Source of the DNA: Gloeobacterales cyanobacterium ES-bin-313
GTDB lineage: Bacteria; Cyanobacteriota; Cyanobacteriia; Gloeobacterales; Gloeobacteraceae
Length of the DNA: 64,000 nt
NCBI GenBank assembly: GCA_014379585.1
Contig: JACMLN010000129.1
Coordinates: 1 to 64,000 of the forward strand
Reading direction: 5' to 3'
This document shows, piece by piece, positions 1 through 64,000 of the stretch (positions are counted from its first letter, which is position 1; each line of letters opens with the position of its first letter). Under the pieces are notes generated by a model. It saw only the letters and a list, made by a program, of their open reading frames with translations, ran no database searches and had not been told where the DNA came from. Both the position numbers and the translations under genes were made by a program.

Positions 1-92
1 TGCACGAACGCAATGCGCACAATTTCCCGCTTGACCTAGCGTCTGGCGAAGTTGCACCTGTTGCCGTCACCACTGCTGACATCAACGGTTAA
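1..92 (+). CDS. psbA: Photosystem II D1 protein, C-terminal end (partial)
   Basis: The reading frame entering the window encodes the last 29 residues of D1, the photosystem II reaction-centre core protein, and stops with TAA at 90-92. The visible tail begins HERNAHNFPLDLA, the invariant D1 C-terminus. It contains the residues equivalent to His332, Glu333, His337, Asp342 and Ala344, which ligate or surround the Mn4CaO5 cluster. After the Ala344 position follows a 16-residue extension (starting SGEV), which CtpA protease removes during maturation. The rest of the gene lies upstream of the window. A strong terminator follows about 35 bp after the stop. Identification is certain despite the short length; the D1 isoform cannot be told from the tail. 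Confidence 0.96.
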   Translation, partial: HERNAHNFPLDLASGEVAPVAVTTADING

Positions 93-125
93 TCATCTGG
101 CTGACTAGAAATCTAGCAACCTGCG

Positions 126-151
126 AAGAGGCTCCAATCGGAGCCTCTTTT
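126..151 (+). terminator. Rho-independent terminator of psbA
   Basis: A perfect 10-bp stem (126-135 paired with 140-149) with a 4-base AATC loop runs straight into a T tract. It lies 34 bp after the psbA stop codon, as expected for a highly expressed monocistronic gene. Confidence 0.9.
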
Positions 152-200
152 GCTTGGAATATCGTTGCTAGGATGAAGATTGAATGTCGGAGGAATGGCC

Positions 201-551
201 ATGATCAAGTTCTTGATAAGCTGGTTGGCGTCAGCAGCTGTCCTAATTTTGGCCTCGCGGGTCATTTCTGGATTTACCATCACTGACTTTAAAGCAGCCC
301 TGATTACGGCACTTGTGATCGGGATTATTAATGGCATTGTCCTGCCAATCCTCAAGTTACTGACTTTTCCCATCAACTTCTTGACGTTAGGCTTATTCTC
401 TTTCGTAATCAGCGCAGTTGGGCTATTGATTGCTGCAGCCGTGGTACCAGGCTTTACGATCGTCGGTTTTATTCCGGCCTTACTCGCAGCGGTCATTATC
501 GCGATTGCCAACGGGATCATTGGTGTCTTCGGTATCCGCAGCTTTGCTTAA
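201..551 (+). CDS. Phage holin family 4-like small membrane protein
   Basis: A 116-residue, very hydrophobic protein with about four predicted transmembrane helices and short polar links. It resembles the widespread 'phage holin family' (PF04020, YvlD-like), whose members are ordinary chromosomal inner-membrane proteins of unknown role rather than proven holins. The internal repeat-like pattern (F-T-I-x-D/G-F followed by a helix, near residues 25 and 85) is typical of the family. GGAGGA at 189-194 sits 6 nt before the ATG at 201, so that start is preferred over the TTG at 180 or the ATG at 195. No operon partner is evident. Confidence 0.75.
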   Translation: MIKFLISWLASAAVLILASRVISGFTITDFKAALITALVIGIINGIVLPILKLLTFPINFLTLGLFSFVISAVGLLIAAAVVPGFTIVGFIPALLAAVIIAIANGIIGVFGIRSFA

Positions 552-611
552 ACAATCCGAAACAATCTTGCAGTCGTAGCACTTTTCAGAACACCTTTTG
601 CAGGAGCCAGC

Positions 612-1061
612 ATGGGCAAAAAAGTCTTAAAGTCAGAAGCTGAGTGGCGAAAGTTATTGACACCCGATCAGTTTGCAGTCACCCGCAAGGCGGCGACAGA
701 GCGCCCCTACACCGGGGAGTACGTAGACAAAAAAGAAGCAGGAATGTATCAGTGCGTCTGCTGTAACACGCCGCTCTTCAGTACAAAAACACAATTTCAC
801 TCCGGCACGGGTTGGCCAAGTTTTTGGGCACCTGTGAAGCAGGAAAATGTCGCGGCCAAGTCGGACAACAGCCTCTTTATGCGCCGAACTGAAGTGCTCT
901 GTAGCACCTGTGATGCCCATTTGGGACACGTTTTTGACGACGGCCCCCGCCCCACAGGTCTGCGCTACTGCATCAACTCGCTTGCCCTGAAATTTGTGAA
1001 GGGCAGCCCCGACCTGACCAGTTTTTTGTGGAATCGCCTCGTCAACTATTTAGAGAGCTAG
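612..1061 (+). CDS. msrB: Peptide methionine-(R)-S-oxide reductase MsrB
   Basis: A 149-residue cytosolic enzyme that reduces the R-epimer of methionine sulfoxide in proteins. Two CxxC pairs (C48/C51 and C97/C100) form the structural zinc site. The block GTGWPSFW is present and C120 in the RYCINS motif is the catalytic cysteine. Length and motif order match full-length MsrB. The next gene, 21 bp downstream on the same strand, is msrA for the S-epimer, so the two form a repair operon. MsrB has no signal peptide while MsrA does, so the pair may act in different compartments. Confidence 0.95.
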   Translation: MGKKVLKSEAEWRKLLTPDQFAVTRKAATERPYTGEYVDKKEAGMYQCVCCNTPLFSTKTQFHSGTGWPSFWAPVKQENVAAKSDNSLFMRRTEVLCSTCDAHLGHVFDDGPRPTGLRYCINSLALKFVKGSPDLTSFLWNRLVNYLES

Positions 1062-1082
1062 AGTCGCTCAAGGAATGTAAAC

Positions 1083-1724
1083 ATGCATATTCGCAACTTG
1101 AAGATCGGCATCTGCGCTTTGGCTGGATCTGTGCTCGCTATCACAATGCCAACACCTACATTTGCCGCCCCAGTTCCAGTGCAAGCGAAAACGGCCACAG
1201 CCGTTTTTGCAGGCGGATGTTTTTGGGGTATGGAAGCTGTCTTCGAACATCTCAAAGGGGTGTCGGAGGTCGTGTCTGGTTACTCAGGTGGGAATCAGGC
1301 CACAGCCCACTACGATCTCGTCGGCTCCGGCACTACGGGCCATGCCGAATCGATCAAAGTTTCCTACGATCCCTCTCAAATTTCCTACAGCCAGTTGTTG
1401 AAAGTCTACTTTCTCGTTGCCCACGACCCAACCCAACTGAACCACCAAGATCCAGACTGGGGAACCCAGTACCGTTCTGCAATTTTCTTTGTCAATCCAG
1501 AGCAGAAGCGCAATGTTGAAACGACCATTGCAGAACTGAATAAGTCCCATGCCTTTACTAAGCCAATTGTCACCCAAGTCGTCCCGTTCAAGGACTTCTA
1601 TGCGGCTGAAGGTTACCATCAGAACTTTATCGCCCGCAATCCTAACTACCCCTACGTCGTCGTGAACGACCTGCCCAAGATCGAGCACCTGCGCAAGCAG
1701 TTTCCAGTTCTTTACAAACAGTAG
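1083..1724 (+). CDS. msrA: Peptide methionine-(S)-S-oxide reductase MsrA, exported form
   Basis: Reduces S-epimer methionine sulfoxide. The GCFWG motif with catalytic Cys46 follows an N-terminal hydrophobic segment ending TFAA, which looks like a cleavable Sec signal peptide of about 29 residues, so the enzyme is probably periplasmic. The rest of the MsrA fold is complete (ending in YHQNFIARNP and the C-terminal region) at 213 residues including the signal. It follows msrB by 21 bp, with an AGGA-like ribosome site before the ATG. A long hairpin just after the stop suggests the operon ends here. Confidence 0.94.
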   Translation: MHIRNLKIGICALAGSVLAITMPTPTFAAPVPVQAKTATAVFAGGCFWGMEAVFEHLKGVSEVVSGYSGGNQATAHYDLVGSGTTGHAESIKVSYDPSQISYSQLLKVYFLVAHDPTQLNHQDPDWGTQYRSAIFFVNPEQKRNVETTIAELNKSHAFTKPIVTQVVPFKDFYAAEGYHQNFIARNPNYPYVVVNDLPKIEHLRKQFPVLYKQ

Positions 1725-1735
1725 CCAAGCCCCGA

Positions 1736-1765
1736 AAGACCGATTTCTGCATAGAAATCGGTCTT
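1736..1765 (+). terminator. Hairpin after msrA, probable terminator
   Basis: A perfect 13-bp stem (1736-1748 with 1753-1765) and a GCAT loop lie 11 bp after the msrA stop. The following T tract is weak, so termination is likely but not certain. Confidence 0.6.
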
Positions 1766-1819
1766 CACCGAGTTGCGAGATCTGTTTATCGGGACTATCA
1801 TGAACAGATGTTTACAAAG

Positions 1820-1893
1820 GGCGGATGATGGGGTTTGAACCCACGAATGGAGGATCCACAATCCTCTGCCTTAACCACTTGGCTACACCCGCC
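1820..1893 (-). tRNA. tRNA-His (GTG anticodon)
   Basis: The minus strand folds into a full cloverleaf. An 8-bp acceptor stem includes the extra G at position -1 paired to C73, the hallmark of tRNA-His. The D-loop is AGCCAAGTGGTTAAGGC-like, the anticodon loop is TTGTGGA (anticodon GTG at 1857-1859), and the T arm contains GTTCGAA. The 3' CCA is not encoded. Confidence 0.95.
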
Positions 1894-2011
1894 GTGGCAG
1901 TGCCTATCTTAACATTCCTGGCAGCTGAAATGTGTAGTAAATCTGTAAAATCAACTTCCCGCCTCACCCCAATGTTAGGATGGTGAATCACAGTATGAAA
2001 GCTACGGCATC

Positions 2012-2518
2012 TTAATCGTCCTTGATTTTCAAGAAACTTTTGAGTGCTAGGATCTCGTCGCGATGTGCGATGAGCATCAACTGTGAGCCATTGACCGTGC
2101 CAGCAATCCGGGCAGTCACCTGCTCAGAACGACCTGCACGCCGCCAATAGTAGAGTCCAGCGATTGGGCTAAACAGTGGGAAGACTAAGAAAATATTGCC
2201 AACTTTAGGCAAAAGTGTAGCGAGGACAAGGCTCAAACAGGTAAGACCAATAAATGCAAGCAAAGAGAGAAAAAAAGCTAAGAACCGACTGGGTTCCACA
2301 ACACCTTCAAAGACCAGGGCATCGCTCTCATCCACGAGCCGATAGGCGCGGTTTTCTAAGTAACCACGAAGATTGCTGCGTAGCTGCTCAGGTTGCAAAC
2401 TAAATTCTAGTTGCGCTTCCTCGGTTCGATCCTTTGCCGAGGCACGCAAAAAGAAAAAAAGGCCAACCAGCATCAAGAAGGTGAGAAACAGGATGGAGAT
2501 CGCGTTTGTTTCTTGCAT
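2012..2518 (-). CDS. Cofactor assembly of complex C subunit B (CCB)-like membrane protein
   Basis: A 168-residue protein with an N-terminal membrane helix followed by the FFFLRASAKDRTE segment, a soluble middle region, then a hairpin of two hydrophobic helices (residues about 80-125) and a soluble tail. From memory this matches the cyanobacterial family annotated 'cofactor assembly of complex C subunit B', which helps attach haem c' to cytochrome b6 of the b6f complex. The identification rests on recalled family sequence, not on a catalytic motif. The ATG at 2518 is the start. The gene is transcribed away from sigA, with a 281-bp intergenic region between them. Confidence 0.65.
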   Translation of the reverse strand: MQETNAISILFLTFLMLVGLFFFLRASAKDRTEEAQLEFSLQPEQLRSNLRGYLENRAYRLVDESDALVFEGVVEPSRFLAFFLSLLAFIGLTCLSLVLATLLPKVGNIFLVFPLFSPIAGLYYWRRAGRSEQVTARIAGTVNGSQLMLIAHRDEILALKSFLKIKDD

Positions 2519-2606
2519 AGTGACTATTATGACCCGTCTACTCAGGTAGAGAAACGAGAGAAGATAAACCCTTCTTGAGGTGTATCAAACAATATGAGTC
2601 TGGGTG

Positions 2607-2612
2607 TATAAT
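2607..2612 (+). promoter_or_regulatory. Candidate -10 element upstream of sigA
   Basis: A perfect TATAAT stands in the 281-bp gap before sigA, about 190 bp from its start. No good -35 box is seen at the usual distance, so this is only a suggestion. The rest of the gap (2519-2799) holds no convincing gene. Confidence 0.3.
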
Positions 2613-2799
2613 AAAGATGTAAACCAAATTGCTCAAGGTCAGAATAAGTTGAGAGCTTAGTTTTAGATATTCCAGTGATGCACGTACATCCAGGAACACA
2701 CGAACCCTGCAGAAGCGTCTAGACGCTAACAGGCTTGAAGAGAGCTCCTCTGCACTACGGGTTGAACAGCATTCACGTTCAAGGAAGGTCAGGCATACC

Positions 2800-3864
2800 A
2801 TGCACATACTCGACATCGATACCATTCCTGCTCCAGACGATCTAGATCCTGTGTCTCTCGACCCTCAGGTACTAGAGTCCTTCGTGCAGGTGGAATATAC
2901 CGACGAGCGTCCGGCCCGGCCAGGGAGTTCAACAGACCTCGTTCGGGTTTACCTCCAAGAAATTGGTCGCGTGCCTCTGTTAGGTCGCGATGAGGAAGTT
3001 GAGCTTGCCCGCCAAGTGCAAAAGCTCATGAAGCTCGTGGCACTCAAAGAAGAAAAGGGTGCCACGGACGACGAAGCTTGGGCTGAAGCTGCCGAGTTGA
3101 GCTTGGTAGAGCTTAAGCGCCTGCAACTCAGTGGTAGTCGGGCCAAGAAGAAAATGATCGAAGCGAACCTGCGTTTGGTCGTTTCGGTGGCTAAGAAGTA
3201 CCAAAACCGTGGTCTTGAGCTTCTGGATTTGGTTCAAGAAGGCACTCTTGGCCTAGAGCGTGCTGTCGAGAAGTTTGACCCCACGAAGGGTTATCGTTTC
3301 TCTACTTACGCCTACTGGTGGATTCGGCAAGGGATCACGCGCGCGATCGCCACACAGTCGCGCACCATCCGCCTACCTGTCCACATCACCGAGAAGCTCA
3401 ACCGGATCAAAAAAACGCAGCGCAAGCTCTCTCAGAACCTTGGCCGGACTCCGACCATTGCTGAGATCGCCGAAGAGTTGGAAATGGAACCAGCCCACGT
3501 TCGCGAGTTGATGAGCCGTGTTCCTCGCTCGGTTTCTTTGGAAACACGGGTTGGTAAGGACAAAGACACTGAACTTGGTGAATTGCTTGAAGCGGAAGAA
3601 ACATCCCCTGAGGACAGTGCCGTTCAAGAGTCGCTCCGCCGCGATGTCCAAGAACTGCTTGGCGATCTCACTCTCCGCGAGCGAGATGTGATCACGATGC
3701 GCTACGGACTGCTCGATGGTCGGGTGTACTCCCTTTCAGAAATTGGTCGTGCCCTGAATCTCTCGCGAGAACGGGTTCGCCAAATCGAATCGAAGGCACT
3801 CCAAAAGCTGCGCCAACCGCGCCGTCGGGCTAAAGTCCGCGACTATCTAGAACTGATGGAATAG
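2800..3864 (+). CDS. sigA: RNA polymerase principal sigma factor SigA (RpoD)
   Basis: A group 1 sigma-70 factor of 354 residues that directs RNA polymerase to housekeeping promoters. It has region 1.2 (DLVRVYLQEIGRVPLL), region 2 (ANLRLVVSVAKKYQNRGL, LDLVQEGTLGLERAVEKFDP, and YRFSTYAYWWIRQ that melts and reads the -10), region 3 (IRLPVHITEKLN) and region 4 (LRERDVITMRYGL and the helix-turn-helix SLSEIGRALNLSRERVRQIE that reads the -35). The N-terminal region 1.1 is short, as is usual in cyanobacteria. A terminator follows immediately. Confidence 0.93.
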   Translation: MHILDIDTIPAPDDLDPVSLDPQVLESFVQVEYTDERPARPGSSTDLVRVYLQEIGRVPLLGRDEEVELARQVQKLMKLVALKEEKGATDDEAWAEAAELSLVELKRLQLSGSRAKKKMIEANLRLVVSVAKKYQNRGLELLDLVQEGTLGLERAVEKFDPTKGYRFSTYAYWWIRQGITRAIATQSRTIRLPVHITEKLNRIKKTQRKLSQNLGRTPTIAEIAEELEMEPAHVRELMSRVPRSVSLETRVGKDKDTELGELLEAEETSPEDSAVQESLRRDVQELLGDLTLRERDVITMRYGLLDGRVYSLSEIGRALNLSRERVRQIESKALQKLRQPRRRAKVRDYLELME

Positions 3865-3877
3865 GTTCTTACTTTTT

Positions 3878-3907
3878 CAGGGTGCACTTGCTGCACCCTG
3901 TTTTTTT
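3878..3907 (+). terminator. Rho-independent terminator of sigA
   Basis: A perfect 9-bp stem (3878-3886 with 3892-3900) and a 5-base loop are followed by seven T residues. It overlaps the stop codon of the convergent queA gene. Confidence 0.93.
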
Positions 3908-4946
3908 AGGGCAGAATCAACATCCCATCCCCAAAAGAATAGAATCGATAGCCCTCAGCAATGGCTTCCTTGTAGAGCGCTAAAAGACGTTGGCGACCAA
4001 TCAGACTACTGACAAGCATCAGCAAACTCGAACAAGGCAGATGGAAGTTCGTGATCAAGCCTTGGGCGATCTGCCAATGATAGCCAGGATAAATGAATAA
4101 ATCGGAGCGGCGCGCTCCAGCAACCAACTCCCCAGTTGCACCAGCGCTTTCGAGGCTACGGGCAGAAGTCGTTCCCACAGCAAAAATGCGTCCCCCTCGT
4201 TCCCGTGTTCGGTTCACAGCCTCAACAACCTCTGCTGAAACTTCCAGCCATTCTTGATGCATGTGGTGCTCTAAAATATTATCTGCCTGCACAGGGCGGA
4301 AAGTGCCTAATCCGACGTGGAGGGTGATCGCTGCACGTTCAATCCCCCGCAATGCCAAGCGCTGCAACAGTTCGGGTGTGAAATGCAAACCCGCTGTCGG
4401 TGCAGCAACAGCGCCAAGCTTCGATGCCCAAATGGTTTGATACTGTTCTGGTGTGGCTGTGCTGTGCTCCAAGTAGGGTGGCAGTGGCATCTTTCCTAAT
4501 TTGATTAACAAGCGTTCAAAGTTTTCGGGATCCGTTTCAAACTGGATCCATCGTCCGCCCGTTTCTGGATCGATGCCAGTAATCACCCCTTCCAAAAGTC
4601 CCTCGCCAAACAACAGGCGTTGCCCAAGACCAAGGCGGCGACCCGGTTTGACCAGGCAGAGCCATTCGGTTGCGGACTTCGCCTCTAACAATAAAACTTC
4701 GACCTTGCCCCCTGTCGGTTTTTCGGCAAACAATCGCGCCGGAAGCACCCGTGTATCGTTCAGTACCAAAAGATCTCCAGGCTCTAAAAGTTCGGGTAGA
4801 TCGTAAAAGTGGCAGTGGCGATGGCTCTGGGGGGTAACCACGAGAAGACGTGAATGATCCCTTGGCACTACCGGATTTTGGGCAATACAGTGCTCAGGTA
4901 GCACAAAGTTGTAACTTGCGGTGAGGAGGTCGGCAGGATCTTGCAT
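3906..4946 (-). CDS. queA: S-adenosylmethionine:tRNA ribosyltransferase-isomerase
   Basis: A 346-residue enzyme of queuosine synthesis. It transfers and isomerises the ribosyl part of SAM onto 7-aminomethyl-7-deazaguanine in tRNA, giving epoxyqueuosine. Full-length family features are visible: the N-terminal NFVLPEHCIAQ, LLVLNDTRVLPARL, the VEVLLLE strand, KLGAVAAPTAGLHFTPELL, and GLITNFHLPCSSLLMLVSS near the C-terminus. The ATG at 4946 gives the normal length. The gene converges on sigA, and its stop lies inside the T run of the sigA terminator. Confidence 0.95.
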   Translation of the reverse strand: MQDPADLLTASYNFVLPEHCIAQNPVVPRDHSRLLVVTPQSHRHCHFYDLPELLEPGDLLVLNDTRVLPARLFAEKPTGGKVEVLLLEAKSATEWLCLVKPGRRLGLGQRLLFGEGLLEGVITGIDPETGGRWIQFETDPENFERLLIKLGKMPLPPYLEHSTATPEQYQTIWASKLGAVAAPTAGLHFTPELLQRLALRGIERAAITLHVGLGTFRPVQADNILEHHMHQEWLEVSAEVVEAVNRTRERGGRIFAVGTTSARSLESAGATGELVAGARRSDLFIYPGYHWQIAQGLITNFHLPCSSLLMLVSSLIGRQRLLALYKEAIAEGYRFYSFGDGMLILP

Positions 4947-5058
4947 GATTGAATTTGTCTCTGCTATTCATTTTGCTGAGTACGAACCTTCCAGCCTCGA
5001 TCCTTCCTGGCGCTTCTAGCCATAAGCGATCTTTGCGATGAGATTCAGGCAATCAACA

Positions 5059-5556
5059 TTATCTACGTCCACCAGGCGAATAAAAAGTAATCCGCCCGTA
5101 ACTTAAAAACTGTGGATGAACCGTTTCCCCTGCGGGCAAAGCCGTCACTTCAAACAAAAAGGTTCCACCGGTACGCGGATTGCGCATGGGGTAAAACTCG
5201 ATATTGACTTGCCCACCAGGCGCAATCGCCTCAGCAAAGCCAAGACGAACTGCTCCACTCGTCACTTGGATCGTCTTGAGTGCTACAGGTTTGCCATCGC
5301 CACTCACAGCCTGAATATAGTCTGGGCTGGGCAAGCGAATCCCAAACGGAATCCCGATCACCAGCCCACCGAGGCTTGCGCCGCTCTCGACAGGCACAGT
5401 CACTTCGAAGGTGTAACGTGCGTAGTTGTAGGCCGAACTAAAGTTGTCTGTGGCCGAACGCTTCAGTTCGGGAACTTTGCTGAAAAATATTTCTGTGGCT
5501 TCAGCGCTTTGCACAGAAGCAATGAAAAAAAGGCTGGCAAGCCAAAAATGCTTCAT
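5059..5556 (-). CDS. Secreted DUF2808-type protein
   Basis: A 165-residue protein with a clear Sec signal peptide (cleavage expected after about residue 20, ...SAEA). The mature part is beta-rich, with a YARYTFEVTVPVESGASLGGL segment and a GTFLFEVTALPAG segment, as in cyanobacterial DUF2808 proteins whose function is unknown. It is the last gene of a tight minus-strand run: the upstream Rieske gene ends 15 bp before its start. This suggests a periplasmic role connected with that operon, but no biochemical role can be assigned. Confidence 0.7.
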   Translation of the reverse strand: MKHFWLASLFFIASVQSAEATEIFFSKVPELKRSATDNFSSAYNYARYTFEVTVPVESGASLGGLVIGIPFGIRLPSPDYIQAVSGDGKPVALKTIQVTSGAVRLGFAEAIAPGGQVNIEFYPMRNPRTGGTFLFEVTALPAGETVHPQFLSYGRITFYSPGGRR

Positions 5557-5571
5557 CGATTTTCTCCGAGG

Positions 5572-5916
5572 CTACCCAATCTGTTCTTGCGGGAAAGCAG
5601 AAGACACTTCCAAGTAGAGGTCTCCCTCCCTACACAGTACATTGTAGGCTTGAGTATCAAATCCTGGACGGTCGCATCCACCTGTTTGGGGATCAAAAAG
5701 AAATCGATGCCACGGGCAGTAGACCCAAAGACGGCCTTCTGACTCCACAATTCCTCCTTCTGCAAGGGGTGCTTCTTTGTGGGGACAGTTATTATCGAGG
5801 GCGCAATAGTGATCACCTAGTCGAAAAAGGGCAATTTCTCGGTCGGCAAACGCCACAACAATGCCCCGCTCCAGCGGAACATCAGCAGCTCTGGCAACGC
5901 GGATCCACTGCTTCAC
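5572..5916 (-). CDS. Rieske [2Fe-2S] ferredoxin-like protein
   Basis: A 114-residue single-domain Rieske protein. The cluster ligands are visible as C44-x-H46 (NCPHKEAPL) and C67-x2-H70 (YCPWHRF), with the classic tryptophan and no membrane anchor. This matches the NirD/biphenyl-dioxygenase-ferredoxin type of soluble electron carrier rather than the b6f Rieske subunit. It starts with GTG only 3 bp after the cysA stop, without a strong ribosome site of its own, so it is probably translated by coupling. The partner oxidoreductase is not in the window. Confidence 0.85.
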   Translation of the reverse strand: MKQWIRVARAADVPLERGIVVAFADREIALFRLGDHYCALDNNCPHKEAPLAEGGIVESEGRLWVYCPWHRFLFDPQTGGCDRPGFDTQAYNVLCREGDLYLEVSSAFPQEQIG

Positions 5917-5919
5917 AAA

Positions 5920-6948
5920 TCAGATAACGTAGTCAGCAAAGGTATGCACAGCACGCGGACAGATATAGACAGACTGGCCAACTCTGAGACTTACTTGACG
6001 CTCTAGACTCTGGAATTCTTCACGGGTCAGGCGCACGGCAAGGGTGTGATCCCCTTCCATGGTCAGATCAACTTGAATATCCCAACCCATATTGATAATG
6101 CGATCGATCACGGCTGGTACCGTGCCTTCCCCAGCTTGCGGAACAATCAGCACATCGTGAGGCCGAATAAATACGGCTCCTGTTTCTTCATTGCGCACCT
6201 GAGCGCTGTTTGCTAAGGGATTACCAGCCCTGAGGACATTAACAGGGCCAACAAAACTCATCACAAAGGGTGTCGCAGGTCGATTGTAAATTTCTTCAGC
6301 GGTACCGACTTGCTCAATACGTCCCTTGTTGACAACAACGATCTGATCGGCGACAGCCATTGCTTCTTCTTGATCGTGGGTAACAAACAAAGAGGTGAGG
6401 TGGACTTTGTCGTGAAGACGGCGCAGCCAATCCCGCAGTTCTTTGCGAACTTTCGCATCGAGGGCACCAAACGGCTCATCCAAGAGCAAGACACGGGGTT
6501 CAGCAGCGAGGGCACGGGCGAGGGCAACGCGCTGGCGTTGTCCACCAGACAGTTGGGAAGGATAGCGATTGGCTAACCCCTGCAACTGAATGAGATCTAA
6601 AAGTTCACTGGCCCGTTCCGCAATTTCTGCCTTGTCACGTTTACGGACGGTCAGACCAAAACCAATATTCTCCCGCACTGTCATGTGCTTAAACAGGGCG
6701 TAGTGCTGAAAAACAAAGCCAACATTGCGCTGACGGATGGGAACATGGGTTGTCTGCTCACCATCAAAAAAAACTTCCCCAGTGTCGGGTTCTTCGAGTC
6801 CAGCGATCACTCGCAACAGCGTGGTCTTGCCCGAACCAGAAGGGCCAAGCAAAGCGACAAGAGCCCCTGGCTCCACCTCTAGCGAAACATTGTCGAGGGC
6901 GGTGAACGAACCAAATCGCTTAGTAACGTTGCGAACGCTAATTCCCAT
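5920..6948 (-). CDS. cysA: Sulfate/thiosulfate ABC transporter ATP-binding protein CysA
   Basis: A 342-residue ATPase subunit that would power sulfate/thiosulfate import. It has Walker [11 protein letters not shown]-loop FVFQHYALF, signature [15 protein letters not shown], Walker [15 protein letters not shown], the switch histidine in VTHDQEEA and a TOBE-like C-terminal domain (IRPHDVLI). An AGGAG site lies 5 nt before the ATG at 6948, which excludes the upstream extension to 7038. No permease (cysT/cysW) or binding-protein gene is adjacent. Instead the operon continues into a Rieske protein and a DUF2808 protein. Substrate is assigned by similarity only. Confidence 0.85.
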
Positions 6949-7234
6949 AATTTCTCCTGTCAGCAGCGGTAGAAGCTTATTACTACCCTGCAGTAGATGG
7001 TGGACACCAAGGCTACATACTTCGATCCATCCCGGCAATTATACGGCAAGATTATGTACTTACCGACCATTCTTTATGATTTCATCTAACACTGCCAGAG
7101 TAATCTGCCAAGAATTCTGGGAGTGCATCGAAAACTACCATCCATTTCTCAGAAAGCTGGAAAAAACTTTACAATCCACCTTGGCACCCCGTGCAATGGC
7201 TCAAAATAGAACAACCCAAACTTGAGAGGCAAAC

Positions 7235-8263
7235 GTGCGAGCAGCAGTACTTTACGGGCAAGAAGATGTGCGCATTGAAGAGATTCCAGAGCCGATCCTC
7301 AGGGCTGGTGAAGTGCTTGTACGCGTTGCGGTCGCTCCAACTTGTGGAACAGATCTCAAAGTCTGGTTGCGGGGTGGCCATGCCCGGATGCTCAAACCAC
7401 CTACTCTTTTTGGCCATGAATTTGCCGGTGTGATCGCAGCCGTTGCCGACGATATCAGCCTTTGGCAGGTAGGAGATCGCGTTGTTGCCAACAACTCAGC
7501 ACCTTGCTTCAACTGTTTTTACTGTCGCAAGCAGCGCTTCAGCCTGTGTGAGGGACTTATTTTTAATAACGGCACCTTTGCTGAATCGATCCGCCTGCCT
7601 GCTCAGATCGTCAAACACAACTTGCTGAAAGTGCCCTCAGAACTGCCCTTGACCTTAGCCGCCCTCACCGAACCCCTGGCGTGCTGTTTGCATGGTGTCG
7701 CCGCTAGCGACGTCGGTCGCGGCGACACAGTCCTAGTGATTGGGGATGGCGCGATTGGACTGATGCTCGTCGCTGCCTGCGCTGATCGGGGTGCTCAGGT
7801 GTTTCTATGTGGTGGTCAAGAAAGTCGGCTCGCCCTCGGTACACGTCTTGGAGCCATGGCGACCGTGAACTATCACCGCACCCCAGAACTGGTTCAAACT
7901 CTACGCAAGCATGGTAGCGATGGGCGCGGACTCGATATCGTCATTGAAGCGACTGGGCAACCAAGTGTCTGGGAAACAGCGATTGCCTGTGCCCGCCCTG
8001 GTGCGACTGTGACTCTTTTCGGTGGCTGTCCACGGGGAACCCAGGTCGCTGTAGATACAGAAAATCTCCACTACAACGAACTCACCCTCAAAGGCGTTTT
8101 TCACAATACCCCGCAGCACGTCCGAGAGGCGCTCGCACTCCTGGCTTCTCGTCGTTTTCCCTTCGAGGTTTTGCTTACCGAAGCACTTCCCCTCGACAAA
8201 CTCCCTGATGCCCTCGCCCAGATGCGGGATCGCCAGGCAGTCAAAGTCGCTATTCGCCCTTAG
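7235..8263 (+). CDS. Zinc-dependent medium-chain alcohol/polyol dehydrogenase
   Basis: A 342-residue MDR-superfamily oxidoreductase. The catalytic zinc ligand region (TCGTDLKVW, then GHEFAGV) and the structural zinc lobe (four cysteines in PCFNCFYCRKQRFSLC) are present, followed by a Rossmann dinucleotide fold (VLVIGDGAIGLM). The overall pattern resembles sorbitol or threonine dehydrogenase-like proteins; the substrate cannot be inferred. The start is GTG at 7235, with GAGAGG about 6 nt upstream. It is transcribed divergently from cysA across a 286-bp spacer and converges on the M23 peptidase gene, whose stop directly abuts its own. Confidence 0.82.
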   Translation: MRAAVLYGQEDVRIEEIPEPILRAGEVLVRVAVAPTCGTDLKVWLRGGHARMLKPPTLFGHEFAGVIAAVADDISLWQVGDRVVANNSAPCFNCFYCRKQRFSLCEGLIFNNGTFAESIRLPAQIVKHNLLKVPSELPLTLAALTEPLACCLHGVAASDVGRGDTVLVIGDGAIGLMLVAACADRGAQVFLCGGQESRLALGTRLGAMATVNYHRTPELVQTLRKHGSDGRGLDIVIEATGQPSVWETAIACARPGATVTLFGGCPRGTQVAVDTENLHYNELTLKGVFHNTPQHVREALALLASRRFPFEVLLTEALPLDKLPDALAQMRDRQAVKVAIRP

Positions 8264-9214
8264 CTACTTCTCGATTAAGTAGGCTGAAACGCCTGTGCCC
8301 ATGCGATTGGGGTCGCTAAAGAGCAACTGCTGAACCGCTTCTCCTTGCTGCCACGGTGGCATGTCAATATCGAGAACGAAGTGGCCTTGATCGTCGCTGG
8401 TGGTGCGATTGTCGTTCAGGAGATACCCCTCTCGCACCGTATGCAATTGATAAATAACTGGAGCATTGGGTCGGTTGAGTGTGCCTTCAATGCGATAGGT
8501 TCTACCCATCAGCAGGACATGGGCAGGAGGAGCTGTATCGAGGCGAATGCCTGGAAAGGTATCGCGGAGTAGGGCAGAATCCTGGCCAAATTCGCTCGCA
8601 ATCGTCGAACGACCACAGGTGCGAGTGCCTTGACGAGGGATGCCTCCATTGGCGGTACCGAATAGCTTTGTTCGCAAAGAGATAAGCGAAGGCCAAAGGG
8701 TCACAGCAGTGAAGTGGAGATGGGGCGTAAGACCGTGATCTTTGCCGCTGTAGCCGATCAATTCCCCCGCCTGGACGATTGCTCCACCGACGACGTGCAT
8801 CCGATCCAAGTGGGCGTAAAGGGTGTAAAGGCCGCCACCGTGGTCAAGAACGATGCTATTGGTGTTGCTGTCGCTCGTCTGAATGGGCACAACCCGCCCA
8901 GTCGCTGCCGCAACCACAGGGGTGCCAATGGGCATCGAAAAGTCCCAGGCATAGCGATTGGAGCGTTCGTGATGGCTGAAAGCACCGTTGTTGCCTTGGC
9001 TGACGACAGCACAGCGTCCGGGGGCAAGGGGCAACTGCAAGCGCGTGGTACGAGTGGTTATCGCAGGTCGTCCGAGAGCAGGGAAGACATACACCTCAGC
9101 AAGCTGAGGCCGCAGTGACGGTTCGGAGGTCGCCACCGTGGACAGTGGCGCTGCGATGCCAGCATTGGCACAGACAAGCAGAAGAGCACAAGCAAGCGAA
9201 AAACGAAAAACCAT
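8264..9214 (-). CDS. Secreted M23 family (LytM-type) metallopeptidase
   Basis: A 316-residue protein with a Sec signal peptide (hydrophobic core then GIAAP), followed by an M23 domain. The zinc ligands of the HxxxD and HxH type are visible in ERSNRYAWDFSMP and in LTPHLHFTA, with the LDHGGGLYTLYAHL core. These enzymes cut peptidoglycan peptide cross-links in the periplasm. A C-terminal beta-rich domain of about 110 residues follows. ATG 9214 is chosen; a GTG at 9232 abutting the previous stop is an alternative. It is the second gene of an operon behind the HAD phosphatase. Confidence 0.82.
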   Translation of the reverse strand: MVFRFSLACALLLVCANAGIAAPLSTVATSEPSLRPQLAEVYVFPALGRPAITTRTTRLQLPLAPGRCAVVSQGNNGAFSHHERSNRYAWDFSMPIGTPVVAAATGRVVPIQTSDSNTNSIVLDHGGGLYTLYAHLDRMHVVGGAIVQAGELIGYSGKDHGLTPHLHFTAVTLWPSLISLRTKLFGTANGGIPRQGTRTCGRSTIASEFGQDSALLRDTFPGIRLDTAPPAHVLLMGRTYRIEGTLNRPNAPVIYQLHTVREGYLLNDNRTTSDDQGHFVLDIDMPPWQQGEAVQQLLFSDPNRMGTGVSAYLIEK

Positions 9215-9232
9215 GGCAGGGGGAAAGGGCAC

Positions 9233-10039
9233 TTAGGACAGTATAAATTTTTGGATGGCCGCCGCAACCCCGTTTTCTCTCACGGAGGGCGCTACCCAGT
9301 TGGCAAAAGCTTGGACTTTCGGGGTTGCATTTCCCATGGCCACACCGACCCCTGCGTATTGGAGCATTTCCACATCGTTTTGTTGATCACCGACTGTCAT
9401 CACCTCTTCAGGCATGAGATTCAAGCATTGCTCGGCCAAGAATTTGACCGCCAGTCCTTTGTTGGCCAAGGGATTGGCCACTTCGACGAAGGTGGGATCA
9501 GACTTGGTGAGGTAGAGTTCGTCGGGACGGTAGCGATTGGCCAGTTCTCCTAGAACCTGATCGGTCACGACCTCACCACTGGTCAGTGCGAGCACCTTGG
9601 TCGGCTCTGCTGTGAGAATAGAACGCAAATCCCCTACGACTTGCACCTCAACTCCAGTACGTTCCCCGTAAAGTTGACTGGCCGGAGTCATGGAGCGCAC
9701 GTAAAGGTGATCGTTGATATAGAGATGCACGGCCAAGGATTGTTCCTCAAAGTACTCCAATACTTCCAACGTGCGAGCCACGGAGACAGGATAGTGCAAC
9801 AGAACCCGCCCATCGAGTGGATTTTTTATCAAGGCTCCTTGATAAGAGATCAGCGGCAAAGTCGAAGCGATCTGATGGTAATAAGGCAGGGCAGAGCGGT
9901 ACATTCGCCCAGTTGCTAAAGCAAATTGCACACCGAGGGCTTGAGCCTGCTGAATCGCTTCTAGAACTGGTTCTGTTATTCCTGTCTGTTTGCTAATTAG
10001 GGTGCCATCGATGTCCAAAATCACAAGCTTGATAGGCAT
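9233..10039 (-). CDS. Cof-type HAD-IIB family phosphatase
   Basis: A 268-residue haloacid dehalogenase-type hydrolase. Motif I is VILDIDGTLI with the nucleophile and acid aspartates, motif II/III lies around LATGRMYR and the later lysine (LANKGLAVKFL), and motif IV is TVGDQQNDVEML. The cap insert is the IIB type. Such enzymes dephosphorylate small sugar phosphates or nucleotides; the substrate is unknown. ATG 10039 gives the normal N-terminus (MPIKLVILDIDG); a TTG at 10072 would add 11 residues without support. It is followed directly by the M23 peptidase gene. Confidence 0.85.
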   Translation of the reverse strand: MPIKLVILDIDGTLISKQTGITEPVLEAIQQAQALGVQFALATGRMYRSALPYYHQIASTLPLISYQGALIKNPLDGRVLLHYPVSVARTLEVLEYFEEQSLAVHLYINDHLYVRSMTPASQLYGERTGVEVQVVGDLRSILTAEPTKVLALTSGEVVTDQVLGELANRYRPDELYLTKSDPTFVEVANPLANKGLAVKFLAEQCLNLMPEEVMTVGDQQNDVEMLQYAGVGVAMGNATPKVQAFANWVAPSVRENGVAAAIQKFILS

Positions 10040-10192
10040 AAAAAAGGATCGAAATAGGGCGTTCAAACCCAAAATACCAGGGTTCGAGGGGGGGTTTTTG
10101 CATGATTTTACGGTTCAGACCCTAAGATCGGCTTGTAGAAGGACTTAGATGGTTTAATATTCCAAGAGAGATGTTGAGGAGATGTCGGCAAC

Positions 10193-10477
10193 ATGAATAA
10201 AGGTGAACTCGTTAAGGCTGTGGCCGAGCGGACCAAAATTACCCTCAAAGAAGCGGATGCTGTAATCACCGCTGTTTTTGAAGAAATTCAGGATACCGTT
10301 GCTAGTGGTGAAAAAGTAACCCTCGTCGGGTTTGGGACTTTCGAAGCGCGCAAACGTGCAGAGCGAGAAGGTCGTAATCCAAAAACCAACGAAAAGATGT
10401 TGATTCCAGCCACTGTCGCCCCGGCATTCAGCGCTGGCAAAACCTTCAAAGAAGCTGTACTTAGCCACACCAAATAG
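10193..10477 (+). CDS. hup: DNA-binding protein HU
   Basis: A 94-residue histone-like protein. It starts MNKGELVKAVAERT, has the dimer core VTLVGFGTFEARKR and the DNA-wrapping arm with GRNPKTNEKMLIPA, and ends with the helix containing AFSAGKTFKEAV. HU binds and bends DNA as a dimer and helps compact the nucleoid. GAGGAG upstream supports the ATG at 10193. A strong terminator lies 15 bp downstream, so the gene is probably monocistronic. Confidence 0.95.
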   Translation: MNKGELVKAVAERTKITLKEADAVITAVFEEIQDTVASGEKVTLVGFGTFEARKRAEREGRNPKTNEKMLIPATVAPAFSAGKTFKEAVLSHTK

Positions 10478-10491
10478 GCAAAAGCACATCT

Positions 10492-10524
10492 ATGGAGTCG
10501 GATGTTGCATCCGACTCCATTTTT
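10492..10524 (+). terminator. Rho-independent terminator of hup
   Basis: A perfect 13-bp stem (10492-10504 with 10508-10520) and a 3-base loop are followed by a T run. The stem also lies just beyond the stop of the convergent secG and may serve it too. Confidence 0.92.
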
Positions 10525-10532
10525 GTATGGTT

Positions 10533-10886
10533 TTACTGAGGCTTTTTGGCTGGCACGGTCTGCACAGGCTGCGGTGAACCACTTGTGGAGGTGGGTGGTG
10601 CAACAGGTGCAGCGGTTGGTGCAATCGGTGCAGTCGTTGCCGGGGTGGCAACACGGCCTAGCCAACCTGCACTAAGTACCGTGGTAATCGCCAAAAAACT
10701 GGCCACAGCGCTCCAAGTCACTTTATCTAAGGTGCTCTCGGCTGTTTTTTTGCTGTTGCCCATCTGGGCGGACCCACCGATCGCTGCCAAACCATCGCCC
10801 TTGGCCGCATGAAGCAGGACGGTGACGATGATCACGACAGCCGAAAGCGTCCAGAGAATACGCAGAAGAACTAAAATAACCGCCAA
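10533..10886 (-). CDS. secG: Preprotein translocase subunit SecG
   Basis: A 117-residue protein with two transmembrane helices flanking the conserved loop KGDGLAAIGGSAQ. SecG is the small accessory subunit of the SecYEG channel in the inner membrane. The C-terminal 45 residues are rich in Pro, Ala and Thr and look disordered, which lengthens the protein relative to typical SecG (about 75 residues). The start is TTG at 10886 with a perfect AGGAG 6 nt upstream. It is third in the secE-nusG-secG run, 9 bp after nusG. Confidence 0.9.
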   Translation of the reverse strand: MAVILVLLRILWTLSAVVIIVTVLLHAAKGDGLAAIGGSAQMGNSKKTAESTLDKVTWSAVASFLAITTVLSAGWLGRVATPATTAPIAPTAAPVAPPTSTSGSPQPVQTVPAKKPQ

Positions 10887-10895
10887 GACTTGCTC

Positions 10896-11483
10896 CTATT
10901 CGTCGGTGCGACGTACTTGGTTGAATTCGAGTTCGACGGGGGTATCCCGTCCAAAGATCGAGATCAGTGCCCGCAGTCTGCCACGTTCGGGGCTGACTTC
11001 GACGACTTCGCCGTTGAAATCTTGGAAGGGTCCAGAAATCACCTCGATCTTGTGACCGGGTTCAAGATCGACCTTGATCACGGGCTCCACTTCTTTGGAA
11101 GCCTTAAAGATCCGGTTCACTTCTCCCTGGCCGAGGGGACGGGGGGTAACATGGCCACGTCCACGCCCGTAGCGCCGCCGCTCCTCAGTACCGACGAAGT
11201 TAATCACGTTGGGGGTATTTTTGACTACCTGCCAGGATTCGTCGTCCATGAGCATGTTGACCAAGACGTAGCCAGGAAAGATCTTTTCGGCAGTGGTTGT
11301 CCGCGTGCCTTCTTGCTTGATCTTGATCTGAGGACGCTCAGGAATTTCGACTTTGAGAATGCGTTCACCCATGTCCATGGTCTGGATGCGTTGCTCAAGG
11401 TTCGTTTTCACTTTCTTTTCGCAACCTGAAGCAACTTGGACGATATACCAGTTAGATTCAGTGACTTTTTGTGCTGTATTCAT
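10896..11483 (-). CDS. nusG: Transcription termination/antitermination factor NusG
   Basis: A 195-residue protein with the NGN domain (WYIVQVASGCEKKVKTNLEQR, then PGYVLVNMLMDD) and a C-terminal KOW domain (GHKIEVISGPFQDFNGEVVEV). It binds RNA polymerase, limits pausing and links transcription with translation or Rho. The ATG at 11483 overlaps the secE stop as ATGA, so this start is preferred over an upstream extension to 11507. The usual downstream neighbours rplK-rplA are not here; secG follows instead. Confidence 0.93.
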   Translation of the reverse strand: MNTAQKVTESNWYIVQVASGCEKKVKTNLEQRIQTMDMGERILKVEIPERPQIKIKQEGTRTTTAEKIFPGYVLVNMLMDDESWQVVKNTPNVINFVGTEERRRYGRGRGHVTPRPLGQGEVNRIFKASKEVEPVIKVDLEPGHKIEVISGPFQDFNGEVVEVSPERGRLRALISIFGRDTPVELEFNQVRRTDE

Positions 11484-11725
11484 CGAAAAACGACTCCCGA
11501 AAGCCACTTAAAGATCTCATCGATCAAGTAAATAAAGCTCGCCATCCCAACGACGATCAACAGAACTGAAACCGATTCGCTGATCAGTTGTTGCCGTCCC
11601 GGCCACACCACTTTGTCGAGCTCGGCGCGAACCTCGGTGAGGAAAACTCGCGGATCGAACTTCGGCTTCGGCTCAGCCAGGGCTTTGCCGTCATCTTTGG
11701 CCTCTTTGCTTAACTCTTTGGTCAC
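11480..11725 (-). CDS. secE: Preprotein translocase subunit SecE
   Basis: An 81-residue protein with a charged cytosolic N-terminus and a single C-terminal transmembrane helix preceded by the conserved amphipathic segment (FLTEVRAELDKVVWPGRQQLI). This is the short form of SecE found in cyanobacteria. It is the essential clamp subunit of SecYEG. The start is GTG at 11725 with AAGGAG about 10 nt upstream. It overlaps nusG by ATGA, and tRNA-Trp lies just upstream. Confidence 0.92.
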   Translation of the reverse strand: MTKELSKEAKDDGKALAEPKPKFDPRVFLTEVRAELDKVVWPGRQQLISESVSVLLIVVGMASFIYLIDEIFKWLSGVVFR

Positions 11726-11750
11726 CGCCGAAGATCTCCTTGGACAAAGG

Positions 11751-11823
11751 CGCGTCGTGAAGGACTTGAACCCTCGACATCAGGTTTTGGAGACCTGCGT
11801 TCTACCAACTGAACTAACGACGC
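11751..11823 (-). tRNA. tRNA-Trp (CCA anticodon)
   Basis: A full cloverleaf on the minus strand. The 7-bp acceptor stem GCGTCGT/ACGACGC is perfect, the anticodon loop CTCCAAA gives CCA (11788-11790), the T arm contains GTTCAAG and the discriminator is G. CCA is not encoded. The order tRNA-Trp, secE, nusG is conserved in many bacteria. Confidence 0.95.
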
Positions 11824-11873
11824 ACAGAGTCTTATTCTACAGTCAGTGTTCCCCCATCAGCAACCGCTCCCCC

Positions 11874-14800
11874 TTAACCGACGATCTGCTCAGTGCGGGC
11901 TGCAAACCCTTTTTGCTGCAGGGCTTGAATCAGAATCCGGCCATCGTTGACTCGAAACTGTTGACCGAAGCGGACATAGCTCTGGCGTTGGTGGGTTCTG
12001 ACCGAGGCGATCACAGGCACCTGGGAACTTTCATCGTGGTGTGCCAGCAAGACTTCGCGGATCCCGTGCCAGGTCTGCATATCGGTACGGCAGTCGAGAT
12101 CGACCACCACCAACTGCACGTCCTCCACGGGCTCGGCATCTTGAATAATCAACTGAGGGCGGTCGTCGCGCACGTCGATCTTCCCCCAGAGCATCAGACG
12201 GGCATCGGCGACAAACAAACTCCCCACTTTTTCGTAGGTCTTTGGAAAGAGCACCGCTTCGGTCGAACCGGTCAGATCTTCGAGCTGCACAATCGCCATG
12301 CGATCCCCTTTTTTGGTGACCACACCTTTGACATCGCGGACTAAGGCAATGGCACTCACAGCCGTATCAGCTCGGCACTCGCCTAAATCCGCAAGATTGA
12401 CCGGAGCGAGGAGCCGTGCTTCTTGCCTGAGAGACTTCAGGGGGTGGTCAGAAATGTAAAAGCCCAAAAGTTCGCGCTCGAAGCGCAATTTTTCGACAGG
12501 ATCCATCTCTGGTACAGGTTGCGCACTAGGTGCATCGCTACTGCCTGCCCCGCTCCCGCCAAACAAGTCGAAGAGATTCGATTGGCCAATTTCGCGATCT
12601 TTGGCTCGCTTTGCCGCCCAGTCGAGGGCAACTTCTAGATCCGCGATCAATTGGGCGCGATTATTGTTGAACTGATCAAAACAACCCGCCTTAATCAAAG
12701 CTTCCAAGGCGCGCTTGTTGACGGTACGCGCATCAACCCGTTCGCACAGATCCCCCAAGCTTTTGATTGGACCTTTATCCCGCCGGGTTTCGATAAGCGC
12801 ATGAATCGCCCCTTCTCCGACGTTCTTCACAGCTCCAAGACCGAAGAGAATGCTCTGGCCTTGAGGGGTGAAGTCAATATCCGAACGGTTGATATCGGGG
12901 GGCTGAATCTTGATGCCCATACTGAAGCAACTGGCGATATATTTCTGCACCTTATCTTGATCGGATTGCACCGAACTGAGTAGGGCCGCCATATATTCAA
13001 CTGGGTAATGCGCCTTCAGATAAGCAGTCTGAAACGTAACGTAACCGTAGGCAGCAGAGTGGCTTTTGTTGAAACAGTACTCCGCAAACAAGACCATTTG
13101 TTCAAATAGGTCATCAGCGACATGGGGATTTACGCCATTTTTTGATGCACCTTCGACAAAAATAGAGCGGTGTTTTTCCATCTCGTCTTTTTTCTTTTTG
13201 CCCATGGCACGGCGCAGCAAATCGGCTTGCCCCAGGGAATACCCGCCTAAGCTCTGGGCAATCTTCATGATCTGTTCTTGATAGACGATCGATGCGTAGG
13301 TATCAGAAAGAATCGGCTCTAAAAGCGGGTGGGCATATTCAATCTTTTTGCGTCCGTGCTTTCTGGCAATGAATTCAGGAATCATCCCCGCATCCAAAGG
13401 CCCCGGTCGATAGAGCGCCAAAATAGCCGAAATATCTTCAATATTAGAAGGTTTCAAGTCTTGGACAATCTGCTTCATGCCAGAGGACTCTAACTGGAAA
13501 ATACCTTCTAGATCGGCACGGGTGAGCAGTTCGTAGGTCTTCGGATCGTCGATAGGCAACTCGTCAACATCCAGTGTCACCCCCCGATATTGCTGGATCA
13601 TCTTCTGGGCACGGTGGATCATCGTCAGGTTGCGCAGCCCAAGAAAGTCCATTTTCAATAGACCCAAGTCGGCAATATCCTCCATGTAGTACTGAGTGAT
13701 CACTTGACCTTCGTTGTTCTTCTGAAGCGGCACAATTTCATCTAAGGGTTCACGGGAAATCACAACACCAGCGGCATGAACCCCGAAGGTTTTGTTCGTA
13801 TTCTCTAGTCGCATTGCCAGATCGATCCACTTGCGAACCCGTTCTTCGCCTTCATACGCTTGCTTGAATTCCGGCGATGGGGTGTCATCAGCGATCATCT
13901 TGTTGAGCTTTACGGGTTTGCCCCGGACAACGGGGATCAGCTTCGCCAATTTATCTGCTTCACCGTAGGGAATATCAAGAACCCGCGCCACATCTTTTAA
14001 GACCGCTTTTGAGGTCATCCGGTTGAAAGTAATAATCTGAGCGACGTGATCTGTTCCATATTTTTCAGTCACGTACTTAATAATTTCGTCCCGTCGCTCA
14101 ATACAGAAATCCGTATCAATATCCGGCATGGATTTGCGTTCAGGATTCAAAAAGCGCTCGAACAACAAGTTGTAGCGAACCGGATCAATATTCGTAATTC
14201 TCAGGGCATAGGCAACCAGGCTTCCTGCCGCCGATCCGCGACCTGGCCCAACCGCAATCCCACTATCGCGGGCGTATTTTATATAGTCCCAGACGACCAA
14301 GAAATAGGTAGAGAAACCCATCTTCTCGATCATGTTCAACTCGTAACGCAGACGCTCTTTATACACATCAGAAATTTCATTGCCGAAGCGTTCCCGCATT
14401 CCCTGCCAGGTGATCTCTTCTAAATAACTTTCGGCGTTATACCCACGGGGAATCGGAAACTCAGGCATCCGCGACTCGCCCAAGATTTCCTTGTCGTAGC
14501 GCTCGACTTTATCGGCAATTTCCTGGGTATTGTTAATCGCTGCAACCACGACTTCCATGGGCAGATGATCTTGGAACATCTCGGCCATCTGTTCAGCGGT
14601 CTTCAAGAACTCGGCACCCGAGTAGCGCATCCGATTCTCTTCCGCGATCAACTTACCCGTTTGAATACAGAGCAACGCATCGTGGGCATCGACTTCTTCG
14701 CAGGAAGTGAAGTGAGAATCATTGGTGGCAATCACCTTAATGCCCAATTCTTGGCCGATGCGTACCAGTGCAACATTCACCACCCGATCTTCTTTAAGAC

Positions 14801-15338
14801 CATGGTCTTGAATTTCCAGATAAAAGTCTTCGCCGAACAGGTCTTTGTACCACTGAGCAATGCGGCGGGCTTCGTGAAGCGTTCCATTGAGAATCTGCTG
14901 TGGAATTTCACCGCCTAAGCAAGCACTCGTGCAGATAATGCCTGTGTGGTACTGCTCCAACATTTCTTTGTTCATGCAGGGGCGCGAAAAAATCCCTTTT
15001 CCTTGCACACCTTCCAGGTGGGAAATCGTCACCATCTTGACGAGATTCTTGTAACCCTGCAAATTCTTCGCCAGCAAAACTTGGTGGTAACGCTTGTAGC
15101 GCTTCACTTTGTCGTGAATATCGCCATTGATCACGTAGGCTTCGGTACCGACAATCGGCTTCAAATTGGCTGCACGGCACTTCTTGATCAGCTCAATCGC
15201 TCCATACATCACCCCGTGATCCGTCAACGCCAGTGCCGTCATGCCGTTGTTCTTGGCTTGATCGATCAGCGGTGCCAATTGGCTTGCCCCATCGAGGAGG
15301 CTGTATTCGCTGTGGGTATGGATGCTGGTGTACTGCAT
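11874..15338 (-). CDS. dnaE: DNA polymerase III subunit alpha, intact and intein-free
   Basis: The 1154-residue replicative polymerase. The PHP domain opens with [14 protein letters not shown]. The polymerase core has the metal-binding aspartates in MPDIDTDFC (residues about 402-406) and [16 protein letters not shown]. The helix-hairpin-helix, an OB-fold region and the C-terminal domain follow. The sequence [13 protein letters not shown] at Tyr754-Cys755 is uninterrupted; this is exactly where most cyanobacteria carry the split DnaE intein. ATG 15338 is preferred over TTG 15344. The gene is alone, with tRNA-Trp downstream on the same strand. Confidence 0.96.
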
Positions 15339-15376
15339 GGTCAAACACTACCGATGACTGGGACGATCTCACTTAG

Positions 15377-15514
15377 ACACTAAATATAGAGCAAATTCTG
15401 TTTGCAGAGACCAGAAATGGACATTTGATTACAATTATAGTTGATGAGGAAGGTGCGATCCAGGCAAAAGAGTTTTGGAGTGTTGTACCCAAAACTTCCC
15501 GCATCAAGCTTTAG
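15377..15514 (+). pseudogene. Remnant of an unidentified gene (C-terminal 45 codons)
   Basis: An open frame without a credible start codon runs from 15377 to a TAG at 15512-15514. It encodes a peptide that reads like a real protein end (…ETRNGHLITIIVDEEG…KEFWSVVPKTSRIKL). An in-frame TAG directly precedes it and no ribosome site is present. I take it to be the decayed 3' end of a small gene that once lay between dnaE and the conflict cassette. The family is not recognised, and chance cannot be excluded. Confidence 0.4.
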
Positions 15515-15557
15515 CAATCATCCCAAGCATCTTCTCTTGATTGTTAATTGCTAAAGC
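15508..15557 (-). terminator. Inverted repeat downstream of the caspase gene
   Basis: Perfect 11-bp arms (15508-15518 and 15547-15557) surround a 28-base loop, 3 bp after the caspase stop codon. There is no T tract, so it may be a weak terminator or an mRNA 3'-end protector. Confidence 0.4.
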
Positions 15558-15560
15558 GGA

Positions 15561-16760
15561 TTAAGGTAAAGAATTTGTGATACTTCCTGAAATCTGATTT
15601 TGCGGTTCTCCCACCTCTTCAGGCAGAATCCGATTTATTTCGGCATACAAATTTTGGTACGGGAGAGAGTCACCTTCATATAGATGGATAGCCAAAATAA
15701 GTTGCGCAAGCCCTCCTCTAAAGTCCCGTACTGTTTTGAGGATGTTGAGTATGTCTGTATTAGAATCGCTTCCACGAGAAATAACACTGGCTACATTAGG
15801 ACTCAGATCACCCACAATAGCATCACGTTTTGCCTGACTTTGCATCGATGCGCAAGCCAGGAACAGATCACGCAGTCTTCCTCGCTCTGCAAGACTAAGC
15901 GTGCGTGGCAGTCTTGCCGTTTGTTGAATTGGACTTGACAGTGCCCTTGGTGTAAGGCGGAAGTTATATTCATTGCCAACCATATCTTTGTGCCACAAGT
16001 ACACAGGTGTCTGGCGAGTGCGCCCTTGGGCACGCAGTTCATCAAACCGGCTTTGCAAACGGCTGGAAATCTGCGGCAATTGCTCAGACCAATTCTCTGC
16101 AGGAGGCAGGGAATTGAGTTCTTTTAGTAGTTCCCTTGTATATACGCCCGTCTGTTGCGTGTCATCGTTTTTGGCTAAGTCTCCAGGGCGAGCGGCAAGG
16201 AGTACAAATTGCTCAATCCCTGGCAGAACAGTCCCTTTTGCAACTTGGGTACTGGGAGGAGTGACTGCCATACCTATGGCATAGTTGGCGCAAGCATCAA
16301 CTACAAATACTTGTTTTCTGGTGCCGGAAAATAAGTTTGTACGCATCGCTGTTAACTGGTCATTCAGATCCATATTTCTCAGGTTCTTTTCAGTTGTATC
16401 GGAAACGAAGAGCCGTCTTTGCCCATCTTGGGTTAACCATCCGTGCCCACCCCAATACACCAGCAAAAGGTCTGCTTTCTGACCCTGTAAAGCCTCAAAT
16501 GCTTTTTTCACCTGATCTTCAGTCGCGGGCAGTGGTGCAGTTCCCAGAAGCTGAGTAATCTCATCTACGAGAGCAACATTCGATTCCAAAGGAGAAAGCA
16601 GAACCGTCAGGTTAGCAGGTGGCACGCCAATTCCAGTCAACCACTTAGCTATCCGTAGAACGTCTGGTACTGGACCATTGAGGTTCCATCGATCTCCAGC
16701 CTCGTAGCGGTCAATGCCTACAAGCAATGCACGGGTGGCAGCTGGCACATAAGCATTCAT
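15561..16760 (-). CDS. Caspase-like (C14) peptidase with C-terminal EAD2 adaptor domain
   Basis: A 399-residue protein. Residues about 8-230 form a caspase/metacaspase-type domain: ATRALLVGIDRY strand, catalytic His106 in YWGGHGW and catalytic Cys157 in VFVVDACANY. Residues about 295-385 match effector-associated domain 2 (LRDLFLACASM, KRDAIVGDL, DILNILKTVRDF, GGLAQLILAIHLYEG). EADs mediate homotypic contacts in bacterial conflict systems, and caspase-EAD proteins are proposed effectors. The start overlaps the upstream hydrolase stop as ATGA (16757-16760), so ATG 16760 is chosen. The neighbouring gene at 18014 has a clearly related EAD2, which suggests the two proteins bind each other. Confidence 0.85.
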   Translation of the reverse strand: MNAYVPAATRALLVGIDRYEAGDRWNLNGPVPDVLRIAKWLTGIGVPPANLTVLLSPLESNVALVDEITQLLGTAPLPATEDQVKKAFEALQGQKADLLLVYWGGHGWLTQDGQRRLFVSDTTEKNLRNMDLNDQLTAMRTNLFSGTRKQVFVVDACANYAIGMAVTPPSTQVAKGTVLPGIEQFVLLAARPGDLAKNDDTQQTGVYTRELLKELNSLPPAENWSEQLPQISSRLQSRFDELRAQGRTRQTPVYLWHKDMVGNEYNFRLTPRALSSPIQQTARLPRTLSLAERGRLRDLFLACASMQSQAKRDAIVGDLSPNVASVISRGSDSNTDILNILKTVRDFRGGLAQLILAIHLYEGDSLPYQNLYAEINRILPEEVGEPQNQISGSITNSLP

Positions 16761-17965
16761 GACTGAGGCAACCTGTCGAATAAAGCATCCCAAACATCCA
16801 AGTTATTCCAGTAGGCACCATGAGATTCAGGGAATGGCTGACCACTATCAACCAGAATATCTTCAACTTTTCCTGGAAATATCTCCGCACCGATGTAACT
16901 CAGAAAATCGTCTTCGTCGTAGAAGTTGAGCCATCGAGGATAACCCTCTGGTAACGAGGCACCCGCTTGATACGCCTTGTTTACCAAAGCATTCCACTCG
17001 TAAAATAAGGGCGATTGAGAACCAACGGTAACTAGCAGATCTACTTTCGGTGGATCTGCTTCCAGCAAAAGATCCACACTGGCGACTCCGCCCAGACTGT
17101 GGGCAAGCAATACGACTGGTCCTTGTTTGTCTGCGATGGTCTTTCGGATAAAATTGCGAATTTCTTGGCCCCGTGCCTGATAAAGAATCACGTCCCCAGG
17201 AAAGGCGTTGATCGAATTAAAAATCTTGCCACGACGATCCCGCACTGTGTTGGTACCCAATCGCTTGAGCACACCCCCTAGCGCTTCGAACAATAGACCA
17301 ATACCCCTGTCTGAACCGCCTAAAGCATCAATGATCATGCCAACCATTTGTTCGCGCTGTTTTGTGGTGCAGCTGATTGCCATCGAGCCATTCTCATCCT
17401 TCACCAGCACAACCATTTGGGCAAACAGGGCACGAGCCAGAGCTTTGCGATAATCGCTAACCAGCCCTTCATCGCTCAATTTGCTCATAGCATTTTTAAA
17501 GTCTGGTTCAGCCATGATGTTCTGCCGAGCCATATCAAACCATTCAGCCTCGATACCAATTTCAGCTAGTCCAACAATGAGTTTCTCTGAAGGCAACATT
17601 TCGCCAATTGAAGCTTGCAACTCCGTCCCTAGAGAGTCTGTTCCAGGCACAAAACTTTCCTGCTGGGATCGTTGAGCTAGAAATTGCAGCTCAAATAGAG
17701 GATCTTGATAGAGCAATCGCCAAAGTTCCAGAGTGAATTCGTCATTGTCCAACTCGCGACTGTAGGAGCGGGTAGTTTCGAATTGCGGTACCGAGGCACC
17801 ATTCGCATTGAGCTTCGAGCCATACTCTCCTCCCCAGTAGCACCTATGTAAGCGTGCTGAGGCATCTTTCTTTTTCAATTGGCGCTCAATAATTTTGTAG
17901 GTGCTTGTATAGGCTGCTTCTCTGACCCCTATCCCATGTACAAAAATAAAGTCGCAACTCATCAT
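16757..17965 (-). CDS. Serine alpha/beta hydrolase (lipase/esterase-like) of the EAD2 cassette
   Basis: A 402-residue predicted cytosolic hydrolase. The oxyanion strand is FIFVHGIGV at the N-terminus. The nucleophile elbow AHSLGG contains Ser290. An acid is expected in YDEDDF (residues 350-353) and the histidine is likely His382 in ESHGAYW. A long helical insertion (residues about 60-260) separates the first strand from the elbow. AGGAGA lies just before two adjacent ATGs (17965 and 17962). It is translationally coupled to the caspase gene. Lipid or ester cleavage, possibly of the host membrane, is plausible; the substrate is unknown. Confidence 0.75.
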   Translation of the reverse strand: MMSCDFIFVHGIGVREAAYTSTYKIIERQLKKKDASARLHRCYWGGEYGSKLNANGASVPQFETTRSYSRELDNDEFTLELWRLLYQDPLFELQFLAQRSQQESFVPGTDSLGTELQASIGEMLPSEKLIVGLAEIGIEAEWFDMARQNIMAEPDFKNAMSKLSDEGLVSDYRKALARALFAQMVVLVKDENGSMAISCTTKQREQMVGMIIDALGGSDRGIGLLFEALGGVLKRLGTNTVRDRRGKIFNSINAFPGDVILYQARGQEIRNFIRKTIADKQGPVVLLAHSLGGVASVDLLLEADPPKVDLLVTVGSQSPLFYEWNALVNKAYQAGASLPEGYPRWLNFYDEDDFLSYIGAEIFPGKVEDILVDSGQPFPESHGAYWNNLDVWDALFDRLPQS

Positions 17966-18013
17966 CTTCTCCTAAAAGCGCATAGTAATCCTAAGCGGGA
18001 TTCCCCCCACATG

Positions 18014-19321
18014 TTAATTCTCTTGTATATCTATCTCCCCTGGCAAGAGCTGCTGGATTCCATTTTGTAAGGCATTAAACGGGATTGTCGCTCCCTCATA
18101 TAGCCCGACTGCCTTTACAAGTTCTTGGAGACCACCAGAGAAGTCTCGCACGATCGTAAGAATATTAAGGACATGGGTCTTCGGGGCACCATTGTAAGCA
18201 ATTTGCGCTTTGATATTGTCCGGTAGAGCGGCTACGATTGCATCGCGCCTAACACTATCGTTTACCGCAGCACAGGCAAGGAAAAGATCTACCAGTTTCT
18301 CTCGCTCCTCTATGGCCAACCTTTTCGGGGCTCCAAGTTGCTCATTGCGGAGCTTATCAAGCAGTTGAGGGCGAAAATGACGGATCGTTTCTAGCAGAGA
18401 GAGCCACTGATCCTCATTGAGAAGTTGATCAAAGCCTTGGGCAATCGCCAAGATATTTCTGGTATCTGACTTTGGTAGCCCGTAAGGAGATTTGCCATAA
18501 AGGACGATGTTGATCGCTTGGTCAATGTATTCCTGTTCATTGTCCGAGTTCATTGGAGGTGCTTCGATCAGCCTTTGTTGGAGTAGACCGAAAACTTGCT
18601 TGAGGCATTCACGCTCCGTATGTACTCGAATAAGGTGCATACAAAGTTGGGCGTAGGATTTCTCATCAGTTTCTGGATACTTTTCAAGAAACCACCCTCT
18701 CAAAAAATCTCCCTCTCCAAGCTCAAGCCTGTATAGATAAAGAGCACCGTAGGAACGATCATCTGTGTCTGTGAATTTTGCTCGCTGAAGTGAACCAATA
18801 TCCAAAAGTTCTCCATGATTGTATTGGCAAAGCAGGAGAGGTTCTCCATAGCTGCACCACCATGGGAAGGATTGCCAATTTCCGGTAGGCTCAATAGTCT
18901 GCGTCGTCGCTTGTAGCAGATGGTTCGATAGAGGCTCGCCTACTTGCCGTAGTAAATATTCTGCTTCTTCTGAGTGCAATGGCACTTTTGTGCCAAGAGT
19001 TGTCCAAGTTTGAATCATCTGTTGACAGGCTTCCCATGCCAAAGGCATTGAAACTCCAGTTCCAGGTTCTAGTTCTACAACAAATCTTGAAACTACAGTG
19101 CCCCTCCAAAATAGTTTCCGACGAACCTTCAATATCTCAGCCTGCCCAACCTCCTGCGCAAACCGGAGGGCTTGATCTGCAGCACAATACAGTTCCTCTC
19201 CAGGTAAGTATCGACTACCCCACCCACTACTTCGATACGCTCCCGTTGAGCGAATAAAGTGTTTATTAAACTTAAGAGCTGCAAAAGGCAGATTAATGAT
19301 GCGAACATCATCCTTTGGCAT
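18014..19321 (-). CDS. EAD2-containing protein with unrecognised N-terminal region
   Basis: About 435 residues, first gene of the cassette. The C-terminal ~95 residues (LVDLFLACAAV, RRDAIVAAL, HVLNILTIVRDF, GGLQELVKAVGLYEG) are EAD2 and align closely, by eye about half identical, with the EAD2 of the caspase protein two genes downstream. The first ~330 residues match no family I know. The segment from about residue 5 to 90 is beta-rich and basic, and the middle is helical and rich in Trp and Tyr. There is no Walker motif, so it is not a STAND ATPase. The start is uncertain: ATG 19321 or TTG 19366. No strong ribosome site is seen. Confidence 0.7.
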   Translation of the reverse strand: MPKDDVRIINLPFAALKFNKHFIRSTGAYRSSGWGSRYLPGEELYCAADQALRFAQEVGQAEILKVRRKLFWRGTVVSRFVVELEPGTGVSMPLAWEACQQMIQTWTTLGTKVPLHSEEAEYLLRQVGEPLSNHLLQATTQTIEPTGNWQSFPWWCSYGEPLLLCQYNHGELLDIGSLQRAKFTDTDDRSYGALYLYRLELGEGDFLRGWFLEKYPETDEKSYAQLCMHLIRVHTERECLKQVFGLLQQRLIEAPPMNSDNEQEYIDQAINIVLYGKSPYGLPKSDTRNILAIAQGFDQLLNEDQWLSLLETIRHFRPQLLDKLRNEQLGAPKRLAIEEREKLVDLFLACAAVNDSVRRDAIVAALPDNIKAQIAYNGAPKTHVLNILTIVRDFSGGLQELVKAVGLYEGATIPFNALQNGIQQLLPGEIDIQEN

Positions 19322-19382
19322 CAATGCACGCACATCAGCAATCGGAAAACATAGCGTCAGTAACAACGAATCATGCCAGCTA

Positions 19383-19418
19383 GAAAAAATGCAAAAGCCC
19401 AGGACAAACCTTGGGCTT
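19383..19418 (-). terminator. Minus-strand terminator just upstream of the EAD2 cassette
   Basis: On the minus strand an AAGCCCA/TGGGCTT stem (extended by a GG/CC pair across one bulge) is followed by TTGC and six T residues. It ends about 20-60 bp before the first cassette gene. No gene on this strand lies upstream for 1.7 kb, so it probably ends a short leader transcript (attenuator) or an independent small RNA. Confidence 0.6.
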
Positions 19419-19570
19419 CAAAGGCTGTTGTCAACCCTGACCTAGAACGAGTCCTTTGCTCTTCTGGTCTCTATATCTAAGTTAGCACCACTTCTGGTGT
19501 CTTTGCAAGCACGGTTAGAACTACTTATCCATATTGTGCAACTACTTAGTCACCCTGACTATTATCGCCA

Positions 19571-19600
19571 GGACAAGAATCTTGAGATTTGCTCTTGTCC
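19571..19600. repeat. Inverted repeat upstream of the argB operon
   Basis: Perfect 8-bp arms GGACAAGA/TCTTGTCC (19571-19578, 19593-19600) around a 14-base loop, about 50 bp before the next gene. It could be an operator or an RNA hairpin. No T tract follows. Confidence 0.4.
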
Positions 19601-19650
19601 CAGCTGCGTAGACGGACGGGGTATCTTGAAAGGTTAGAGATGAAAGGCAT

Positions 19651-20121
19651 TTGGATGATTCTGTGAATGCTGAGTTAACCCCTGAAGATTCCATCGAACC
19701 TTACGGCGCGGGCACTTTTATCGTCTATGCACGGCGGGTCTGTAGCGGCCAGTCGGTCACTGAGCAAGTTGTGGTGCGCCACAGTGGAGATATCGATCCT
19801 GAGCATTTGCCCCATATTCAACTCGCGGCAAGTCGTGCCTGGTTGCGCCTCGGTCAGCGACTTTTGGGTCAGCGGGATGCAGAAGGAGCCGTCACCTGCG
19901 CCCGTGCTGGCCTCGAAGAGCTGGGAAAAGACTACGGAGCCAAATCCAAAGATGGGGTTACTTTATCGGATGACTCCGATACTCGAATTCGCTCGGCAGA
20001 AACAAATATTGCTGCAGGGCGAGCCAGCACTGGTGCAGAGGCACTTTTGGGGGTTCTAAGTTTGCGCATTAGCATCTACACTCGACAACGACAGGCAACC
20101 CTGGCGGAGAAGAAGACGTGA
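19651..20121 (+). CDS. Hypothetical protein translationally coupled to argB
   Basis: A 156-residue soluble protein of unknown function, helical in the second half ([34 protein letters not shown] looks like one or two TPR-type hairpins). It starts with TTG at 19651, preceded by AAAGG; GTG 19663 is an alternative. Its stop overlaps the argB start as GTGA, so the two proteins are made from one message in coupled fashion. This hints at a connection with arginine or nitrogen metabolism, but the sequence shows no catalytic motif. Confidence 0.6.
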
Positions 20122-21023
20122 TAACAAACGATACAAGCATCTCACCCCTCGATCGGGTTCAAGTCCTCACGGAGGCACTACCCTACTTGCAGCGCTTCGC
20201 TGGGAAGACGATCGTGATCAAGTACGGTGGCGCGGCGATGGTCGAAGAACGACTCCGTGTCCAGGTGATCAAAGACATCGTTTTTTTGGCCACCGTCGGG
20301 ATTAAGCCCGTAGTTGTCCACGGTGGTGGGCCTGAAATCAATAGCTGGCTAGCACGACTGAATATTCCAGTGCAATTTATCGATGGTCTGCGAGTCACCG
20401 ATGCGGAAACCATGGAAGTCGTCGAAATGGTTCTCGCTGGCAAAGTGAATAAGTCCATCGTCCAACTGATCAATCAAGAGGGCGGCTCGGCGGTGGGTCT
20501 GTGTGGACGAGACGGTTCGATCGTCGAGGCTCGCCGCTACAACACCAGTGCGGATCAGCCAGACATCGGTTTTGTCGGCGATATTCATAGTATCAATCCG
20601 AAACTATTGCGGTCATTGCTCAAAGACGGCCATATTCCTGTCCTCTCCAGTGTTGCTTCTGATGAAACCGGCCAAGCCTACAACATCAACGCCGACACGA
20701 TGGCGGGCGAACTCGCTGCCGCCCTCGACGCTGAAAAACTGATCTTGCTCACAGATACAGCCGGAATTTTGAAAGATCGCCAAGATCCGCTCTCTTTGAT
20801 TCGGCGTATGGATATCTATCGCGCCAGGCATTTGATCGAGACGGGCACCGTCGGAGGTGGCATGATTCCGAAAGTTCAGTGCTGTGTGCGTGCCCTCGCC
20901 CAAGGCGTTCGTGCGGCGCATATCGTCGATGGCCGCCAACTCCATGCCTTGCTCCTCGAAATCTTCACCGACGAGGGCATCGGTTCGATGCTGATTGCCT
21001 CCGAAAATTCTTGTCCGATCTAA
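20118..21023 (+). CDS. argB: Acetylglutamate kinase
   Basis: A 301-residue amino-acid kinase that phosphorylates N-acetyl-L-glutamate, the second and, in cyanobacteria, the arginine- and PII-controlled step of arginine synthesis. The glycine-rich phosphate loop is [10 protein letters not shown], the substrate loop is [10 protein letters not shown], and the C-terminal nucleotide-binding region has [11 protein letters not shown] and [11 protein letters not shown]. The N-terminal helix ([11 protein letters not shown]) typical of the hexameric, arginine-inhibited form is present. GTG 20118 overlaps the preceding stop. PII control is known for the family and not shown here. Confidence 0.95.
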
Positions 21024-21144
21024 ACAAAATACCCCCCCGTAATCGGCACTCTGAGGAGAGAGAAAAAGCCGGTCTGGGGAGGCAAGTCCAGCCTAGTCGG
21101 TGGGACGATGGTTGGTGGGTTCCTTCCAAGTAAATGCAGGATCC

Positions 21145-21375
21145 CTACTCGTCGTCGTCCATGGTTGCTTCTTCTTCGTCTGGATAGAGCGTATCGTCGT
21201 CGTCTACCAGTTCGTCAAAGTCTTCATCTTCAGCAAGTGCTGCTTCTTCGACGGGTGGGCGGGATTGCAACTTGCCTGTACGCTGAAGCCAGTCGAGAAT
21301 GCCCTCGCGCTGGGTAGAGGGGAGTACAACCGCCTTCTGGTGGCGGGGTTCTTCGCGGAGCTGTGGGTGACGCAT
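21145..21375 (-). CDS. DUF3134 family protein
   Basis: A 76-residue protein of the cyanobacteria-specific DUF3134 family. The conserved N-terminal block MRHPQLREEPRHQKA and DWLQRTGKL are present, followed by an extremely acidic tail (DEDFDEL, DDDDTLYPDEEE). Function is unknown. It is monocistronic, convergent with argB, with a 121-bp purine-rich spacer between them that has no clear terminator. Confidence 0.8.
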   Translation of the reverse strand: MRHPQLREEPRHQKAVVLPSTQREGILDWLQRTGKLQSRPPVEEAALAEDEDFDELVDDDDTLYPDEEEATMDDDE

Positions 21376-21405
21376 AAACCAGCTTAATTTTGTGAAACTT
21401 TTCGA

Positions 21406-22299
21406 TTATAGCCCCAATCTTGCTAGGACTGGGCGGGTTGAAACAATGTGCTGCCCCAAACCCAACTGAGCGCTTTCAATGCCGAGGGCGAGGCCGATCA
21501 ACTGGGGCAGATGCAGGACAGGCATTCCGAGGCGGCGGCCAATCGCTTTTTCGACTTCTGGCTGCCTTGAATCCAAGTTGAGGTGGCACAGAGGACAAGG
21601 AGTGACGAGGCAATCCGCTTCAGCTTCAATCGCTTCGTCGATGCGCAGGGCGGCCATAGCAAAGGCATTTTTGGTGTCGTAGCTTGACAGGGGAAAACCA
21701 CAACAGCGGGTGCGGCCTCGATATTCCACCGGAGTGGCACCGAGGGCAGTAAACACCTGTTCGAGGGATTTTGGATTGACGGGATCGTCTACGCGCCCAC
21801 TTTGTTGGCCACGGAGCAGGTAACAGCCATAAAAACTGGCACAGCGCAATCCCGTCAGAGGCCGTTTGACTTTGGCTTTGAGATTGTCGAGGCCGTAGTC
21901 CTGGAGCAAGATCCAGAGCATATGGCGAACATCCGCAGTTCCGTTGTAGTGATGTTCGGTGGTCAGCAGTGCGTCGATGCGTTCTCGATAGGCAGGTTCG
22001 CTGGCCTGAAGCTTTTCGTTGACCCGCCCCAGAACCCCCTGACACGTGCTGCATTGGGTCATCATCGTCAGCCCTTCTGCCTCTGCCAAAGCCAAGTTCC
22101 GCGCATTGACGGCATCTTGGAGCAGTTCAGAATCTTCCTTAAATGTCCCTGCCCCACAACAAGCCGCACTTTTGAGTTCGACCAGTTCGATGCCAAGGGC
22201 TTTCGTCACCGCTGCTGTACTGAGATAGAGTTCCCGACAGGCTCCCCGTGAGACACAACCTGGGTAGTAGGCATATTTCAGAGGCTTAGTTGTAGTCAT
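21406..22299 (-). CDS. HdrB-like (CCG-domain) subunit of succinate dehydrogenase
   Basis: A 297-residue protein with two cysteine-rich CCG domains (YYPGCVS...SAACCGAGTF and CASFYGCYLL...RCCGFPLSSYD, plus TQCSTC and VTPCPLCHLNLD). This is the architecture of heterodisulfide reductase subunit B and of SdhE/SdhC of type E succinate:quinone oxidoreductases, where it replaces the haem b membrane anchor. The upstream sdhB gene overlaps it by 14 bp, so the two are co-translated. The flavoprotein SdhA is not in the window, as is common in cyanobacteria. Assignment to SDH rests on this pairing. Confidence 0.85.
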   Translation of the reverse strand: MTTTKPLKYAYYPGCVSRGACRELYLSTAAVTKALGIELVELKSAACCGAGTFKEDSELLQDAVNARNLALAEAEGLTMMTQCSTCQGVLGRVNEKLQASEPAYRERIDALLTTEHHYNGTADVRHMLWILLQDYGLDNLKAKVKRPLTGLRCASFYGCYLLRGQQSGRVDDPVNPKSLEQVFTALGATPVEYRGRTRCCGFPLSSYDTKNAFAMAALRIDEAIEAEADCLVTPCPLCHLNLDSRQPEVEKAIGRRLGMPVLHLPQLIGLALGIESAQLGLGQHIVSTRPVLARLGL

Positions 22300-23236
22300 C
22301 TTGGTGTACCGCGTCGATTAAAGTTGTGACTTCCGCAAAATTGTCGATCGGGTGATGGCGCAGGGGCATCTTACCTTTTAGCAACATCCGCAACCCTAAG
22401 GGTGCCAGCGCTAGCAAGGCTTCTGGGCTTTTTGCGAAGACTTCAAGGGCAAAGCGGGTCTCATCGAGCCAGCCAGAGTTCCGAATTTGGGCAACGAGAA
22501 CCCGCCGATGGCGCATGGCCGTATTTTCGGGTAGTTTGCGGCTGTGGAGGAGCTTGGTGCGAATTTTTTGAATCTGTTCGAGGGGTTGTACCCCCATGGG
22601 GCAGACTTCGTCGCAACTAAAACAGCGGGTGCAGCCCCAAGCATAGTCCGGTTGGTTGTAGCGCTCCAGACGTTTTTCGGTCTGGTCGTCGCGGTTGTCC
22701 TCGACCATGCGATAGGCTTTGGCAAGGGCATGGGGGCCGACAAATTCAGGGTTGATCTCGCGAGAGTTGCACTCGGAGTAACAGGCTCCACAGAGAATGC
22801 AGTTGCCGGACTGTTCAAGTTTTTCGCGCTGTTCTGGGGTCTGGAGAAATTCTTTTTCGGGGGTGTTGCGGGCTGCCGTACTGACGTAGGGTTCAACTTG
22901 GTCGAGATGCTTCCAAAAATCCTGCATGTCAACGACGATGTCTTTGATCACAGGCATATTGCCGAAGGGTTGGATCAAGATTTCGCCGCGCTCATCCACT
23001 ACATCGGCGGCACGGGTCGCACAGGCGAGCGCTGCTTTGCCGTTGATCCGCATCCCGCAACTGCCACAGATGGCATTGCGGCAGTTCTTGCGAAAGGCGA
23101 GGGTGCCATCCTGCTCCCACTTGATCTGGGTAAGCGCGTCGAGCACCGTCGCTCCCGGTTCTAAGTCGAGCTTGTAAGTTTGATAAGTGGCTGGGTCGTT
23201 CCCTGTCTGACGGCGCACTCGAAAAGCAATTTCCAT
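22286..23236 (-). CDS. sdhB: Succinate dehydrogenase/fumarate reductase iron-sulfur subunit
   Basis: A 316-residue electron-transfer subunit. It has an N-terminal plant-type [2Fe-2S] domain (CRNAICGSCGMRINGKAALAC) and a C-terminal bis-cluster domain (CILCGACYSEC and CTRCFSCDEVCPMG). The C-terminal tail is longer than in mitochondrial SdhB, which fits contact with an HdrB-like partner. ATG 23236 gives the standard start MEIAFRVRRQ; ATG 23269 would add 11 residues without a ribosome site. It passes electrons from succinate toward plastoquinone at the membrane. Confidence 0.93.
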   Translation of the reverse strand: MEIAFRVRRQTGNDPATYQTYKLDLEPGATVLDALTQIKWEQDGTLAFRKNCRNAICGSCGMRINGKAALACATRAADVVDERGEILIQPFGNMPVIKDIVVDMQDFWKHLDQVEPYVSTAARNTPEKEFLQTPEQREKLEQSGNCILCGACYSECNSREINPEFVGPHALAKAYRMVEDNRDDQTEKRLERYNQPDYAWGCTRCFSCDEVCPMGVQPLEQIQKIRTKLLHSRKLPENTAMRHRRVLVAQIRNSGWLDETRFALEVFAKSPEALLALAPLGLRMLLKGKMPLRHHPIDNFAEVTTLIDAVHQDDYN

Positions 23237-23340
23237 AGATTTCTTCTTAGCAGAATCGTGTACCAGCATAGTGTTCTTGGAGGGTAGTGGGTGGAGTTTG
23301 CTATCTTTGTTTAATCAAGCTGCGGATTATTGGGGGCAAT

Positions 23341-24498
23341 GTGGAAGTTGAAATCGGGCGGGGCAGAAGGGTACGTCGGGCGTACGGAATTGACGAAATT
23401 GCACTAGTCCCTGGTAGTCGCACCCTCGATCCAGATCTCGCAGAAACGATTTTGACTATCGGTGGCATCGAACGAGAGGTGCCGATTCTTGCCTCTGCCA
23501 TGGACGGTGTGGTCGATGTGGCCGTTGCGGTCGAACTTTCCAAGTTGGGCGCTCTCGGTGTGCTCAATCTCCAAGGAGTGCAAACTCGCTACGAAGACCC
23601 CAACGATGTCTTAGATCAGATCGCCTCGGTGGGCAAAGAAGAATTTGTCGGTCTGATGCAGAAGCTGTATCTCGAACCGGTGAAGCCCGAATTGATCCGC
23701 AAACGCATCCAAGAAATCAAGGCTCAAGGCGGAATTGCCTGTGCCAGTGCCACTCCGCAAGTCGCCGCCGAATACGGCAAGATCGCCGCTGAAGCGGGTT
23801 GCGACCTCTTCTTTGTCCAAGCAACGGTGGTGTCGATGAATCACATTGCTAGTTACGAAAGCTTGGATTTGGCCAAGTTCTGTGCTGAGATGCCCATTCC
23901 AGTGATCTTGGGCAATGTCGTTTCCTACGATGTCACCCTTGATCTCATGCGTGCCGGAGCTGCCGCCGTGATGGTTGGCATTGGTCCTGGTGCCGCTTGT
24001 ACTTCTCGCGGCGTTCTGGGCATCGGCATTCCCCAAGCCACGGCTGTTGCCGACTGTTCAGCAGCTCGCGATGCTTTCTATGCGGAAACTGGCACATACA
24101 TCCCAATTATTGCTGACGGTGGCCTTGTGACAGGGGGCGATATTTGCAAGTGCATTGCCTGCGGTGCCGATGGTGTGATGATCGGTTCACCCTTCGCCCG
24201 CGCCGCCGAAGCACCAGGGCGGGGTTTTCACTGGGGCATGGCCACACCTAGCCCTGTCCTGCCCCGTGGCACCCGCATCAAAGTCGGCACCACAGGCACC
24301 CTCAAAGAGATCGTCCGTGGCCCTGCCCGCCTCGACGACGGCACCCACAACTTGCTCGGTGCCCTCAAAAACTCCATGGGTACTCTCGGTGCCAAAGACA
24401 TCAAGCAAATGCAGCAAGTCGAGATCGTCATTGCTCCTTCTTTGCTCACCGAAGGCAAAGTTTACCAAAAGGCGCAACAACTCGGCATGGGCAAGTAA
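23341..24498 (+). CDS. GuaB3 family IMP dehydrogenase-related protein
   Basis: A 385-residue TIM-barrel protein lacking the CBS domains of GuaB. It starts with [25 protein letters not shown], the typical GuaB3 N-terminus, has the barrel core SAMDGVVDV and [21 protein letters not shown] where the IMPDH catalytic cysteine (Cys of ACTSR) lies, and ends normally. GTG 23341 is preferred because GGGGG lies 4 nt upstream and it begins at the conserved residues. GuaB3 occurs in cyanobacteria and actinobacteria; I recall reports of IMP dehydrogenase activity. It is divergent from sdhB with a short shared promoter region. Confidence 0.85.
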
Positions 24499-24559
24499 GC
24501 AGTGTCATCGATCAGTGCCAAAACAATGGAAATCATTGAAGTTAGTTGGCAGAGAACTG

Positions 24560-25465
24560 TCAGTTTCTAGCTGCAAAAGTATCGCATTGCTTGAGATCGC
24601 CGTTCTTCAAGCCTCGACTAAACCAGTTGATTCGTTGTTGAGAGGTGCCGTGGGTAAAGCTTTCTGGAGCGACAGAGCCAGTGGCCCGCTTCTGTAAGTA
24701 GTCATCTCCAATCTGAGCCGCCGTGTCTAGCGCTTCTTGCACATCTTGCTCACCGACTAGGTTCCGTTGCGCTGTGTAATGTCCCCACACTCCTGCGTAA
24801 CAGTCGGCCTGAAGCTCAAGACGCACAGATAGAGCATTGACTGTAGTCCTGTCGGAGCGACTTTGGGCGGACCTTACTTTGTCTGCGGTACCTAACAGAT
24901 TTTGGATATGGTGTCCAACTTCGTGGGTAATCGCGTAGGCACGGGCAAAGTCAGCCGAGGAACCAGCTGTTGCCTTGATCTGCCGGAAGAAGGCCATATC
25001 CAGATAGACTTTTTGATCCGATGGGCAATAGAACGGTCCTACTGCTGTATTCGCCGAGCCACAGGCTGATTGGACACCCTGGCTGAACAATACGAGTTTG
25101 GGTGGCTGGTAAGTAGCGTGAAGTTGTTGTTGAAAGATGCGTCCCCAGGTATCTTCGGTGTCTCCTAGAACAGCCTTGACAAAGTCTGAGTCCCGGTCAT
25201 TGATCGGTTGCACCGCTGATCTGGGCGTAGGAGTACCCTGTCCACCTTGAAGAAGATTCAAGACTTCTAAAGGATTCACACCGAAAATCAGGCTTGCGAT
25301 AAGCGCAATCACAATGCCACCGATACCGACTCCTCCAGATATTCCTCCAGAGGACGCTCCTCTTTCATCTTCGACGTTTTTACTGCGGCGTAAGTCTTCC
25401 CATTTCATACCAGCAAGCTCTAGTAAGCGGCTTTGCCTATCGTATCCTGCTTCTTGAATGCGCAA
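24560..25465 (-). CDS. YpfJ/KPN_02809-family neutral zinc metallopeptidase
   Basis: A 301-residue membrane-anchored peptidase-like protein. MKWEDLRRSKNVEDERG near residue 20 is the family's N-terminal signature. A single transmembrane helix follows (IVIALIASLIFGV), then the extracytoplasmic domain with HEVGHHIQN (HExxH zinc motif) and LELQADCYAGVWGHY (third ligand region). TTG 25465 has a perfect AGGAG 4 nt upstream; ATG 25408 is the start used by most homologues. Physiological substrate is unknown. Confidence 0.88.
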   Translation of the reverse strand: MRIQEAGYDRQSRLLELAGMKWEDLRRSKNVEDERGASSGGISGGVGIGGIVIALIASLIFGVNPLEVLNLLQGGQGTPTPRSAVQPINDRDSDFVKAVLGDTEDTWGRIFQQQLHATYQPPKLVLFSQGVQSACGSANTAVGPFYCPSDQKVYLDMAFFRQIKATAGSSADFARAYAITHEVGHHIQNLLGTADKVRSAQSRSDRTTVNALSVRLELQADCYAGVWGHYTAQRNLVGEQDVQEALDTAAQIGDDYLQKRATGSVAPESFTHGTSQQRINWFSRGLKNGDLKQCDTFAARN

Positions 25466-25509
25466 TCAACTCCTGGAGATAGATCAATCAGAACAGTTCA
25501 CGATGCAAT

Positions 25510-26232
25510 TCACATTGCTATTGCAATCAACAATAGACGAGGGCTTCGGCTCGTGTAGGGATTGCTGCGGTAGTCGCCGTAGGTTTCGTGGATGAAAAAG
25601 CCACTGATCTCAAGAGCTTCTGTGATCTGAGCAAGGGAAATGCGGCAGAGATTGAGGGTGTGGTTCAGCTGGATAGCACCAGAAGTATAGGTATAGAAAA
25701 TTTCGATTTTCTCTAGTCCAGATTTCACTTGGGTCGTCTTCGTGAAAATCTGTTCTGTCAACGGATCTTTGATAGTACGATCAAGGGGATTGGAGTCGCC
25801 CGTGGACGTTTCCGGGTTCATCAAGTCGAGAATGAGTAAGCCGTTAGAAGATAAGTGTTGACGACAGCAAGCCAGACAACGCAACTGTGTCTCGGTATTG
25901 GGCAAAAAAGCCAGACCGGAAAAAGGGATGACGATATTGCCAAATGTACGCTCCAGAGAAAAATTTGCCATATCAGCTACCACCCATTCCACGGGTTCTG
26001 GGTGCTGACGGGCACGGGCAATCATGGCGGGCGCTGCGTCGAGGCCAACCACTTGGCGGCCTTGACGGGAAAGGGAAACCGCAAGGCGACCCGTGCCACA
26101 GGCGAGTTCGAGCACGGAACCAGGTTCGAGGTGATCTAAATAAAAACTTAGATCTGCGTCGATTTCGTCGTATTCCGCATCGTAGAGGCGGGCGAGGAGA
26201 TGATCGTCGTAATCTCTTCGGGAAGGAGACAT
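25510..26232 (-). CDS. Class I SAM-dependent methyltransferase
   Basis: A 240-residue methyltransferase. Motif I is VLELACGTGRLAVSLS, motif post-I is VVGLDAAPAMI, and motif II lies around EWVVADMANF. ATG 26232 is chosen because the upstream in-frame region would overlap the divergent gene and lacks family sequence. The substrate is not evident; the group includes small-molecule methyltransferases. It is divergent from the beta-propeller gene with about 40 bp between the starts. Confidence 0.8.
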   Translation of the reverse strand: MSPSRRDYDDHLLARLYDAEYDEIDADLSFYLDHLEPGSVLELACGTGRLAVSLSRQGRQVVGLDAAPAMIARARQHPEPVEWVVADMANFSLERTFGNIVIPFSGLAFLPNTETQLRCLACCRQHLSSNGLLILDLMNPETSTGDSNPLDRTIKDPLTEQIFTKTTQVKSGLEKIEIFYTYTSGAIQLNHTLNLCRISLAQITEALEISGFFIHETYGDYRSNPYTSRSPRLLLIAIAM

Positions 26233-26272
26233 AGAGGAACCTTTGAGCCAAACTTGGGTGTCTACAACAGCG

Positions 26273-28111
26273 ATGGAAACTAGAACGATTATGCGACGTG
26301 GGTTGTTGGCTTTGGCCTTGAGTTTCGGATGGGGGATAGCGGCAGTCCAAGCCAAAGAAATAGTCATTCCCCTAGCAGCGCGCTCGGACAAGTTAGAAAC
26401 CTACACGACCAAGGACGGCCACTATGCCTTAGTGGGGCTGTTGGACGATCAAGCCCTCGCCCTAGTCAGCCTTGACCAACAAAAAATTCTCTCAAAAGTT
26501 GCCCTGGGGATTCGGCCTCTGGTGGTTCGTCGGGTTGGCTCGGACATTGCGGTTGTCGGTGGCCCTTCCAGTGGTTACTTGGTGATTGTGGATCTGACGA
26601 CTCAAAAAGTGACCCGCAGTATCGATCTTGGCACAGGCATCTTCGATATTGCCGTCGATGGCCAGCGCAATCGGGTGATTGCCACCCATCCCGGTGCCGA
26701 CCGAATTTCAGTTCTTAACCCAAAGACAGGTCAAGTGCGGATCTTTCCGATGCCAGGACCACCCCTCGCCGCCACGATCGATCCTGAAAATGGTCATCTG
26801 CTCGTCACCCTGGGAGGCAAGGATCCCCTCGGTCTGGCAGTGGTTAACCTCGAAAATGGTGAGTTGCTTGCCCGCTTGCGCTGTGGTGCAACGCCCGAAG
26901 ACTTGGTGATCGATACGATTCATCACCGAGCCATCGTGCTCAACTCAGGAAGCAGCGACTTGAGTGTCGTTCCTCTCGGCGGTGGCACAGAACAGTTTCG
27001 GACGATTGGCCTCGACTGGCGACCTACCCGTCTCGCCCTTTCTCAGAATGGTCGCTTCGCCTACGTCACTGCCGGGGAGAGTGACCGCCTTCAGATCGTC
27101 GATCTTCAGTCGGGTGTTATCGTGCGCACCCGTCCTCTCGGCAGGCAACCGACAGGCGTAAGTCTGCTCAGTGATGGATCTATTGCTGTTGCCGAAGCTG
27201 GAACCCAGTCGATTCGCTGGATATCGCCTGAATCGTTCAGTGCAACAACCTTAGCTGCACCCCCACTTGGCGCAGTGTCGGGGATAGTAGTTGATATCAC
27301 AGGTAAGCCCGTCACTGCCGGCTCACTGCAAGTCGAGGGTCGCCGGATTCCCCTGTTGCCCGATGGCTCTTTTTTGATCACAAAACTGCCTCCCGGCAAG
27401 TATTTGGCCGATGTGAGCATTCCAGGTTTTCCCCAGTTCAGCGCCCGCATTCAAGCCCGCGAAGGCTATGTCACTTCCGATGAACTGCGGCTACCACCGC
27501 GCACCCAGGCTGAGGTTGCCACAGGCATTGGCTTTCTCGCCGATGTGCCTGCCTACTCGGATCTGCTCGCCCGCAACCTTGTTGGGGTAATGTCTGCCGA
27601 AGACAGCAAGCGAAAGATTATTCTGCTGAACGGCCCCCTCGGCCCCCACCCCGAATTTGCCCAGTTGACAGACTTAGTGCGCGACTTAAATCTTCTGGAC
27701 AGGGACAATCGACTCACAGACGATATCGACAAATTGCAGACCATCGGACGAAACCTAGGGCTGCGACACATTGTCGTCACCCAGGTACAATTCACGCGGG
27801 GATACAACACCGCAGGCAATCCACTTCTCAACACAGTTCTCCGTTTCTTTGTGCCAGTTGCCCTTCCTAACTTCACCCCCAACGAACTACGATCCGAAGG
27901 GGTGGCTGTCGTGGTAGATCTCGATAAGGATCATTCCGGCGATAAGGCGACCCTATTCAAAGCATCAGGCCGAGACGATGTCGGTGGTTCGCCACTGTAC
28001 GAAGAGGCCAGTGACGGCCTTTTTCGCCTCGAAGTGAAGAGCATCGCTGAAGGGATTCTCCGTCAGTGGAAAGAACATCCCCCGTTTACGATTTTGGAGA
28101 AAGCTAAGTGA
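26273..28111 (+). CDS. Secreted YncE-type beta-propeller protein with carboxypeptidase-regulatory-like domain
   Basis: About 612 residues. A Sec signal peptide (MRRGLLALALSFGWGIAAVQA) precedes a seven-bladed-type propeller built of repeats such as YLVIVDLTTQKV, RISVLNPKTGQV, LAVVNLENGEL and RLQIVDLQSGVI (residues about 40-320). A Greek-key carboxypeptidase-regulatory-like domain follows (VSGIVVDITGKPVTAGSLQVEG, then LPPGKYLADVSIPGF). The C-terminal ~200 residues are unrecognised. It probably acts in the periplasm. The start is ATG 26273 or 26291; neither has a strong ribosome site. The next gene overlaps it by GTGA. Confidence 0.7.
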   Translation: METRTIMRRGLLALALSFGWGIAAVQAKEIVIPLAARSDKLETYTTKDGHYALVGLLDDQALALVSLDQQKILSKVALGIRPLVVRRVGSDIAVVGGPSSGYLVIVDLTTQKVTRSIDLGTGIFDIAVDGQRNRVIATHPGADRISVLNPKTGQVRIFPMPGPPLAATIDPENGHLLVTLGGKDPLGLAVVNLENGELLARLRCGATPEDLVIDTIHHRAIVLNSGSSDLSVVPLGGGTEQFRTIGLDWRPTRLALSQNGRFAYVTAGESDRLQIVDLQSGVIVRTRPLGRQPTGVSLLSDGSIAVAEAGTQSIRWISPESFSATTLAAPPLGAVSGIVVDITGKPVTAGSLQVEGRRIPLLPDGSFLITKLPPGKYLADVSIPGFPQFSARIQAREGYVTSDELRLPPRTQAEVATGIGFLADVPAYSDLLARNLVGVMSAEDSKRKIILLNGPLGPHPEFAQLTDLVRDLNLLDRDNRLTDDIDKLQTIGRNLGLRHIVVTQVQFTRGYNTAGNPLLNTVLRFFVPVALPNFTPNELRSEGVAVVVDLDKDHSGDKATLFKASGRDDVGGSPLYEEASDGLFRLEVKSIAEGILRQWKEHPPFTILEKAK

Positions 28112-28410
28112 GCGATAGAGAGTTTAGCATTATCGAATTTACAGCCCATTTGCAGACCCTTGCTAGCAAAGTCGATGCCGCTTTACAGGTGTCCCAGGCA
28201 GGCGCCGATCTGTGCCTTGTCACCCACCCTGGATCTGGGTCGCAGGTGTGGGTCAAAGCCGTCCAAGATGGCGAAAAGTTTGCGGTACTCAAAACCCGCA
28301 CCGACGCAGCCAAACCTGCTCACATGGATGGGATCAACGCGATTGGCGAAGGTTTTCTCAAAGAGATCCTCACCAACTACGTGAAGTCCGTCGGCCATCC
28401 CAACATGTAA
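28108..28410 (+). CDS. Small hypothetical protein coupled to the beta-propeller gene
   Basis: A 100-residue soluble protein with no family I recognise. The GTG start overlaps the stop of the preceding gene (GTGA, 28108-28111), which strongly supports a real gene translated by coupling. It has an N-terminal amphipathic helix (TAHLQTLASKVDAALQ), a beta hairpin (ADLCLVTHP, SQVWVKAV) and a C-terminal helix (FLKEILTNYVKSV). No signal peptide is present, so it acts in a different compartment from its exported neighbour. Confidence 0.65.
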   Translation: MSDREFSIIEFTAHLQTLASKVDAALQVSQAGADLCLVTHPGSGSQVWVKAVQDGEKFAVLKTRTDAAKPAHMDGINAIGEGFLKEILTNYVKSVGHPNM

Positions 28411-28477
28411 CACTCCAGTAAGGCAGTAAGGGGCGCAACCATTTCGCAATGCCTTCGCCGCCTAGTGATGGAGTCGA

Positions 28478-28789
28478 TCATTTGACAACCACTTTGCCCA
28501 TCATCGTGGTGTGGAATTGGCAAAAATAACTTTGAATACCGCGCTCTTTGAAGGTAATTGTTTTCGATTCTCCCGACATCAGACGATCAATCCCGACAAA
28601 CTTCGCTTTACCCTCCGGAGAAACAGTGTGGGGAGTGGCATCTTTATTTACAAACGTGACTGTTGTGCCACGCTTGACCGTGAGAACTTCCGGGGTGAAT
28701 TGAAAGCCGTCGATCACAACATTTGGAGCCGCCATACTCGACAGAGTGGCAGTGAGAAGCAAGGCCCAGGCGAGGAAAAATGTACGCAC
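28478..28789 (-). CDS. Secreted cupredoxin (plastocyanin/amicyanin-like)
   Basis: A 103-residue protein with a Sec signal peptide (hydrophobic core to SSMAAP) and a blue-copper fold. Ligands are visible as His in DATPHTVS, and Cys-x2-His-x-x-x-Met in YFCQFHTTMMG, so a type 1 copper site is likely. The FTPEVLTVKRGTTVTFVNKD strand is the cupredoxin_1 hallmark. GTG 28789 has GGAGGG 4 nt upstream; the upstream TTG at 28831 falls inside a terminator hairpin and is rejected. It lies downstream of a ferritin-like gene. It is probably a periplasmic electron carrier, not the photosynthetic plastocyanin. Confidence 0.82.
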   Translation of the reverse strand: MRTFFLAWALLLTATLSSMAAPNVVIDGFQFTPEVLTVKRGTTVTFVNKDATPHTVSPEGKAKFVGIDRLMSGESKTITFKERGIQSYFCQFHTTMMGKVVVK

Positions 28790-28799
28790 AAACCCTCCG

Positions 28800-28831
28800 A
28801 AAAATTGGGTGCTAGCAACACTAGCACCCAA
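28800..28831 (-). terminator. Terminator or attenuator between ferritin-like and cupredoxin genes
   Basis: On the minus strand a perfect 11-bp stem (28821-28831 with 28805-28815) with a 5-base loop is followed by five T residues, ending just before the ribosome site of the cupredoxin gene. It should lower read-through from the ferritin-like gene into the cupredoxin. Confidence 0.8.
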
Positions 28832-28879
28832 GGAAACAGGTGTTGAACTTCAGGGTTCAGTTGCCCCTTCAGGAACGAA

Positions 28880-29494
28880 TTAAACCTTCAAGATCCACTC
28901 GTTGCGGGTCGTGGTGCTGAGGAAGGAAGTCGGAACGTATTCGAGGGAAGGAACGAGGGTCTTGAAGACAGCGCGAATCGCTGTCACATGACTGGCTTCG
29001 ACGGGAAGGATGCTCAAAGCAGCTCCCTGAATTTCAGGGGTTTTCAGCTTGCCGAAAGCGGCTTGGTACCCAAGTACCGCATCGATTTCGAGTGCCAAAG
29101 CGAGTTTGGCAATATTGGCATCAGAATCGAGACCTCCCTCACCGGCTTTGAGGTAGGCGGAGAGGTCGTAACTTGCTTTGGGGGGAGTCGGGCTGGCACC
29201 GAAACTTTTGATTGCATCGGCAAGGGCGGCACGATGCTGTTTATGATCTTCAAGATTGCGGAGGGCAAGGGTCAACACTGTTTTGCCGACATCGGTCGAA
29301 GACAGTTTGCCACCAGCAACACCGTAGGCCCAGATCGCTTGGCTTTCGAGGTCGTGAGCGGCCTGCAAGATCGCTAAGTCTGACTTGTTAGCAGCTTGAG
29401 CAGGGGCAGAGGCAGCCATTCCCATGGCTCCGGCGGCTCCAGCGAGCAGACTGGTCTTGAGAAGGGAGCGGCGTGATGTCAAATCGTTTTCCAT
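28880..29494 (-). CDS. Tat-exported ferritin-like domain protein
   Basis: A 204-residue protein with a twin-arginine signal (SRRSLLKTSLLAGAAG) and a four-helix ferritin-like domain. Carboxylate/histidine pairs expected for a di-iron site are visible: AAHDLESQAIWAYG, LEDHKQHRAAL, LALEIDAVLGYQ and VEASHVTAIR. Family members (DUF4439/ferritin_2-like) are exported and of uncertain function, often linked to oxidative stress. A folded cofactor would explain use of Tat. It is first of a two-gene unit with the cupredoxin, separated by a terminator-like hairpin. Confidence 0.82.
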   Translation of the reverse strand: MENDLTSRRSLLKTSLLAGAAGAMGMAASAPAQAANKSDLAILQAAHDLESQAIWAYGVAGGKLSSTDVGKTVLTLALRNLEDHKQHRAALADAIKSFGASPTPPKASYDLSAYLKAGEGGLDSDANIAKLALALEIDAVLGYQAAFGKLKTPEIQGAALSILPVEASHVTAIRAVFKTLVPSLEYVPTSFLSTTTRNEWILKV

Positions 29495-30193
29495 GAATCA
29501 TTCTCTCGGATGTCATGAACACATCTTCTGCTTGAGAACTGCTCAGATTCCAGACTAAAAACTGCTCATTTTTTGATTGCTTTCAAGCACTGAGCGAAGC
29601 AAAACACCATCGCAAGATAGAATCGCCCCTGTAATGCTCTTGGAAAAAGCAATAATGGCACGATTAGCGAATCCAATTAAAATAGAAAAGCAGTTACAAA
29701 AATATATTTCTCCCCTCTCTATCGCACTGTGCACGGTGATAGGGAGGAAACTGCTTACGGCAGAATTCACAAATAAAGTAAAGGAGGGTTGTTGTAAATC
29801 GTAACAATATTTGTTGCCGGGACAACATAGAGGTGAAGCACTTACTGAATATACTTTCTCTATAGTAAGAAGCGCTGTAATTCTACACTCACCTCTGCAT
29901 TCAGAATATGTCAGAAAACATATGCTCAAAGTGTTTTCCATGTTGCCTCATATCTCCCTGTAACACCTAACAGTGTCGTGTTGTTCTATACCTGAAATCT
30001 CAGCAAGAAATTGTTTGGGCACCCTCTTCCGTTTTGCCTAAACATAGCTAGAGACCAAGGTAAGGCCAACTCAGACAAGCATTCTCGCTTTGAGTAGGGA
30101 ATGCTCATTCTGTTAGTAAGTCTTTCTGAATACGCAGACTAAACTGCGTTGTTTTCGCTTGCGTGCAATCCCATTACCCACAGGTATTTCATT
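29495..30193. other. AT-rich gap without a confident gene
   Basis: About 700 bp, visibly more AT-rich than its surroundings. Short open frames on both strands (29555-29941 minus, 29577-29804 plus) overlap each other and lack ribosome sites or family resemblance. One notable structure is a long imperfect hairpin at 29714-29747 with 10-bp arms (one G-T type mismatch) and an inner CAC/GTG pairing. This may be a small RNA or a regulatory region of the next gene. Confidence 0.5.
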
Positions 30194-30913
30194 ATGCTGC
30201 TCAAAAATGCTATCGCTGCTACTGCTCTGTTCACTGTTCTCTTGGGTGTAAGTCTACCGAGCAATGCGGCAGTTTTCCAGATTGCTCTTCCTGAGCAAAA
30301 TCTAGGTAATATTGGACCTAATAACAGTCAGGCAGGGCCTTATGTCTACACTGACTCAAATGGTACTGATATCACAAATACTGGAGGCAATGCTCAAGCT
30401 TTGAACGGTGTTTTCAACACTACTCTCTTCAATGATACGATCAAAGCAAGAACCACTGACTACAACACAGACACTGTCTATAGTATCTTGCTCGATGGTC
30501 AGACAGCGACTTCTAGAGGAAGCATCAATCTAGTGCAGGCCCAAATTGATGCGCTCTCCAAAGTAACACTCTCATTTGACTATGAAATTGTTACTTCAGG
30601 AACATTGACGGTTCAGATTGATGGTCCGGACGGCAAAAAAGCCATCGGAGGTGCACTGGCTGTAACAGGGCAAACGTACACACCATTTAGCGACAATACG
30701 CTCAAGCAGTTTTTCACAAAACCTGGAGCATACAGCATATTGTGGACTTACAATGATGCTCAAGGCACTGGCGATTTTGGTTTCAACAGTGCACTGATCA
30801 CTGTTGAGGCTGTTCCTGAACCATCAGAATTTCTTGGAATAATTAGCTTCGGCGTGATGGCTTTTGGGGGTGGGCTTATACAGAAAAAACGTCGGTCTAA
30901 CCGCGTTGCTTAA
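30194..30913 (+). CDS. PEP-CTERM sorting domain protein
   Basis: A 239-residue exported protein with a Sec signal peptide (AATALFTVLLGVSLPSNAA). The mature domain is beta-rich and rich in Thr, Asn and Gly. The C-terminus has the full tripartite sorting signal: VPEPSEF, a hydrophobic helix (LGIISFGVMAFGGGL) and a basic tail (KKRRSNR). Such proteins are cut and anchored or released by an exosortase, usually as extracellular-matrix components. No exosortase is in the window. ATG 30194 is chosen over 30149 because it begins the signal peptide. A terminator follows. Confidence 0.88.
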   Translation: MLLKNAIAATALFTVLLGVSLPSNAAVFQIALPEQNLGNIGPNNSQAGPYVYTDSNGTDITNTGGNAQALNGVFNTTLFNDTIKARTTDYNTDTVYSILLDGQTATSRGSINLVQAQIDALSKVTLSFDYEIVTSGTLTVQIDGPDGKKAIGGALAVTGQTYTPFSDNTLKQFFTKPGAYSILWTYNDAQGTGDFGFNSALITVEAVPEPSEFLGIISFGVMAFGGGLIQKKRRSNRVA

Positions 30914-30942
30914 AGTATAACCTTGCCTTCCAGATTGAATAG

Positions 30943-30981
30943 ACAGTCTCCTAAACCTCAACAGCAATGGAGACTGTTTTT
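30943..30981 (+). terminator. Terminator of the PEP-CTERM gene
   Basis: A 9-bp perfect stem (30943-30951 with 30969-30977) with a 17-base loop and a following T run, 30 bp after the stop codon. Confidence 0.7.
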
Positions 30982-31063
30982 ATTGTGGTAAAGCGGGTGC
31001 GCTCTAACTATATGACAGAAGCATTCTGTAAAAAATGCCCTCCGTACAGGGGTAGTGTGAAGC

Positions 31064-31174
31064 ATGACTGAGGCTGTGCAGGCTTTTGAGTCTGTATCGG
31101 TTGTCGAGGTTTCGCAAGGACGCGATCACGGCAGTGTCAATGAAATTGCAAACAGTATAGAATCACCCTTGTAA
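31064..31174 (+). CDS. Possible 36-residue small ORF
   Basis: An ATG-initiated frame of 36 codons (MTEAVQAFESVSVVE…) ending TAA, with an AGGGG about 11 nt upstream. Its last codons overlap the end of the convergent ATPase gene. The composition is protein-like, but nothing identifies it, and it may be the N-terminal stub of a lost gene. Low confidence. Confidence 0.2.
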   Translation: MTEAVQAFESVSVVEVSQGRDHGSVNEIANSIESPL

Positions 31175-33229
31175 TTCTCTTTGCCAAAGCATCGTTTGAA
31201 GTTGGGTTAACCCAGTACTGAGATGGCGACGGTAGGTGCTAAAAGGTAGATCGAGGCGTTCGGCGACAAGCTCTTGATTGGCCATAGGTTGCAAATAAGT
31301 GTACAGCAAAGCACGGTAGGCTTTGCTCTGTTTAGGGGACGATTGCAAAGAATCAACCACTTCTTTAATCAACTCCTTTAGAACTGGAACAGCCTCCTGC
31401 TGTTGGACAGCACTGCGCTCGATCACCAGGCGAGAACGCAGTAGCGGGTTAGTGCGCAAATTTTCGGGCTGGGTATAGTCCCGTAGAGCAGTGCGTAGGG
31501 CTTGGATAAATTCTGGTTGACTGAGGGCGACGAGGGTAGGCGCGGATGGCTGTATCTTCGGCGGAACAGCTAGGGCGATCTCCCGCTCCGCGAGGCGTGC
31601 CAACCAAGCAACAGGGGGAACGACCCGCCAATCGTGGCCATAAATTCCGTAGGTAATACCCTCGACAGTGTAGTCGGCGTCAGGAATGCGTACCAAGTCT
31701 GCGTAGGCAAAGACTGCTGCCCAATGTTCAGGGTTACGCACGGGAAAGAAACTAAAAGCCAATCCCGGAGTGGTCAGGTAGTGGCGCACCATTTGCACTG
31801 TGATCAAACTTTGGACGGGAGAAATACTGTGATAGGTTTCATGACCCATCCAGAAGCGAAAGTGGGTCGCCCCCTCGCCAGAACGCAGTGGCGCATGGCT
31901 CTGAAGATAGTCCCAGGCTTTTTGGAGGGCAGGATCTTGGGCACGATCTGTCGCTTCGGTGCGTTCAAGGGCAAGAGCCATCAAGAATCCGACTGGCTTT
32001 TGGGTTTGATCTCGAAAAACCTGAATAGCTTCAGGCTGTTGCTTGCACCAGTAAGCCGCGAGGTCTGCTGACGCTTTGCCCTCAAAGCGTTTCACGACGG
32101 CGAGCATGTCCCCAAGATCGTCGGTTCGAAAATGATCGACACGCAATCGGCTCTGTTGCCGCCATTCAAAACTGGGTCGGACAACCGGATTATCCCTGTG
32201 CAAAAAGATGTAGTCAAAAAGTAGCTGCTGCCCTGCATCGCGAAGGCGCTCAGCGTAATAGTTGCGGGCACGGCGATGCAGGTCAATGTAACGTTCGCGG
32301 TTGCGCCAGCGCAGATCGGCGATGAGTACCTCGCGGGCAAGGTCGTGGGGATACAAACCGTCCACCCCAGTTTCCATAAAACTGAGATTGCGCAGCCAAT
32401 TAAATGGCGCACTCGCATCGGGCAGTTCTAAGATCTCGGCGAGCAAACTCTCTGTCGTGCACCGAACCAAAGCACTGGTTTCAAGAGCAAGGCGCTGCTG
32501 AAGATCGAGGCCAGCATTCACAAACCGTTCAAGGAGCAATTTGACAATGTCTGGCTCGACCTGAGGTTCAAAGCTTTGATCTGGATGCTGAACAAAATGA
32601 TCCGCCACCAAAGAAAGTGCGAGGGGATGACCGTGGGTAAATTCGAGCACCGCCCGATGCTGTACCAGGGGAATTTTGCGCTCGACAAGGTAGGATCGGC
32701 CTTCTTCGGGGCTAAGATTGCGCAGCGGCACAGTACACAATAAACTTTGCCAACCAGGATCGGTGCGCCAAGGAGCAGTTGGTGGAAAGCGCCCTGCCAA
32801 GACCACCAAGATGTTGTCGGACAGTTGGGGCAAAAGACTGTTGCGCACCCAATCGTCGAGGGGAGCCAGATTTTCGTAGGTATCAATCAAGAGCACTTGG
32901 CGTTCGGTGCAGTTGGCGAGCCAACTGAGGGGCGCACCTTCGCAGTCACGACCAATTTCCCGCTGCAACGCCTCCGAGAAAGCCTCAGGAAAAGGCTCTG
33001 TCGCGCTCGCATTGAGGCGAATTACAGGAATATCGCTATCGGCACAGATTCCAGCAAACTGATTGAGCAAGGTTGTCTTACCGATTCCGCCAGGCCCATG
33101 GATATGCAGCACCAAAAAAGGCAATTCTGGGGCAAGAACTGCCCTCTTAAAAAGTGCGCACTCATCGGTGCGTCCAACAAAGCGGCGAAGGCGTTCGGCG
33201 CGTAGACGATCAGCAAGACGAGAAGTCAT
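31163..33229 (-). CDS. STAND-type ATPase with C-terminal sigma-4/LuxR-like helix-turn-helix
   Basis: A 688-residue protein. An N-terminal P-loop NTPase has Walker A HGPGGIGKTTLL (residues about 44-55), Walker B QVLLIDTYENL, a sensor segment (ILVVLAGRF) and the THGHPLALSLVADHF region typical of the winged-helix part of STAND proteins. A middle region of about 300 residues is not recognised. The last ~60 residues (ALLYTYLQPMANQELVAERLDLPFSTYRRHLSTGL) look like a sigma region 4/LuxR helix-turn-helix. A ligand-sensing, ATP-switched transcription regulator or conflict protein is likely. It is monocistronic, and its start is divergent from the acyltransferase. Confidence 0.72.
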   Translation of the reverse strand: MTSRLADRLRAERLRRFVGRTDECALFKRAVLAPELPFLVLHIHGPGGIGKTTLLNQFAGICADSDIPVIRLNASATEPFPEAFSEALQREIGRDCEGAPLSWLANCTERQVLLIDTYENLAPLDDWVRNSLLPQLSDNILVVLAGRFPPTAPWRTDPGWQSLLCTVPLRNLSPEEGRSYLVERKIPLVQHRAVLEFTHGHPLALSLVADHFVQHPDQSFEPQVEPDIVKLLLERFVNAGLDLQQRLALETSALVRCTTESLLAEILELPDASAPFNWLRNLSFMETGVDGLYPHDLAREVLIADLRWRNRERYIDLHRRARNYYAERLRDAGQQLLFDYIFLHRDNPVVRPSFEWRQQSRLRVDHFRTDDLGDMLAVVKRFEGKASADLAAYWCKQQPEAIQVFRDQTQKPVGFLMALALERTEATDRAQDPALQKAWDYLQSHAPLRSGEGATHFRFWMGHETYHSISPVQSLITVQMVRHYLTTPGLAFSFFPVRNPEHWAAVFAYADLVRIPDADYTVEGITYGIYGHDWRVVPPVAWLARLAEREIALAVPPKIQPSAPTLVALSQPEFIQALRTALRDYTQPENLRTNPLLRSRLVIERSAVQQQEAVPVLKELIKEVVDSLQSSPKQSKAYRALLYTYLQPMANQELVAERLDLPFSTYRRHLSTGLTQLQTMLWQRELQG

Positions 33230-33430
33230 AGAAGGGCGAACTCTGCTCTACTACAGATTTTGGATCAAAGAGGTAGGTTGTGCAAATATTCTGATTGCGC
33301 TACTTCATCAGGCAACCCCTTCTTGAGCAAGTTACGCTGCCAGAACGGCAATCTGCTCATCAGCATTCCCTGACAAAGTCATTAAACTGCTAGCATAGCG
33401 ACCTGTACTTATTATTTGAGAGCAGACCCT

Positions 33431-34513
33431 ATGCCTAAAGTATTAGATACCATTTCACCACCGCTTCGCTCTGATCGCCTATTTGCACTAGATCTCTTAA
33501 AAGCTGTCTGTATCGCACTCGTCGTTTTACAGCACGCAAACTTTCTCCCCGCAGCCAGCGATCGTCAATATGCAGATATTCTTGATCTTCTACTCAGCCC
33601 TTTGCGCTTTACTGTCCCTGTACTCCTGGCGATTTCTCTGTTTCTCCTTGAGCGCAGTTTGAAACGCGATGTAGTCGCTTCAACCGTATTAAAAAAACGA
33701 TTTGTGCGCCTCTTGATTCCAACTCTATTTTGGTTTGGTGTTGCCTTCCTCATCCAGATCCGCGCCAATCCCCTAGCCGCAATCCTTCCAGGGATTGGCA
33801 GAGGGGAGCTTTTCATTGGTGCCTACTATCTCCTGATTCTCTTACAGGTTATTCCTGTTTATCTTCTCATCCGCAATCGACTGAATCAATCGCTCTCGAT
33901 TGGCTTACTATTTTTTCAAGCCCTTGTTTATTGCAGCATTGAAGTGTTGATTTCCAGTCATCTTTCGCCACCCTTTGTCCAACTTCTGCGAACAATTGAT
34001 CGACCTTTATTCTTGTATTGGTTTGGCTATATGGGTATTGGTTATTTGCTTTCCCAACACTACCCTGCTATCGAAAAACTTTCTGCCCAACTAGGAATCT
34101 GGGCGAAGATGGGCCTGATCGCTCTTAGTGCTCTCATGCTCGCGCTAGAAGGCCATTGGGTCTTTAAAATCACCGAAGGACAAGTCCGACCCTTTAACTA
34201 CACCATGCTCTCCTGCTTGCTCAGTATCCTCGTCGCGTTTCTTTGCGCTGCGAGTGTTCATGCCGATCACTTATCTCCCCAACCTCGAAAAGCGATTATA
34301 TTACTTTCCACCTATAGCCTCGGTATTTTTTGTATCAATGGTATCTTGAGTCCGATCATTGCCCGTTCTGTGGCTCACTTTGTTGGCACTCTTTCTTTTA
34401 GCTTGCCTGAAGTCTTGTTGATCAAGTTTTTTGGCTGGCTAGGATTGCTGATCATTTCGTTGCTAGGTGCCTTAGCGCTCGAAAAAATCGGTTTAAAAAA
34501 TTGCGTTCGCTAG
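33431..34513 (+). CDS. Acyltransferase 3 family membrane protein
   Basis: A 360-residue protein with about ten transmembrane helices. The N-terminal signature LFALDLLKAVCIALVVLQH contains the conserved active-site histidine of the family, and KKRFVRLLIPTLFWFG includes the conserved R-x-x-R-x-x-x-P type motif. Members move acyl groups onto exported sugars, peptidoglycan or exopolysaccharide. ATG 33431 is chosen over the TTG at 33416. Nothing nearby identifies its substrate, although the PEP-CTERM gene 2.5 kb upstream also points to surface polymers. Confidence 0.8.
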   Translation: MPKVLDTISPPLRSDRLFALDLLKAVCIALVVLQHANFLPAASDRQYADILDLLLSPLRFTVPVLLAISLFLLERSLKRDVVASTVLKKRFVRLLIPTLFWFGVAFLIQIRANPLAAILPGIGRGELFIGAYYLLILLQVIPVYLLIRNRLNQSLSIGLLFFQALVYCSIEVLISSHLSPPFVQLLRTIDRPLFLYWFGYMGIGYLLSQHYPAIEKLSAQLGIWAKMGLIALSALMLALEGHWVFKITEGQVRPFNYTMLSCLLSILVAFLCAASVHADHLSPQPRKAIILLSTYSLGIFCINGILSPIIARSVAHFVGTLSFSLPEVLLIKFFGWLGLLIISLLGALALEKIGLKNCVR

Positions 34514-34795
34514 ATGATTTCATGCCGCCGGGCAAGCGATCGTTGATCACAAAATTGTTTCAGCGGAGGCAGGGAAAGTACAAGTCCCATGGCGTTTCAT
34601 AAAATTACTGAGAACATTCTGAGTGAATCTTCCGATGCCTAAAACTTTAACGAAGGCATATTTTCAGAGAATCCACACTCCTCAAAAATTGCTACGTGTA
34701 TTTAACAGTGCAAATTTAGCAAGTAAGTACTAGTATGAATGGCACCTACTTCTACGTGCTCGTCCCTTCCTGTAAGCTTGAGTAGTTGACAACCG
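34514..34795. other. Intergenic region upstream of the hybrid kinase
   Basis: 282 bp with no gene. It holds an ATGCCT/AGGCAT hairpin near 34634-34660 and AT-rich sequence that probably includes the promoter of the kinase gene, but no consensus box pair stands out. Confidence 0.4.
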
Positions 34796-36955
34796 ATGCA
34801 AAGCACCGATTCCAGACGCATTCTCAAAAAGCTACGCAGCAAAGTGAGGCGGAGAGTTTGCTTGGGTTTGAGTGTACAGGCGTTAGATCGCTTGGAGGAA
34901 GAAGCACGTCGCCGTGGTATCTCAAGTTCAGTCTTGATCGAGCATTTTGCCGCCAGTCTCCAGGACTATCCATCGCCGATTGAGGAAAGTGAAGAGATCT
35001 TTCAGGCTCTGAGCACCTGTGCCAGCGTTGGCATTTATATTGTCAATATCCAAGGCCAAACCACTTGGAGCAATCCTCGCCTCCTCGAAATTTGTGGCTG
35101 TACTTTTGAGGAATTCAATGGAGATGGTTGGCTCGATTACATACATCCAGAAGATGTCCCCAAGGAAGAGGCTGCATGGCAAGCCTACCAACACCATTGC
35201 GTACCCTATCTCATTGAATATCGCTTGGTGCACAAAAATGGCGATGTCCACTGGGTGCGCTCTGCGCTCACGCCTATGTACGCCACCAAGGGGAAACTGC
35301 TGAGCCACGTTGGCACTTTAGAAGAGATTACCGAGCAGAAACATTTCCAAGAAGAACTCTGCAATCGCAATCATGCCCTCGAAGAAGCGATACAAAAAGC
35401 AGAACGAGCATCCCTCGCGAAGAGTGAATTTTTGGCAAACATGAGCCACGAGATCCGCACACCGATGAACGGTGTGATCGGGATGACAAGTTTGCTGCTC
35501 GATACACTACTTAGCCTCGAACAACGGGAGTACGTCGAAACAGTCCGCTCTTCCGGTGAGGCATTACTGACACTGATCAACGACATTCTGGACTTCTCAA
35601 AGATCGAGGCTGGCAAGCTCGAATTAGAAATCGTTGATTTTGAAATCTCCCAAGTTGTCGAGGAAGTGGCTGAACTGCTGGCGACCCAAGCTAATGCGAA
35701 GGGGTTGGAATTGACCTGTTTGATCGCCCCAGAAGTTCCCAAAACGGTCTGTGGCGATCCTGGTAGGCTGCGCCAGATCTTGCTCAATTTACTTGCCAAT
35801 GCCATCAAGTTTACGGTGCGCGGGAACGTTGGTCTGTACGTCCAACTCCAAGCGCAGAAAGCGGATCAAGTCACTTTGCACTTTAGCGTTTCTGATACGG
35901 GCATTGGCATCGAAGCACAGGAGCACAGCAAACTTTTTCGCTCCTTTTCCCAAGCAGATGGATCGACGACCCGACGCTACGGCGGTACTGGCCTCGGGCT
36001 GGCAATTTGCAAACAACTCGTAGAGTTGATGGGGGGCGGGATCGGGTTTACGAGTAGTCCCAATCTCGGTTCCACTTTCTACTTCACCGCTATCTTGTAT
36101 GAGCGCGAGACCGCTCCAGGGCTGGATGTTTGCCTAGAGGAGATGCGGGTGCTGATCGTCGATGACAACCCCACCAACCGCCTCGTGCTCAATCGGGTGC
36201 TCTCTGGCTGGGGCATGGTCGTTCAAGAAGCTGTCGATGGCTATCAGGCATTAGCCTTACTCAAAACATCTGCTTTTCATTTTGCAATTCTGGATCTGAT
36301 GATGCCCGACATGGACGGGTTCGACTTAGCCCGCCAGATCAGAGCGAGCCCCGCCCATGAGACGATGCGCCTGATTTTGTTGACTTCTTTTAGTGAGCGC
36401 GAGCACTCTCTGACTGCGAAGCAAGCAGGTGTCGATGCTTATCTGGCCAAACCCCTCGTGCGCCAATCCCAACTCCTCGCCTGTCTTAAGCAAGTCATCG
36501 CTATTGCGGCGGCAGTGGGTACAACTTCTACTGACCCCAGTGAAATTAGAGCTAGTAAGCAGGAGATTCCTTATTCGGTGCGCATCTTGATCGCTGAAGA
36601 TAACGCCATTAACCAGCGCGTCGCTGTGCGGCAATTAGAAAAATTGGGATACCGCGCCGATGTCGCAGCCAACGGCCTTGAAGTGCTTGAAGCCCTCGTT
36701 CGTATTCCCTACGACTTAATTTTCATGGACTGCCAAATGCCTGAGATGGATGGCTTTGAAGCAACGGCGGCGATTCGTGCCATGCCAAATAGCACTGCCA
36801 AGATCGTCATCATTGCCCTCACGGCCAATGTCATGGCAGGAGAACGAGAGCGTTGCATTGCCGCTGGCATGGATGACTATCTCAGCAAGCCGATCAGAGC
36901 CGTCAATCTTGCCGAGATGCTCAACCGCTACCTTCCAAAAGTGTCCAAATCTTGA
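34796..36955 (+). CDS. Hybrid sensor histidine kinase with two receiver domains and an RHH-like N-terminus
   Basis: A 719-residue soluble kinase. Residues about 15-55 are basic and contain [25 protein letters not shown], which resembles a ribbon-helix-helix/CopG segment. A PAS domain (about 65-185) carries the PAC end [16 protein letters not shown]. HisKA holds His218 in [11 protein letters not shown]. HATPase_c has the N box ([11 protein letters not shown]), G1 (VSDTGIGI) and G2 ([10 protein letters not shown]). Two receivers follow with phospho-acceptors Asp500 ([11 protein letters not shown]) and Asp645 ([11 protein letters not shown]). There is no membrane helix, so it senses a cytoplasmic signal. 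The output partner is unknown; the convergent response regulator is a candidate. Confidence 0.9.
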
Positions 36956-37491
36956 GGAACCAGAAGCTGGATCACATTAGTGATCAGCTCTTTAATATGC
37001 ACCGGTTTACGCATGTACAGATTAAAACCTAACGCTAAAGCCTGTGCAATGCAGTCTTGCTCACATCTTCCACTGATCGCGATGGCAGGCATCCGCCAAC
37101 CTCGTGCCCGCACCTCAACAATGAACTGATCGCCATCCATACCGGGCATGGCGAGATCGCAGATCAATAGTTCAGGCTGAAACTGTTCAAGCACTTCGAG
37201 CGCTGGTAAGGCTGTATTGAAAACCTTGACCAGAGCACCCTCTAACTCCAAAACGGTGGAGAAGAGACGATTCGTATCATCGTGGTCATCAAGGGCAAGG
37301 ACCCGAATCCCTGCAAGGGGTAATACTTTCTTTGATCCATTGCATGGATCTAGACGGCTATACGCAAACGGGTTCTGATATTCTTCCCACTCTGCACGAC
37401 TGCTAAACATCTGCACTTTCCTCGCTTCTTGCTCATGGTTCTGAGAAGTAGGCGAGGCATGCATGGCGCGGCAACTGGCACACCTGAGCAT
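36928..37491 (-). CDS. Single-domain response regulator with N-terminal extension
   Basis: A 187-residue protein. Residues about 60-180 form a receiver domain ([14 protein letters not shown] acidic pocket, phospho-acceptor Asp in [13 protein letters not shown], switch Ser in AIAISG, Lys in YMRKPVH). There is no DNA-binding output. The 60-residue N-terminal extension begins [14 protein letters not shown] and is of unknown function. ATG 37491 has AGGAG close upstream; ATG 37410 with GAGGA 8 nt upstream is a good alternative. The 3' end overlaps the 3' end of the hybrid kinase gene by 28 bp on the opposite strand. Confidence 0.85.
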
Positions 37492-37595
37492 GGCTCCTAC
37501 TGACCGGTTAGATAGGTCTAGCCGTCCCGATCAAAATTGGGAACAGGGAGAACTAATATAACTTGTATCCATACTACAGAATCTTTGAACGTCTC

Positions 37596-37967
37596 ATGAA
37601 TACACCATCGACCCGTGGACAGTTAGAACGCACGCTCAATCAGCAAATCCAAGCTCTCTACCGAGAGTTCATGGGCCACAGTCCTAAAAATGTCAGTTGC
37701 AACTTGGCCGATACAAAAATTACGATCGTTCTAGAAGATTCCTTGACTCCAGCAGAATCTCGACTTATGGAATCGGGGCAAGTCGAGTTAGCTTCTCAGG
37801 TTCGCGATAATCTCGATGAAGGCTTAAAGCCCCAATTAAAAACATTGATTGAGAAAGTAACAGGTGTCGCAGTCATCGATTTGATCAGCGGTGCGACGCT
37901 AGAAACAGGTCTCACAGGGGTGATCGCAGTTCTTAGTGAAGCACCACTCCTACGAGCAACTTCCTAG
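37596..37967 (+). CDS. DUF2294/MpsC-like protein
   Basis: A 123-residue soluble protein that matches the DUF2294 family (also named MpsC after a proposed membrane-potential-generating system). Visible features are the N-terminal helix LNQQIQALYREFMGHSP, the central strand TKITIVLEDSLTPAE and the final VTGVAVIDLISG. Its function is not established in cyanobacteria. ATG 37596 is preferred over TTG 37563. It is divergent from the response regulator and may share its promoter region. Confidence 0.75.
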   Translation: MNTPSTRGQLERTLNQQIQALYREFMGHSPKNVSCNLADTKITIVLEDSLTPAESRLMESGQVELASQVRDNLDEGLKPQLKTLIEKVTGVAVIDLISGATLETGLTGVIAVLSEAPLLRATS

Positions 37968-38003
37968 ACTTGGGTTCCCCTAGAAGGAAGAAGGATTAAG
38001 ATA

Positions 38004-38075
38004 AGCGGGCGAAGAGATTCGAACTCTCGACATCTACCTTGGCAAGGTAGCGCTCTACCGCTGAGCTACGCCCGC
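38004..38075 (-). tRNA. tRNA-Gly (GCC anticodon)
   Basis: The minus strand gives a complete cloverleaf. The perfect 7-bp acceptor is GCGGGCG/CGCCCGC, the D arm is TAGCTCAGCGGTAGAGC, the anticodon loop TTGCCAA gives GCC (38041-38043), and the T arm has GTTCGAATC. Discriminator T; CCA not encoded. Confidence 0.96.
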
Positions 38076-38116
38076 ATTTCGCAGAATCCTATTGTGCACA
38101 GCTTTGCAGGTGAATG

Positions 38117-38338
38117 TCAACTTCCGGTCTTGAGAAAATCCTTGTCCCAGTCGCTGTTCAGCTTACTGAGCAGCGCTTCTGCTTGGGGTTCGTTGAGAAT
38201 TAACAAGTCAGCACTGTTACGGTAGGTGCGCCCAAAACTGTCCCACCAAAAGCGGTTCAGGATGACGCGGGCACGCATCCGATTGTTGTTGGTAAAGCTG
38301 CTAATCCGATTGAACTGGTCCGGTGAGATCCGGGTCAT
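38117..38338 (-). CDS. Small hypothetical protein (73 aa)
   Basis: An ATG-started frame of 73 codons lying between tRNA-Gly and the oxidoreductase gene, 7 bp after the latter's stop on the same strand, so probably its operon partner. The sequence is rich in Arg, Asn and Trp (RARVILNRFWWDSFGRTYRNSADLL). It has helix-forming character and no signal peptide or membrane segment. I do not recognise the family. The gene is supported by its tight spacing and the absence of a competing frame. Confidence 0.6.
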   Translation of the reverse strand: MTRISPDQFNRISSFTNNNRMRARVILNRFWWDSFGRTYRNSADLLILNEPQAEALLSKLNSDWDKDFLKTGS

Positions 38339-38345
38339 GACTTTC

Positions 38346-39323
38346 TTAACCTACAAATTGGGGCATCAGGTCGGCTGCACTCCAAAGTCCACTGTGGCCA
38401 CGGCGTTGCAGAGCAATACCAGCCTTGAGATAGCCGAAAGCAGGACCACAAACATTGGCAGCCATGGAGGTTTCGTCTCCAAGGGTGAAGGTGTGGGTGG
38501 AAATCTTGCCTTCAAACGTGCGACCTGTGAGTTGCATATTCGTGCTCAGGGGCTTTTTGGGATTGCGGGTATCGACAACCCCTCCAACGCTGACGCGGTC
38601 TCGCTTACAGATGCCCGCCCGCTCTAAAAGAATGTCGTCTGCATGTTCCATCTGTTCGAGGTGCAAAATGCCGTTGGTGCGATCGAGCAAAGCTTCAATG
38701 TCAGAGTCACTCATCGCCTGGGCTTGGGTGATAGTATACCCAGTCAGGTGGCCAATGTCTTCACGGATGGTGGCACGGTACTGTTCCCAGTTGGCAATGC
38801 CCACCCCAAAAGTAATTTTGACGCTATGCACCTCGCTGAAGCTTTGGGCAGCAAGGGCAGCAGCAGCCGTCAATAGACCCGGAGTCGCTCCGCAACCTGT
38901 GACGTAGGTGATTCCGGCGCGGACAAAGTCTTTTTCTAGGGCAATCAACTGCTCGACAGCCGTGGTGCGTTTGATCGCATCGACGAGAACACCACGCCAA
39001 CCAGCATCGATAAATTGTTGCGCAACCGAGGCCATAAACGTGTTGGGCAAATTGGGAAGCGCCAAAAAGTAGCCATCCACAGGCAAATTCGCGGCCAACA
39101 GAGCCGCAATCGGCTCCTCAGACAGATTTCCGAAGGTCGGTTCAAAACCGATCGAGCCTTTCTCTCGAAACGCTTTTGCTAAAGCTTCGCCGTCTAGTCC
39201 TTCGGGACAGTAGGCATATCCTTTGCTATCCACTGCAGCCACCAAAGTCATCTGTTGCTTTTGCGACAACACCCGCGCTGCTGCTTGTCCCAATCCACCA
39301 AAGCCGAGAACACCAATTTTCAT
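38346..39323 (-). CDS. Saccharopine dehydrogenase-like oxidoreductase
   Basis: A 325-residue protein with an N-terminal Rossmann fold ([18 protein letters not shown]) and a catalytic-like domain ([39 protein letters not shown]). It corresponds to the cyanobacterial 'saccharopine dehydrogenase-like oxidoreductase' family. The true substrate is unknown; cyanobacteria do not use the saccharopine lysine route, so a polyamine or amino-acid-linked reaction (as in carboxynorspermidine dehydrogenase) is possible. ATG 39323 is clear. It is followed by the 73-residue gene. Confidence 0.78.
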
Positions 39324-39389
39324 GCAAAACCCAGAACATCCGCGCCCAAATTATAAACGTCTTGGGCGAGAGCGCAATGAGGAGTTTTG

Positions 39390-40022
39390 TCAAGAGTGCC
39401 AGCGCACAAACAAATCATGATCAATATTCAGTTGATCGAGGGCACGACCGACGACAAAATCGGCCAAATCTTCGATGGTTTTGGGCTGTTGGTACCATGC
39501 AGGAATCGCCGGAACGATCCGCGCACCCGCCTCCGCCAAGCTGGTGAGGTTGCGCAGGTGAATCAAACTAAAGGGGGTCTCGCGGGGTACTAGAATCAAT
39601 GGACGACCCTCTTTGAGTTGGACATCGGCAGCCCGTTCGAGCAGATCCGAACTCAATCCTGCCGCCAGTTTACCGACAGTAGACATACTGCAAGGAATTA
39701 CCACCATGCCCAACGTGCGGTAGGAACCGCTGGCAATCGAGGCACCAACATTGCCGAAAGCATGACAGCGCAGTTTGCCTGCGGTTTCACCGGTCTGTTC
39801 TCGCCAAAAATTTTCTTGGTCTTCGGGTTCAAAAGGCATTTGGGTTTGCATTTCATCTCGCCAGACCATGTGGCTGGCTCGCGATGCGACGAGATCGACT
39901 TCGAAGTCGCTGGCGAGCAAAAATTTCACCGTGCGCACAGCGTAAATCAGGCCGGAAGCTCCAGCCACTCCAACGACGATTGGACGACGAGTAGCAAGCA
40001 AAGGGGACTCAGTGCGCAACAT
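39390..40022 (-). CDS. ubiX: Flavin prenyltransferase UbiX
   Basis: A 210-residue flavoprotein that joins dimethylallyl phosphate to FMN, making the prenyl-FMN cofactor for UbiD-type decarboxylases. Motifs: [20 protein letters not shown] at the N-terminus, [26 protein letters not shown] (FMN and phosphate site), and [20 protein letters not shown]. The N-terminal ~14 residues are extra. No ubiD gene is adjacent. It is divergent from gap2 across 130 bp. Confidence 0.93.
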
Positions 40023-40152
40023 TTCTACGCTAAACGATCCAAGTCACTCATGGGCAAGCAAATAGTGTTCTATACCTGTAAAATCTTAAGGTAAACTTCA
40101 GGGTGCTGGGGTCCATCCCCACGGGCAGTCTTCACGCAGCAGGGACGGAATA

Positions 40153-41169
40153 ATGACCATTAAGGTAGCAATCAACGGTTTTGGCAGAATTGGGCGCAAC
40201 TTCTTGCGCTGCTGGTTGGGCCGCTCGGAGTCCAACTTTGAAGTAGTTGGGATCAACGATACCTCCGACCCCAAAACAAATGCCCATCTGCTCCAATACG
40301 ACTCCATGCTGGGGAAGTTTGACGGGGAAGTGACCTCCGACGCAAATTCGATTACAGCCTGCGGTCGCGTCATCAAGTGCGTTTCTGACCGCAATCCCCT
40401 CAATTTGCCTTGGAAAGATTGGGAAATCGACCTTGTGATCGAATCCACAGGCGTGTTCACCAGCCGCGAAGGTGCTTCGAAGCACCTCGAAGCCGGAGCC
40501 AAAAAGGTCTTGATCACGGCTCCTGGCAAAAATGACGATGGCACTTTTGTCGTCGGTGTCAACGATCATCTCTACACCCACGAAACCCACACGATCATCA
40601 GCAACGCGAGCTGTACCACCAACTGCCTTGCCCCAGTTGCCAAAGTGATCAATGACAACTTCAAGATCGTCAAAGGCACCATGACGACGATCCACAGTTA
40701 CACAGGCGATCAACGCCTGCTCGATGCTAGTCACCGCGACTTGCGTCGGGCACGGGGCGCCGCTTTAAGTATCGTTCCCACCTCCACAGGCGCAGCCAAA
40801 GCGATTGGTCTTGTCCTCCCTGAATTGAAGGGCAAACTTGACGGTCTTGCTTTCCGCGTGCCCACACCGAACGTTTCGGTGGTCGATCTGGTCGTCGAAG
40901 TGGAAAAAGCGACCCTGGTTGAGCAGGTGAACCACGTTCTCAAAGAAGCCGCAAATGGTTACATGAAGGGGATTCTTGCCTTTAGCGAATTGCCCTTGGT
41001 CTCCATTGACTATCGCTGCAACGATGCTTCGTCCATTGTCGATGCCGAATTCACCTTAGTTCTCAAAGACAACATGGTGAAAGTGATTGCCTGGTACGAC
41101 AACGAATGGGGCTACTCCCAGCGGGTCGTGGACCTTGCCGAACTCGTCGGCAAAAAGTGGGTCGCCTAA
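40153..41169 (+). CDS. gap2: Glyceraldehyde-3-phosphate dehydrogenase, Gap2 type
   Basis: A 338-residue type I GAPDH. It has [13 protein letters not shown] for nucleotide binding, Cys154 in [12 protein letters not shown] and its partner histidine in [10 protein letters not shown], with the C-terminal [14 protein letters not shown]. The sequence after NAD-fold strand 2 (INDTSDP with no Asp32-type block) and the [18 protein letters not shown] loop match cyanobacterial Gap2, the NADP-preferring Calvin-cycle enzyme that also works in gluconeogenesis. It is monocistronic, and a large hairpin follows the stop. Confidence 0.94.
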
Positions 41170-41176
41170 ATGCTGT

Positions 41177-41206
41177 ATCCCCCTTCCAACGGCTTGGAAG
41201 GGGGAT
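41177..41206 (+). terminator. Hairpin between gap2 and a convergent gene
   Basis: A perfect 13-bp GC-rich stem (41177-41189 with 41194-41206) and a CGGC loop, 7 bp after the gap2 stop. There is no T tract. It sits at the convergence point and may act for both strands. Confidence 0.55.
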
Positions 41207-41212
41207 GGTGGT

Positions 41213-41593
41213 TTAAGAACTTGCCAGTTCTTCGGAGGGTTGGGGTTCGCTCTTTGCGGCCTCTGCCTCTGGGCACAGATAAGAAGCTGGTGCGCTCAGT
41301 GCCGTGGCCGTAGGCACAGGAATTGGTTCTTTGCAACGTACGCAATATTCTAGATCGAAGCGCGAATGGATCAGTTCTGCAAAGGAATAGCCATCGCCCT
41401 CAATGTAAAGATTGAAAAATTCGCCGCTTTCTAGCAGTCTGTCTACAAAATGATTAAAGCTTTCAGAATAGTTGCCCCGACGGTCGTAGACGCGCTCGGA
41501 ATAGGTGACTAACTTGCCTTTTTCGCTGACAAGGCAGCGGCCTTTGTTTATGTAATGTGCAATGTAGTGCTTGAGATCGTAGAAGTTCGCCAT
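41213..41593 (-). CDS. Hypothetical protein with C-x2-C pair
   Basis: A 126-residue soluble protein. The first ~95 residues look folded (MANFYDLKHYIAHYINKGR, then SESFNHFVDRLLESGEFFNLYIEG) and end in YCVRCKEPIP, a single CxxC pair that could bind metal as a dimer. The last 30 residues are Pro/Ala/Ser/Glu rich and look disordered. I do not recognise the family. It is monocistronic, converging on gap2. Confidence 0.6.
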   Translation of the reverse strand: MANFYDLKHYIAHYINKGRCLVSEKGKLVTYSERVYDRRGNYSESFNHFVDRLLESGEFFNLYIEGDGYSFAELIHSRFDLEYCVRCKEPIPVPTATALSAPASYLCPEAEAAKSEPQPSEELASS

Positions 41594-41783
41594 TGAGAGA
41601 CACCCACTTTTGTGATCCCCATTTCAAGGATGTACTCACATAGGTTAGGCGCTTCTCTTCTGAAAATACCTAATCTTCGCTAAAGTTAATCCTGCTCACA
41701 ATTCTACTTATTTGCTGTTGCATATATACACAAACAGAGATGATTAAAGTAGAAGTGTTTACTCAGCAAAAGTTGATATTCCC

Positions 41784-42371
41784 ATGCAACAGGTAATTTT
41801 AGCGACAGGAAATCCTGGAAAACTTTTAGAACTCCAGGCGCTCTTGGCCCCCACAGGCTGGCAGATTTTAGCGAAGCCAGCATCTTTAGAGATTGAAGAA
41901 ACCGGAAGCACTTTTCAAGAAAATGCCCATCTCAAAGCTTTACAGGTGGCCAAAGTGACTGGGCATTGGGCTTTAGCGGACGATTCTGGTTTGGAGGTAG
42001 ACGCTTTAGGTGGAGCACCGGGGGTCTATTCGGCGCGCTATGGCTCGGACGATGCGGACAGAATCGCTCGCCTATTGGCAGCCCTCAAAGAGACAACAAT
42101 GCGGACAGCACGCTTTGTCTGCGTCTTAGCCATTGCCAGTCCGCAAAAAGTGATCCTCAGTGTCGAAGGCATCTGTGATGGCGAAATTCTAGATGCCCAG
42201 CGAGGCGGCGGTGGCTTTGGCTACGATCCAATTTTTTGGGTGCCAGAGCTAGGCAAAAGCTTCGCTGAACTTTCCACCGCTGAAAAATCCCTGCATAGTC
42301 ATCGTGGAAAAGCGATGGCAGCACTTCGCGAGGCAGTTCTCAAGCTAGCGACGGATGAGGCGAATGCCTAA
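41784..42371 (+). CDS. rdgB: XTP/dITP diphosphatase (RdgB/HAM1)
   Basis: A 195-residue house-cleaning pyrophosphatase that hydrolyses dITP, XTP and ITP to monophosphates. It has the N-terminal ATGNPGKLLELQALL, the substrate/metal block ENAHLKALQVAKVTGHWALADDSGLEVDALGG, and the C-terminal GGGGFGYDPIFWVPELGKSFAELS and SHRGKAM. ATG 41784 gives the usual length. It converges on the 5-formyl-THF cyclo-ligase gene, with a 27-bp overlap of the two 3' ends. Confidence 0.95.
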   Translation: MQQVILATGNPGKLLELQALLAPTGWQILAKPASLEIEETGSTFQENAHLKALQVAKVTGHWALADDSGLEVDALGGAPGVYSARYGSDDADRIARLLAALKETTMRTARFVCVLAIASPQKVILSVEGICDGEILDAQRGGGGFGYDPIFWVPELGKSFAELSTAEKSLHSHRGKAMAALREAVLKLATDEANA

Positions 42372-42887
42372 CTCAGTGGCGATACCGGCTAGAGGCTGAT
42401 CCCAGGGATCTCTAGGTAGTTCTGGGAAGACAAATTCAGAAAAGCAAATGCCGAGGGTAGGTAAGGGATAGCTGGCTAGGAAGCGGTCATAATAGCCACC
42501 GCCGTAGCCAAGCCGAAATCCTTGATGGTCGCAGGCGAGGGCTGGCACGAGGGCAAGCGCAGCCTCAGAGGGATCGATGCTCTGACAATCAAGCTGGGGT
42601 TCCTGGATGCCGTACTTACCGATAGTGAGACGTTCAGGCTCGTAGCGGTGCCAGATCAAGGTGCGCTCGACAACGCGGGGAATGACCCAAGTGCAAGGAA
42701 CATCGGCGAAGAGGGCGATTAGATCCGGTTCTTGACGAAAAGCAAGATAGGCCAGAACAACTTGATGACGACCTGCTAAAAAAGTAGCGAGATGAGCAGC
42801 CAGAGCCAAACTATGCTCTTGAAGCCTCTGCGCGCTGATCTGCTGCCGTTGCGCAAGGCACTGAGCGCGCCATTGCGCCTTGTTCAC
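42345..42887 (-). CDS. 5-formyltetrahydrofolate cyclo-ligase
   Basis: A 180-residue ATP-dependent enzyme (MTHFS) that returns 5-formyl-THF to 5,10-methenyl-THF. Visible motifs: the N-terminal basic helix, VLAYLAFRQEPDL, the RLGYGGGYYDRFLA phosphate loop and the C-terminal LGICFSEF. It starts by ATGA overlap with the upstream RGG-tail gene (42884-42887), so the two are co-translated. This coupling between a one-carbon enzyme and a putative RNA-binding protein is unusual. Confidence 0.9.
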   Translation of the reverse strand: MNKAQWRAQCLAQRQQISAQRLQEHSLALAAHLATFLAGRHQVVLAYLAFRQEPDLIALFADVPCTWVIPRVVERTLIWHRYEPERLTIGKYGIQEPQLDCQSIDPSEAALALVPALACDHQGFRLGYGGGYYDRFLASYPLPTLGICFSEFVFPELPRDPWDQPLAGIATELGIRLIRR

Positions 42888-43753
42888 TCCTCCGATTTGG
42901 GGCGGGGCCGAGGGGGCCGCACAAGGCCACCACCCTCTGGACGCGGTCTCAAACCGCCACCGCCAGTGCCCTCGGAACGCCCTCGGAAGCTACCACCGCT
43001 ACTTCCACTTGGGCGAGCGCCACGGAAACCGCCACCGCCACCAGGACGGCGCACTGCAGGGGGCTTAGGTAGGGTCGTAATCGGGGTTCCGTCTTGGATG
43101 GTCAACGTTTCGTTGTCGCGGCGTACTTCAATATCCCAGAATTGACCACGGGCGTTGTCCGGCAAAGTGCCTTCGAGGCGGAGTTTAAAAGCACGACCTG
43201 GTTTTTTCTTTTTGCTTTGCTGACGAATCTTGAGAAGGACAAAACCTTCTTGCTGGGATTGAAAAGCAATTTCGCCTCGTACAGAGAAGAAACCGTCTAC
43301 CCCTTCAAGATTGGCCGTGGAGTAGAGGAGCGGTCCTTTTTCGGACTCACTACTCTCCTCAAAGCCGTCGCCTTCATCCTCTCCCGTGAGGTCTTCTTTT
43401 TCGGCTCTCAAGCCTTCCGGGTTAAGAGACCAAACACCGACGATCTGGGTGTGGAGGCCACCCCCTTCTCGTGTACGCGGATAGACAACCCAGGGATGGT
43501 TGACCGATAAGTCGAGATGTTTGCGCACCAGACTGAGGACACGACCAAGTAGAACCGCATCGATAGCAACACCATCGTCGGTATGCAAGGTGCCCTGGGT
43601 AATGCGTTCTTCGCTCGGTTCATAGCGGCCATGGACGATGCCGATGGCGCGATATTGCAGGGGTTCGCTGGGCGCAGGAAAAGGACCTGGAACTTCCTCG
43701 GGAATGACAACGCTGTCCAGATCGAGGGGAGGCAGAGACGGAGTAAAGCTCAT
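42884..43753 (-). CDS. Hypothetical protein with Gly/Arg-rich (RGG) tail
   Basis: About 289 residues. The N-terminal ~90 residues contain YRAIGIVHGRYEPSEERITQGTL, then a strongly acidic insertion (EDEGDGFEESSESE), a beta-rich domain (FFSVRGEIAFQSQQEGFVLLKIRQQ) with a KKKK stretch, and a C-terminal ~55 residues of RGG/RPG repeats (GGGGGFRGARP, GGSFRGRSEG). RGG tails commonly bind RNA. I recall similar unnamed proteins in cyanobacteria, but no function. ATG 43753 is preferred over GTG 43774. Its stop overlaps the cyclo-ligase start. Confidence 0.65.
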   Translation of the reverse strand: MSFTPSLPPLDLDSVVIPEEVPGPFPAPSEPLQYRAIGIVHGRYEPSEERITQGTLHTDDGVAIDAVLLGRVLSLVRKHLDLSVNHPWVVYPRTREGGGLHTQIVGVWSLNPEGLRAEKEDLTGEDEGDGFEESSESEKGPLLYSTANLEGVDGFFSVRGEIAFQSQQEGFVLLKIRQQSKKKKPGRAFKLRLEGTLPDNARGQFWDIEVRRDNETLTIQDGTPITTLPKPPAVRRPGGGGGFRGARPSGSSGGSFRGRSEGTGGGGLRPRPEGGGLVRPPRPRPKSEE

Positions 43754-43893
43754 AGACGCAAAAGAGGCCAGCACGACAAAATCTGCTCTTACTGTGACAT
43801 AAGCGACCTACTTTCGCACGATTCATGTGCGAGATTCCTAAATCCGGTTGGTTTGCCCTGCGGGCTAGGATTGCAAAAACAGATGATGGCACG

Positions 43894-45243
43894 ATGGCGA
43901 ACGCTGTTCCCAACTGGTTAGAGCTACCTTTACAGAGCCTTAGTGGTGCTGAGGTGTTTGCAAGGTTATTTGCGGACGAACCGATTGCCGTGTTGCTCGA
44001 AAGCCCACTACTGGCTGCGAAAACAGCCCGTTACTCAATTTTGGCGGCTTGTCCTAGTCGAGTTTTGGCACCTGAGATTGGCGAAGTTTTCTCGACACTC
44101 AAGCAATGGCTTTCCCAAGCGCAGACTGAGTCCTATCCTGAAGCACTTCGAGATCTGCCTTTTCGGGGGGGGCTGCTCGGTTGGCTGGGCTACGACCTAG
44201 CTTGGGAAATCGAACGCTTGCCCTGGCAAAAGCAAGACGAGTTGCCTTTCCCTGTTGCCTACTGGTTTGAGCCAGGAATTTGGGCGGTGGCAGATCATGA
44301 AGCAGATCGCCTCTGGCTTGTACAAGAAGAGCCGATGGGCTTCCTAAACTGGGATGTCTGGCTAGAGCGTCTCAAAACGCCGCCTCGGTCAACTTCCACA
44401 GCCTTTATTGCTGGCGATCCTGTCCTGAAACCTGAGAAAGAAGATTTTCTAGCAGCAGTGCAACAGATCCAAACCCATATTCGGGCTGGAGATATCTTTC
44501 AGGGCAATCTCTCCCTGCGCTTTGCCCTGGATTGGCAAGGGGAGGGCTGGAGCCTTTACCAAACCTTGACCGCACTGAATCCTTCGCCTTTTGCGAGCTA
44601 CTGGCGCACCCCCTACGGCGAGATGATCAGTTGTTCCCCAGAGCGTCTTGTCGAGGTGCGGGGGCGCTCTGTGAGTACCCGGCCAATTGCAGGAACCCGT
44701 CCCCGTGGAACAGATAAGGCTGGGGATAGCGCCCTCGAAGCAGAATTGCTGCTCAGTGCCAAAGAGTGCGCCGAACACATCATGCTTGTCGATCTTGAAC
44801 GCAACGACCTAGGGCGGGTCTGCAAACCAGGCAGTGTTCAAGTCGATGAACTCTTGGGGATCGAGCGCTACTCCCACGTCATGCACATCGTCTCCAATGT
44901 GATTGGCGAACTCAGGGCCGACTGTGATGCGCTCGATCTCGTCCGAGCCGTGTTTCCTGGGGGAACGATCACGGGCTGCCCGAAGGTGCGTTGCATGGAA
45001 ATCATCGAGAAGCTCGAACCAGTTCGCCGTTCTTTGTTCTATGGCTCCTGCGGCTATCTGGATCGTACCGGAGATCTGGATCTGAATATTTTGATTCGCA
45101 CCCTCTTAAAAACAGAGAGGAGTGTGTGGGGGCAAGTTGGCGCAGGGATCGTCGCCGATTCAGATCCTGCCAGTGAATGGAGCGAATCTTTGCAAAAAGC
45201 GCAAGCCCAATGGAATGCCCTTTTCCTGGGATCCCAAAGATAA
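43894..45243 (+). CDS. Chorismate-utilising synthase, component I (PabB/TrpE family)
   Basis: A 449-residue chorismate-binding enzyme. Core motifs: GDIFQGNLSLRF, SYWRTPYGEMISCSPERLVEV, RPIAGTRPRG, ECAEHIMLVDLERNDLGRVC and FPGGTITGCPKVRCMEII. The SPERLVEV form and modest length favour aminodeoxychorismate synthase (PabB, folate synthesis). The alanine in PIAGT rather than the lysine seen in E. coli PabB leaves anthranilate synthase open. No glutamine amidotransferase gene is adjacent. ATG 43894 fits the family N-terminus; ATG 43825 would add 23 residues unlike the family. Confidence 0.82.
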   Translation: MANAVPNWLELPLQSLSGAEVFARLFADEPIAVLLESPLLAAKTARYSILAACPSRVLAPEIGEVFSTLKQWLSQAQTESYPEALRDLPFRGGLLGWLGYDLAWEIERLPWQKQDELPFPVAYWFEPGIWAVADHEADRLWLVQEEPMGFLNWDVWLERLKTPPRSTSTAFIAGDPVLKPEKEDFLAAVQQIQTHIRAGDIFQGNLSLRFALDWQGEGWSLYQTLTALNPSPFASYWRTPYGEMISCSPERLVEVRGRSVSTRPIAGTRPRGTDKAGDSALEAELLLSAKECAEHIMLVDLERNDLGRVCKPGSVQVDELLGIERYSHVMHIVSNVIGELRADCDALDLVRAVFPGGTITGCPKVRCMEIIEKLEPVRRSLFYGSCGYLDRTGDLDLNILIRTLLKTERSVWGQVGAGIVADSDPASEWSESLQKAQAQWNALFLGSQR

Positions 45244-45358
45244 TGTTATGAGAATTACCGTTTTTGCCTAAGAGAGCTTATATAAGAGTTATTCGCTCTA
45301 TCGTAAGATGGAGGGATAATATAAGTAGCCCTTGACACCGTTTACCGAACGCTACCCC

Positions 45359-46954
45359 ATGAACGCACACATCTACCCAGCAGTATTAGTCATTTTGGAT
45401 GGTTGGGGACACCGTGAAGAAACGGATGGCAATGCTATCGCAGCGGCCCATACCCCAAACTTTGATGCTCTCAAAGCAACGTACCCCTTTACCTTGCTGG
45501 ATGCCAGCGGAAAATCGGTCGGATTGCCCCGCGATCAAATGGGGAATTCGGAAGTGGGTCACCTCAACTTGGGTGCAGGTCGGGTCGTTCCTCAAGAATT
45601 GGTGCGCATCTCCGATGCGGTGGAAGATGGCTCATTGCTCCACAATCCAGTACTCCTCAATATTTGCAGCACAGTCCGCAAGCGGGGCGGAAAGCTGCAC
45701 GCAGTCGGTTTAGTCTCCGATGGTGGCGTGCATTCTCATATCGAACATCTTTACGGACTGCTTGCCCTCGCCCAGCAAGAAGGACTTGACGACCTTTATA
45801 TTCATGCCCTCAGCGATGGTCGGGACACGACACCGACTTCTGGAGCAGAGTTTTTTGCAGCCCTCGAAGCAAAGATCGCCGAGTTTGGCTTTGGTACGAT
45901 TTCGACGATTTCGGGACGCTACTTTGGCATGGATCGCGACCGCAACTGGGATCGCGTGGCAATGATGTATAAAGTGATGATCGAAGAAGGCACTGGCACG
46001 GGACTCACTGCTTCGGCCTTCCTGAAGCAGTGCTACGTCGATGGCAAGACCGATGAATTTGTGCCACCGACCCGTCTGGCGGCTGGAACAGTTGAGCCAG
46101 GAGATGGCATTATCTTCTTTAACTTCCGACCTGATCGTTCACGGCAACTGACTCGCGCTTTTGTGCAGCCAGATTTCAACGCTTTCTTGCGTCCTTATCT
46201 CGATCCCTTGAGCTTTGTGACGTTTACCCAGTACGACGCCAGCCTGCCCGTCGATATCGCCTTTGCGCCCCAAGCCTTGGATCATCTCTTGGGTCAAGTC
46301 GTCTCTGAACGCGGTCTCAAGCAGATGCGCATCGCCGAGACCGAAAAGTACGCTCACGTCACCTACTTCTTCAACGGTGGTTTAGAGCAACCCTTGCCAG
46401 GAGAAGACCGCGAGATGGTGCAGAGTCCTCTGGTACCCACCTACGACCTCAAGCCAGAAATGTCAGCAGACGAAGTTACCCAAAAGTCTGTAGCAGCGAT
46501 TCGTACGGGCAAGTATTCGCTGATCATCATCAACTATGCCAACCCGGATATGGTTGGTCACACAGGAAACTTCGAGGCTACAGTCAAAGCCGTCGAAAAG
46601 GTTGATAGCTGCTTAAGTGCTTTATTGAACGCAACAACTGCGGCTGGTGGAACACTGATGATCACTGCCGATCACGGCAATGCCGAAGTGATGTGGGACG
46701 AGCAGGGACGACCCTGGACGGCGCATACCACCAATCCAGTGCCGTTCATCTTGATCGAAGGGGAAGGTCTGAAAATTCCTGGATCGGGTACCGATGCGCA
46801 TTTGCGCACGGATGGGGCACTTGGGGATATTGCCCCAACGATTCTCGATATTTTAGGTGTTGAGAAGCCCGCCCAGATGTCTGGCTATTCGCTGATCGCC
46901 CATCAAGAACTGGAAGTTCGCCCCAGTCGCAACCCGCAAAGGGTCGGACTGTAG
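45359..46954 (+). CDS. gpmI: 2,3-bisphosphoglycerate-independent phosphoglycerate mutase
   Basis: A 531-residue manganese enzyme interconverting 3- and 2-phosphoglycerate. It has the alkaline-phosphatase-type metal site (VLVILDGWGHREE; ITADHGNAEVMW), the phosphoserine nucleophile in QMGNSEVGHLNLGAGR, and the substrate loop SDGGVHSH...HALSDGRDTTPTS. ATG 45359 begins at the conserved N-terminus; TTG 45332 is rejected. A TATAAT-like run (GATAATATAAG, 45315-45325) lies a short way upstream. It probably ends before the inverted repeat at 46982. Confidence 0.94.
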   Translation: MNAHIYPAVLVILDGWGHREETDGNAIAAAHTPNFDALKATYPFTLLDASGKSVGLPRDQMGNSEVGHLNLGAGRVVPQELVRISDAVEDGSLLHNPVLLNICSTVRKRGGKLHAVGLVSDGGVHSHIEHLYGLLALAQQEGLDDLYIHALSDGRDTTPTSGAEFFAALEAKIAEFGFGTISTISGRYFGMDRDRNWDRVAMMYKVMIEEGTGTGLTASAFLKQCYVDGKTDEFVPPTRLAAGTVEPGDGIIFFNFRPDRSRQLTRAFVQPDFNAFLRPYLDPLSFVTFTQYDASLPVDIAFAPQALDHLLGQVVSERGLKQMRIAETEKYAHVTYFFNGGLEQPLPGEDREMVQSPLVPTYDLKPEMSADEVTQKSVAAIRTGKYSLIIINYANPDMVGHTGNFEATVKAVEKVDSCLSALLNATTAAGGTLMITADHGNAEVMWDEQGRPWTAHTTNPVPFILIEGEGLKIPGSGTDAHLRTDGALGDIAPTILDILGVEKPAQMSGYSLIAHQELEVRPSRNPQRVGL

Positions 46955-46981
46955 AGCAAAATTTTGGAGTTCTGTCGTGAC

Positions 46982-47001
46982 AGCTTTCAAAATTGAAAGC
47001 T
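46982..47001. repeat. 20-bp inverted repeat after gpmI
   Basis: Perfect 9-bp arms AGCTTTCAA/TTGAAAGCT separated by AA, 27 bp after the gpmI stop. There is no T tract. It may be a weak terminator or a protein-binding site for the next gene. Confidence 0.4.
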
Positions 47002-47087
47002 AGCATTGCTGTGGACTTTTCATCCAACGTAGGGAAGATTTCCGTGTGGGTGGAAAGTTGCATACTGACTGAATCTTGGGGGCAATC

Positions 47088-47951
47088 ATGCAGGATATCT
47101 ATCTTCGGGCGAACGGCATTCAGTTTCATTTGGTTGAGGAGGGAGACAAGGAAAAACCTTTGCTTCTGTTTTTGCACGGATTTCCTGAGTATTGGTATTC
47201 TTGGCGGCATCAAATCCCGGTCATGGCGCAAAACTTTTACACCGTTGCGCCAGATCTACGGGGATACAACCTAACGGATAAGCCAACTGCGGGCTATGAC
47301 CTGAATACGTTGGTAGACGATATTTTTGCCTTGATGAAAGCATTAGAGAAAGAGACGGTTACGTTGGTTGCCCACGATTGGGGTGGTGCCATTGCGTGGG
47401 CTTTCGCCTACCGTTATCCCCAATGTCTCGACAAATTAGTCGTTCTTAACTGTCCTCATCCAGCCCGTTTGGCGGAAGAATTGCGCGGTAATCCTCAACA
47501 GTTGTTGATGAGTTGGTACTTTTTCTTTTTTCAATTACCTTGGTTGCCAGAAACTCTGATTCGTGCTGATGACTATGCGTTTATCGAAAAAGCTTTTCGT
47601 GCGCCTCAAATACGTCCAGGCACTTTCAGCTATGAGGACATCGTCAAATACAAGCAAGCCATTGCCCAACCTGGAGCACTCACTGCTGCAATCAATTACT
47701 ACCGCAATGCTTTGAATTTAGGGCAGTTGGATAGTCTATCGGATCGCTACTCCGGTAGCAAAATTAAATCACCGACGATGCTGATCTGGGGTGTAGAAGA
47801 TTTTGCTTTAAGTCTAGCTCTGACTAGGAATATGAAAAGGTTTTTTGACGGTGAGTTTCGTTTAGAGTTGATTGCAGAGTGCAGCCATTGGACTCAGCAA
47901 GAAGCACCTGAAGAAGTGAATAAGTTGCTTCAAGAGTTTCTGTTTCAATAG
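47088..47951 (+). CDS. Alpha/beta hydrolase (epoxide hydrolase/haloalkane dehalogenase-like)
   Basis: A 287-residue hydrolase. The oxyanion motif is LFLHGFPEYWYSWRHQIP. The nucleophile elbow VAHDWGGAIAW has Asp rather than Ser, which defines the epoxide hydrolase/haloalkane dehalogenase branch. The lid helices contain the expected Tyr residues (YRNALN), an acid lies near WGVEDFALS and the histidine is in CSHWTQQEAP. GGGGG 6 nt upstream supports ATG 47088. The substrate is unknown. It is convergent with the methyltransferase gene, with 9 bp between stops. Confidence 0.85.
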   Translation: MQDIYLRANGIQFHLVEEGDKEKPLLLFLHGFPEYWYSWRHQIPVMAQNFYTVAPDLRGYNLTDKPTAGYDLNTLVDDIFALMKALEKETVTLVAHDWGGAIAWAFAYRYPQCLDKLVVLNCPHPARLAEELRGNPQQLLMSWYFFFFQLPWLPETLIRADDYAFIEKAFRAPQIRPGTFSYEDIVKYKQAIAQPGALTAAINYYRNALNLGQLDSLSDRYSGSKIKSPTMLIWGVEDFALSLALTRNMKRFFDGEFRLELIAECSHWTQQEAPEEVNKLLQEFLFQ

Positions 47952-47960
47952 AGAAGTTTT

Positions 47961-48719
47961 CTATGCTTTAGACGCTACAATTCGAATCCGCTTATAATCT
48001 GCATACCAATCACCTTCACGATAGAGCGTTGGACGCAATTGTGTTTCGATCTGGTTTAAAACAGCTTCGTATTCTTCGGGCGATAACTGATCAAGTGATG
48101 AAGAAGCAAACATTGCTAACCAATTGCGAAGTCCTAACTCACCATCTTCAAGTTTGGTCGGTCGGTCAAAGTGCCAAGCCTGAGTAACGCGAAAGCCATG
48201 CTTTTCTAAAAGCGAAGCGTACTCGCCAATGCTTGGGTAATACCACGCTGTTTGTGAAGTGTGGCCAACTTGTTGAAGTGCTTTCTGAAGGGAAGAGACA
48301 ATCGCTCCTACATTGTCTTTTCCTCCAAACTCAACGACTAAGCGTCCTCCTGGTTTTAAAGATTTTACAATCTGTATAACCACTGTTTCTGCATCTTGAA
48401 TCCAGTGCAGAGCAGCATTTGAGAATACCGCATTGAAAGGTTGAGTAAAGGCAAAGTGGCGAGCATCGGCAACTTCAAAAGTAAGCGCTGGATAGGTTAC
48501 CTGGGCTTTGGCGATCATCGTAGGTGAGCTATCAATACCGATGACTGAAGCACCTGACTCGGCAATTTTGGCCGTCAAATGTCCTGTGCCACAACCAATA
48601 TCGAGGACGCGTTCTTCTGATTGTGGCTGTAGTAAATCTACAAGTTCTTGGCCAAAGGCAAACACAAAAGCATGTTTGCTGTCGTAGAGATTGGCATTCC
48701 AGGCTTCAGTTTTTGGCAT
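47961..48719 (-). CDS. SAM-dependent methyltransferase, trans-aconitate methyltransferase-like
   Basis: A 252-residue class I methyltransferase. Motif I is VLDIGCGTGHLTAKIAE, motif post-I VIGIDSSPTMI, and motif II FNAVFSNAALHWIQD, followed by LKPGGRLVVEFGG. The pattern AALHW with the W-D spacing resembles Tam-type (trans-aconitate 2-methyltransferase-like) enzymes. The true substrate is uncertain. ATG 48719 begins MPKTEAWNANLYD, typical of the family. Confidence 0.82.
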   Translation of the reverse strand: MPKTEAWNANLYDSKHAFVFAFGQELVDLLQPQSEERVLDIGCGTGHLTAKIAESGASVIGIDSSPTMIAKAQVTYPALTFEVADARHFAFTQPFNAVFSNAALHWIQDAETVVIQIVKSLKPGGRLVVEFGGKDNVGAIVSSLQKALQQVGHTSQTAWYYPSIGEYASLLEKHGFRVTQAWHFDRPTKLEDGELGLRNWLAMFASSSLDQLSPEEYEAVLNQIETQLRPTLYREGDWYADYKRIRIVASKA

Positions 48720-49076
48720 TTCGGTACTGGATTTAACAGAATGATTCTAGCAGGTCAAGATTGGCATATTGTAGTTGTTTCGAAAGAGATGGCGAACGGC
48801 ACCAAAGGCAGGGGCAAGCCCCGCCCTCTGGACTCCCGCCCCGTGGGGGACGGACGCGCCCGTCCCCCGCACCCCTCGGCGAACTTTTAAGCTTGATACT
48901 TAGAATTGCATTGAGCGCTACGCGTGGTGATGCGGAATTGGAGGCGGATCAGGACAAATGTCCACAGAGGCATCATAGCGCAATCGCTGCGCCAGTTGCA
49001 TGAGGGGCAGCAAAATATTTTTCGTTGCCAGCTATCGCACACGATCAGTGTCGGGTAGGCGGGAAACCGGGATATG
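48720..49076. other. Gene-poor gap with GC-rich hairpins and a possible gene remnant
   Basis: 357 bp without a convincing gene. 48808-48886 is markedly GC-rich and contains two hairpins: GGGGC-AA-GCCCC at 48811-48822 and a 9-bp stem GGGGGACGG/CCGTCCCCC (48845-48853 with 48860-48868). It looks like a dispersed repeat unit. On the minus strand, 48915-49010 carries a frame broken by a stop codon with protein-like composition (…LMQLAQRLRYDASVDICPD…), perhaps the remnant of a lost gene. Confidence 0.5.
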
Positions 49077-49664
49077 TCAGGTGAAAAGTTGAGAAATAGC
49101 GCAGTTGAATTCAGGAAGCAAATCACTATTGAGTGTATCGCCAGGGAGTAAGGTGCAAGCTAACTGCAAGTAGGCGGAGTTGCGCCGATACACTTCTATG
49201 GACTGTTTGCGCCAGTCGATAATCCAGTATTCTTGAACACCTCGTACAGAGTAAAGTTTTAGTTTCAATTCTCGATCGCGCCTTTCATTGTCGCTACCAG
49301 GAGAGAGAACTTCGACAATCAATTCCGGTGCAGCCGTGAGATGTCCAGAGGAATCGAGAAGAGAATCTAAGCTTTGTTTGCTTGCCCAAACAACATCAGG
49401 AATCACATTATCTTCATCAGCAAAAATAATGCCAGGTGCTTGAACAGCCTCTCCTAATCCTGTTTCTTGAGACCAAGCATCAAGGGCAGTGCAGATCCGC
49501 GTACAAGCTTTTTGATGCTTCCAATTGGGTGCCTTTGTCACAAACAGCTCCCCATCGACGATCTCATAACGGTTCCCGTTCTCTGGAAATAAGCCTAGGT
49601 CAGCAGTCGTCCAGCGGACTCGCTCTGCTGGACTCGCATATAGTGGATCGGCAGTTTGGCTCAT
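49077..49664 (-). CDS. Uma2 family (DUF820) endonuclease-like protein
   Basis: A 195-residue member of the large cyanobacterial DUF820/Uma2 family with a PD-(D/E)XK nuclease fold. The motif residues are visible in VIPDVVWASKQ (Asp), APELIVEVLSPGSDNERRDRELKLKLY (Glu-x-Lys type core) and YWIIDWRKQSIEVYR. These are multicopy genes in cyanobacteria with no settled function. ATG 49664 is chosen; an in-frame GTG at 49673 overlaps the GGAG site region. It is monocistronic. Confidence 0.88.
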   Translation of the reverse strand: MSQTADPLYASPAERVRWTTADLGLFPENGNRYEIVDGELFVTKAPNWKHQKACTRICTALDAWSQETGLGEAVQAPGIIFADEDNVIPDVVWASKQSLDSLLDSSGHLTAAPELIVEVLSPGSDNERRDRELKLKLYSVRGVQEYWIIDWRKQSIEVYRRNSAYLQLACTLLPGDTLNSDLLPEFNCAISQLFT

Positions 49665-49826
49665 AAAGTTCACGGCTCCAGAGTGCCTTTATTCTAATCT
49701 TTAGGCAAACAGACAAGCACAACTGAAGTAGGCTAGGTGAGGCGATCCCGAAGAATATACGGCTTTCTTAGAACACCAAGTAACGCAGCTAGGTGAGGTT
49801 GCTCAATTGTTCAATGGACGATGTCG

Positions 49827-51536
49827 TCAATTGTAATCTTCCTTGAGGGACTTCAAGAAGGCGGTCAGAACCTTCAGATCGTCGTTGCCAAGGACAATGC
49901 GGCGCAGTTGGGGATCGGCGTTGCGCACTTCCCCTCGTCTGGCCTTGCCCGAGAACTCCTTATAAAAACGGACTATATCTTCTAGGTTGGTGGTATTGCC
50001 GTCGTGGAAGTACGGCGCTGAATCCCCTAGATCCCGCAATCCCGGTGTCTTGAATCTGCCAATTGCTTGGGAGAGTGCCTGGGATTTGAGTCGTGTTGGC
50101 ACGATTCCAAGTCCCATCGCTAATTCGATCTTGCGAGGATCGACACCGAAGTCAGGGTTGAGATAACTGTTCCAAGCGCCGAGATCTGTGAAGGTGGGCT
50201 GGGTAGCGTCGGGTGGTCGGCGGAACGGCCCTTGGGCACTGGGGTGGGTCGGCGTGGCGGGTAGATAAGCATCGTAGTTAGTGTTGCGTTCAGCCAAGGT
50301 CGGGATCGACAGGTGGGAAAAAGCGCCCTCTCCATGCACCGCGTCGTATTCCTTCTGGTTGACACCAGTGTTGTGGAGTTTGAAGTCGGTGAAATTGGGA
50401 GCCGCGTGGCAAGCGAGACAGTTGCCCGTTCCGCCCTGCGTCACCGCAGAGACTTCTGGAAGACTATCAGCAGGCTCAGCAAGAAACACTTTTAATCCGG
50501 CTAGCTCGGTGGAACCGAAGACAAATTTCTGATCGCTCAGCTCAAACTTTCCGTCGGCAGGAGTAACGAATCTGGGATGCTCTAAACGTTCGAGGGTTCG
50601 CCTCAGTCTGCGGCTGTACTCCAGTGGCGATTCGCTTGGTAGTGGTTTGCGCGGCAAGTGATTCTTTTTGAGGAAGACATCGTAGGGAGAAGCAGTGAAT
50701 TCTCCACGACTGTTGCGGGCAAAGAGTAGTGAGTCTCCGTAGGCGGCCACCAGCTTTGCTAAGGCATCAAGGATTTCTTCGTCTGTGGCCGTGGTGACAT
50801 CGATGCGGTACTCAGGCGGCAACACTAGATTTGGATCGGTGCTCTTGCCTGCGAGTACCTGGGCATAGGAACCACCGAACTCCTGAGCCAATTCACCCTG
50901 CCCGTCGTCGCCACGGATAATCAAAGCGATGTGATGGATGGCAGTGGCATTCTCGGACGGTAGCCAACCGAAGTTCCGCCCAGTAAATGTGCCTTTAACG
51001 AGAGCCTCCAGGGATGGGAACTCGCCGTCGAAATGATAGAGTTCGTCCGGGCCGCCGTTAAGTACCAGATTCAGCATGGTCGGGCTGTTGCGTGGTGTGA
51101 CCGTAAGCCCGTCTTCACGGGCAGGCAATGGACTCCTAGCAGCAAAATCAGCATAGGTTCGGAAGCCTCCCCCCTTGGTTGTAGACGCTTCATCTACCAA
51201 GTGGCACTGCCGACAGTTCATCGTCATTCCAGCAAACGGACCTGGAATTGTACCTGTAGGTGTCGAAAGCGTGGCCATGACCGGATCGCCACCACCTGGG
51301 AGTGGTTCAGCATTGGGGTTCCCATCGCTGTGGGCGAAGTAGTACTGGGCAAAGCGGGTCTCTAGAAAAAGCCGCTCCCCAATCGCCACCTCCGCTGGCT
51401 CCTCTGCCTCTGCTGAATTGCGCACAAATCTCGTCGAATGAGCATCGGTCTGCAGCGCCATCGCAAAAGCAGCAGCAGTACAGACCAAAAGCCCAACGCC
51501 TAGCAGTTTCATTTTGCGCATCTTACGCTTTTCCAT
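49827..51536 (-). CDS. Exported dihaem cytochrome c peroxidase/MauG-like protein
   Basis: A 569-residue periplasmic protein with an N-terminal signal/anchor segment (LLGVGLLVCTAAAFAMA). Two haem c sites are visible, CRQCH (MTMNCRQCHLVDE) and CLACH (GNCLACHAAPNFTD). The pattern GLRDLGDSAPYFHDGNTTNLEDIVRFY near the C-terminus is characteristic of the dihaem peroxidase family. It is considerably longer than classical CcpA (about 330), with an extra middle region of about 150 residues. GGGAG 6 nt upstream supports ATG 51536. It is divergent from the iron-uptake-like operon. Confidence 0.83.
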   Translation of the reverse strand: MEKRKMRKMKLLGVGLLVCTAAAFAMALQTDAHSTRFVRNSAEAEEPAEVAIGERLFLETRFAQYYFAHSDGNPNAEPLPGGGDPVMATLSTPTGTIPGPFAGMTMNCRQCHLVDEASTTKGGGFRTYADFAARSPLPAREDGLTVTPRNSPTMLNLVLNGGPDELYHFDGEFPSLEALVKGTFTGRNFGWLPSENATAIHHIALIIRGDDGQGELAQEFGGSYAQVLAGKSTDPNLVLPPEYRIDVTTATDEEILDALAKLVAAYGDSLLFARNSRGEFTASPYDVFLKKNHLPRKPLPSESPLEYSRRLRRTLERLEHPRFVTPADGKFELSDQKFVFGSTELAGLKVFLAEPADSLPEVSAVTQGGTGNCLACHAAPNFTDFKLHNTGVNQKEYDAVHGEGAFSHLSIPTLAERNTNYDAYLPATPTHPSAQGPFRRPPDATQPTFTDLGAWNSYLNPDFGVDPRKIELAMGLGIVPTRLKSQALSQAIGRFKTPGLRDLGDSAPYFHDGNTTNLEDIVRFYKEFSGKARRGEVRNADPQLRRIVLGNDDLKVLTAFLKSLKEDYN

Positions 51537-51902
51537 GGCCCACTCCCGGCAACACCGCAACAGAGCCTATCACTTAATGACAATTTTCTGCAATGCTTAG
51601 AGAGAGAATCGGTCACACAACCTTTTTTCGTTCTACAGCAATGGGTCTAATGTTACTTGTCACAGGGCAGGTAAATGCACAGACAAAATTCCTTGCATCA
51701 GCGGTACGCCACAGCACGTCGGCAACTCTGCGGGTCTGCCAATGCGCATCTTGTACGCCACAGCGGGTCTGAGCCCCCAGTACTGCTATTTTGGACAGTC
51801 TTCGTTCTCAGGTTGGATCCTCTCAAAAAGTACCTTCCTCGCCGCATCAAGGTGTCATCTACCTAACTAAGGCAAGGGGCACAGAAATTCTGGGACCTGC
51901 AC

Positions 51903-51929
51903 TTGACACTAATTTCTATTAAGTATAAT
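51903..51929 (+). promoter_or_regulatory. Promoter of the PepSY / TonB-receptor operon
   Basis: Consensus TTGACA (51903-51908) and TATAAT (51924-51929) with a 15-base spacer, shorter than the ideal 17. It is 95 bp upstream of the PepSY gene start and next to a large palindrome, which fits a regulated promoter. Confidence 0.6.
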
Positions 51930-51935
51930 CTGCTC

Positions 51936-51960
51936 CTTAATGCAACTTACTTGCATTAAG
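51936..51960 (+). promoter_or_regulatory. Palindromic operator candidate
   Basis: Perfect 10-bp arms CTTAATGCAA and TTGCATTAAG around CTTAC, 6 bp after the -10 box, so it would cover the transcription start. Such a site could bind a dimeric repressor (a Fur-family or TetR-like protein). It differs from the classical Fur box. It could also form an RNA hairpin at the 5' end of the message. Confidence 0.6.
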
Positions 51961-52023
51961 GCAGGGGAGTTGGGCGTGATACCCATCCCGTACAGGCGTG
52001 TTGGATTTGGAGGCACATAAACA

Positions 52024-53124
52024 ATGCAGCTACGAAAACTAGCTTTGACTTTTCACCAAGTGGCTGGAATAACAGTCGGATTTCTGTTACTCGTTATCGG
52101 CATATCTGGGAGTGGGCTGGCTTTCTGGCAGGAGATTGACTATGCGATTACCCCTGAGTACCAACGCGTCTCCAGCAGTTCTGCGATTTCTCTCGACAGG
52201 GTACTGGCTCAGGCAGCAAAAGCTCATGACTCCAAAGAACCGCTCCTCGGCATCTTGGTGTTTAAGGGTAATGTCCATACTCCGATCTACATGACCCCGC
52301 AAAAGCAATACCGTCAGGTGTTTGTTGAACCGAGGAGTTATCAAGTCGTTGGTTCGCGGATTTTTCAAGAGAGTCTCGTGGGCTGGCTCCACACCCTCCA
52401 TACCCAGTTGTTTGCTGGTGACTTTGGTTTCAACGCCGTTGGGGTGATCGGTCTTTTGCTGGTGGTGATGAGTCTGACCGGCTTAGTACTCTGGCCGGGA
52501 TGGAATGCCCCCAGCGCAGGCTTCTCTCTGCGTTGGCAGTCTCCCTTGCCGATTCTGAGCTATGACTTACATAAAGTAACAGGACTGTTCGTCTTTATTT
52601 TTCTCCTCGTTCAGGGACTTACAGGAGCAGCGCTAGTTTTTAATCAGCCCTTTAAGAAAGCTGCCTTCTGGTTAAGTGGCATCAGTGAGCCTGCACCCGT
52701 TGTTTCTCGCGTTGTGCCCGGTCGCCAGCCTTTAGCTTTGGATGCACTCATGGCGACAGCGAACCACGTCGTTTCGGGGGTACACCTCCATGGCGTGATT
52801 GTGTCCCCTATGCCTGAAGGAGCTGTGCAAATCTTCTATGAAGCGGAGGGCGCAGCAGGTCTCCACGTCGAAGTAAGTCTTGATCGCTACAGCGGCAAGG
52901 TCTTGAGGGTAGAGGATGCCCGCAAGCCAGCATCTGGAGTTGCGCTTGTGCTTGCCTGGTTGGAACCCTTGCACTTCGGTACCTTCGGCGGATCTGCTAC
53001 TCAGGCACTGTATCTCGTACTGGGTTTAGCCCCCGGTGGCCTTTTTTTGACAGGCTTCTATCTTTGGTTCAACAAATTGAAGAAAAAGCTTGCCCGCCAG
53101 ACCGCCCCGCAAGCCAGTTCTTAG
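52024..53124 (+). CDS. PepSY-associated TM helix protein (PiuB-like)
   Basis: A 366-residue inner-membrane protein with four main transmembrane helices arranged as in the PepSY_TM family: N-terminal FHQVAGITVGFLLLVIGISGSGLAFWQEID, a periplasmic PepSY-type region, WLHTLHTQLFAGDFGFNAVGVIGLLLV, LHKVTGLFVFIFLLVQGLTGAAL and a C-terminal helix. Conserved histidines at helix ends could bind haem. Such proteins pair with siderophore receptors and may reduce ferric siderophores. GGAGG about 10 nt upstream supports the start. The TonB-dependent receptor follows after 42 bp. Confidence 0.85.
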   Translation: MQLRKLALTFHQVAGITVGFLLLVIGISGSGLAFWQEIDYAITPEYQRVSSSSAISLDRVLAQAAKAHDSKEPLLGILVFKGNVHTPIYMTPQKQYRQVFVEPRSYQVVGSRIFQESLVGWLHTLHTQLFAGDFGFNAVGVIGLLLVVMSLTGLVLWPGWNAPSAGFSLRWQSPLPILSYDLHKVTGLFVFIFLLVQGLTGAALVFNQPFKKAAFWLSGISEPAPVVSRVVPGRQPLALDALMATANHVVSGVHLHGVIVSPMPEGAVQIFYEAEGAAGLHVEVSLDRYSGKVLRVEDARKPASGVALVLAWLEPLHFGTFGGSATQALYLVLGLAPGGLFLTGFYLWFNKLKKKLARQTAPQASS

Positions 53125-53166
53125 CAAACTAGACCAGTTTAGACAAAACCTTTTTGGAGTGGATTC

Positions 53167-55401
53167 ATGAGAATGGTTCGGCTTTGTGCTGTCCTGTTAT
53201 TGGCAGAAACCCTCGCCCTCACTATGTCTGCAAATGCCCAGGAAGTAACTCCTCCTTCGAAGCCAATCCCTCGAATCAACGAGTTGAAAACGCCTCAATT
53301 TGGTGCCGGTTGGCTCGCCCAAGTACCAAACCCCAAGGACATCGCCCAGGGAACTTCTCCAAATAGTGCCGATCTTCTTGATGAGGTGACAGTCCAAGGA
53401 CTGCGGGGCTATCACCCCTCCAAATCATCCACAGCTACAGGCACGAATACTTCTATTCTTGAGACACCTTTTTCTGTACAGGTGATTCCCCAGGAGGTCA
53501 TTCGCGATCAACAAGCGATTAGCATTCAAGAAGTGGTCAGTAATGTTAGTAGCGTGACTTATTTTGGCAATACGGGTGGGCGAGAAGCGAACTTTAATAT
53601 TCGCGGATTCGGCAATCCCCTCGGCGCAAGTGCCCCTGTCCTCAGGGATGGTTATCGGCTGTACGGGAGTTTTCAGGCTATTCCGGAACTTGCCAATCTC
53701 CAACAAGTAGAAGTCCTTAAAGGCCCATCCTCGATTTTATATGGACAAACAGAGCCGGGTGGGATTATCAATTTGGTCTCGAAGCAGCCTTTGGCCAAAC
53801 CCTTTTTTGAAGCCGAAGTTCAAGCGGGCAGCCGGGAATTGGTGCGTCCTCGGATCGATCTCGGTGGCCCACTCACTGCTGATGGAAATCTGCTCTATCG
53901 CTTGAATGCTTCTTATAAACACGAAAGTAGTTTTCGCAATTTCGTTACGGACTCCAACCGCTTCTCTGTCGCCCCAATCCTGCGTTGGAAAATTGATGAG
54001 CGCACTGATCTGAGCTTTAATTTGGAATATACCTACAATCGGGGGCCGGCTGATTTTGGGATTACGCAATTTAGGGATGGCGTTGCGCCTGTCGCTAGAG
54101 AGTTTGTTGTCAATAACCCGGACGATTCAGTCACCACAGATTACCTTAGCCTCGGTTATAGTTTTGAACATCGTTTCGACGACAATTGGAAAATTAGAAA
54201 CGGTTTTCGCTACATCAGCTACAACTATGACTACGGTGTCGTTGCACTTCCCCTGATTGTGCAAGACGAGACTGTCACGAGATTTTACGCGGATCAAGAT
54301 GGACAAGATCGTTCCTATTCGCTCTTCACCAATGTGGTTGGAAACTTCACAACAGGTACGATCAAGCATACGCTGCTTGCAGGCGTTGACCTAAATCGTA
54401 GCGAGTCGAGAATTATCTCTTTGCTGGATTTTGCTAATCCTTCTCCGCTCAATATCTTCAATCCTGATTACGTTCTGGTACCTAAGCCGAGTCGATCAGC
54501 TCTTTCCCTCTTTAATGACACCCTCACTACCAATAATCAATTGGGAATTTATCTCCAAGACCAGATTTACTTACTGGACAATTTGATTTTGGCTCCTGGA
54601 TTACGCTACGACAGTGTGACTCAAAGAGCGACCAACACACCGACCCCATTCACGGAAGGTGGTGTATCAGAACGCACAAGCGATGCTCTCACTCCCCGCC
54701 TTGGTTTGTTGTACCGACCTCTTCCAGAACTATCCCTCTTTACCAACTACTCCCGGTCATTTAACCCCACAACTTCCATTGGAGAAAATGGTGTTCCCTT
54801 AGAAGTAGAGCGTGGAGAAGGTTTCGAATTTGGGGTTAAGAGCAAACTATTCAATCAAAAGCTTCTCGCAACGCTCACTTACTTTGATATTACGAAACAA
54901 AATGTGGCTGTTGTCGATCCACAGAATCCTCTTTTCACAATTTCTGTTGGAGAGCAAAAAAGCCAAGGGGTTGAATTGGATATCGCGGGTGAAATATTGC
55001 CGGGATGGAAGGTGATTGGCTCCTATTCTTATATTGATGCCAAAGTTACGAAGGATACAACCTTAGAGAACATTGGCAATCCACTATTTGGTGTTCCTAA
55101 AAACAAAGCAAGCTTGTGGACGAGCTACACACTTCAACAAGGAGAACTACAGGGACTCGGCTTCGGTATCGGCTTAGAATACCTAGGAAACCGTTTTGGC
55201 GATCTCGCCAATAGCTACCAAGTTGGCGATTACTTGATTGGCAACGCATCAGTTTCTTACCGCCGAGATAAATATAGATTGGCAGTCAATATTCGGAATA
55301 TTTCTAACGCGAAATACATTGAATCTGTCACAGGCAATAACGGAGGCATCTATCCTGGTGCACCATTAACGGTGATTTTTTCCTTGTCATCTGAATTCTA
55401 G
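53167..55401 (+). CDS. TonB-dependent siderophore receptor
   Basis: A 744-residue outer-membrane receptor. A signal peptide ends near SANAQE. A linker (residues about 25-75) precedes the plug domain, with TPFSVQVIPQEVIRDQQAISIQEVV and VLKGPSSILYGQTEPGGIINLVSKQP. A 22-strand beta-barrel follows, ending in FSLSSEF with the C-terminal Phe required for outer-membrane insertion. The plug sequence is of the FhuE/FpvA ferric-siderophore class. It shares an operon with the upstream PepSY protein. The ligand is unknown, and no siderophore synthesis genes are in the window. Confidence 0.92.
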   Translation: MRMVRLCAVLLLAETLALTMSANAQEVTPPSKPIPRINELKTPQFGAGWLAQVPNPKDIAQGTSPNSADLLDEVTVQGLRGYHPSKSSTATGTNTSILETPFSVQVIPQEVIRDQQAISIQEVVSNVSSVTYFGNTGGREANFNIRGFGNPLGASAPVLRDGYRLYGSFQAIPELANLQQVEVLKGPSSILYGQTEPGGIINLVSKQPLAKPFFEAEVQAGSRELVRPRIDLGGPLTADGNLLYRLNASYKHESSFRNFVTDSNRFSVAPILRWKIDERTDLSFNLEYTYNRGPADFGITQFRDGVAPVAREFVVNNPDDSVTTDYLSLGYSFEHRFDDNWKIRNGFRYISYNYDYGVVALPLIVQDETVTRFYADQDGQDRSYSLFTNVVGNFTTGTIKHTLLAGVDLNRSESRIISLLDFANPSPLNIFNPDYVLVPKPSRSALSLFNDTLTTNNQLGIYLQDQIYLLDNLILAPGLRYDSVTQRATNTPTPFTEGGVSERTSDALTPRLGLLYRPLPELSLFTNYSRSFNPTTSIGENGVPLEVERGEGFEFGVKSKLFNQKLLATLTYFDITKQNVAVVDPQNPLFTISVGEQKSQGVELDIAGEILPGWKVIGSYSYIDAKVTKDTTLENIGNPLFGVPKNKASLWTSYTLQQGELQGLGFGIGLEYLGNRFGDLANSYQVGDYLIGNASVSYRRDKYRLAVNIRNISNAKYIESVTGNNGGIYPGAPLTVIFSLSSEF

Positions 55402-55584
55402 AGCCGATCTTCCGCAGGTTAGGCTGTGGCTCTCGGAATTTGTGTTTTGGGTCTAGATTTTGACTGGCCAAATCAATTTTAAGGTTTCGCTACTATTTCC
55501 TTAAAACGGATAATTTTTCAGGGTTCAGCTTGGCTGTCTTCGACAATGGGGCTGTCTGAACACAGTCTTACTGGAGGAATTGCC

Positions 55585-56511
55585 ATGAGATCTTGGCTGG
55601 TAAACGCATTTGCCTGTGTCATTACCGTAATGGCGCTGCACCCAGCGGTGGCTAAAGATACAACTGCGCGGGTTAACACAATTCGCTGCTCCTCCTGCAA
55701 CGACTGGAACCGACCGCAAGTTCCCTTTCGCGTCTATGGCAACACATATTACGTTGGAGTACACGGTCTCAGCGCCGTCCTGATTGCAACCTCAAAGGGC
55801 CTGATCCTCTTAGATGGTGGCTTACCCCAGTCGATTCCCCTCATCGAAGCGAATATTCGGAAGCTTGGCTTCCAAGTCAAAGACATCCGGTTGATTTTGA
55901 ATTCCCACGCTCACTTCGATCATGCCGGTGGTATTGCTGGATTGCAGCGGGACAGTGGTGCAGTCGTGATCGCCAGTACCCTTGGAGCACAAGCACTCCG
56001 CAATGGGCAACTCGGCCAAGAGGATCCCCAGTACAACCCATCTGAAAAGTCTGGTTTTCCAAAAGTGCCGCAAGTGCGGGGGGTTCAAGATGGCGAGAAA
56101 GTCAATTTGGGCGATGTGTCTGTCACTGCCTACTTGACGCCTGGTCACACACCCGGCAGCACCACTTGGGCATGGCAGTCCTGCGAGAAGAAGCGTTGCC
56201 TATCCATCGTGTACGCAGATAGCCTCAATCCGGTTTCCGCCGAGGGCTTCCGTTTTACAGGAGGTAGTCGGCACCCAGATATCTCCAGCCAATTTCAACA
56301 GAGCATCGACCGGGTCAGCAACTTGCCCTGTGATATTCTGTTGAGCGTCCATCCAGATTTTTCCGATGTGTTTGAGAAACTGGAACGCCGCCAAAAAGGA
56401 TCAGCAGTAAATCCATTCATTGACCCACAGGGTTGCCGCACCTACGCTAGTACAGCAAATCGCCGACTGCAGGAGCGGCTAAGTCTAGAGCAGGTGAAGA
56501 CCGGGAAGTAA
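55585..56511 (+). CDS. Subclass B3 metallo-beta-lactamase-like hydrolase
   Basis: A 308-residue exported enzyme. A Sec signal peptide ends near HPAVAK. The B3 zinc ligands are visible: H108-A-H110-F-D112-H113, H188 (TPGHTPGS) and H256 (SVHPDF), with TSKGLILLDGGL as in the B3 group. An extra N-terminal CSSC pair precedes the core. True B3 enzymes hydrolyse beta-lactams, but related cyanobacterial proteins may cleave other amides or lactones, so resistance activity is not shown. GGAGG 7 nt upstream supports ATG 55585. It lies 183 bp after the receptor gene. Confidence 0.85.
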   Translation: MRSWLVNAFACVITVMALHPAVAKDTTARVNTIRCSSCNDWNRPQVPFRVYGNTYYVGVHGLSAVLIATSKGLILLDGGLPQSIPLIEANIRKLGFQVKDIRLILNSHAHFDHAGGIAGLQRDSGAVVIASTLGAQALRNGQLGQEDPQYNPSEKSGFPKVPQVRGVQDGEKVNLGDVSVTAYLTPGHTPGSTTWAWQSCEKKRCLSIVYADSLNPVSAEGFRFTGGSRHPDISSQFQQSIDRVSNLPCDILLSVHPDFSDVFEKLERRQKGSAVNPFIDPQGCRTYASTANRRLQERLSLEQVKTGK

Positions 56512-56559
56512 CGAACTACCCTAGTGCAGGTTGCTACATCAACAAGAATCTGCCGCAAT

Positions 56560-57798
56560 TCAGTTGTCCATTTTCGCCACTTCTTCTGGGCCAACGAGGG
56601 AGATGATCGGGTTGCGGAAGGTGCTTTGGGCAACGGATTGGATCGCTTCGCGAGTGACTGCTTCGACTGCTTGGATATAGGTTTTGTCGAAGTCGGCACC
56701 CACTCCAATCGCTTCGTAGGTTCCAACAAGTTGGGCGATTTGGCTGTTCGTCTGCTTACCAAGGGCGTGTTGGCCGATCAGCTTATTTTTGGCAACGCGC
56801 AGTTCTTCGTCGCTGAGTAAGAGATCGCAAAGGCGTTGGGTTTCGCTCTGCAAGCCCTCTTCACAGGTCGCCGCATTTTCAGGCGCAGTACCAATGTAAG
56901 TGACAAAGTGAGAGGTATCGACGCGAGTTGGGAAAAAGGCCGAGACTTCGTAGGCAAGCCCGCGTTTTTCTCGCAGTTCAGTAAACAGGCGACTCGAAAG
57001 ACCACTGCCTAAATACGTGCCAATCAATTTCAACACCGGGAAATCTGGCGAAGCGATTGCAACCGCTTCGTAACCAACAAGCACCGTGCTTTGTTGGGTT
57101 GGTTGCACTTCACGCAAGGTCACAGGATGGGCAATAAGCTCCTTGAGCAAAGATCGAACAATGATCGGAGTTTCAGGCGCAGACCAGTGGGAAAGCAATT
57201 TTTCAGCAAGGGCGACAACCTGTTTCGGTTCTACGGGGCCGACAACCACAAATACAGCATTGTCCGGGCGGAAATAGGTTTTGTAAAAAGTGACGAGGTC
57301 TTCACGGGTGATGCTGTTGACACTTTCCTCCGTTCCCAAATCTGAATAGGCGTAAGGATGATCGCCGTACAGGGCAGTGCGGAACTGATTGTAGGCGACG
57401 GTGAAAGGCCGTTCCTGTTGGGAGCGAATACTTTGCAGGGTATTTTTGCGTTCGAGTTCAAGTTGTTCTTCGGGGAAAGTCGCTTCGTAGAGCAGTTGCG
57501 CAGTCAGGTCGAGAAGCTCTGGGAAATCTTCACTGAGACTCTTGGTGAAGACAATCGTATAGTCGGGGTTGCTGTCTGCACCGAGCATCGCACCGATGGA
57601 CTCGACTTTATGGGCGAGTTCCATAGAGGAATATTGTTCAGTTCCTTTGGTGAGCAGGGCACTGAGGAGATGGGCAACACCGGGCTTCGGTTCTTGTCGA
57701 GAACCTGATTTGAAGAAAAAGCGGGTGCTAACAATATCGACCGTCGGATTTGGGATGACCAAAATCTCTAAGCCATTGGGCAATGTGGTGCGATACAT
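56560..57798 (-). CDS. M16 family peptidase, non-catalytic partner
   Basis: A 412-residue member of the M16B group. The zinc motif HxxEH is replaced (HLLSALLTKGT), so it lacks catalytic zinc. It keeps the substrate-gripping Arg/Tyr motif region (GLSSRLFTELREKRGLAYEV), as in the R/Y subunits of two-chain M16B proteases. ATG 57798 with GAGG upstream starts 5 bp after the stop of the catalytic partner, so the two are made together and should form a heterodimer. The N-terminal extension to 57849 is rejected. Confidence 0.9.
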   Translation of the reverse strand: MYRTTLPNGLEILVIPNPTVDIVSTRFFFKSGSRQEPKPGVAHLLSALLTKGTEQYSSMELAHKVESIGAMLGADSNPDYTIVFTKSLSEDFPELLDLTAQLLYEATFPEEQLELERKNTLQSIRSQQERPFTVAYNQFRTALYGDHPYAYSDLGTEESVNSITREDLVTFYKTYFRPDNAVFVVVGPVEPKQVVALAEKLLSHWSAPETPIIVRSLLKELIAHPVTLREVQPTQQSTVLVGYEAVAIASPDFPVLKLIGTYLGSGLSSRLFTELREKRGLAYEVSAFFPTRVDTSHFVTYIGTAPENAATCEEGLQSETQRLCDLLLSDEELRVAKNKLIGQHALGKQTNSQIAQLVGTYEAIGVGADFDKTYIQAVEAVTREAIQSVAQSTFRNPIISLVGPEEVAKMDN

Positions 57799-57802
57799 CG
57801 AG

Positions 57803-59080
57803 TTAAGCCTCTGGGAGTAAACGCAAGACCACAGCTTGCTCTGGAGCAAGATATTGGCGTGCCACGGACTGAAGCTTCTCGGTTGTTACCTGTTGTAACT
57901 GCTGAGGATAGTCGAGGGCGAGATCAAGCGTAGCCAGCGTGTTGTAGTAACCGTAAAGCCCGGCCAACTGAGAAGGAGATTCGGTATTGAAGATGAAATC
58001 GTTGCGCAACATACGAACAGCGCGCTCTAGTTCTTGTTCTGAGAAACCTTCCTGGATAATCGCCTGCATGGTTTCGCGAATTTCCGCCTCGACAGGGTCA
58101 AGAAATTCAGCATCGGCTTGGGCGACGATTAAAAACAATCCTGGCTGCTGCTGGGGCATGAAGTAAGCATGGATGGAGCGTACCCACCCTTTCTCTTCCC
58201 GCAGGGAGCGGACAAGGCGTGATGTACGGCCTTCGCTCAGAATGACACCTAGCACTTCAAGGGTAATCGCCGCTTCGAGATCTCCAATCGGCGCACCGAG
58301 CCAAGAAAGCATTAAACGGGGCTGCTCAAGGCGCGGCAGGTAATGGGTGATGGTTTTGGGTTTCGGCAATTCAGGTTGCGCAATGGTTGGGATCGGCGCA
58401 GTGGTCGTCGTTGTGAATTGGCCAAATTCTTTTTGAACCGTAGCCAACATCTCGGCTTCGCTCACACCACCGACGATCACAACCGTCGTATTGGCAGGTT
58501 GATAGCGCTCGCGGTGGTAGGCTCGCATCTGATCCGCGCTCATGGCCAACAGGTGATCGGCGGTGCCCAACACGGGTCGCCCGTAAGGATGCTCCGGGTA
58601 CATGACCTTGCTGAGAATGTCGTAGGCTTGGCGATCAGGGCTGTCCTGGGAACGACGAATTTCTTCGAGAACGACGAGGCGTTCTCGTTCGTATTCTTCC
58701 GGTGGAATCGCTGCATTGAGCACGAGTTCTGCCAGGTAAGGCAGCGTCTCTTGAAAATGCTCGTTAGCAACGGTGATGTAGTAGTGGGTATAGTCGTGAC
58801 TCGTGGCAGCGTTGGTCGCTCCGCCTCGGCTCTCGATCTCGTAGTCGAAGACCCCTGGACCGAGCTTCTCGGTACCCTTGAAAATCATGTGTTCTAGGAA
58901 GTGAGAAACGCCTGAAAGTACTTCAGGCTCAGTTCTTGCCCCGGTGCGCACCCAAATATCGCAGGTGACGGCAGCAGCGGTGGGCACATGCTGGAGAATA
59001 GCCGTCAGGCCACTGGGTAAAGTGTGGACAACACCAGGGAAGGCCCGTGTTTTAGAAGGAATCGCGGAGATAGCTGTCAT
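57803..59080 (-). CDS. M16 family zinc peptidase, catalytic subunit
   Basis: A 425-residue M16B peptidase resembling the processing-peptidase beta subunit. The inverted zinc motif H60-FLE63-H64 (HFLEHMIFKGT) is intact, with a distal glutamate expected near VVLEEIRRSQD. The second half carries SEGRTSRLVRSLREEKGWVRSI. It has no signal peptide, so it is probably cytosolic. It forms an operon and predicted heterodimer with the inactive M16 protein downstream. It likely degrades or trims peptides such as signal fragments. Confidence 0.92.
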   Translation of the reverse strand: MTAISAIPSKTRAFPGVVHTLPSGLTAILQHVPTAAAVTCDIWVRTGARTEPEVLSGVSHFLEHMIFKGTEKLGPGVFDYEIESRGGATNAATSHDYTHYYITVANEHFQETLPYLAELVLNAAIPPEEYERERLVVLEEIRRSQDSPDRQAYDILSKVMYPEHPYGRPVLGTADHLLAMSADQMRAYHRERYQPANTTVVIVGGVSEAEMLATVQKEFGQFTTTTTAPIPTIAQPELPKPKTITHYLPRLEQPRLMLSWLGAPIGDLEAAITLEVLGVILSEGRTSRLVRSLREEKGWVRSIHAYFMPQQQPGLFLIVAQADAEFLDPVEAEIRETMQAIIQEGFSEQELERAVRMLRNDFIFNTESPSQLAGLYGYYNTLATLDLALDYPQQLQQVTTEKLQSVARQYLAPEQAVVLRLLPEA

Positions 59081-59203
59081 ACCTCTATATTAAGTCCGAA
59101 GCGTTGAGAGATGCGAAGTGTCTAAAGGGAGATTGCATCGATTCGATGACGAAGTGCGGAGAAAGAAGATCTATGATCTGGCAAGGCACAGAGAAGGGAC
59201 GCT

Positions 59204-60823
59204 GTGAAAATTGGTCTTCTCCAACTGAATTTGACCGTCGGCGACCTTGTTGGCAATGCCCAACGCATCGAGTTGGCGGCGCTTGCCTGTGCAGACCAAG
59301 GGGCGCAGTTGGCCGTCACGTCTGAATTAGCCCTGTTTGGCTATCCGCCACGGGATTTGCTCCTTGAACCGGCTTGGGTCGCCACTGCTGAGGAGATCTC
59401 TTTAAAGCTTGCCCAAAGCCTCAAAGGAAAAGTAGATCTACTCCTTGGCACAGCCATTGCCCATCCTGACCAAGGAAAGCCCCTTTTGAATGCTGTCGTT
59501 CTCCTCGAAACGGGTCAAGTAAAACCCTGCGCGTCCAAGATGCTCCTGCCGACTTACGATGTTTTCGATGAAGCGCGGTATTTTGAACCTGCTCCCCAAG
59601 CCCACGCCATCGAACTTCTCGCAAAGCGGTTCGGGGTGAGCATCTGCGAAGACCTTTGGAATGACGGCCAGTTCTGGCCGACTCAGCGCTATTCCCGCGA
59701 CCCAATTGCCGAAATCGCTGGTGATATCGATCTATTAGTCAATCTTTCCAGTTCGCCTTTTTATCGCGACAAACAAGTACTGCGCGAGGAGATGATTGCC
59801 CACACTGCCCGCCGCCACAAGATTCCGGTGATCTATGTCAATCAAGTCGGTGGCAACGATGAGCTGATCTTCGATGGGCGCAGTTGTGTCTTCGATGCCC
59901 GTGGAACGCTGATCGCCCGAGCCAAAGCCTTCGATGAAGACATCTTGGTCTGCGATCTCAACGCAACACAGATACCTGCCCCCAGTCCTACAGGTGAAGC
60001 TGAAATCTGGGAAGCCCTCGTCCTCGGAACCCGCGACTACGCCCATAAGTGTGGTTTCACCCAGGGTTTGGTCGCCCTCTCCGGCGGCATCGATTCTGCT
60101 TTGACAGTGGCGATTGTTGCTGAAGCCCTTGGTTCAGAAAATCTGTTGGCTGTGATGATGCCTTCGCCCTACTCCAGTTCAGGCAGTATCGACGATAGCC
60201 TCGCCTTGGCGGAGAATTTGGGCGTTGAAACGCTAAAATTGCCCATCGCATCCGCAATGACAGCCTACGAAGAGATCCTCGCAAAGCCCTTCGCTGGCCT
60301 CGCCCCAGACATCACAGAGGAAAATCTCCAAGCTCGGATTCGCGGGAACTTGATCATGGCGCTCTCCAACAAGCTGCGCCGTCTGGTCTTTACGACAGGC
60401 AACAAATCAGAAATTGCCGTCGGCTACAGTACCCTCTACGGCGATACAGCCGGCGCTTTAGGCGTAATCGGCGATCTGTTCAAAACCGAAGTCTACAGAC
60501 TCGCCCACTGGATCAATCGCAACGGTACAGTGATTCCTGAAGCGATTTTGACCAAAGCGCCCTCCGCCGAATTGAAGCCTGACCAGCGCGATCAAGACAC
60601 CTTGCCTCCCTACGAAATCCTTGATGCCATTCTCCGCGCCCGCATCGAAGGCCATCAAAGTACGGCTCAGATCGTTGCACAAGGCTTCGATCCTGCCGTC
60701 GTCGAGCGAGTCTTGAAAATGATGCGCATCGCCGAATTTAAACGCGGCCAACTGCCCCCCAGTTTGAAAGTTTCTTCCCGTGCCTTTGGCCTCGGTTGGC
60801 AAATGCCCATCGCCCGCCGATAA
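59204..60823 (+). CDS. nadE: Glutamine-dependent NAD+ synthetase
   Basis: A 539-residue two-domain enzyme. The N-terminal nitrilase-like glutaminase (residues about 1-250) has the catalytic Glu (TSELALFGYPPRD), Lys (SKMLLPTYDVFDE) and Cys (GVSICEDLWNDG). The C-terminal ATP-pyrophosphatase synthetase domain has ALSGGIDSALTVAI and GNKSEIAVGYSTLYGD. It makes NAD+ from deamido-NAD using glutamine nitrogen. The start is GTG 59204 with AAGG upstream. It is divergent from the M16 operon. Confidence 0.95.
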   Translation: MKIGLLQLNLTVGDLVGNAQRIELAALACADQGAQLAVTSELALFGYPPRDLLLEPAWVATAEEISLKLAQSLKGKVDLLLGTAIAHPDQGKPLLNAVVLLETGQVKPCASKMLLPTYDVFDEARYFEPAPQAHAIELLAKRFGVSICEDLWNDGQFWPTQRYSRDPIAEIAGDIDLLVNLSSSPFYRDKQVLREEMIAHTARRHKIPVIYVNQVGGNDELIFDGRSCVFDARGTLIARAKAFDEDILVCDLNATQIPAPSPTGEAEIWEALVLGTRDYAHKCGFTQGLVALSGGIDSALTVAIVAEALGSENLLAVMMPSPYSSSGSIDDSLALAENLGVETLKLPIASAMTAYEEILAKPFAGLAPDITEENLQARIRGNLIMALSNKLRRLVFTTGNKSEIAVGYSTLYGDTAGALGVIGDLFKTEVYRLAHWINRNGTVIPEAILTKAPSAELKPDQRDQDTLPPYEILDAILRARIEGHQSTAQIVAQGFDPAVVERVLKMMRIAEFKRGQLPPSLKVSSRAFGLGWQMPIARR

Positions 60824-60843
60824 GACCTTTTAGGAACTTGTAG

Positions 60844-60863
60844 GGGCGCAGCATGCTGCGCCC
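60844..60863. repeat. Perfect 20-bp GC-rich palindrome
   Basis: GGGCGCAGCA/TGCTGCGCCC with no loop, 20 bp after the nadE stop, set in a TAGGGGCGCAGC… context of the kind dispersed in many cyanobacterial genomes. It may double as the nadE transcript end. Confidence 0.55.
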
Positions 60864-60965
60864 AACCTCAGGCAAGCTCACGACCACAAGACTCCATTGA
60901 AAGTTTGCGGATTCCACGAAGGAAAGCGGGTAGCCTCTAGTAAAGAACTGTTTCGTGGTGAAGGA

Positions 60966-61889
60966 ATGTTGGCAAGTTCTGTCGATGGGCGCATCCATAA
61001 ATTGCTGACCCACCTAGAAACCTTGATTGTTGGGCGGCAGTGGCCGTTAAAGCTGTCCCTCGTCACCTTGCTCAGTGGTGGCCATGCCCTACTCGAAGAT
61101 GTGCCTGGTGTGGGAAAAACCTTGATTGCCCGTTCGTTGGCCGCAGCAATTGGAGGCCGTTTTCAACGCATTCAGTTCACTCCAGACTTGCTCCCTGCCG
61201 ATGTCACAGGCTCCAGCGTTTGGAATCCCCAAAAAGGCAGTTTTGAATTTATTCCTGGCCCTGTGTTTGCCAATGTACTGCTCGCCGACGAAATCAACCG
61301 GGCAACCCCACGTACCCAGGCCGCTCTGCTTGAGGTGATGGAAGAACAACAGGTGACGACAGATGGTGTCAGTCGTGTTCTCGATGCGCCTTTCTTTGTG
61401 ATCGCCACCCAAAACCCAATCGAGTACCAGGGCACGTTCCCGTTACCAGAAGCCCAGTTGGATCGCTTCACCTTGTCTTTTAGTTTGGGCTATCCCAGTG
61501 AGGGCGAAGAACTGCAAATGCTCAAGCGTCAACTTGAACCGACTGCGACCAAGAAGCCAGAAGCGCCTCTCAGCCCACAAGATGTGATCGAGTTGCGCCA
61601 ACGCTGTCAGGCTGTTACCGTCACCGAACCACTTCAGCGCTACATCTTGGCGCTCGTGCGTCGCACCCGCGACGACAACCAGATTCTTTTGGGTGCCAGT
61701 CCCCGTGGAGCAATCGCTCTTCAACGTGCTGGTCAGGCCCTCGCCTACCTAGAAGGCCGCGATTTCGTTTTGCCCGACGACATCAAGATTCTTGCTCCTT
61801 ACGCCCTCGCCCATCGCATTGTCCCCGCCAGTGGCAAACAGGCTGACAAGCAAATTGCCCGCATCATCGATACAACAGCAATTCCCTGA
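60966..61889 (+). CDS. MoxR family AAA+ ATPase
   Basis: A 307-residue MoxR-type ATPase. It has Walker A LLEDVPGVGKTLIA, Walker B VLLADEINRATPRTQ, sensor 1 (VIATQNPIEYQGT), arginine finger (LPEAQLDRF) and sensor 2 (GASPRGAIALQRA), with the C-terminal lid. MoxR proteins act as chaperones with von Willebrand A proteins, but no DUF58 or vWA gene lies alongside. ATG 60966 is chosen although its GAAGGA site is very close; TTG 60897 is the alternative. Confidence 0.88.
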   Translation: MLASSVDGRIHKLLTHLETLIVGRQWPLKLSLVTLLSGGHALLEDVPGVGKTLIARSLAAAIGGRFQRIQFTPDLLPADVTGSSVWNPQKGSFEFIPGPVFANVLLADEINRATPRTQAALLEVMEEQQVTTDGVSRVLDAPFFVIATQNPIEYQGTFPLPEAQLDRFTLSFSLGYPSEGEELQMLKRQLEPTATKKPEAPLSPQDVIELRQRCQAVTVTEPLQRYILALVRRTRDDNQILLGASPRGAIALQRAGQALAYLEGRDFVLPDDIKILAPYALAHRIVPASGKQADKQIARIIDTTAIP

Positions 61890-62046
61890 GCAGAATGCCG
61901 CCACACCTGAAACATGTAGGGGTTCCACTCAGGATCAATCTGCAAAAAGTCTATGTCTTTGGGCTTGCGTTCTCCTGACTTGAGGTAGAGCCTTGCGCGA
62001 AGTGAAAATCCTACGATGAAGGTATGAAGATTCTAGGAGTTTCAAG

Positions 62047-62244
62047 ATGAATACTGAACCACGCGATAACGTTAGTACGGCTGAAATTAATGGCGCGGAT
62101 CGTAACGCTTTCTTATTTGGTTTTACCCCCCAAGCTGAAATTTGGAATGGCCGTTTCGCTATGATCGGATTTATTGCCTACCTCTTGATCGACCTCGCTG
62201 GCTATAGTGTTGTCCGCGATGTTCTCAAGCTCGTGACTCGCTAA
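62047..62244 (+). CDS. hli: High-light-inducible protein (one-helix chlorophyll-binding-like)
   Basis: A 65-residue protein with one transmembrane helix bearing the LHC-type chlorophyll-binding motif ExxNxR (AEIWNGRFAMIGF). HLIPs bind chlorophyll and carotenoid, dissipate excess energy and aid photosystem II assembly or chlorophyll synthesis under stress. TAGGAG lies about 8 nt before ATG 62047. A strong terminator follows, so it is monocistronic. Confidence 0.93.
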   Translation: MNTEPRDNVSTAEINGADRNAFLFGFTPQAEIWNGRFAMIGFIAYLLIDLAGYSVVRDVLKLVTR

Positions 62245-62260
62245 ATAATCTATCACTTTG

Positions 62261-62291
62261 AAAAGCTGGAAGGTTTCCCTTCCAGCTTTTT
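62261..62291 (+). terminator. Rho-independent terminator of the hli gene
   Basis: A perfect 13-bp stem (62261-62273 with 62278-62290) with a 4-base loop and a T tail, 16 bp after the hli stop. Confidence 0.93.
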
Positions 62292-62360
62292 CGTGTTCCT
62301 ATTCAAATGACTTCTGACTACGCTATAGTGTGGGCAAAATCATTGTTCTAGAAAAATTTC

Positions 62361-62510
62361 ATGAGTCGTTCCACCGATCAAAGCAGGAAAACCCCGCACC
62401 TGGATGATGATCCTGGGTGGGGTCGTTTGCTTTTTGCTGCGCATCGTCAGCGTTTGGCAACATTGGAATCTACCCAAAGTCAACGGTTTCTAGGCGTGAG
62501 TGAACCCTAA
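62361..62510 (+). CDS. Small hypothetical protein (49 aa)
   Basis: An ATG-started frame of 49 codons ending TAA, placed between the hli terminator and a convergent gene. The product is charged, with DDDPGWGRLLFAAHRQRLATLE as its most protein-like part, and has no membrane helix. No strong ribosome site is seen, but a TATAGTGT box lies about 40 bp upstream (TTCTGACTACGCTATAGTG), suggesting a promoter. Family unknown. Confidence 0.45.
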   Translation: MSRSTDQSRKTPHLDDDPGWGRLLFAAHRQRLATLESTQSQRFLGVSEP

Positions 62511-62545
62511 AACCAACACGGGTAGAATCCGGCCTGTTTAGATCA

Positions 62546-63031
62546 CTAATTAGCAACCCCTTGGCCAGAGGTGAGTGCTGGAGCACCATTTAACTGAATC
62601 GTAGAAGTGGTGGATAGTTCGCCCTGTTGCAAATAGGCAGTTGCAAAAGTGTTACTCGGTTTTTGCTTGAATTTGTCTGTACTGCGAACTGTATAAGTCG
62701 CCGTGTAAACGCCTTTCTGTACTTCTTTCAAGGAAACCGTATTATCTTTTCGATCGGTTGGCAAAGTAATCCAAACCTTCGATTTTGGCGTGCCCTGAAG
62801 CCGGAAGCTAAGCTTGGTTCCAGGCTTGAGCGTTTTAACTGGTTTGATTGTAAGGTTGTCGATCACAGGAGCCGTGATGGATGGTGTACTCGGATCTTTA
62901 TCTTGGGCAATCAACATGGGTAAGTTGTTAATTTCTGGTATTGCTTCAATTTGGAGAGGAGAAGCATTTAACAAGAGTAGAGAAATAGCCAGATCAATCA
63001 TGATCGCGATCCTTTCGATTAGTTTCTTCAT
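62546..63031 (-). CDS. Exported hypothetical protein
   Basis: A 161-residue protein with an N-terminal hydrophobic segment (IAIMIDLAISLLLLNASPLQIEA) that is probably a signal peptide or anchor. The mature part is predicted beta-rich (LKPGTKLSFRLQGTPKSKVWITLP, VSLKEVQKGVYTATYTV), like an immunoglobulin-type fold. No catalytic motif or known family is recognised. It is monocistronic. Confidence 0.6.
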   Translation of the reverse strand: MKKLIERIAIMIDLAISLLLLNASPLQIEAIPEINNLPMLIAQDKDPSTPSITAPVIDNLTIKPVKTLKPGTKLSFRLQGTPKSKVWITLPTDRKDNTVSLKEVQKGVYTATYTVRSTDKFKQKPSNTFATAYLQQGELSTTSTIQLNGAPALTSGQGVAN

Positions 63032-63132
63032 CTAATCAGCTTCTACGACCAACCACATTCTCCCCACGGGAGAAGATCATCGAAAACTTCTCTCTCTTTA
63101 GAGAGAAAAATTCCGATTGGTTTTACAGAAAA

Positions 63133-63900
63133 CTAGTCGTCGCTTTCTTCACTTTCTTCAGGAGTGACTGGTGTTGCACCCTCAATCGCTCCAAGGGGAT
63201 GCTGCGTTGGTAGACCTGCCGAGCGGGGAAAGACATCCATGCCTTTCTTGACTTTTTTAAGGACGACACAATGACGAATCGCCTGGGTTTCAGGTAATTG
63301 AAAAGCATCGATCTCGGCGATCTCAGCACCGAGGGCTGTACAGGCACGGGCAAGTTCGACTTCTTCTTGGACTTCCCAGCCACCTCGATAGAGAATCGCG
63401 GAGCCGCCCACTTTCACAAAAGGCAGGCCGTACTCCGCACAGACATTGGCAGGGGCAACAGCACGGAGGGTAGCAAGATCGTAACTGGCACGGTGATCGC
63501 GGCGATGGGCAAAGTCTTCGGCACGCCCTGTCAGGATCTGGGTGTTGGTCAATCCCAAACTCTGGACAGCGGAAGCAATAAACGCCGTTTTTTTGCGGAT
63601 CGAATCGACAAGGGCGACGTACCAGAAAGGACGACAAATGGCGATCGGTAGCCCCGGAAACCCTGCCCCCGTACCAATGTCGATCACACTGAGTTCCGCC
63701 TGGTCAAAAAGCGAAACGACCCCTCGCAGAGAATCCCAGAGATGTTTTTCCCAGAAGGCATCGCGTTCTGTAATCCGCGTCAAGTTGGCCTTGGTATTCC
63801 CTTTCAATACCAAGGCGTAAAGACTTTCGAACTGTCGGCTCTGTTCTGCGTCCGGCTGCCAGTCGAGGGTCGCCTGCCACCATTGCGCATCAAACGTCAT
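63133..63900 (-). CDS. rsmG: 16S rRNA (guanine-527 N7)-methyltransferase RsmG
   Basis: A 255-residue methyltransferase modifying G527 of 16S rRNA in the 530 loop. Characteristic motifs: NLTRITERDAFWEKHLWDSL, VIDIGTGAGFPGLPIAI (SAM site) and YDLATLRAVAPANVCAEYGLPFVKVGG. A C-terminal tail rich in Glu and Ser (EESEESDD) is extra. Its ATG overlaps the stop of the upstream gene by ATGA, so it is second in an operon. Confidence 0.94.
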   Translation of the reverse strand: MTFDAQWWQATLDWQPDAEQSRQFESLYALVLKGNTKANLTRITERDAFWEKHLWDSLRGVVSLFDQAELSVIDIGTGAGFPGLPIAICRPFWYVALVDSIRKKTAFIASAVQSLGLTNTQILTGRAEDFAHRRDHRASYDLATLRAVAPANVCAEYGLPFVKVGGSAILYRGGWEVQEEVELARACTALGAEIAEIDAFQLPETQAIRHCVVLKKVKKGMDVFPRSAGLPTQHPLGAIEGATPVTPEESEESDD

Positions 63901-64000
63901 TTAGGCGCTGTGCGATCAACGAAGCCACGCTTTGCTTGTTGGGGTGTGCAAACTGCATCCTTGAGCAGTTCTGAAACCACACGGCTTTGCTCTGGATTGA
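63897..64000 (-). CDS. C-terminal end of an unknown protein (partial)
   Basis: The last 33 codons of a gene continuing beyond the window. The readable end (NPEQSRVVSELLKDAV, then RGFVDRTAPK) stops with TGA, which overlaps the rsmG start codon as ATGA. The reading frame is supported by this coupling and by protein-like composition; the two other frames are less plausible. Function cannot be told from the tail. Confidence 0.6.
   Translation of the reverse strand, partial: NPEQSRVVSELLKDAVCTPQQAKRGFVDRTAPK

Follow-up and report, generated by a model that had tools for sequence, protein, structure and literature searches.

EADs are coupling adaptors, of which one copy is located on a core component and another on an effector or signalling protein (PMC7159879). 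The partners that EAD2 brings to a core protein are mainly signalling peptidases and nucleotide enzymes (PMC7159879). The pairing of a caspase with an alpha/beta-hydrolase has been described by Kaur et al. in 2020 (PMC7159879). In the Canu and trypsin-nuclease systems, gating insertions in the nucleases are removed by proteases (PMC12799240).

The 64,000-nucleotide stretch of cyanobacterial DNA analysed here (the window) contains an operon in which a caspase and an alpha/beta-hydrolase are accompanied by a protein with an unassigned N-terminal region and a C-terminal EAD2, which we call X. X is probably the trigger of, or a partner in, a compact cell-suicide defence operon. The features of the operon are as follows:

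18014..19321 (-), protein X, 435 aa, with the unassigned N-terminal region and the C-terminal EAD2; open reading frame with a Pfam EAD2 match
18293..19321 (-), unassigned N-terminal region of X, residues 16-358, about 343 aa; no family match, described by composition
18065..18292 (-), EAD2 of X, residues 359-434; Pfam PF19956, E = 6.3e-12
16757..17965 (-), alpha/beta-hydrolase; Ser290 and His382 intact, candidate Asp350 or Asp353, insertion of ~190 aa located between HGxG and the nucleophile
15561..16760 (-), caspase (C14)-EAD2 protein, start ATG 16760; Pfam C14 5e-12, EAD2 4e-12
15645..15869 (-), EAD2 of the caspase protein, residues 309-383; Pfam
15471..15496 (-), terminator-like hairpin between the caspase gene and dnaE; from a consensus scan in which the number of such hairpins is not above that in shuffled sequences

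Gene organization and the hydrolase–caspase pair

The genes are encoded on one strand in the order X-EAD2, alpha/beta-hydrolase, and caspase-EAD2, and are followed by dnaE. X is separated from the hydrolase by 48 nt, and the stop codon of the hydrolase gene overlaps the ATG of the caspase gene. The open reading frame of X spans positions 18014..19366 (-) in one uninterrupted frame. Translation from TTG 19366 would give 450 aa and that from ATG 19321 (residue 16) 435 aa, and the ATG is the more likely start. X contains a stop-free run of 332 codons, whereas the longest runs in shuffles of the same bases have a mean of 61 and a maximum of 178 codons (n=2000). The codon usage of X resembles that of both conserved partner genes, and is not better than that of some other frames.

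The GC3 of the X, hydrolase, and caspase genes is 0.40-0.47 as against 0.59-0.60 in dnaE and argB, and because of this departure the operon looks as if it was acquired as a unit. It is bounded by dnaE and by an unrelated ORF on the opposite strand ahead of argB, and no marker of a defence island or mobile element was identified next to it. The small opposite-strand ORF, at positions 19678-20121 (+), taken as a flanking marker for the insertion site, has no match in five other genomes of the family. A hairpin with a T-run just upstream of X, at positions 19385-19419 (-), has a folding z-score of -1.2, which is not significant, and is a possible leader or terminator. Elsewhere in the window, positions 31163-33229 (-) encode a protein of 688 aa that seems to have a P-loop (GPGGIGKTTLLNQF) and by eye looks like a STAND-like regulator.

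A hydrolase profile gathered 80 loci of cyanobacterial, actinobacterial, and other origin, which 13 further loci extended to 93. The hydrolase–caspase pairing recurs across several phyla, as a caspase adjoins the hydrolase in 85 of the 93 loci. The pair in the window is of this type, with adjacent genes and catalytic residues in both products; His117 and Cys168 of the caspase (numbered from TTG 16793) are intact. MoxR ATPase was counted in 44 of the 93 loci within the locus DNA examined. EAD2 occurs in 14 loci, 13 of which also contain MoxR; the fourteenth has a neighbour of the FxSxx-type HEXXH kind, assigned by its resemblance to an annotated one. The spacing from the HGxG motif to the catalytic serine is 266-311 aa in 91 hydrolase homologues, compared with 67 in an ordinary hydrolase of the window. 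Conservation is lower in the stretch containing the insertion than in the catalytic part, and by analogy the insertion is reminiscent of those that gate caspase- or trypsin-activated nucleases.

The two EAD2 domains

The EAD2 of X scores 46.0 bits with PF19956, against a curated cut-off of 23.8, and thus belongs to the EAD2 family; that of the caspase scores 46.6 bits against the same cut-off. The only other Pfam match in X is to the similar-looking EAD8, which is below the threshold and covers the EAD2 stretch. Exactly two EAD2 copies were found in the source genome, which is 96% complete, and the operon carries both, one of them on a signalling peptidase. Judged by sequence, VMAP and a third EAD2 protein are absent from this genome.

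The two domains are reciprocally nearest, with a sequence identity of 45% compared with at most 34% to 23 others, and the EADs of these neighbouring genes are therefore closer to each other than to the rest, as in a cognate pair. The duplication that separated them appears to be old because their identity is only 45%. In a tree of 25 EAD2 domains, those of X and of the window caspase form one branch with weak support (66/63), and the EAD2 of X groups with those of the window and Pleurocapsa caspases with support of 87/88. Actinobacterial EAD2 domains from caspases and those from other genes of the same loci form separate groups in this tree. The placement of X in the second EAD2 type, which we assume to be VMAP-carried and whose genes are located about 9 kb from the hydrolase, was rejected with a p-AU of 0.007, the tested group having been defined after the tree was seen. 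Since the EAD2 of X groups with the caspase-carried type, a simple replacement of VMAP by X is disfavoured. It is plausible that the caspase EAD2 was duplicated and a new N-terminal region captured.

Six actinobacterial loci (L087, L094, L100, L101, L105, and L110) each contain two EAD2 types at a distance of about 9 kb, the first on the caspase adjacent to the hydrolase and the second near the start of another gene. The EAD2 partners in these loci may complement each other instead of being identical.

The N-terminal region of X

The earlier note had described a region of about 330 residues, unrecognised and fused to EAD2, and the placement of the Pfam match agrees with its boundaries to within a few codons. 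The basic start and the middle rich in tryptophan and tyrosine that it had noticed are both evident from the composition: residues 16-130 have a pI of 9.6, and the acidic residues 131-255 include 4 tryptophans and 8 tyrosines in 125. The third part appears helical in models of low confidence. AlphaFold run without an alignment on pieces of 332 and 140 residues reached pLDDT values of 37.7 and 43.5, and the best Foldseek match of the 140-residue model, which with its pLDDT of 43.5 is too poor to serve as evidence, was not below E 0.48. Neither model is good enough to support a claim of a fold, or of the beta-rich start that the note had described.

Pfam returned nothing for the whole N-terminal region up to E = 10, and only noise at E >= 0.16 for its fragments. 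The Pfam models of VMAP-C, VMAP-M, GAP1, and STAND do not match X at E up to 10, and X carries none of the recognised core classes on which one EAD copy resides in EAD systems (VMAP, iSTAND, GAP1, Ubl, and EACC1). The NCBIfam scan provided no relevant match, PADLOC and PHROGs none below E 0.03, and PDB sequences none below E 0.09. The family scans agree with the previous reading that the region has no Walker, TIR, protease, or nuclease signature, and the sequence searches returned no confident match to a housekeeping domain, the result that had been named as counting against a sensor or effector role.

Several specific relationships were considered and rejected. A RES/ADP-ribosyltransferase-like N-terminus was suggested by eye from GAYRSSGWGSRYLPGEELYCAADQALRFAQEV; a profile of 13 RES relatives performed no better on X than on decoys, and X came 60th in a ranking with about 800 shuffled and decoy sequences. 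A degenerate caspase is not indicated, as a profile of 86 caspase domains scores X at -2.4 and 63 of 98 shuffles scored higher. Profiles of the hydrolase and MoxR likewise score X no better than shuffles. Homology to a gene of the related loci gave no signal with phmmer, or with hhalign when ~95 ORF clusters from these loci were used as profiles, the largest cluster (248 ORFs) being left out.

The tblastn searches detected no homologue of the N-terminal region in ~1,300 genomes of Cyanobacteria, Actinomycetota, and Pseudomonadota. They covered 386 cyanobacterial, 347 actinobacterial, and 349 pseudomonadotal genomes, together with 240 genomes of the order to which the best hydrolase match belongs, which probably overlap with the cyanobacterial set. 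The source genome is the sole member of its genus in the search among relatives. None was found in 8 genomes bearing a related module, or in phages or plasmids, and peptide patterns of X, which detect close relatives only, are absent from 84,980 species genomes and from viral contigs. Weak tblastn matches (E 0.003-5) have low scores, fall on unrelated parts, and are scattered among unrelated proteins; some of the matches are full of stops, and they are no more numerous than expected for the genomes searched. One of them, from Paracoccus, is located within what, judging by its sequence, is probably a LigD-type gene. At the sensitivity of these sequence searches, the N-terminal region of X is an orphan. 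Because no homologue was found, conservation cannot be claimed, and the description of the region as conserved-looking is not supported. The proposal of a new sensor or effector family is likewise not supported, as a single sequence lacking homologues does not make a family. A role as sensor, effector, or core component is the reading expected from the logic of EADs.

Role of X and comparison with known systems

We favour the explanation, at a probability of about 45%, that X-EAD2, the hydrolase, and caspase-EAD2 form one conflict operon, of the abortive-infection or cell-death kind, in which X is the core that triggers the caspase and then the hydrolase. The one-strand arrangement with tight spacing, the common GC3, and the hydrolase–caspase adjacency across the related loci argue for a conflict operon. 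X probably occupies the core or sensor position and recruits the caspase through EAD2, since the only two EAD2 copies, reciprocally nearest, are in one operon with the caspase, and VMAP-C was not found in the source genome. The N-terminal region without a homologue, the caspase-carried type of the EAD2, and the lack of a defence-island or mobile-element marker count against this position. The orphan region would sense an infection or stress cue, or be relieved by it. Homotypic binding between the EAD2 of X and that of the caspase could then gather caspase molecules and so activate them. The activated caspase would cut the gated hydrolase, and possibly other targets, and the cleaved hydrolase may damage membrane lipids or another ester substrate, so that the cell is stopped.

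A bolder version, which we regard as speculative and rather unlikely, holds that the N-terminal region is a new infection-sensing domain that triggers the caspase directly by EAD2 assembly, without an NTPase, in a minimal three-gene apoptosome-like circuit. It would place such a circuit in a cyanobacterium that, judged by kinship and gene content, is early-branching (Gloeobacter-like). If X is the core, a partner other than an NTPase can drive an EAD2-caspase-hydrolase death module, and the orphan region of X illustrates the fast turnover of recognition parts in such systems. The three genes, of about 4 kb, are small enough for a test of the activation of a bacterial caspase by EAD2 alone, and are also suited to a test of the hydrolase as a caspase-activated effector; both have been predictions since 2020.

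The strongest rival, which we nevertheless consider doubtful, is that X is an effector or its precursor, a toxin or enzyme that EAD2 docks to the caspase and that cleavage releases or activates, with sensing performed by the caspase or by an unseen component. EAD-tagged proteins adjoining a caspase are often effectors (PMC7159879), and the caspase-carried type of the X EAD2, expected if X and the caspase are both recruited modules, would fit a second EAD2-tagged effector equally well. However, no catalytic family is detectable in X, the hydrolase already provides an effector, and the genome has no third EAD2 protein to act as the core. Moreover, in contrast to EAD1, EAD2 reportedly brings in signalling parts and not effectors (PMC7159879).

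It is distinctly less probable that X belongs to a known core class, such as VMAP, iSTAND, or GAP1, but has evolved so fast, or been truncated, that a single-sequence search fails to recognise it. The middle regions of such components diverge strongly, X is located where VMAP or NTPase components sit elsewhere, and both the AlphaFold and profile tests of X were run without an alignment. Against this stand the absence of any VMAP-C, VMAP-M, GAP1, or STAND match at E up to 10 and of VMAP-C from the genome, the C-terminal position of the EAD and lack of a Walker motif, the empty hhalign comparison with all but the 248-ORF cluster of the related loci, and the shuffle-like scores with profiles of the caspase, the hydrolase, and MoxR. 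A non-functional or decaying by-product, in which a duplicated caspase EAD2 became fused to an unselected frame, would explain the missing homologues, the nearest EAD2 being in its own operon, and a codon usage no better than that of some other frames, but is very unlikely given 435 codons without a stop in the first gene of a tight operon, codon usage like that of two conserved partners, and an EAD2 kept at 45% identity since an old duplication.

With X as the probable core, the operon can be compared with described systems. It contains no VMAP, MoxR, or vWA gene and hence is not a VMAP ternary system, and no NTPase is encoded among its genes. The best VMAP-MoxR-vWA example, locus L032 of Pleurocapsa sp. 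MO_192.B19, has the same order of hydrolase and caspase-EAD2, and a second EAD2 on a partner; its hydrolase is the closest found, with 44% identity to that of the window. L032 encodes an EAD2-VMAP, a MoxR ATPase, and a large protein with an FGE domain at its end; we take this protein to be the vWA component from its position, as Pfam detects just the FGE domain. The window operon lacks all three. Unlike the EAD2-VMAP of L032, X has a C-terminal EAD2 of the caspase-carried type, and the remainder of the protein is an orphan. The complete L032 locus (2523-12922) also includes another FGE-like gene, the second in the locus, together with a reverse transcriptase (11861-12922), possibly from a diversity-generating retroelement with the FGE sensors as its target (compare PMC10907252). 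On the viral-classed contig of locus L144 (IMGVR_UViG_2636415960_000005, 7995-15813), genes for the hydrolase, a caspase-like protein, and a MoxR-like ATPase, with one for a large protein downstream, adjoin a group-II-intron-like reverse transcriptase.

In the cyanobacterial loci L027, L028, and L030, a related hydrolase (38-41% identity) adjoins a related caspase without MoxR, as in the window. Their caspase-NB-ARC(-TPR) proteins have the caspase fused to a STAND NTPase and then TPRs, whereas the window caspase bears EAD2 instead. The Canu and trypsin-nuclease systems resemble the operon in pairing a protease with a hydrolytic proenzyme bearing a gating insertion (PMC12799240). Their effector is an MBL nuclease, and they have no EAD (PMC12799240), whereas the candidate effector of the window is an alpha/beta-hydrolase; activation by the protease has been demonstrated for them (PMC12799240), whereas for the window operon we infer it. 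The operon belongs to the known theme of EAD conflict systems (Kaur et al. 2020, PMC7159879), and what is new in it is an architecture that dispenses with VMAP and with an NTPase in the operon.
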